Assembly: GCA_023488835.1 (NCBI GenBank) | Contig: JAMDCS010000112.1 | Coordinates: 1-22,117, forward strand | Direction of reading: 5' to 3' | From: Candidatus Bathyarchaeota archaeon | GTDB lineage: Archaea > Thermoproteota > Bathyarchaeia > Bathyarchaeales > UBA233 | DNA length: 22,117 nucleotides | Shown: positions 1 through 22,117 of the stretch, piece by piece | How positions within the stretch are numbered: position 1 is the stretch's first letter | How the letters are laid out: each line of letters starts with the position of its first letter | Program-made: the position numbers and the translations under genes | Notes under the pieces: model-generated | Database searches by the model: none | Seen by the model: the letters and a program-made list of their open reading frames with translations, nothing else | What the model was told of the DNA's origin: nothing

Positions 1-187
1 CCTCCCTCGCACGCTTTAAGTCGAACTACCTATCGGCGATTCTCTTAATCAGTGTTTCCCTTTTCAACTTTATTAACATAATTAAGTTAAATCTAACAAA
101 TAATTTTCCTCCTTAAATAGAAAAACCCAATCCGTCTTAGCCAACAAACTAGACCAACTGAGATATGGGGTTAGCTCTTCTCTTCTT

Positions 188-303
188 TTATTTTTGGTTT
201 AGTGGGTCTTTGAGGGTTAGGTTGGTGTTTTTCCAGGTTATTTTTTGCAGTTTTAGGAGTTCTTTGTCGTGGCTGGGAAACTAATAGTGAATCGTGCCAC
301 CAT
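188..303 (-). pseudogene. possible frameshifted small ORF, unknown
   Basis: Reading leftward from an ATG at 303, eight codons (MVARFTIS) are followed, after a one-base shift near 281, by about 28 open codons beginning FPSHDKELLKLQK and ending at a TAA at 188-190. The composition of the second part (Lys, Leu, Asn, Thr, Asp) looks protein-like, but neither half stands alone: the upper frame stops after FPATTKNS and the lower frame has no start codon. I do not recognise a family. The rest of bases 1-356 shows A/T-rich sequence and no gene that I can support. Confidence 0.15.
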
Positions 304-356
304 AATTCTTATATCTCTGCTTGCCCCCTTGAAAATGAATGTGATTTAAATGGGGT

Positions 357-719
357 ATTGCTTTATTCAACCGCTTCCCTAAACAAGTTAGATTTTTAGA
401 CACCACCCTGCGTGATGGAGAACAAACACCCGGAGTATCGCTTGTTCCTGAAAATAAACTGCGCATAGCCCAGCGCCTAGACGAGCTTGGCGTAGATTTT
501 ATCGAAGCTGGGTTTGCTGCGGTTTCTGAGGGCGAAATGGAATCCGTTAGCCTCATTGCCAAGCAGGGTTTGAGGGCTAAGGTTTTCAGCGCGGCAAGAG
601 GCACAAAAGGCGACATCGACGCTGTCCTAAAGAGCGGTGCTTCCGGCATAGCCATGATTATCCCAACATCTGATCTGCACATCGAGTGCAAACTTCACAA
701 GACACGCAGCAAATCCTAA
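357..719 (+). pseudogene. N-terminal part of LeuA/CimA/AksA-family synthase, cut off by a frameshift
   Basis: This frame encodes the start of a DRE-TIM aldolase domain. It has the hallmark FLDTTLRDGEQTPG (399-434), where the Arg-Asp pair binds metal and substrate, then a first alpha/beta repeat and the stretch IPTSDLHIECKLHKTR. Around 707 the homology jumps to the -1 frame and this frame ends uselessly at a TAA at 717-719. One missing base in the ACACGCAGCAAA stretch explains it. The 5' end is also odd: the frame is open from 345 but has no ATG, GTG or TTG before the conserved motif. An ATT at 357 is the nearest possible start. An ATG at 350 lies in another frame and would need a second indel at the CCCTAAACAAG stretch. 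Together with the next entry this is one gene of about 508 codons. Confidence 0.75.
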
Positions 720-1882
720 AAACCACTCAAGACCTTGTTGGGTACGCTAAAGACCACGGGTTAACGGTGGAGCTTTTGGCTGAAGATGCAACCCGCTCAG
801 ACTTCGCGTATTTAACCAAAGTGTTCCTGTGCGCCATAGATGCTGGAGTCGACAGGGTAGTTCCATGCGATACAGTAGGAATCCTAACGCCTGAACGCTC
901 AGCAGAATTCTTTAAAAACCTCAAAAAATCCATAAAAGTTCCGATAGCTGTGCATTGCCACAACGACTTTGGCATGGCAGTCGCTAACACTGTTGCTGCT
1001 TTAGGTTCAGGTGCCCAAGAAGCGCATGCGACAATTAATGGTTTAGGTGAACGGGCAGGGAATGCGGCTTTGGAAGAAATAGTGATTACGCTGCGAACCC
1101 TCTACAAGCTGGACTTAGGTATCAAGACTGAGTTGCTTTATGGCACTTCACAGTTGGTTTCAAGGTTAACAGGCGTTCATGTACAGCCTAACAAGGCAAT
1201 CGTGGGAGAAAACGCTTTCACACACGAATCAGGAATCCACACTCAAGGCGTGCTCTCTAACCCGTTGACTTATGAGCCGATTGCACCTGAACTTGTCGGC
1301 TGCACAAGACGCATCGCAGCTGGAAAACACTCAGGCTCCAACGCCATACGAGCAGACTTAACCAATATGGGACTAAAACCATCTGAAGAGCAATTCAAAG
1401 AGATTTTCCACCGCATAAAAGAACTTGGCGACAAAGGCAAAACCGTTATGGACGCCGATGTTTTGGCAATTGCTGAAACCGTCATGGGCTTGGGTGGAGT
1501 TAAACCAATCCAGCTTGAGGAAATGACGTTTGTTGGCGGGGACAAGGTTACGGCAACAGCTTCAGTTAGGCTGCGGTTAAATGGCAAGGATTGCTGGGGA
1601 ACAGCGGTCGGTGTTGGACCTGTTGATGCAGCGATAAACGCCGTTAAAGATGCCATCGCGGAAACTGAACCCATCACGCTGGAGCAGTACAATGTTAAAG
1701 CTATCACTGGCGGAACAGACGCGATGGTGGAAGTTGTTGTGCGTATGCGTAAAGGCAACCGAACAGTCACAGCCATGGGTGTCCGCGAAGACATCGTTAA
1801 AGCAAGCATGGAAGCTGTCCTTAGCGGCATGAACGTGCTGACAACAGACTACAACAACAAACCCAAGAACAATAGCGCGTGA
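686..1882 (+). CDS. 2-isopropylmalate / (R)-citramalate / homocitrate synthase family, main body after frameshift
   Basis: This is the larger part of an acetyl-CoA-dependent 2-keto acid chain-extending synthase. The barrel carries the metal-binding HCHND motif (near residue 91) and the signature GLGERAGNAALEE (near 120), followed by the subdomain with HESGIHTQGVL and GKHSGSNAIR. From about residue 275 a LeuA-type dimer/regulatory domain follows (TASVRLRLNGKDCWGTAVG onward), so the full product of about 508 residues has the LeuA/CimA layout and is longer than a typical AksA. The GTG at 686 is only where the frame opens; the true N terminus lies upstream in another frame (previous entry). A dehydrogenase of the LeuB/AksF family follows at 4131, which fits leucine, isoleucine or homocitrate-type 2-oxoacid elongation. 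Sequence alone does not separate these substrates. The gene is either a recent pseudogene or intact in the cell with an assembly indel. Confidence 0.85.
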   Translation: MQTSQDTQQILKTTQDLVGYAKDHGLTVELLAEDATRSDFAYLTKVFLCAIDAGVDRVVPCDTVGILTPERSAEFFKNLKKSIKVPIAVHCHNDFGMAVANTVAALGSGAQEAHATINGLGERAGNAALEEIVITLRTLYKLDLGIKTELLYGTSQLVSRLTGVHVQPNKAIVGENAFTHESGIHTQGVLSNPLTYEPIAPELVGCTRRIAAGKHSGSNAIRADLTNMGLKPSEEQFKEIFHRIKELGDKGKTVMDADVLAIAETVMGLGGVKPIQLEEMTFVGGDKVTATASVRLRLNGKDCWGTAVGVGPVDAAINAVKDAIAETEPITLEQYNVKAITGGTDAMVEVVVRMRKGNRTVTAMGVREDIVKASMEAVLSGMNVLTTDYNNKPKNNSA

Positions 1883-1905
1883 AAAAAACCGCGGTCCCTT
1901 TTTTA
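1880..1905 (+). terminator. possible terminator after the LeuA-family gene
   Basis: Directly after the stop codon a run of A's, the GC palindrome ACCGCGGT and a six-base T run (1899-1904) lie in series. The A and T runs can pair across the GC core, though the core leaves little loop. Archaeal termination needs mainly the T run. Confidence 0.35.
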
Positions 1906-2062
1906 AAGGCAAAACAGTTTGTGGTAGTGGCGCAACTACTGCAAACACTTTTACCGATAAACCCGTTGATTTTTGTAGTGACTTGCCCCTAACGGTAAGT
2001 CTCTTTTTGCCGAAAAATAAAATAATCGGGGTTTTTGTATGGGTTTAGTCGAAGGAATCACG

Positions 2063-2389
2063 ATGAAAACCGAGCGCATACCCAAAAGGCACCTTACCGC
2101 AGCATGGAAAACGCTCAGCAGCAAGCCAATGCCCAAAGTTAAAGCGCTAAAGCTAAGCGACGACGATTTTAACCATGTTCTACAGCACCGCCACTGCATT
2201 GAGGATGATTTTCGGGAGATTGAGGAGTGGGGCAGACTTCTTTCAACCAAGGGCACAGATGCCTGCGTTTTTAACGGTGATGAAACCGACGACTCCGACT
2301 ACATAATCTTAGTTAGGGAAAATCCCTATCACACTCTGGACGAAATCATCGTTCATGAGCTATCGCATATCGCCCGAGGCGACCTCTAA
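2063..2389 (+). CDS. short HEXXH-motif putative metalloprotease-like protein
   Basis: The product is 108 residues from the ATG at 2063; an ATG at 2039 would add eight. The 2063 start has a GAAGGA Shine-Dalgarno-like element six bases upstream, so I prefer it. The only recognisable motif is at the very end: DEIIVHELSHIARGDL, a HEXXH zinc site whose two His and Glu would be catalytic in a gluzincin-type peptidase. The chain stops six residues after the second His, so the third zinc ligand usually found downstream in this class (Glu in gluzincins) is absent. The final 30 bases overlap the convergent LLM oxidoreductase gene, which may explain a clipped C terminus. Either it is a degenerate minigluzincin-like protein, or the motif serves another metal role. 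Function unproven. Confidence 0.6.
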   Translation: MKTERIPKRHLTAAWKTLSSKPMPKVKALKLSDDDFNHVLQHRHCIEDDFREIEEWGRLLSTKGTDACVFNGDETDDSDYIILVRENPYHTLDEIIVHELSHIARGDL

Positions 2390-3340
2390 GCTACACTTTT
2401 TGGCGACGGCTTCTGAGAATAATCTTAACCCATCCGTGGCTGGTAAGTCGGCGAAGAACAGCATAAAATAAGTCACACCCAAATCCTTGTAAACTCGTAA
2501 ACGCTCGATGAATTCTTCGGGAGTCCCAGCCAAAGTGGACTTCTCGTAATCTTCTAAGCTCATGTTTGCCGGTTTTAGCTTTGAAACCTTCTCGGTCAAC
2601 TCGTTTTGGTCTTTGGCAATCAATACTTGACCGCTTAGCCAGCATGACCGCTCAATTTCCCCAAAATCCCTTCCAACCGCCTTGCAATGATGCTCTAAAA
2701 CTCCCAGCTTACGCTTATACAAGTCCACGGATGGCAGGAAACCCCAGTCAAACCTGTCCGCATACTTTGCGGTGACTTTTAGTGTGTGTTTTTCTTCGCT
2801 GCCTCCAACAGTTATGGGTGGATGAGGTTTCTGCTGGGGTTTGGGTTCGCAGACGGCGTCTGTAAGGGAGTAATATTTGCCTTTGTAGGTTGCTTTTTGT
2901 TGCGTCCACAGCCCTGTTATTACTTCTAAAGCCTCGCCCAAACGTTCCATTCTAACCCTCAGCTTGGGAAAGTCAAATCCATAAGCAACATGCTCAGCCT
3001 CTTGGACGCCTGCGCCAATGCCGAATTCTAACCTGCCATTCGATAGGACGTCGAGGGTGGCGGCGGTTTTGGCGAGCATGGCTGGGTTTCGGTGAGCGTT
3101 GCATGTGACCATGGTTCCCAGCTTTATCTTGCTGGTTAACGCGGAGAGAGCCGAGAGGGTTGTCCACGGTTCAAGAATTGGCCAGTTATTGTACATTAGA
3201 TGGTCGTCGAGCCAAATGGAATCGTAGCCTAATTTTTCGCTTTCTAAAACGATGTTTTTAAGGAGACTGAATTGTTCGTTGGGGATTTTGGCTTGGAATG
3301 CGTAGAAGGGTAGGAATACTCCGAATTTTAGTTTGCCCAA
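2360..3340 (-). CDS. LLM-class flavin/F420-dependent oxidoreductase
   Basis: A luciferase-like monooxygenase (bacterial luciferase/Mer family) TIM barrel of about 326 residues, full length for the F420-dependent LLM group. It starts KFGVFLPFYAFQ, then has the typical LGYDSIWLDDHL, the segment LGTMVTCNAHRNPAMLAKTAATLDVLSNGRLEFGIGAG split over two strands, the loop of PKPQQKPHPPITVGG and a C-terminal cap region ending in a ferrying helix before GDMR. Known members use F420 or FMN and transfer hydride to small molecules; the substrate cannot be read here. It starts with TTG: the one at 3340 has a GGAG six bases upstream, while the TTG at 3352 adds MEHG without a good site. Its 3' end overlaps the convergent HEXXH gene by 30 bases. 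It is monocistronic in this window. Confidence 0.85.
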   Translation of the reverse strand: MGKLKFGVFLPFYAFQAKIPNEQFSLLKNIVLESEKLGYDSIWLDDHLMYNNWPILEPWTTLSALSALTSKIKLGTMVTCNAHRNPAMLAKTAATLDVLSNGRLEFGIGAGVQEAEHVAYGFDFPKLRVRMERLGEALEVITGLWTQQKATYKGKYYSLTDAVCEPKPQQKPHPPITVGGSEEKHTLKVTAKYADRFDWGFLPSVDLYKRKLGVLEHHCKAVGRDFGEIERSCWLSGQVLIAKDQNELTEKVSKLKPANMSLEDYEKSTLAGTPEEFIERLRVYKDLGVTYFMLFFADLPATDGLRLFSEAVAKKCSLEVASGDMR

Positions 3341-3531
3341 GCCATGCTCCAACCGTGCTAAGCTATGATTAGAGACTATTGGTGCAAGACAGTAATAGAC
3401 TTTAGCATACTGCCCTTCGGTTTTAAGAAACAGACAGTTTTTGTCACGTTAAAACCCGTTGTTCACTTAGATAAGTAATTATAATTCATAAACCCTATTT
3501 TTAGAACAAACCCACTTAGTCGTGATTCCAT

Positions 3532-4047
3532 ATGCCGACCAAACCGCCTTCTATCTTCGACTTGATGAATGAAGACAGCGGCGCAACGGTTGATGAGGAA
3601 GCGGAAAAGAAGAAACGCCGCAAAGAACTCCTTGAACCCACAGGCGTTAAGGAACTCTTTAAGGAAGGCAAAATCAACATAAACAAATTCACCTGTGTCG
3701 GTGGACAATGCAGATTGTGCATCAAAGCCTGCCCAACTAACGCGTTATACTGGAGCGCTGGCGGAGTCGGGATAACTGAGGATTTGTGCGTTTACTGCGG
3801 CGCTTGCGTGCTCAACTGCATGGTGAATGACTGCATAAAAGTCGAGCGGACACGAGACGACGGCAAAACCGAGCGTTTCAGCAAGCCCAAAGACGTTATC
3901 ATGCTTCAAGAGAAAATCAACAGTCGGAAACGTTTTGAACGAGTGAGAACAAATGCTGCCACAATGCGACGCTTTAAAGGAAAAGATAACGTCAAGCAAT
4001 ATCGGAACTTACGGCAACTGTACGTAGAACAGGAAAACAAAGTTTAG
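3532..4047 (+). CDS. 4Fe-4S dicluster ferredoxin-domain protein
   Basis: A 171-residue cytosolic electron carrier or enzyme subunit. A charged N-terminal extension (residues 1-50, rich in Lys and Glu) precedes a two-cluster ferredoxin fold. The first cluster ligands are C55, C60, C63 and C67, with an unusual four-residue first spacing (CVGGQC) and the classic CxxCxxxCP ending. The second set is C86, C89, C92 and C96 in CVYCGACVLNC, with a spare C101. A basic tail of about 65 residues (KDVIMLQEKINSRKR onward) follows, with no further motif. No partner oxidoreductase subunit is adjacent, so it may act as a free ferredoxin or as a stand-alone subunit of a larger complex. A TATA-like stretch (AATTATAATTC, about 3477-3487) lies some 45 bases upstream of the ATG. 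Confidence 0.8.
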   Translation: MPTKPPSIFDLMNEDSGATVDEEAEKKKRRKELLEPTGVKELFKEGKININKFTCVGGQCRLCIKACPTNALYWSAGGVGITEDLCVYCGACVLNCMVNDCIKVERTRDDGKTERFSKPKDVIMLQEKINSRKRFERVRTNAATMRRFKGKDNVKQYRNLRQLYVEQENKV

Positions 4048-4130
4048 CACATTCTTGGCTTAGAAAAACAAAAGGCACAGGAATGCTGATAAGCAAAAAC
4101 ATTATTTACAAACCCTGAAGGCAAACTTGA

Positions 4131-5156
4131 ATGAGTAAAACTTACAAGATAGCCGCGCTTAAAGGCGACGGCATCGGACCCGAAGTTACCGAGGCAACCG
4201 TGAAAGTCCTCGAGGCAATTCAGGAAAAATCCACTTTCAAAATTAACTTTCTCTACGGTGAAGCGGGATACCACTGCATAGCCCAATACGGTACCAACTT
4301 GCCTAAGCAAACAATCGAGTTAATCAAGCAAACCAGCGCGTGCCTCAAAGGTCCAATGACTACGCCTGAAGAGCCAGGTGCACCCGTAAGCGTAGCCGTA
4401 ACCCTGCGACGAATGTTCAACCTCTACGCCAATGTTCGTCCCTGCCGAAGTTTTCCAAGCGTGGAATCCCTAAAACCCAACATCGACCTAATCGTGGTTC
4501 GGGAGAACACGGAAGGTTTGTACTCTGGCGCAGAATCCCTGCTTGCTCCAGGCGTGGGAGTAGCGCTTAGAATAATTACGCGGGAAGCATCGCTGAAAAT
4601 CGCAGAGTTCGCGTTTAAACTGGCAAGCCAACGCAAAAAACACTTAACCTACATCCACAAAGGCAACATCCTACGCATAACTGACGGTATCTTCAAAGAC
4701 GCTGTCAAAGAAGCCCAGCAGAATTACCCCGACGTTGAGGTCGATGACTTGCACATTGACGCGGCAACCATGCAGCTAATCAAGAAACCCGAAGCCTACG
4801 ACGTGATGGTGACCACAAACCTTTTTGGCGACATACTCTCCGACGAGGCAGCACAGGTTACGGGTAGCTTGGGTTTAGCGGCTGGAGCCAACATCGGCGC
4901 CACCTACGGCATGTTTGAACCAGTCCACGGCTCCGCTCCCAAGTACACTGGAATGAACAGGGTTAACCCCATAGCCACTATAATGGCAGGTGCCATGATG
5001 CTTGATTACTTGGGCGAAAAGCAAGCTGCAGGAAAAATTGAAAATGCCGTGATCGTCGTCCTCAAAGAAGGCAAAGTCAGAACCGCAGATTTAGGCGGCT
5101 CGGCAACCACCAGCGAAATGGCTGATGCCATAGTGGCAAAAGTCAATTCGCTCTAA
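4131..5156 (+). CDS. isocitrate/3-isopropylmalate dehydrogenase family
   Basis: A 341-residue NAD(P)-dependent beta-decarboxylating dehydrogenase. Motifs in order: GDGIGPEV near residue 14; NLYANVRPC near 97 with the substrate-binding Arg; RENTEGLYSGAE near 124; the catalytic Tyr/Lys region around HKGNILR; NLFGDILSDEAA with the metal-binding Asp residues; and GSAPKYTGMNRVNPIA near 267 for cofactor binding. This pattern is shared by LeuB, NAD-dependent isocitrate dehydrogenase and homoisocitrate (AksF) enzymes, and the substrate is not certain. The nearby LeuA-family synthase gene favours a 2-oxoacid elongation role over a TCA-cycle role. leuC and leuD homologues are not in the window. An A/T-rich TATA-like stretch lies about 30-40 bases upstream. 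A seven-base T run follows the stop, and the convergent gene's stop is five bases on. Confidence 0.88.
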   Translation: MSKTYKIAALKGDGIGPEVTEATVKVLEAIQEKSTFKINFLYGEAGYHCIAQYGTNLPKQTIELIKQTSACLKGPMTTPEEPGAPVSVAVTLRRMFNLYANVRPCRSFPSVESLKPNIDLIVVRENTEGLYSGAESLLAPGVGVALRIITREASLKIAEFAFKLASQRKKHLTYIHKGNILRITDGIFKDAVKEAQQNYPDVEVDDLHIDAATMQLIKKPEAYDVMVTTNLFGDILSDEAAQVTGSLGLAAGANIGATYGMFEPVHGSAPKYTGMNRVNPIATIMAGAMMLDYLGEKQAAGKIENAVIVVLKEGKVRTADLGGSATTSEMADAIVAKVNSL

Positions 5157-5161
5157 TTTTT

Positions 5162-6010
5162 TTAACTTTCGTTTGGGGCATCCACAAAAGTATTTGAATC
5201 AACATGAACCTCAACCGCGCCGTTTTTGCCATCCTTCACCCTAGCGTTAACCAACAATAGCCGCGGGTTCGCTCTTAGCAGCACTTCCACTTCAGCGACC
5301 TTCTCGTTCCAAACAACCACCGTCACCTCGCCCGAATCATCCCTCAAAGCCAAACGCAAAACTGTGCCATCGCACTCGTCGTTTCGAGGAAAAGTGCTCT
5401 TGCCTAAAACCGACTTCACCTCTCCCGCGAGGTGTACATTGCCTGAGTTGCTGGTTAGGGTTTTGATTTTGGAGGTGAATTTTTCGATGGATGGGTAGCT
5501 GTTGCCTTCTGGTTCGGGTTGGATTTCAATTTGGCTTTTGTTGCCAAGATGCAGCTCTGTTTTGCCGTAACGGTCCTGCCGCGTGTACCCATGTGCCAAT
5601 CTGACCGCTTGCCCAGCTTTGAGCTCGCCCCTCTCAACCAACTCAGCTTTCGCATCCCACAAAACCACCCTTAAAATCCCCTCCTTATCCGCAAGCATTA
5701 GGGTGGCAAATTTACCTGATTTTTCTGCTCCTTGAAAGGTTTTAGCTGGGAAAACGGCGATTAATCTGCCTGCCACCGTAACATCGTACAAGCCAGCAAA
5801 CAAGCGGCTGGTTGATAGGATTCCGTTGTTATGAAACGTGTTCTGTTGGACCGCAACGCCGAATTTAGCTGCAATCAACCTTAGCAATGTTTCGTCGCCA
5901 AGTAGACCGCCCGTTCTGGCTCTTTCAGCCTGCAGCCTTTCTAGGATTTGCTCTTGGCTGATTAGCGGGTTTTGCCGTTGGATTTCTTGGATTAGGTCTT
6001 GGGTGGTCAT
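5162..6010 (-). CDS. RPA-like single-stranded DNA-binding protein with OB folds
   Basis: About 282 residues from the ATG at 6010. The first 60 residues are a helical region (MTTQDLIQEIQRQNPLISQ...) that resembles the N-terminal helical segment of archaeal RPA-like proteins. Two OB-fold regions follow: one around DVTVAGRLIAVFPAKTFQ to SQIEIQPE, with the typical strand GILRVVLWDAKAELVERGELKAGQAVRL, and one around NVHLAGEVKSVLGK to VEVHVDSNTF, with GEVTVVVWNEKVAEVEVLL. No C4 zinc finger is present. Known relatives coat ssDNA in replication and repair. Longer in-frame starts (6058 ATG, 6064 TTG) are possible, but they would place the TATA box at 6043-6054 at or inside the coding start, so 6010 is preferred. 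Single gene, convergent with the dehydrogenase. Confidence 0.8.
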   Translation of the reverse strand: MTTQDLIQEIQRQNPLISQEQILERLQAERARTGGLLGDETLLRLIAAKFGVAVQQNTFHNNGILSTSRLFAGLYDVTVAGRLIAVFPAKTFQGAEKSGKFATLMLADKEGILRVVLWDAKAELVERGELKAGQAVRLAHGYTRQDRYGKTELHLGNKSQIEIQPEPEGNSYPSIEKFTSKIKTLTSNSGNVHLAGEVKSVLGKSTFPRNDECDGTVLRLALRDDSGEVTVVVWNEKVAEVEVLLRANPRLLLVNARVKDGKNGAVEVHVDSNTFVDAPNES

Positions 6011-6042
6011 TTTGCGCCGACACGATAAAGATGTGCTGGGGC

Positions 6043-6054
6043 TTTTAATTTTTT
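6043..6054 (-). promoter_or_regulatory. TATA box for the RPA-like gene
   Basis: On the minus strand the A/T stretch AAAAAATTAAAA is centred about 38 bases upstream of the ATG at 6010. This predicts a start site about 12 bases before the codon and helps to decide the gene start. Confidence 0.45.
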
Positions 6055-6128
6055 GCATTTCCAAGCGTGCTATCTATGTTTATTAAAAACGCTATTTCAT
6101 CTTTTATCTGGAACGCGGAGGCAAAACG

Positions 6129-6389
6129 GTGGATCTTGCGGTTTTTTACGCAATCGGCGTAGCTCTAGTCATTCTTGGAATAATAATTATAGTTGCCGCG
6201 ATTATTCTCGCTTCCATGGGTAGCGCAAAGAAGAGCAAAGTTCGGGGTGCAGGCGTAATTATGATTGGTCCCATTCCCATAATTTTTGGCACAGACAAAA
6301 AATCAGTTAAGGCGGTTTTGGCGCTGGCTTTAGCGCTCACCCTTGTTGTCTTAATAATTGTTGTAGTGAATTATTGGTTGTTGAGGTAG
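6129..6389 (+). CDS. TIGR00304/DUF131 family membrane protein, copy 1
   Basis: An 86-residue protein with two hydrophobic spans (about residues 6-30 and 61-84) separated by a short charged segment with the family signature GAGVIMIGPIPIIFGTDKKS. DUF131 proteins are small archaeal membrane proteins without a known role. The start is the GTG at 6129, supported by a GGAGG at 6117-6121. It lies seven bases upstream of a second family member, so both are probably translated from one transcript. Confidence 0.8.
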   Translation: MDLAVFYAIGVALVILGIIIIVAAIILASMGSAKKSKVRGAGVIMIGPIPIIFGTDKKSVKAVLALALALTLVVLIIVVVNYWLLR

Positions 6390-6395
6390 CTTGGA

Positions 6396-6692
6396 ATGTT
6401 AAATGATGGAGAAGCTGAAGATGACGTCATCGGCATATCCAGCAGACTCTTGGGTTTTTTGCTTTTAGGCATAACCTTGGTTTTCGTTGGCATAGCAGTT
6501 TTGATTGTTGCTTCCGCGGTTTTAGGTGGGTCAGGAAGCGTGGGCGGCGTAATTTTAATCGGTCCCATCCCTATTGTTTTTGGTGCTGGAACTGACGCTG
6601 GCTGGCTTATCGCAATTAGCATAATTCTTTCTGTTGTCAGCGTAGTTTTGTTTTTGGTTATGAATAGACGAGCGAGAAGGTTTAGTGGTTAA
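6396..6692 (+). CDS. TIGR00304/DUF131 family membrane protein, copy 2
   Basis: A 98-residue paralogue of the preceding gene. A charged N terminus (MLNDGEAEDD) is followed by a span at about 18-43, the signature GGVILIGPIPIVFGAGTDAG, and a second span at about 66-90 with a basic tail (RRARRF), which suggests both ends face the cytoplasm. The start follows a GAGGTAG element. Function unknown. The tandem arrangement suggests a local duplication or a hetero-oligomer of two related subunits. Confidence 0.8.
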   Translation: MLNDGEAEDDVIGISSRLLGFLLLGITLVFVGIAVLIVASAVLGGSGSVGGVILIGPIPIVFGAGTDAGWLIAISIILSVVSVVLFLVMNRRARRFSG

Positions 6693-6701
6693 AAAAGGGT
6701 T

Positions 6702-6824
6702 TTACTCGTTTGTCTGCTCTTCTTCCTTGCCGTAGTACGCGTACAGGAAGATAAGTAGTAGAGCAATAAACGTTGAGCCCATCAACAGGTACTGGAGTGT
6801 TACGAAGTATGCGCCTAGATCCAT
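6702..6824 (-). CDS. 40-residue single-span membrane protein
   Basis: A short ORF beginning MDLGAYFVTLQYLLMGSTFI, with one hydrophobic span (about residues 8-30) and an acidic soluble tail (KEEEQTNE). An AAGGAG lies eight bases before the ATG, which is good support for translation. It follows the SWIM-domain gene by 45 bases on the same strand and may share its transcript. I do not recognise the family. Size and layout resemble small accessory subunits of membrane complexes, but no such complex is encoded nearby. Confidence 0.6.
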   Translation of the reverse strand: MDLGAYFVTLQYLLMGSTFIALLLIFLYAYYGKEEEQTNE

Positions 6825-6869
6825 CGGAGGTTCTCCTTGTATTTACCTACTGTTGTAGCATCTTCATAT

Positions 6870-7283
6870 TTAAGCAGTAGCTTTTTTCCATTCATTCATC
6901 AGCATGTCATAGCACTCGTCGTTTTCCTCTATCATCTCAAACCACCCCAGGTTAGCAGCGATTTTCTGCGTTAAAAGGTGATAGCACATGTGAACTTTCT
7001 TGTCCAGCACTCGAAAATAGAAGTCGTCGCAGGTGCAGAATTCTGCTTCAGGCATAATCAAGTAGTCCCGCTCCCTGCCCACCACTATCCAAACGGTTCT
7101 GCCGCTGGGCTTGAAAATGTATTTTTTAACTCTGCCTTCTTTTAGGGCATCGAGCGATTTAGTGAATCTTGGTCCGAAAAGCTCATAGAGCTCAGTTAAG
7201 TTGTTGCCTGACAGTTTGCCCGCTGCTTTTGCTTCCCTACAAACCGCGTTTAACGTATCGATTTCTGAGGTATCATTCATCAT
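6870..7283 (-). CDS. SWIM zinc-finger domain protein
   Basis: A 137-residue protein with a SWIM-type zinc site: C83, C85, C100 and H102 in the pattern CxC-x14-CxH (FCTCDDFYFRVL...MCYH). SWIM domains bind DNA or proteins; archaeal SWIM proteins paired with Shu-like RecA paralogues act in recombination, but no RecA paralogue is adjacent here. The N-terminal 50 residues are helical and charged, and residues 51-78 form beta strands (KYIFKPSGRTVWIVVGRERDYLIM) typical of what precedes the SWIM site. Two ATGs (7283, 7280) are possible starts. It lies 48 bases downstream of the Hsp20 gene on the same strand. Confidence 0.75.
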   Translation of the reverse strand: MMNDTSEIDTLNAVCREAKAAGKLSGNNLTELYELFGPRFTKSLDALKEGRVKKYIFKPSGRTVWIVVGRERDYLIMPEAEFCTCDDFYFRVLDKKVHMCYHLLTQKIAANLGWFEMIEENDECYDMLMNEWKKATA

Positions 7284-7331
7284 TACACTAGCTACTCTAA
7301 GGACTAATGTTAAGGTGGAGTTTTTAGGCTT

Positions 7332-7928
7332 TTAGCCTATGTCGATTGGTTCGCCTTTAGGTTTGTTTGAGACTTCGGCTTTTGGAAGCACAACTTCTAA
7401 GACACCGTTCTTGTAGCTTGAGTTTGCCTCTTTAACCCTCACTTTCACAGGCAAATCAACTTCTTTGAAGTACTTGTACTGTGGAGTATCAACCGAAATC
7501 GTCAAGGAATCTTCTGTTCCGTGGAGTTTTATGTCGCTTTTTTCTACGCCTGGCAATTCCGCGACCACATGAACGTCATCGTTGGTTTCCATGATGTCAA
7601 CGAGCGGTTCACGTTCCTCCTTAACCTGCGGGGTGCCTTTGAGGCTTTTTTTGATGTTCCCAAACTCTTGGATTTCAGGTTTCCCGTCAGGACCAATCTT
7701 CATGCTGTAACCATACACGAACGGTCCAAGCTCCTTAACTGTGCTGCCGTCTGGCAGTTTGCGTTCCTTAACGTATTCTTTGGGGACTTTGTCTGTGAAG
7801 TTTTTGAGTTCTTCATCCATCATTTTTTCCATTTCACGGAACATGTCATCTATGTTGCCGAAGGGGTCTTTTGAGGGGCTGCGGCGTTTTTTGAACCATT
7901 CAGGGGTATCCTCGTTATCTGAAGACAT
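7332..7928 (-). CDS. Hsp20/alpha-crystallin small heat-shock protein
   Basis: A 198-residue ATP-independent holdase that keeps unfolding proteins soluble. The alpha-crystallin domain covers about residues 105-190: EPLVDIMETNDDVHVVAELPGVEKSDIKL, then YFKEVDLPVKV, and the conserved YKNGVLEVVLPK that ends the domain. The N-terminal arm (about 100 residues) is longer than in minimal archaeal Hsp20s; it is charged and carries FGNIDDMFREMEKMMDEEL, a helix of the sort that drives oligomer assembly. A short C-terminal tail lacks a clear I-x-I, with PIDIG the nearest match. A TATA box lies at 7963-7972 and a GGTGA element precedes the ATG. Confidence 0.9.
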   Translation of the reverse strand: MSSDNEDTPEWFKKRRSPSKDPFGNIDDMFREMEKMMDEELKNFTDKVPKEYVKERKLPDGSTVKELGPFVYGYSMKIGPDGKPEIQEFGNIKKSLKGTPQVKEEREPLVDIMETNDDVHVVAELPGVEKSDIKLHGTEDSLTISVDTPQYKYFKEVDLPVKVRVKEANSSYKNGVLEVVLPKAEVSNKPKGEPIDIG

Positions 7929-7962
7929 ACAGTCACCAACCTTAACCTTGGTTTTTCAATCC

Positions 7963-7972
7963 AATAAATTTA
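7963..7972 (-). promoter_or_regulatory. TATA box for Hsp20
   Basis: The stretch AATAAATTTA is centred about 40 bases upstream of the Hsp20 ATG, which predicts a leader of roughly 12-15 bases. No obvious HSP-specific operator is visible beside it. Confidence 0.45.
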
Positions 7973-8052
7973 TTGTTACAAATGATAGGATTGGATGTTG
8001 CGTTTGTTTTTTCTTAGTAGTTGTGCTGAAATGGTTGCTATACACAACAACA

Positions 8053-8140
8053 ACAACCAGCCGATTGCCCAAAACCTTGCTTTTTGGCCTCTGAGTTTGG
8101 TTTGGGTTGCAGGTTGGTTGTGCAGGCTGCCACAAGCAGC
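8053..8140. other. long imperfect inverted repeat plus short hairpin, candidate structured RNA
   Basis: ACAACCAGCC (8053-8062) can pair with GGTTGGTTGT (8112-8121) with one G-U. After an internal loop, CCCAAAACC pairs with GGTTTGGG with one bulge. A second hairpin, GCTGC-CACAA-GCAGC, follows at 8126-8140. The segment lies in about 770 bases (7929-8695) with no secure gene. It may be a small RNA or only a chance fold; no promoter or T run is placed convincingly around it. Confidence 0.25.
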
Positions 8141-8364
8141 ATGGTAGTGTAATTTTGTGAGCCACATAAGGGCAAAGCGCAAGTAAGTAATGACTTAGCA
8201 TGCGTCTTTTTTTTGTTGTTGCGCTCAGAAACCACATAAGTATATTAGCATTCTTGAGAGGAGTTAAAGTAGCGATTAAGAAGCGCTGAATTGTTTTTTT
8301 TGAGCTTGAATTTTTTCAGGTTCGCAGTTAAGCTGGTTTGGTGACTTAAATTTTGGGGTCTCAA

Positions 8365-8478
8365 ATGAAAGTTGCTGTGAAGCAAGCCTTTGACGCTGTC
8401 GATGCAGTCCTTTTTGAAGCCGCTTTGGTACTCAACGCGGTAGAAACTCAATACAAACAGAAAGAATACGTCAGTTGA
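8365..8478 (+). CDS. possible 37-residue ORF, unknown
   Basis: A short open frame beginning MKVAVKQAFDAVDAVLFEAA that would form one amphipathic helix. GGGG lies six bases before the ATG. No family is recognised, and an overlapping 91-codon frame on the opposite strand looks less protein-like. It may be chance. Confidence 0.22.
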   Translation: MKVAVKQAFDAVDAVLFEAALVLNAVETQYKQKEYVS

Positions 8479-8695
8479 TGTCGCGCAAAAAAGCTTGCCG
8501 CTAAACATTTTAGGGTTCATTTTTTAGTAAACTGCCTATTCTTGGCAACATTTTTCCTTTCTGAGATAGCTTGCTAAATGGATCTTTCTTCGTTAAATTG
8601 TCTTTTCAATGGTAACATCTCAGCAAATGGGTTTTAAAAGTTTAAATGAAGGAAAACAAACTAAAAAGACACGGCTAGAAAAAACGTGGCAATTT

Positions 8696-8804
8696 GCCGG
8701 GGTAGCCTAGCCTGGCTAGGGCGCCAGACTCATAATCTGGAGTGCAAAAGGGGCCATCGCCCTATGCCCAGAAGTCGCGGGCTCGAATCCCGTCCCCGGC
8801 ACCA
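8696..8804 (+). tRNA. elongator tRNA-Met (CAT), intron-containing
   Basis: All arms can be folded: acceptor GCCGGGG (8696-8702) with CCCCGGC (8794-8800); a D arm at 8705-8722; anticodon stem CCAGA/TCTGG with loop CTCATAA and anticodon CAT at 8731-8733; T arm GCGGG-CTCGAAT-CCCGT; discriminator A and an encoded CCA (8802-8804). G1-C72 and the general sequence match archaeal elongator Met rather than the A1-type initiator. A 31-base insertion sits between the anticodon stem and the T arm; removing it gives the standard variable loop AGGTC. A tRNA-Ile2 with a CAT anticodon is the main alternative but fits less well. A/T-rich promoter-like sequence lies at about 8630-8650. Confidence 0.93.
8743..8773 (+). 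other. tRNA intron in the variable loop (between positions 45 and 46)
   Basis: The intron folds into a bulge-helix-bulge substrate. Exon bases CTGG (8737-8740) pair with intron bases CCAG (8768-8771); the 5' bulge is AGT (8741-8743), cut after AG; the 3' bulge is AAG (8772-8774), cut after AA. An inner helix GCA/TGC and a GGGGC-CATC-GCCCT hairpin lie inside. The central 4-bp helix and both 3-base bulges match the archaeal splicing endonuclease motif; the outer helix is weak, so it is a relaxed form. Confidence 0.8.
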
Positions 8805-8893
8805 CTAATTTTCCTGAAAACCTTTTAAGTATTCGAGCCTAAACACGCAATCAATGAGAACTCAAATAAGACTGACTGAAGGGGTCTGAAGAG

Positions 8894-9073
8894 TTGCGTA
8901 AAAAAGTGGAAATTAAATCTGGCGACGAAATGGTTGCCATAACCAAACATGGAATAACTCGGCACATCTCTGTGTGCCCACTAAAAGAAACCGAAGGTTT
9001 GATTACTGGACTTGATACAGAGAATTTACGAGATAAATCCGACCGTATTGATCTTTCTAGAAAGAAGCACTAA
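8894..9073 (+). CDS. 59-residue protein, unknown
   Basis: An open frame starting at TTG 8894, with a GAAGGGG element about ten bases upstream. It encodes a charged, soluble small protein (start LRKKVEIKSGDEMVAITKHG, later VCPLKETEGLITGLDTENL) that ends in a basic RKKH tail. The N-terminal half could form a short beta hairpin; no motif or membrane span is seen. It lies between the tRNA and the acyl-CoA synthetase gene, 54 bases before the latter. No family is recognised. Confidence 0.45.
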   Translation: MRKKVEIKSGDEMVAITKHGITRHISVCPLKETEGLITGLDTENLRDKSDRIDLSRKKH

Positions 9074-9127
9074 GCAATTTATGATAAGGTTTTTACACGT
9101 TCACTCATATGGTAACTCGATAATACC

Positions 9128-10756
9128 TTGCCAGCAAATAGTAAGCCTTGGTTTAGCAAGTGGCCTGCTGATGTGCCAAAGAGCATAAAGTACCCCGCTA
9201 TCCCTCTTCATGGGCTCTTGCAAGAAACCGCTGAAAAATATGAACAAAAGGTTGCCATAGCCTACGGCGGCTGTGAAATTACTTATGCACAACTGGATGT
9301 TCTTTCAAACCAGTTTGCCCATGCCCTCGCCACTTTGGACATTAAGAAGGGTGACCGAGTGGCGCTTTTCCTGCCCAACATCCCCCAGTTTGTTATCGCT
9401 TATTTTGGGGTTCTCAAGGCAGGCGCGGTTGTTACAGCGATCAGCCCCATGCTTCGGGAGCGTGAAGTAGAGTACCAACTTAACGACTCGGGAGCCCAAA
9501 CTATAGTTGCGCTCGATTCGCTCTATCCGATTGTGGAGAAAGTTAGGGAAAAAACCCCGGTAAAAAACGTCATAGTCACGGGCTTAGCTGATTACAGTTC
9601 CGAAACTGTTTCTCCTCCAAGCATTCCAAACACTTTGTCCTTCAAGCAATTAACCAACGAGAGCCCAGACACAGCGCTAAAAGCTAAGATTAATCCAAGT
9701 GAAGATTTAGCTGCGTTGCAGTACACGGGCGGAACCACGGGAACAGCAAAAGGAGCAATGCTAACCCACCAGAACCTCGTCTCAAATGCCATTGCGTTCG
9801 CGGCTTGGATAAAAGGCTCAATAGCCAAAGAAACTTTCCTAACCGTGCTGCCCCTGTTCCACATCTACGGCATGACCACAAGCATGACCGTGCCCATCAG
9901 TTTAGCTGCAAAGATGGTTCTTTTGCCCAAATTTGACCCTGCAAAGGTTTTGGAAACCATACAAAAGCACAAAGTCAACGTTTTCTGCGGCGTCCCAACC
10001 ATGTATTCAGCACTTATCGCCAACCCAGAGCTGGGCAGATACGATTTAACATCCATTCGGGTGTGCATTTCAGGCGCTTCTTCTTTGCCGCCGCAAGTCC
10101 AAAAGAAATTCATGGAAATCACGGGTGGTTTCCTTGCGGAAGGGTACGGATTAACCGAGGCGTCGCCAGTTACGCATTGCACTCCAGTCGATAAGTCTAT
10201 GCGGACGGTCAAGGTGGGCTCCATCGGGTTGCCCCTTCCTGATACAGATGCGCGAATTGTTGATTTAGAGACAGGTGAAAAAACACTCGCGATAGGCGAA
10301 GTAGGCGAGTTAGCCGTGAAGGGTCCTCAGGTGATGAAGGGGTATTGGCAGAAGCCTCGGGAAACCGCTTTGGTGCTGCGCGGCGGGTGGCTACTCACAG
10401 GTGACATCGCACGTATGGATGCGGATGGGTATTTTTACATTACTGACCGCAAAAAAGACCTCATCAAATACAAAGACTACAGCGTCTATCCAAGAGAAAT
10501 CGAAGACGTCCTCTACGAACACCCAGCCGTGAAGCTCTGTGCGGTCGTGGGCAAACCAGACCCAGTTGCCGGCGAGGTTCCAAAGGCTTTCATAGTGCTC
10601 AAAATAGGCGTGGATACCTCGGCTCAGGAAATCATCGCTTTCGTCAACCCTAAAGTGGCGCCCTACAAAGCTATCCGCGAAGTCGAATTCCGAAAAGAAC
10701 TGCCACTCAGTCCAGCAGGCAAAGTTCTGAGGCGAATGCTTCAAGAGAAAATATAA
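9128..10756 (+). CDS. long-chain fatty-acyl-CoA synthetase / AMP-dependent ligase
   Basis: A 542-residue ANL-superfamily enzyme that activates a carboxylic acid with ATP to an acyl-adenylate and transfers it to CoA. Motifs: the phosphate-binding loop TGGTTGTAKGAMLTH near residues 199-213; the A5 motif GYGLTEASP near 340; GWLLTGDIARMDADGYFYITDRKKDLIKY split over A7-A8 near 420-440; the hinge YSVYPREIEDVLYEHP; and the C-terminal catalytic Lys in PLSPAGKVLRR. Length and the tryptophan-rich N terminus (KPWFSKWPADVPKSI) match the FadD-like group in archaea, whose substrates range from medium- to long-chain or aromatic acids. The start is TTG 9128, since a stop lies in frame just upstream. A TATA-like TTTATGATA is near 9078. 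It ends one base before the convergent gene. Confidence 0.9.
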   Translation: MPANSKPWFSKWPADVPKSIKYPAIPLHGLLQETAEKYEQKVAIAYGGCEITYAQLDVLSNQFAHALATLDIKKGDRVALFLPNIPQFVIAYFGVLKAGAVVTAISPMLREREVEYQLNDSGAQTIVALDSLYPIVEKVREKTPVKNVIVTGLADYSSETVSPPSIPNTLSFKQLTNESPDTALKAKINPSEDLAALQYTGGTTGTAKGAMLTHQNLVSNAIAFAAWIKGSIAKETFLTVLPLFHIYGMTTSMTVPISLAAKMVLLPKFDPAKVLETIQKHKVNVFCGVPTMYSALIANPELGRYDLTSIRVCISGASSLPPQVQKKFMEITGGFLAEGYGLTEASPVTHCTPVDKSMRTVKVGSIGLPLPDTDARIVDLETGEKTLAIGEVGELAVKGPQVMKGYWQKPRETALVLRGGWLLTGDIARMDADGYFYITDRKKDLIKYKDYSVYPREIEDVLYEHPAVKLCAVVGKPDPVAGEVPKAFIVLKIGVDTSAQEIIAFVNPKVAPYKAIREVEFRKELPLSPAGKVLRRMLQEKI

Positions 10757-10757
10757 C

Positions 10758-10967
10758 TTACCGATTATTTTTCCAAAGTTTGAATACGACTTTTTCTCCT
10801 ATCCACGCAAAAAACAAAACCACGAAGAAAGGACCCAAAAAGAAGGCAAAAACAAAGTCGTTGTTGGCGGTTGCTGCTTTGCCTAGGACTTCGGGGTAGA
10901 GGGCGATGCCTGCAATGATTAGGGCAGTCGTCAAGAAGAATGCAACAGCAAACGTGACCCATTTCAT
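10758..10967 (-). CDS. small two-span membrane protein, unknown
   Basis: 69 residues from the ATG at 10967 (a TTG at 10973 would add two). There are two hydrophobic spans at about residues 3-24 and 39-60 with a short polar loop (PEVLGKAATANND) and a basic tail (FKLWKNNR), which places the C terminus in the cytoplasm. No family is recognised. Its stop is one base from the stop of the convergent acyl-CoA synthetase, and the gene is divergent from the 40-residue ORF at 11046. Confidence 0.6.
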   Translation of the reverse strand: MKWVTFAVAFFLTTALIIAGIALYPEVLGKAATANNDFVFAFFLGPFFVVLFFAWIGEKVVFKLWKNNR

Positions 10968-11045
10968 GTTCAATCAATTAACGGTTAAAACACAATGATT
11001 TATTTTAAAGCTTATCAATAATTTGTCATATTCTATGGGATTACT

Positions 11046-11168
11046 ATGTCTAAAGTTGAAAACGGCGAGGAAGACGGCTCTCAAAAGACTCGTCGACTAA
11101 AAATGGAAGCGGAAAAACTTGCTATCGATGACACTGTAGCCAGAGCGAAAAGGCGGCATCAACTTTGA
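11046..11168 (+). CDS. 40-residue highly charged protein, unknown
   Basis: A short frame beginning MSKVENGEEDGSQKTRRLKM, followed by a helix-prone stretch (EAEKLAIDDTVARAKRRHQL). It is soluble and rich in Glu, Lys and Arg, with no motif. An A/T-rich TATA-like stretch lies at about 10996-11005. It ends 15 bases before the hypF start and may be its leader cistron. It may not be a real protein. Confidence 0.4.
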   Translation: MSKVENGEEDGSQKTRRLKMEAEKLAIDDTVARAKRRHQL

Positions 11169-11183
11169 AGAGCGCGGCTTAAC

Positions 11184-13466
11184 TTGCGGATTAAATTAAA
11201 TATTACCGGCATCGTTCAGGGCGTCGGTTTCCGCCCCTTCATCTACCGCTTAGCTGTGCGAAACGGTTTGGCGGGGTACGTTCGGAACAGGGGCGACGCG
11301 GGCGTGGAAATCCTACTTGAGGGAGATGCGCAGAAAATCAAGAGTTTCATGCAGGATTTGACGGCTAAAAAACCGCCTTTAGCAAAAATAGACCAAATCA
11401 AAAAAATTGAGCTCTCAGGAAAAAACGAATTCGAAAGCTTTACGATTTACAAGAGCTCTCAACAAGCGGAAACCTCAGGCTCAATCATTCCCCCAGACAT
11501 AGCCATCTGCAACCAATGCCTAAACGAACTGCGCGACCCCAAAGACCCCCGTTTTGAGTATTTCTTTATCACCTGCACCGACTGCGGTCCACGCTTCACC
11601 ATCATCGAACGCCTGCCCTACGACCGAGAAAACACCACCATGCGCGAGTTTCCGCTGTGCGGTTTTTGCCTAAAAGAGTACGATGACCCGTCGAACAGAC
11701 GGTTTCATGCGCAAACCGTAGCGTGTCCAACCTGCGGACCTAAGGCGTATTTGACAACAAACACAGGAGAGCCAGTCCAAACCAAAGACCCTGTTCAGGA
11801 GGCTGGGAAGTTGCTGTCGGAAGGCAATATCCTTGCCGTGAAAGGGTATGGCGGCTTCCATATTGCAGCGTCCGCCATTCTGGAAAAGCCTCTGATTAGG
11901 CTTCGAACCACGAAGCACCGACGCGAAAAACCCTTCGCCATCATGGCAAAAAGCCTTGACGCCGCAAAAGGGTTTGCCGAAGTGGGTTCGAAGGAACAGG
12001 AACTGCTGTCTTCATCCGCACGCCCAGTGGTATTGCTGAATAAAAGCGGAAACTACAATCTTTCACCGCTGGTTGCGCCGAGCCTGCATAACGTCGGTGT
12101 TATGTTGCCCTACACGGGCTTGCACTACATGCTCTTCGACCAAGTGGGCGACGCTACGTTTGTGATGACCAGCGCGAACCCGCCAAACCAACCCATCGTA
12201 AAAGACAACGGGGAAGCCCTCAAAATTCTCGGCGGCACGGTAGATTATTTTCTATTTCATAATCGGGAAATCGCGCACCGCTGTGACGACTCCGTCATGC
12301 GCGTGCATGGGAACCGCCAAGTGTTCCTCAGGCGAAGCCGAGGCTACGCTCCAGCACCGATTCGGCTCAAGGAAAAATCCAAACGCTGCGTCGTTGGCTT
12401 AGGCGGCGAACTAAACAACACCTCCTGTGTCCTTCTTGACGATAAAGCCTTCATCAGCCAGCACATCGGCGACGTCGAAAACATCGAAACCCGCGGTTTC
12501 CTCCAAGAAGCCACAGGTCACCTTCACCGCTTAACCAACTGCCACGCCCAAATGGTGGCTTGCGATTTGCACCCCAAATTCACCACAACCATCCTTGCTA
12601 AAGGGATGGCTGAAGCAGACGATTCACCATTGGTTCAGGTGCAGCATCATCATGCACATGCGGCGGCTTTAATGGCAGAGCACGGCTTGGATGAAGCTGT
12701 CAGCATCGTTTGTGATGGGTATGGCTATGGCTCGAAAGGTGAAGCATGGGGCGGCGAAGTCCTCTTCTGCACGCGCGAATCAGCCCAGTTTAAACGTCTT
12801 GGGCATTTGGAACCTCAGCCGTTGCTGGGCGGAGACTTAGCGAGCCGTTACCCCGTACGGATGGCGGCTGGAATGCTCTCTAAAGCAGGCATAAACGTCG
12901 AAGGTTGGCTGATTCAAAACAGCGGGCATTTGCCTCACGGAAAAACAGAAGCCAAACTAATCCTAAACCAACTAAAAAAAGGCACAGGCACCATGGAAAC
13001 GACGAGTTGCGGGCGGGTTCTGGATGCGGTTGCCGCGGTTTTAGGGGTTTGTTTCGAGCGCAGCTATGAGGGTGAGTCTGCCATGAAACTTGAATCAGCA
13101 GCCTTAGCTGGCAAGGACACTTTGGGGCTTGAGCCCAAGTTGCAGGGGGCTGTTTTGGATACTTCCTGCCTGATGGGAGCAATTTTTGGCAGTTTGGGTA
13201 GGGTTTCTACTGCAGATTTAGCTTATTCTGCTCACGCTTACTTGGCAAAAGGCTTGGCGTCTTTGGCAGAGCAAAAAGCCGCCGAGCAAGGCGTAAAAGA
13301 CGTGGGTTTCTCTGGGGGTGCCGCCTGCAACCAAATACTCGCCCAGCTAATGCGTGAAACCGTCGAGCATGCAGGGCTGCGGTTTTTTGTTCATGAAGCG
13401 GTGCCAGCAGGCGACGGAGGAGTCTCGTTTGGTCAAGCAGTTGTTGCTGGGTTTTCACGGTTTTAG
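11184..13466 (+). CDS. hypF: carbamoyltransferase HypF
   Basis: A 760-residue enzyme that uses carbamoyl phosphate and ATP to place a carbamoyl group on the C-terminal Cys of HypE, the first step in making the cyanide ligands of [NiFe] hydrogenases. Domains in order: acylphosphatase-like (residues 1-85, with GIVQGVGFRPFIYRLA); two zinc fingers (about 108-185: CNQC, CTDC, CGFC, CPTC); a YrdC-like domain (about 200-380, with KGYGGFHIA, RREKPFA and TSANPPNQP); and a Kae1-like C-terminal domain with the VQHHHAHAAALMAEHG metal site near 486 and GFSGGAACNQIL near 710. All key residues seem present and the length is normal. The start is TTG 11184, directly before the acylphosphatase strand. hypC follows after 48 bases. 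Confidence 0.96.
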   Translation: MRIKLNITGIVQGVGFRPFIYRLAVRNGLAGYVRNRGDAGVEILLEGDAQKIKSFMQDLTAKKPPLAKIDQIKKIELSGKNEFESFTIYKSSQQAETSGSIIPPDIAICNQCLNELRDPKDPRFEYFFITCTDCGPRFTIIERLPYDRENTTMREFPLCGFCLKEYDDPSNRRFHAQTVACPTCGPKAYLTTNTGEPVQTKDPVQEAGKLLSEGNILAVKGYGGFHIAASAILEKPLIRLRTTKHRREKPFAIMAKSLDAAKGFAEVGSKEQELLSSSARPVVLLNKSGNYNLSPLVAPSLHNVGVMLPYTGLHYMLFDQVGDATFVMTSANPPNQPIVKDNGEALKILGGTVDYFLFHNREIAHRCDDSVMRVHGNRQVFLRRSRGYAPAPIRLKEKSKRCVVGLGGELNNTSCVLLDDKAFISQHIGDVENIETRGFLQEATGHLHRLTNCHAQMVACDLHPKFTTTILAKGMAEADDSPLVQVQHHHAHAAALMAEHGLDEAVSIVCDGYGYGSKGEAWGGEVLFCTRESAQFKRLGHLEPQPLLGGDLASRYPVRMAAGMLSKAGINVEGWLIQNSGHLPHGKTEAKLILNQLKKGTGTMETTSCGRVLDAVAAVLGVCFERSYEGESAMKLESAALAGKDTLGLEPKLQGAVLDTSCLMGAIFGSLGRVSTADLAYSAHAYLAKGLASLAEQKAAEQGVKDVGFSGGAACNQILAQLMRETVEHAGLRFFVHEAVPAGDGGVSFGQAVVAGFSRF

Positions 13467-13514
13467 ACCAATCTGTTTTTATCGCCGTTTAAAGCGTTTT
13501 AATAACTGATTAGT

Positions 13515-13736
13515 ATGTGTTTAGCGATTCCAGCAAAAATAATGAGCTTAGACGGCACCAAAGCCCATGTGGATTTCGGAGGCGTTTTGCGCGAGGTTAA
13601 CGTGTCGCTTGTAGAGGCTAAAGTAGGCGAGTACGTGCTGGTTCATGCGGGCTACGCGATTCAGGTTTTAGAAGAAAAAGAAGCCTTAGAAACCCTCAGC
13701 CTTTGGAATGACGTCTTGGCTTCTGCTGGAGAATAA
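13515..13736 (+). CDS. hypC: hydrogenase maturation chaperone HypC
   Basis: A 73-residue HypC/HupF family chaperone. The N terminus MCLAIPAKIM contains the essential Cys2, exposed after Met removal, which helps to carry the Fe(CN)2CO group to the large-subunit precursor with HypD. The OB-like core (HVDFGGVLREVNVSL, GEYVLVHAGYAIQVL) is complete. It lies between hypF and hypD as in many archaeal clusters; spacing to hypD is short and co-transcription is likely. Confidence 0.95.
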   Translation: MCLAIPAKIMSLDGTKAHVDFGGVLREVNVSLVEAKVGEYVLVHAGYAIQVLEEKEALETLSLWNDVLASAGE

Positions 13737-13752
13737 GTGGCAAGTTGAGATT

Positions 13753-14841
13753 ATGGCGCAAAACCTGAAGTTCCGAAACCCCGAGCTGGCACATAGCATA
13801 GCCCAGAAAATCAAGGCTGTGGCGCCGAAAAAGGGGCAAGTCAAGTTTTGTCATGTTTGCGGAACCCACGAATGGACCATAACCCATTTTGGTTTGCGCA
13901 GTTTGTTGCCTGAGAATGTTGAAGTCATCGCTGGACCCGGATGCCCCGTCTGCATTGTGCCTGCGGCTGAAATCGACGAGGCAGTGCAATTAGCCCAAAA
14001 AGGCATCGTGGTAACGTGCTTTGGCGATGTTTTGCGTGTGCCAGGCAGCCAATCTTCGCTCTTGGAAGCTAAAGCGGCTGGCGCTGACGTCCGAATCGTA
14101 TATGCGGTCTCAGACGCGGTTGAAATGGCTAAACGTGGACCTGAAAAAGAGTTTGTGTTTTCAGCCGTCGGATTCGAAACCACCGCCCCAATCACAGCCC
14201 TTGAAGCGCTCGGCGATTTGCCCAAAAACTTCAGCTTTCTAGTTTCTCACCGTTTAATTCCGCCCGCCATGGAGCTTTTGCTCGGCGTTGGCGACTTACA
14301 GATTGACGGGTTCATCGCGCCTGGACACGTAAGCGCAATCATAGGCTTAAAACCCTACGAGCTGTTTACCCGTGTTTATAGGATGCCCACGGTTGTGGCT
14401 GGCTTTGAGCCCAACGACGTTTTGATGGGAATCTACATGCTTCTAAAACAGGTCAGCGAAAGCGACGCGCGGCTGGAGAATGAGTATTCGCGTGTGGTTA
14501 AGCCTGAAGGCAACGTAAAGGCGCAGGAAATGATGAAAAAAGCCTTCGCCGTCACTGCGGGAAACTGGCGCGGCATCGGAAGACTCCCCGACTCAGCACT
14601 GCAACTGCGAGAATCACTTAAACAGTTTGACGCACGTGAAAAGTTTGGGGTTCATGTGGAGCAGGGCAAAGACATCCTCCTCGGGTGCGAGTGCCACCTT
14701 GTCATCATCGGAAAAATCAAACCCAAAGAATGCCCCATGTTTATGAAAGCCTGCACCCCCGCAAAACCCGTTGGTGCCTGCATGGTCAGCAGCGAAGGAA
14801 CCTGCCGCGTCTGGGCAAAAAACGTTGCAGTTTTGGGTTAG
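13753..14841 (+). CDS. hypD: Fe-S protein HypD, hydrogenase Fe(CN)2CO assembly
   Basis: A 362-residue scaffold that, with HypC, holds iron while cyanide from HypE and CO are added. Conserved blocks: CHVCGTHE near residue 32, GPGCPVC near 60, VGFETTAP, FIAPGHVSAIIG and EPNDVLMGIYML. The C-terminal Cys-rich domain (GCECHLVIIGKIKPKEC, ACTPAKPVGACMVSSEGTC) ligates a [4Fe-4S] cluster. A longer frame opens at 13708 and would overlap hypC by 29 bases; the ATG at 13753 puts the start right after hypC and just before the family's conserved N terminus, so I use it. The stop codon overlaps that of the convergent hypE by four bases. Confidence 0.95.
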   Translation: MAQNLKFRNPELAHSIAQKIKAVAPKKGQVKFCHVCGTHEWTITHFGLRSLLPENVEVIAGPGCPVCIVPAAEIDEAVQLAQKGIVVTCFGDVLRVPGSQSSLLEAKAAGADVRIVYAVSDAVEMAKRGPEKEFVFSAVGFETTAPITALEALGDLPKNFSFLVSHRLIPPAMELLLGVGDLQIDGFIAPGHVSAIIGLKPYELFTRVYRMPTVVAGFEPNDVLMGIYMLLKQVSESDARLENEYSRVVKPEGNVKAQEMMKKAFAVTAGNWRGIGRLPDSALQLRESLKQFDAREKFGVHVEQGKDILLGCECHLVIIGKIKPKECPMFMKACTPAKPVGACMVSSEGTCRVWAKNVAVLG

Positions 14842-15941
14842 CAGATTCTTGGGACGGGGTCGCCCACTGGCTTTGCGATTATTCTTTTGCCGCCAACAAG
14901 CGTCTGCATTGCTACGCCTTTGAATTGTGTGGTTGTTTCGCCGATTATTTGTGCATCCTTGCCTTCGGATGTTTGCTTTAGGAATTGCAGGATTTCCTGT
15001 GCTTTTTCTGGTACTGTGCCGATGATGATTTTGCCCTCGTTCCCAACTTCTAAAGGGTCTAAGCCGAGCATTTCGCATGCGGTTTGCACATCTTGATGGA
15101 TGGGAACTTTGTCTTCTTGGATTAGGATGCCGATTTTTGATTTTTCTGTCCATTCATTTAGGGCGTCTGCCAATCCGCCCCTGGTTGGGTCCTTCATGGC
15201 GACGATCCCGCCGACACTTCCGAGTAAGCTTTGCATCATGCGGTTAAGCGGTTTTACATCGGATTTTATTTCACTGCCAAACTTCAAGCCCTGCTGCGCC
15301 GAAAGCACCGCCAAGCCATGGTCGCCGATGGTGCCTGATAGGATGATTTTGTCGCCTGCGGCAAGGTTGGAATCGAGCGCCCAGCGGGTTTTAAGCTCCC
15401 GATATTTCCTGACCACTTGCAGGTTGCTCTCCAACGCTGCCGTACGTTTTCCAATGCCTGAGACATTCATGACGCAGCCGCCTAAACTGCCCCTCTCCAC
15501 CACCTTCGTATCCCCCGTAACAATGCCAACGCCCGCCTCAACACAAGCCTGACGCATGGAAGCAAGAATCTTCTCCAAATCGGAAATCGCCAAACCCTCC
15601 TCCAAAATGAGTCCGCAAGCCAACGCATAAGGCTCCGCGCCCAAACACGAAATATCGTTAACCGTTCCAGAAATTGATAAGCGCCCGATGTCTCCGCCTG
15701 GGAAAAAGATGGGTTTAACCGCGTGAGAATCGCTTTTGAAAACTATGTCGCCGATGACAGCTGCGTCATCCATCGCTTCCAATGGCACTTCGGCTTCGTT
15801 GCCCAGTCCGCCAAAATACTTCACAATGTGGTTCTTGACTAAATCGTGCATGACTGAGCCGCCAGCACCATGCAGCATAGTGATTTTCTCGTTTTTACTC
15901 GCCATTCCGCTTGCTTCCCGATAAACAGATTCAATAGCCAT
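14838..15941 (-). CDS. hypE: carbamoyl-dehydrating enzyme HypE
   Basis: A 367-residue PurM/AIR-synthase-like enzyme that dehydrates the thiocarbamate made by HypF on its own C-terminal Cys to a thiocyanate, the cyanide donor. Seen: KITMLHGAGGSVMHDL near residue 20, the glycine-rich ATP region; DDAAVIGD; GGDIGRLSISGTVNDI; MKDPTRGGLADALNE; and the invariant ending PRIC. It starts with the ATG at 15941; an internal ATG at 15905 (MASKNEKI) is closer to the usual family N terminus. It is transcribed against hypF-hypC-hypD, whereas these four genes are commonly co-directional. A degenerate copy of its first 35 codons and upstream region lies at 20281-20410. Confidence 0.95.
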   Translation of the reverse strand: MAIESVYREASGMASKNEKITMLHGAGGSVMHDLVKNHIVKYFGGLGNEAEVPLEAMDDAAVIGDIVFKSDSHAVKPIFFPGGDIGRLSISGTVNDISCLGAEPYALACGLILEEGLAISDLEKILASMRQACVEAGVGIVTGDTKVVERGSLGGCVMNVSGIGKRTAALESNLQVVRKYRELKTRWALDSNLAAGDKIILSGTIGDHGLAVLSAQQGLKFGSEIKSDVKPLNRMMQSLLGSVGGIVAMKDPTRGGLADALNEWTEKSKIGILIQEDKVPIHQDVQTACEMLGLDPLEVGNEGKIIIGTVPEKAQEILQFLKQTSEGKDAQIIGETTTQFKGVAMQTLVGGKRIIAKPVGDPVPRIC

Positions 15942-16067
15942 ACTCTTAGAAGTAAAACATAAACAAATCGCAGATACAAGTTAAAAATTGAACTTTTACA
16001 CTTTGAGCGCTATGCTTTTGCCTGAAATTTTGGCTTGTTAGATTTCTTTTCCCTCCGCTGATTACGA

Positions 16068-16081
16068 TAAATTATATATAC
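16068..16081 (+). promoter_or_regulatory. TATA box for the Cys-rich mini-gene pair
   Basis: An A/T stretch containing ATTATATATA is centred about 55 bases before the ATG at 16131. It predicts a start near 16100 and a leader of about 30 bases that includes a GAGGGTGGG ribosome-binding element. This argues that the mini-ORF is a real gene. Confidence 0.45.
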
Positions 16082-16130
16082 TCTTGACTGACATATAGTC
16101 ACCGTTTGTCTGCCGTGAGGGTGGGATAGA

Positions 16131-16292
16131 ATGGAATCGCGAATTTACCTATTAGAAACCCCAAAAAGATGCACGTATAGGTCAAGTCGCATAGCATGGT
16201 GCAGAAAACTGCAAAAATTCTGCGATGCCCCACATGAATACAACCGCTGTGGAAACTACCAATCAAGAAATCAAAATTTTAAAAATCGTTAA
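16131..16292 (+). CDS. 53-residue Cys-rich small protein, unknown
   Basis: The ORF begins MESRIYLLETPKRCTYRSSR and contains Cys at residues 14, 24, 31 and 40, spaced so that a small zinc site is conceivable. It is strongly basic. The start has a well placed purine-rich element (GAGGGTGGGATAGA) and a TATA box upstream. It is the only frame open across this stretch. No family is recognised. It ends two bases before a second, broken Cys-rich ORF, so both may derive from one locus. Confidence 0.4.
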   Translation: MESRIYLLETPKRCTYRSSRIAWCRKLQKFCDAPHEYNRCGNYQSRNQNFKNR

Positions 16293-16294
16293 TC

Positions 16295-16510
16295 ATGGCA
16301 GCGCCAGCACACACAAAAGAAAACAAGCCAGCTGCTCCTCCAGAAAACCTGTATATACTCTCACAAAAACAGGCAATGCGACATCTGCAAAGTAACAAAA
16401 AAAACTTTCATTAATACGGCTTCACTTTCTGCGAAGACTGCCTAACCTTTTGCACAAGCATCCTTGAACAAGTTAGTGGGGTATGCTATCGGTTATGGAA
16501 ATCAAGGTAA
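16295..16510 (+). pseudogene. frameshifted CxxC zinc-finger-like mini-gene
   Basis: From the ATG at 16295 the frame reads MAAPAHTKENKPAAPPENLY, then ILSQKQ, and soon stops at 16412. A different frame carries RQCDICKVTKKTFIN (16371-16415), and from 16415 the first frame resumes as YGFTFCEDCLTFCTSILEQVSG. Joined, these give CDIC...FCEDCLTFC, which reads as a compact zinc knuckle. Two compensating one-base shifts, near the A run before 16371 and near 16413, are needed. The tail runs into the convergent gene at 16473. Either it is a pseudogene or two sequencing indels break a real small protein. The partner family is not recognised. Confidence 0.35.
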
Positions 16511-17042
16511 CGAAAAAATCGTTGATATTCGTTTGGTTCGTTGCCAAAATCAATTGGACAGTGTTTGTTTGTCCGCTGGCTAAAACAAGCCCTGTTTGGT
16601 CAGCCGAAGTTGTGGCGAAATCGGAAGGTGACAGGTTTATGGAAGGATAGACTACGTCATAGGCTAGCAGGGTTGCTTTCAGGCATAGGTAGGCGGTGCC
16701 GTCGATAGGCGCTGTTGGAGTGCCTGTTGATGGGGGCGGGTTCTCGCTTGTATAGTCGTTGCGCAGTGTGAGGTTTATTGTGTAGAGCCCTCCATCTTGG
16801 ATTACTCGTTGTCCGTCGGCTGAAGTGTATGTTTGGTTGGTAGGCGTGAAGGAAGAAGTTGCGGAAACCATAGCGATTCTGCTCTCGCTGCCACGGTATA
16901 AGAGGTACTGTGAGGTGGAGTTCTGAGTTTTCTGCGGCATCGGTTCACTAAAAAACAGAACAAAAACAGCTGACAAACCTGAAACAAGAAGCAGAATTAT
17001 TCCAGCAATTACAGCAATTTTTCTCCGCTTACCCTTCACCAC
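16473..17042 (-). CDS. exported membrane-anchored protein, 189 residues, unknown
   Basis: A basic start (MVKGKRRK) and one hydrophobic span (about residues 9-31) anchor an extracellular domain of about 155 residues. That domain contains several Asn-X-Ser/Thr sequons (NSTS, NQTY, NLTL, NLSP) and beta-rich, Ser/Thr-rich sequence, including TYTSADGQRVIQDGGLYTIN. No catalytic motif or known fold is recognised. The GTG start at 17042 follows GAAGG. The gene lies 17 bases after the stop of the 1018-residue exported protein and is almost certainly in the same transcript, so the two probably act at the same place on the cell surface. Confidence 0.75.
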   Translation of the reverse strand: MVKGKRRKIAVIAGIILLLVSGLSAVFVLFFSEPMPQKTQNSTSQYLLYRGSESRIAMVSATSSFTPTNQTYTSADGQRVIQDGGLYTINLTLRNDYTSENPPPSTGTPTAPIDGTAYLCLKATLLAYDVVYPSINLSPSDFATTSADQTGLVLASGQTNTVQLILATNQTNINDFFVTLISITDSIPH

Positions 17043-17059
17043 TAATCAGCCTTCATTCT

Positions 17060-20000
17060 CTATTTCTCTTTAATGTATAAAGCAGTAGTTCCCCTCAAAA
17101 CAACCCTCGCAAACGAATGATAGGTTCCGTTGAGTCCTTGCTCTTCAGAGAAGAACGTTAAATGCACCACGCGCCCAATCTCCGGTTTCCCGTTAACTAA
17201 GTTCACGATGTCGTATGTTTTTATCTTGTCAGCCATCCTTTGAGGGTCAAAGGTGTATTGGAACGTGCCGTTATTCACCTGCAGGACGCCTTCTTCCAGC
17301 ACTGCGCCTGGAATTATGGCTGCGTAATAGACTTGGGCAGAGGTCGTGTTTCCTGTAACGTTGAGGCCTGCTGTCGGCGAGAAAGTCTGGGTTGTAGATA
17401 GGTTGAGCCGCATTCCAGTGCCTGAGGCTGGACCATTTTCGAGCACGAATATCCAGCCGCCTTCGCTAGGCATGCCTGGTACTCTGCCTTGGGTGCCGTT
17501 CCATGTTGCGGTTACGTTATAAACCCATAATCCTGCTTTATCTAGGAGCCACTTGTCTGCGGCTACAAAGTAACCATACTGATCGCCACTGCCCGTCGTT
17601 GCAAAGGTCGTGCCGTTAGGTGCGGTTAGCGTAAAGCGAACGCTGCAGGGAACCACAGGGTCAATCTGCAGCACAGCGCCGAAGGTTGCGCCAACGAAAT
17701 AAACCATTCCCGGTCGCAGGGGCGTGAGGAAGAATCGGGCAGGGGTCCCGTCGGGGCTTGGCAACTCTTCATTTCCTGGTCCGATTATGCGGTTGTTGTT
17801 GCTGCTTTTGGGCAGTATGAAGGCGCTGGCTTGGTAACCTGCATACGCTGGAGTTTGCCCATTGTTTCTCAGTACAACCCCGCCTAGGAAGCGGTAGATG
17901 TCTCCGGGCATGTCGCCGTTGTTTGAAGCGCCGATTTGTCCGCCGAAACTGTTGGGGCTCGTCGGCCAATAGGGTGCGCGAATGTTGTCATGGGAAACTA
18001 TGAACCTAGAGTTGAATCCCGGTCTGGGAGCTGAGCCGTAGTAGTATTGTAGGTCGGTGATGTATTCGGGGAACATCTCGGGGGATAAGCCGTTGCTTGT
18101 TTTGATGATTATGTTGGATCTGCCTATGGTCTGCAGACTTGTATTGTAAGTTGCATTGCTGCCTTTTACAGTGTAAGTCATTACTGGCTCGATTTTGTTA
18201 GACCCTTGCTGTTCACTTGCAATCAAGAGAACATCATAGGCGTTGTAGGGAAAGTTAATGTGATCCAGCACCGAAGTGCCGTTAGGCAGGGTATATCCTT
18301 CCCAACGCTGCTCGCCGCGGTCGCCAATCGCTCCGCCTGGCAGACTAATCTTCTTTCCATGCGCTTCAATGGACGAATCCAAGGGATACACGACGCCTGC
18401 ATGACGCATCGCCGAAACCCACAGCGTACCCTGTGTGTCCCAGTAAGTGGCAAGCACTGTTGCGTAATATTCTCCTGGCGCGGTTAATGGAAGAGGCTTA
18501 AGTCCCTGCATTGCCCCAAAAATTCCGCCAGATGTCGCTTGCCCAATTGAAACAACGGTGGTAACGTTGCTGGGGTCAGAGTTGAAGTAGAGGGATGCTT
18601 TGACGGTTACGTTGGCTGCCACTGGCGGGTTAAAAGCTATGTCTCGTCCATAGCGGTTTCCGACATTGTAGGGTTGCCCCTGAAAAGTCGCCGTCGCCAA
18701 AGTTAATCGTTCGGCAATCCAGAAAGTGTAGTTTCCGCCGCCTTCATAGCGATTGCCCCAAATGTCTTCAATCAAGCCCTTTGCCTCAATTGTGTAGTTG
18801 CCGTATGCCGGGGGTTTCCAGGCGGTGAAGCTGGAGTTTTTGGTGGTTGCGCCGTTTCCTCTTCGGGCTAAAAAGGCGGCTGTGCCTAAGTCTTTGATTG
18901 TTCCGTTTGGATAAGTTATCTTTACTGACCAGTTGCCATGGTCATATCTCCATGGAATGTTGCGCTGAGAATTCGCGTTATCCAAAAGAAATGTGGGCTC
19001 CAAATTGTAGCTAAGTGCAGCGCCGCTTGTGCTAAACCGCGGCAGGATGATTTCGTCATGGATTAAGTTGCGTGGGGAAATTGCCACTTTGCTCTCGTCC
19101 TCTTTAGCTACGACGCCCCGATAACCGTTCGAGTTGTAATCCCAAAGGAGCGCCCAATAGCTTCTGCGGTTAATCTGTGCGCCATCCACCCAGTTCCCGT
19201 AGGCGTCGATTCCGCTTGCAGGTATGGGCGGAGAGAAAACGCATGAAACATTGTTTAAGTCGGTGGGTCTAGTTGCGATGCCGTTACTGTTAAAGTTGTA
19301 CCTACTGTTGCCTGACTTGAAGCCAAAGTCCAGTCTCAACCTGTAGATTCCAGGCGGCAGATTTTGGGGCAAGGTAACGTTAGCCAAGAACTTTCCATTA
19401 TGAAATTGGCTGCTGTCATCGAGTGGGAAGTTGGCGATTGGTACCTCAAGCATGGTGTCCACGGGCGTTTTCTGCGTGTAGCCTGTGTAGCTGGAGATGG
19501 CTGCGCTTCCGCCTCCCTCAATGGGGAGCCCAGCGGGCGTAAGAATGGTGGAAACTGACTCATCCCATGGGGTGTGCTGGTATCCTGCGGGGTCAAAATC
19601 TCTCTCTGCCGTTATGAGGAGGCATGCGTTGTCAACTTTTGGATAGGTAAGTTTGAAATTACTCAACAATTCATCCGAATAATTGAGCGCGGCTGCAATC
19701 CTGACGGTTGCGCCTGCTGTCCATGTTGGTGGGGCAAGCTCAAAGTTAGTCGACCAGTTCCCATTCACGGCGTGAGAGGCTGCTTGAAGTTTTACTTTTT
19801 GCTGGTCGGTTAAATCATCCAGCAGACCATTCGGCGGCACTGGGGTAGGTGTAGGTTGCTGGCTGAAGTATGGTAGTGATGTGGGCTGCTGCGTAGGCTT
19901 GGGCGATGGGGTAGGTGAGGGCGTGGTTGGTTGGGAAGTGAGCGTGGGTTCAGTTGTTGGGGTAGGCGTTGGCGTAGGCTCGCTGGGCTGGCTATTTTGG

Positions 20001-20116
20001 TTGGGTGCAAAAGCGGTAAAGTAGATGCCGACCGATAAGGATGCGGTTAAAATTACGATAAGCGCTGCTGCTAAGAGGGTTTTAGTGGCAAGTGAACTGA
20101 AAAACAGCCGTTTCAC
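17060..20116 (-). CDS. large exported multi-domain cell-surface protein, 1018 residues, unknown
   Basis: Residues 1-12 are basic or polar and 13-35 form a hydrophobic signal or anchor span (TLLAAALIVILTASLSVGIY). Residues 40-95 form a low-complexity Pro/Thr/Ser/Gln linker, a typical stalk. The rest (about 96-1018) is a long beta-rich extracellular region with roughly twenty Asn-X-Ser/Thr sequons, which suggests heavy N-glycosylation and several Ig-like or beta-sandwich domains (for example the NYTIEAKG and LWVYNVTATW strands). No catalytic motif, dockerin, cohesin or known surface-layer signature is recognised, and there is no C-terminal span. It starts with GTG 20116 and has a TATA-like TTTAAAA near 20157. 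It leads a two-gene unit with the 189-residue protein and is likely a surface, adhesion or polymer-binding component; function unknown. Confidence 0.85.
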   Translation of the reverse strand: MKRLFFSSLATKTLLAAALIVILTASLSVGIYFTAFAPNQNSQPSEPTPTPTPTTEPTLTSQPTTPSPTPSPKPTQQPTSLPYFSQQPTPTPVPPNGLLDDLTDQQKVKLQAASHAVNGNWSTNFELAPPTWTAGATVRIAAALNYSDELLSNFKLTYPKVDNACLLITAERDFDPAGYQHTPWDESVSTILTPAGLPIEGGGSAAISSYTGYTQKTPVDTMLEVPIANFPLDDSSQFHNGKFLANVTLPQNLPPGIYRLRLDFGFKSGNSRYNFNSNGIATRPTDLNNVSCVFSPPIPASGIDAYGNWVDGAQINRRSYWALLWDYNSNGYRGVVAKEDESKVAISPRNLIHDEIILPRFSTSGAALSYNLEPTFLLDNANSQRNIPWRYDHGNWSVKITYPNGTIKDLGTAAFLARRGNGATTKNSSFTAWKPPAYGNYTIEAKGLIEDIWGNRYEGGGNYTFWIAERLTLATATFQGQPYNVGNRYGRDIAFNPPVAANVTVKASLYFNSDPSNVTTVVSIGQATSGGIFGAMQGLKPLPLTAPGEYYATVLATYWDTQGTLWVSAMRHAGVVYPLDSSIEAHGKKISLPGGAIGDRGEQRWEGYTLPNGTSVLDHINFPYNAYDVLLIASEQQGSNKIEPVMTYTVKGSNATYNTSLQTIGRSNIIIKTSNGLSPEMFPEYITDLQYYYGSAPRPGFNSRFIVSHDNIRAPYWPTSPNSFGGQIGASNNGDMPGDIYRFLGGVVLRNNGQTPAYAGYQASAFILPKSSNNNRIIGPGNEELPSPDGTPARFFLTPLRPGMVYFVGATFGAVLQIDPVVPCSVRFTLTAPNGTTFATTGSGDQYGYFVAADKWLLDKAGLWVYNVTATWNGTQGRVPGMPSEGGWIFVLENGPASGTGMRLNLSTTQTFSPTAGLNVTGNTTSAQVYYAAIIPGAVLEEGVLQVNNGTFQYTFDPQRMADKIKTYDIVNLVNGKPEIGRVVHLTFFSEEQGLNGTYHSFARVVLRGTTALYIKEK

Positions 20117-20280
20117 GTTTGTGTCGCCACTATATACTTGGCGGTCTACAACTTTTAAATTTTGTCAGACAAAGAGACTCGCAAAACACTCAAAGCTACA
20201 ATGGCGACTAATCAGTGACTAATGTTTAGAATTTTTTGGGAACTCACGCTGGTCTTACGGCAAAGACCCTGTTTGACTGT

Positions 20281-20410
20281 ATCATGCATGACTGACCGCC
20301 AGAAACATGGAACATATTGATCTTTTTGGTTTTTGCTTACCATACCACCTGCTTCCTGCATTAAACGGGTGGGATAGCAAATATTCCAAGATGTAAGAAA
20401 TAAACAAATC
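20281..20410 (-). pseudogene. decayed duplicate of the hypE 5' end and its upstream region
   Basis: Aligned by eye with 15843-15970, this segment matches at about three quarters of positions over the first 80 bases and continues more weakly to a shared AAATAAACAAATC-like end. In the reading direction it still spells MVSKN, then, after a one-base shift, KINMFHVSGG, then, after another, SVMHD. Real HypE has MASKNEKITMLHGAGGSVMHD. Only about 35 codons remain and the rest of hypE is absent. Many of the differences are transitions. It is in the same orientation as hypE. Confidence 0.7.
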
Positions 20411-20454
20411 TTGCTTTAAAAGTCGTTGTGACAAAAAGAGTTTCAAAGAATTGG

Positions 20455-20480
20455 GATAATAAAATGGAGTCTGCTCCCAT
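20455..20480 (-). terminator. hairpin terminator of the 132-residue gene
   Basis: On the minus strand ATGGGAG-CAGA-CTCCAT forms a stem with a four-base loop, followed by TTTTATTAT. It lies about 28 bases after the stop of the gene at 20509. A T run also follows on the plus strand, so it may act both ways. Confidence 0.45.
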
Positions 20481-20508
20481 ATTTTTCTGATTATGCGTTT
20501 TTGGTTTC

Positions 20509-20907
20509 CTAGCTAATATATCGTATTGGGTCAGTCTTTTGCACTTCTTCGTTGTCGCCCCATGTTAGAAGCCACTTGTTCGATTCGTTGGATAAGGGGT
20601 CTTTGATCATTGTTATTTGGGAAAACTCTGCGTCCTTTGCATCTTTGTAGCTTGCCATGAGGTCTTTTAGAAGCTCATCTGTCCAGTTGCAAATTATGGA
20701 GGCTTCGTTTCCTTTAGGGTTTGTGGCTACTAAATGTAAAAAATAGTCGCCTATTGGAATTTCTTTAACTGGGCACGTGCTATCTGTTTTTTGCATAATT
20801 TCGATGGTGTGCACTTTGAGGGTTTCATCTTTTTCTTTAATTATTAGATGAAAGCCTTTTCCAACGAAGTGTTTCATGAACTGTTTCATTAGATTGATTT
20901 TTTTCAT
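20509..20907 (-). CDS. 132-residue soluble protein, unknown
   Basis: A Lys- and Glu-rich soluble protein that starts MKKINLMKQFMKHFVGKGFH and alternates predicted strands (FHLIIKEKDETLKVHTIEIM, GDYFLHLVATNPK, EASIICNW) with a helix (TDELLKDLMASYKDAKD), an alpha/beta layout with no motif that I recognise. It has two Cys (in STCPV and IICNW) but no metal pattern. The ATG at 20907 follows GGGAGAAG, and a TATA box lies at 20940-20946. The codon use is more A/T-rich than in the hyp genes, which could indicate recent arrival. It is divergent from ftsZ across a short shared promoter region. Confidence 0.7.
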   Translation of the reverse strand: MKKINLMKQFMKHFVGKGFHLIIKEKDETLKVHTIEIMQKTDSTCPVKEIPIGDYFLHLVATNPKGNEASIICNWTDELLKDLMASYKDAKDAEFSQITMIKDPLSNESNKWLLTWGDNEEVQKTDPIRYIS

Positions 20908-20939
20908 CTATCTTCTCCCATTTTTTTAGGGTTTAGGTT

Positions 20940-20955
20940 GTATATAAGGTATATT
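20940..20955 (-). promoter_or_regulatory. TATA box for the 132-residue gene
   Basis: A TATATA-containing stretch lies about 33-45 bases upstream of the ATG at 20907. The ftsZ TATA box lies about 75 bases to the right on the other strand, so the two genes share a compact divergent promoter region. Confidence 0.45.
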
Positions 20956-21019
20956 ATGAAACCGTAATACGAAATTCCAAGTTTTATTGTGTGTTAATGT
21001 TGAGCATTGCTACAAAAAC

Positions 21020-21058
21020 CTTTATATATGATATAAGATATCTTGTATCTTGCGATAC
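21020..21058 (+). promoter_or_regulatory. ftsZ TATA box and overlapping palindromes, candidate operator
   Basis: The TATA box (CTTTATATAT) is at about 21020-21029. Directly after it, 21030-21049 reads GATATAAGATATCTTGTATC, a 20-bp near-perfect palindrome (nine of ten base pairs match). It overlaps a second inverted repeat, GTATC-TTGC-GATAC, at 21045-21058. The predicted transcription start falls in this region, where a bound dimeric repressor would block initiation. Confidence 0.5.
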
Positions 21059-21076
21059 CAATTAGAGGAAATGAAA

Positions 21077-22117
21077 ATGCAAACTGAACAAGAAACAGAA
21101 CAATTTGTTGAAAAACCTTATGCAGAAACTCAAGAAGAAAAAATTGAAAAATTTGCAAGAATGGCAGCACCAACAGTAATCGCTGTTGGACTCGGCGGAG
21201 CAGGATGCAACGTAATATCATGGGTCAAGGACAAAGGAATCACAGGCGGCAAACTAGTAGCAGTAAACACTGACGCTACCCATCTTATGACCGTCAAAGC
21301 AGACAAAAGAATCTTGATAGGCGAAAAACTAACTCGAGGACTCGGCAGCGGAGGCTACCCAGAAGTAGGCGAAAAAGCTCTATACGAGACCGCCGGCGAA
21401 GTCATCCATGAATTATCCAGAGCTAACATTATATTCATGGTAGCTGGCTTAGGCGGAGGAACAGGAACTGGAGCAATTGTCGGCTTAGCAGACGCTTTAC
21501 GTAAAAAATGTGCAGGAAATCCAATGGCGCCTTTACTAGTGGGCGTGGTCACTCTTCCGTTCGAAGTTGAAACGGCCAGAATGGCTGCAGCAAAGAGGGG
21601 ACTAAATCGACTAAAGGGACTATGCGATACTGTCGTAGTGATTGACAACAACCGACTCGTAAAAGTTGCTGGAAACTTACCGTTCCGTGAGGCTTTAGGC
21701 GTAGCTAACACCACCGTCGGCAAATTCGTAAAAGGCGTAACTGAAACCATAACCACTGCAAGCCTAATCAACATGGACTATGCTGACTTAAAAGCAATCA
21801 TGGCTGGATCAGGCTTAGCTTCGATAGGCATCGGAGAAGGTACTGGTGAAAACAGAGTCGAAACAGCAGTAGATAAAGCATTAAACGGTCGTCTACTCGA
21901 CATAGAAGACGTTACAAAAGCCCGAGGTTTACTCATCCATGTCTCAGGCGGAGAAGACCTCACACTTAGCGAAGTCAACCGAGCTGCTGAAATTATGAAA
22001 CGTTCATTGCCACCAAAAGCAAAGATCATCTGGGGCGCAAGAGTCGATAATGAGCTAAAAGGCGCCGTTTCAGTAATGGCTGTTGTAACGGGCGTAGAAA
22101 GTGCATTCTTGCGAATT
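21077..22117 (+). CDS. ftsZ: cell-division GTPase FtsZ, partial (runs off the right edge)
   Basis: The frame stays open for 347 codons to the window edge. FtsZ polymerises with GTP into the division ring. Seen: nucleotide-binding GLGGAGCN near residue 36, the NTDA segment, the tubulin signature GGGTGTGA (AGLGGGTGTGAIVG), and the T7-loop catalytic motif NMDYAD near 233, followed by AGSGLASIGIG. All GTPase elements are intact. A charged N-terminal extension (MQTEQETEQFVEKPYAETQ) of about 30 residues precedes the GTPase domain, as in many archaeal FtsZ proteins. The ATG at 21077 has GAGGA seven bases upstream; one at 21071 is too close to that site. The C terminus and any interaction peptide lie outside the window. 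Confidence 0.93.
   Translation, partial: MQTEQETEQFVEKPYAETQEEKIEKFARMAAPTVIAVGLGGAGCNVISWVKDKGITGGKLVAVNTDATHLMTVKADKRILIGEKLTRGLGSGGYPEVGEKALYETAGEVIHELSRANIIFMVAGLGGGTGTGAIVGLADALRKKCAGNPMAPLLVGVVTLPFEVETARMAAAKRGLNRLKGLCDTVVVIDNNRLVKVAGNLPFREALGVANTTVGKFVKGVTETITTASLINMDYADLKAIMAGSGLASIGIGEGTGENRVETAVDKALNGRLLDIEDVTKARGLLIHVSGGEDLTLSEVNRAAEIMKRSLPPKAKIIWGARVDNELKGAVSVMAVVTGVESAFLRI

Follow-up and report, generated by a model that had tools for sequence, protein, structure and literature searches.

A decayed hypE 5' fragment suggests a recombination junction between two hypE neighbourhoods in a bathyarchaeal contig

We propose, with moderate confidence, that the contig analyzed here records the junction of two hypE neighbourhoods that were joined by recombination between related Bathyarchaeia, a junction that we saw in this single contig. 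The window (the whole 22,117-base stretch of DNA that was analyzed) carries an intact hypE gene and, beyond a pair of genes for presumably exported proteins, a second segment (20273-20411) that is, judging from its letters, a dead fragment of the hypE 5' start. Comparison with related genomes suggests that this remnant marks where a tract of exchanged DNA was cut, and that it did not arise by a simple duplication. The features discussed are as follows:

14838 to 15941, minus strand: intact hypE, 367 aa (TIGR02124 at E 7e-109, above cut-off; Pfam AIRS and AIRS_C)
15942 to 15975, minus strand: promoter and leader of intact hypE, with motif GATTTGTTTAT
16060 to 16490, plus strand: decayed Cys/zinc-ribbon locus with its upstream region
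16131 to 16292, plus strand: N-terminal Cys module of this locus
about 16293 to 16480, plus strand: frame-broken zinc ribbon of this locus
16473 to 17042, minus strand: exp189, 189 aa, N-terminal helix and beta sandwich (structure model)
17060 to 20116, minus strand: exp1018, 1018 aa, N-terminal helix and tandem Ig/macroglobulin-like beta domains (structure model)
20117 to 20272, minus strand: region upstream of exp1018
20273 to 20411, minus strand: hypE 5' remnant, with promoter motif, leader and some 36 codons, no longer in frame
20412 to 20508, no strand assigned: spacer between the remnant and u132
20509 to 20907, minus strand: u132, an unnamed protein found beside ftsZ
21050 to 22117, plus strand: ftsZ, cut by the contig end (TIGR00065 above cut-off)

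Local alignment bore out the original prediction of a second, degenerate hypE 5' copy in the same orientation and shifted its limits slightly, from 20281-20410 to 20273-20411, a segment that matches 15835-15970 (hypE promoter, leader and first ~36 codons) on the same strand. The match, previously counted as about 77% over 80 bases, is real and longer, with 105/134 aligned positions identical (78%) and a longest identical run of 11 bases, while a second alignment setting gave 106/137 identities, composed of 37/49 in the leader and 69/88 in the coding part. The local score of 98 stands far above those of 2000 dinucleotide shuffles (mean 19.2, s.d. 2.5, maximum 34), and the two pieces reached no more than 26-27 when the rest of the window was scanned on both strands in 300-base tiles, setting aside tiles that overlap the remnant/hypE pair themselves. 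The promoter motif of hypE is preserved in the remnant and an internal ATG is retained, and the coding part carries two indels and no reading frame, in agreement with the shifted frames read earlier. The segment thereby combines two marks of a pseudogene, namely homology to hypE in the correct order and on the correct strand, and absence of an intact frame. The alignment ends at 15970/20411 upstream and at 15835/20273 downstream, with no shared flank past these points. In a blastn search of 15942-20530 against 99 loci (E 0.01), no hypE sequence beyond codon ~36 was found on the remnant side, and the region 20117-20272 gave no match, to hypE or otherwise.

The true start of the intact hypE is perhaps codon 13, near 15905, because matches in most relatives begin around there. 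In 44/78 hypE loci, a degenerate form of the promoter motif lies no further than 150 nt upstream of codon 13, compared with 5/1560 shuffles, and its strict form does so in 15/78.

On the other side of the remnant, the window is arranged as in the related genome G001. Contig C3 of G001 matches the window over positions 277-15972 and then 20282-22113, with order kept and no counterpart of the insert between them, and the single close hypE of G001 starts at the position of the remnant, beside u132 and ftsZ. The u132 gene, the spacer (76/93 aligned positions identical to L001, the hypE locus of G001), the promoter and the hypE start are colinear with G001 as far as the end of the remnant. Matches to u132 were found in 22/256 genomes of the class of G001 (E 1e-8), and an ftsZ match was also present in 22/22 fetched u132 loci.

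Divergence from G001 changes between the two sides. Among 17 genes compared, ftsZ (dS 0.18) and u132 (dS 0.30) are the two lowest, and the other 15 span 0.36-0.94, with 14 of these at 0.62 or more; the low values concern two genes only, and the contig ends within one of them (ftsZ). By contrast with this side, the intact hypE (dS 0.90), hypD, hypC and hypF all lie at background divergence from G001, and no jump was detected along hypE. A relative-rate check on ftsZ, u132, hypE, hypD, hypF and acs542 found the window and G001 about equidistant from two other relatives, G102 and G008, at distances near saturation, which gives no sign that ftsZ and u132 are slow-evolving. There is thus a divergence step by dS in the region of the junction, as would be expected of an imported tract. 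Since the divergence of ftsZ and u132 differs from that of the hypE side, a simple duplication does not explain the flank. In intergenic identity to G001, the remnant side did not stand out from the rest; these values are inflated by permissive global alignment and omit two long G001 intervals.

The block between the intact hypE and the remnant is an accessory island, as had been predicted: the insert is absent between u132 and hypE in G001 and G008 (L001 and L070, both from the set of 78 hypE loci), and also in G102 (L101/L141). Neither exp189 nor exp1018 occurred in the fetched flank of any of the 78 loci (0/78), this flank being short in some. Within the class of G001, exp1018 is rare (1/256 genomes, E 1e-20), and it was found in 0/398 genomes sampled from the phylum by a search run without a positive control. 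It has 457 homologues at E 0.001, the best with 85% identity over the full length; of its close relatives on metagenome contigs, P0047 stands at 92% over 66% of the query and P0001 at 85%. For exp189, 65 proteins were listed, including the window's own, and no Pfam family matched at E 0.001. The predicted 1018/189-residue pair is present, and each protein has an N-terminal helix in its structure model (exp1018: pLDDT 86, pTM 0.84; exp189: pLDDT 84.9, helix at 5-31 followed by strands), so that both are presumably exported or membrane-anchored.

A macroglobulin or complement identity of exp1018 was rejected: Foldseek hits were partial, with a TM of about 0.1, and only Ig-like sandwiches are evident; a sequence search for a solved relative found none (best E 0.1). 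Its weak NCBIfam and PHROG hits, which touch the N-terminal anchor and a Pro/Thr-rich linker, were set aside, as were low-scoring matches in 11/14 genomes, which were confined to residues 1-164. Pfam yielded no integrase or transposase family for exp1018, exp189 and the two mini-ORFs, nor did NCBIfam or PHROGs for exp1018 and exp189, and PADLOC found nothing. No match to exp1018 was found in plasmids, and of 13 stretches in viral contigs that fit a pattern, 0 were confirmed. An accessory exported pair can reach a conserved chromosomal setting without a recognised mobile-element gene beside it. The promoter of the remnant lies on the same strand as exp1018, 284 bases from its start, and we entertain as a doubtful idea that this orphaned hypE promoter drives the exported pair downstream by promoter capture; if true, an accessory cell-surface module would be co-regulated with hydrogenase maturation.

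The "two Cys-rich mini-ORFs" noted earlier in the insert do exist, but they are remains of a zinc-ribbon locus known from relatives. Among eight loci, the best matches were L144 of G101 (score 297) and L142 of G001 (score 254). A homologue at L003, divergent to hypE, scored 123 compared with a maximum of 81 in 300 shuffles, and a zinc-ribbon gene adjoins hypE in two other genomes, G003 and G104. The window's spacer between the zinc-ribbon locus and hypE could not be aligned with that of L146 or L003, the scores being no better than those of shuffles, so the shared adjacency is one of gene order alone. The site upstream of hypE thus holds different modules in different lineages: ftsZ-u132, a zinc ribbon or the exported pair.

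From the observed homology, position, gene order, divergence step and rarity of exp1018, we infer the direction of transfer, the joining mechanism and the order of events as follows. A tract comprising ftsZ, u132, the promoter and hypE codons 1-36 would have come from a G001-like lineage, with the remnant at 20273-20411 as its cut edge, while the intact hypE with hypD-C-F would be the resident gene; the exported pair and the decayed zinc-ribbon locus would lie between these two neighbourhoods. Joining was likely homology-assisted but illegitimate: the tract would have broken within hypE at about codon 36 and then joined unrelated DNA upstream of exp1018. With an intact hypE in place, the remnant would then have been free to lose its frame.

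A tandem hypE duplication in the window's own lineage, after which one copy decayed and the exported pair was inserted or captured, was one of two histories originally put forward, and we now consider it improbable. The copies do form a direct repeat in the same orientation, and discriminating sites in the remnant match the window's hypE (20) more often than G001 (11), with 20 matching neither; with three outgroups, the sites for the window's hypE versus G001 divide as 6 to 3, 7 to 7 and 10 to 4. These raw counts are opposite to the AU test, where making the remnant and the intact hypE sisters cost 9.0 log-likelihood units (p 0.036, weak) and grouping the remnant with G001 was not rejected (p 0.28); the best tree groups it with L011 (89/96) and not with G001, and all these placements draw on only ~139 bases. 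For hypD-C-F, the window and G001 as sisters were disfavoured (p 0.042), a point against the junction that we favour. A duplication would also leave the divergence step of ftsZ-u132 unexplained, and it fits poorly with a remnant that sits where G001 has its only close hypE, beside u132-ftsZ, that shares no flank past its 5' end and that is followed by no detectable hypE sequence after codon ~36. Moreover, what lies upstream differs between the two copies, and either neighbour is known in other genomes. A second close hypE was found in 0/8 relatives searched; each had a single match at 79-91%, plus a distant paralogue at 28-31%. The other history, an insertion between two hypE copies, comes nearer, but the copies appear to derive from two different neighbourhoods.

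The exchange may instead have run in the opposite direction, which we regard as unlikely but worth keeping in view: ftsZ-u132-hypE would be resident, and an incoming exp1018-exp189-zinc-ribbon-hypE segment would have entered via hypE homology, by a single crossover or homology-facilitated illegitimate recombination, displacing the resident hypE 5' end, which then decayed. The layout is what a one-sided crossover in hypE would produce, u132 lies beside hypE in G001, G102 and G008, an order that may be old, and G003 and G104, with a zinc-ribbon gene beside hypE, could represent the donor type; PMC5361080, in the portion available to us, proposes a comparable process that leaves gene parts displaced. 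The background divergence of the intact hypE, hypD, hypC and hypF and the smooth course of hypE argue against it, the low ftsZ-u132 divergence would require a separate exchange, and L002, of the same clade (82/81 in the hypE tree), belongs to a genome with no match to u132 (E 0.001) or ftsZ (E 1e-60). At L002, a ribosomal operon lies upstream of hypE; a hydrogenase operon in that position was ruled out, Pfam giving ribosomal proteins L22, S3, S17 and L14. An assembly chimera of two organisms is very improbable: the window appears to be the whole contig and contains a divergence step, but a chimera would not produce the decay that the remnant shows on its own side, and the exp1018 side of 20272/20273 gave no hypE sequence that might mislead an assembler. 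It is scarcely credible that a site-specific integrative element used the hypE 5' end as an attachment site and rebuilt it, since the gene-end repeats that flank the insert are imperfect and share only short identical runs, the insert ORFs searched show no integrase or transposase family, and exp1018 has no confirmed match in viral contigs or plasmids.

A truncated gene end at a recombination junction is an already known kind of genome scar, and the one favoured here would be a readable trace of gene exchange between uncultured Bathyarchaeia, in which such an end marks the joined neighbourhoods. FtsZ in Bathyarchaeia is treated, as background, in the available part of PMC9723716. The remnant corresponds to the 5' end of the gene for HypE, the hydrogenase expression/formation protein of TIGR02124, but unlike that gene it is frameless and covers about one tenth of its length. 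In the replacement flexible genomic islands described in the accessible portion of PMC4033161, which involve homologous recombination, accessory genes likewise lie between conserved chromosomal genes, whereas our case is one insert of ~4 kb with no same-function alternative cassettes shown here. The closest parallel is found in Vibrio cholerae T6SS effector-immunity arrays, for which the part of PMC5361080 that we could consult proposes that homology-facilitated illegitimate recombination displaced parts of genes: there as here, one flank is joined via homology and the other without, and parts of resident genes remain beside the new ones. The bathyarchaeal case differs in its domain of life, in a mechanism inferred from one contig and in what was left over, the 5' end of a maturation gene together with its promoter.

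The original prediction had placed a degenerate second hypE 5' end beyond a pair of genes for exported proteins, as the product of a tandem duplication or of an insertion between two hypE copies. The features concerned are the following:

14838-15941 (-), intact hypE
16060-16490 (+), decayed zinc-ribbon locus
16473-17042 (-), exp189, smaller gene of the exported pair
17060-20116 (-), exp1018, larger gene of the exported pair
20273-20411 (-), decayed hypE 5' remnant (the fragment)
20509-20907 (-), u132, gene for an unnamed protein
21050-22117 (+), ftsZ, cut by the contig end

Aligning 15743-16050 with 20201-20500 gave a single block, 15835-15970 against 20273-20411, with a score of 98 compared with a maximum of 34 in 2000 dinucleotide shuffles, showing that the second copy is real and slightly longer than proposed. 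Identity between the fragment and hypE was 105 of 134 aligned positions (longest identical run, 11) or, using a second gap setting, 106 of 137 (leader 37/49, coding part 69/88). Taking the annotated ATG as codon 1, the block spans the hypE promoter, its leader and some 36 codons, no homology was found past it on either side, and the coding part of the fragment carries two indels and has lost its reading frame. The window also holds hypF, hypC and hypD (+), each of which, like hypE (-), exceeds its own NCBIfam cut-off. The junction is known from one contig, whose end falls inside ftsZ.

A contig of the relative G001 is colinear with the window over 277-15972 and then over 20282-22113, leaving the exported pair and zinc-ribbon locus unmatched. 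Since two other intervals are longer in G001 (lux330-fd171, 3909 versus 179 bases; acs542-hypF, 3396 versus 427), this insert is not the sole difference between the two. The end of u132, the spacer and the fragment form one block with the u132 end, spacer and hypE start of G001 (score 145), and the fragment therefore occupies the position of hypE in G001. Elsewhere in the window, a leuA-like gene (537-1882) is apparently split across two frames near 690-720, its G001 homologue being a single open frame of 510 codons, and a 106-base Rfam tRNA match at 8696-8801, absent from the ARAGORN output, is possibly an intron-containing archaeal tRNA.

Scanning genome contigs for HypE yielded 78 loci (76 archaeal records and two bacterial, L075 and L077), and neither exp189 nor exp1018 was found (E 1e-5) in their fetched flanks, which vary in length. 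Genes ftsZ and u132 lie upstream of hypE in two of the 78 (L001, from G001, and L070, from G008), and G102 is a third genome with the ftsZ-u132-hypE order. In L002, L004, L007, L010, L011 and L014, a ribosomal protein operon (L22, S3, S17 and L14, identified by Pfam on the L001 copies) is divergent to hypE with no query gene intervening, and ftsZ-u132 occupies the space between this operon and hypE in G001 and G102. In L002's genome, G002, neither u132 (E 0.001) nor ftsZ (E 1e-60) was matched. No second close hypE was found in eight relatives (G001, G002, G003, G007, G008, G009, G102 and G104), each having one close HypE match (79-91%) and a distant one (28-31%) that presumably represents a paralogue from the same superfamily. 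Among the 256 genomes of G001's class, 22 matched u132 (E 1e-8), and all 22 loci fetched (L100-L121) had an ftsZ match as well; this small protein, which hit no Pfam family at E 0.001, is a candidate FtsZ partner.

Upstream of the intact hypE, the region that comprises two Cys-rich mini-ORFs and runs on to 16490 is alignable with a Cys/zinc-ribbon locus that was matched in 14 of the 256 genomes, and eight such loci (L003, L142-L148) were viewed in context. L144 (297) and L142 (254) scored highest, and the weaker L003 alignment scored 123, its 300 shuffles no more than 81. The locus comes after topoisomerase VI genes in L142 (by Pfam) and in L144 and L145 (by likeness of sequence starts), an additional large ORF intervening in the latter two, and it adjoins hypE divergently in L003 and L146, as in the window, where its frame is broken. 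Thus, the region upstream of the intact hypE is of the zinc-ribbon type, and that upstream of the fragment is of the ftsZ-u132 type. Directly past the TATA-like box of this locus, the window, L142, L143 and L146 share CCGTTTGTCTGCC or close forms, apparently read in different frames among relatives, so that this stretch could have a conserved role as leader or operator.

The family of exp1018 is large and uncharacterised: of 7995 scored candidates, 457 were homologues at E 0.001, and the best 120 of these reach down to ~50% identity and include a few named bacterial. Some of the 120 bear Pfam accessions for M4 peptidase, a domain confirmed in the homologue P0100, and others bear accessions that we take to be phosphodiesterase/sulfatase. 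The matches listed for exp189 number 65, one being the window's own, and seven contig sizes (35696, 355869, 14868, 41320, 178218, 9767 and 9469) are common to both lists, suggesting that exp189 and exp1018 travel together. Among genomes, exp1018 is rare: its only match in the 256 (E 1e-20) is partial, covering residues 660-1017, the C-terminal third (L140:9955-11055), and the 19.9 kb fetched there contained no other query gene; none was found in a phylum sample of 398, which had no positive control. In confident structure models, both proteins are all-beta after an N-terminal helix, and from this fold the pair probably works as a surface or scaffold module anchored in the membrane.

A degenerate hypE promoter motif occurs upstream of 44 of the 78 hypE loci (15 strict), versus 5 of 1560 shuffles. 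The fragment retains a strict motif 284 bases from the exp1018 start, and its promoter could serve exp1018; AT-rich TATA-like stretches, seen by eye, lie directly upstream of exp1018 itself, so that such use stays a mere possibility.

Synonymous divergence (dS) from G001 was 0.62-0.94 for 14 genes and 0.36 for hsp20, with hypE at 0.90, hypD at 0.73 and hypF at 0.76; on the fragment side, it was 0.30 for u132 and 0.18 for ftsZ. Distances from the window to G102 and G008 were about equal for ftsZ and u132 and for hypE, hypD, hypF and acs542, and those from G001 were similar, many being near saturation. Low dS with similar outgroup distances indicates that the ftsZ-u132 side split from G001 more recently than the remainder of the contig did. 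This step suggests gene exchange, with a boundary at the fragment or close to it that intergenic identity does not place exactly.

We favour a mechanism in which an ftsZ-u132-hypE(5') tract would have been imported from a G001-like lineage, broken within hypE and joined illegitimately to DNA upstream of exp1018, the intact hypE being the resident copy; transfer in the reverse direction would be a less probable alternative. In a tree of 19 hypE rows plus the fragment, pairing the fragment with the intact hypE as sisters was disfavoured (dlnL 9.0, AU p 0.036), the test did not reject a grouping with G001 (p 0.28), and L011 was the partner of the fragment in the best tree (89/96); the three groupings were fixed before the tree, but an earlier alignment had already suggested G001 and L011. 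Raw discriminating sites count against import, 20 being shared with the window's hypE and 11 with G001, as do outgroup-polarised counts (6:3, 7:7 and 10:4, same order); some of these hypE-like sites may be old shared states lost by G001. In a tree of hypD-C-F, one clade (100/100) unites the window with G001, L002 and L071, and within it the window and G001 as sisters are disfavoured (p 0.042). The favoured import and illegitimate joining would follow the same logic as a published Vibrio model of homology-facilitated illegitimate recombination, in which gene parts are displaced (PMC5361080).
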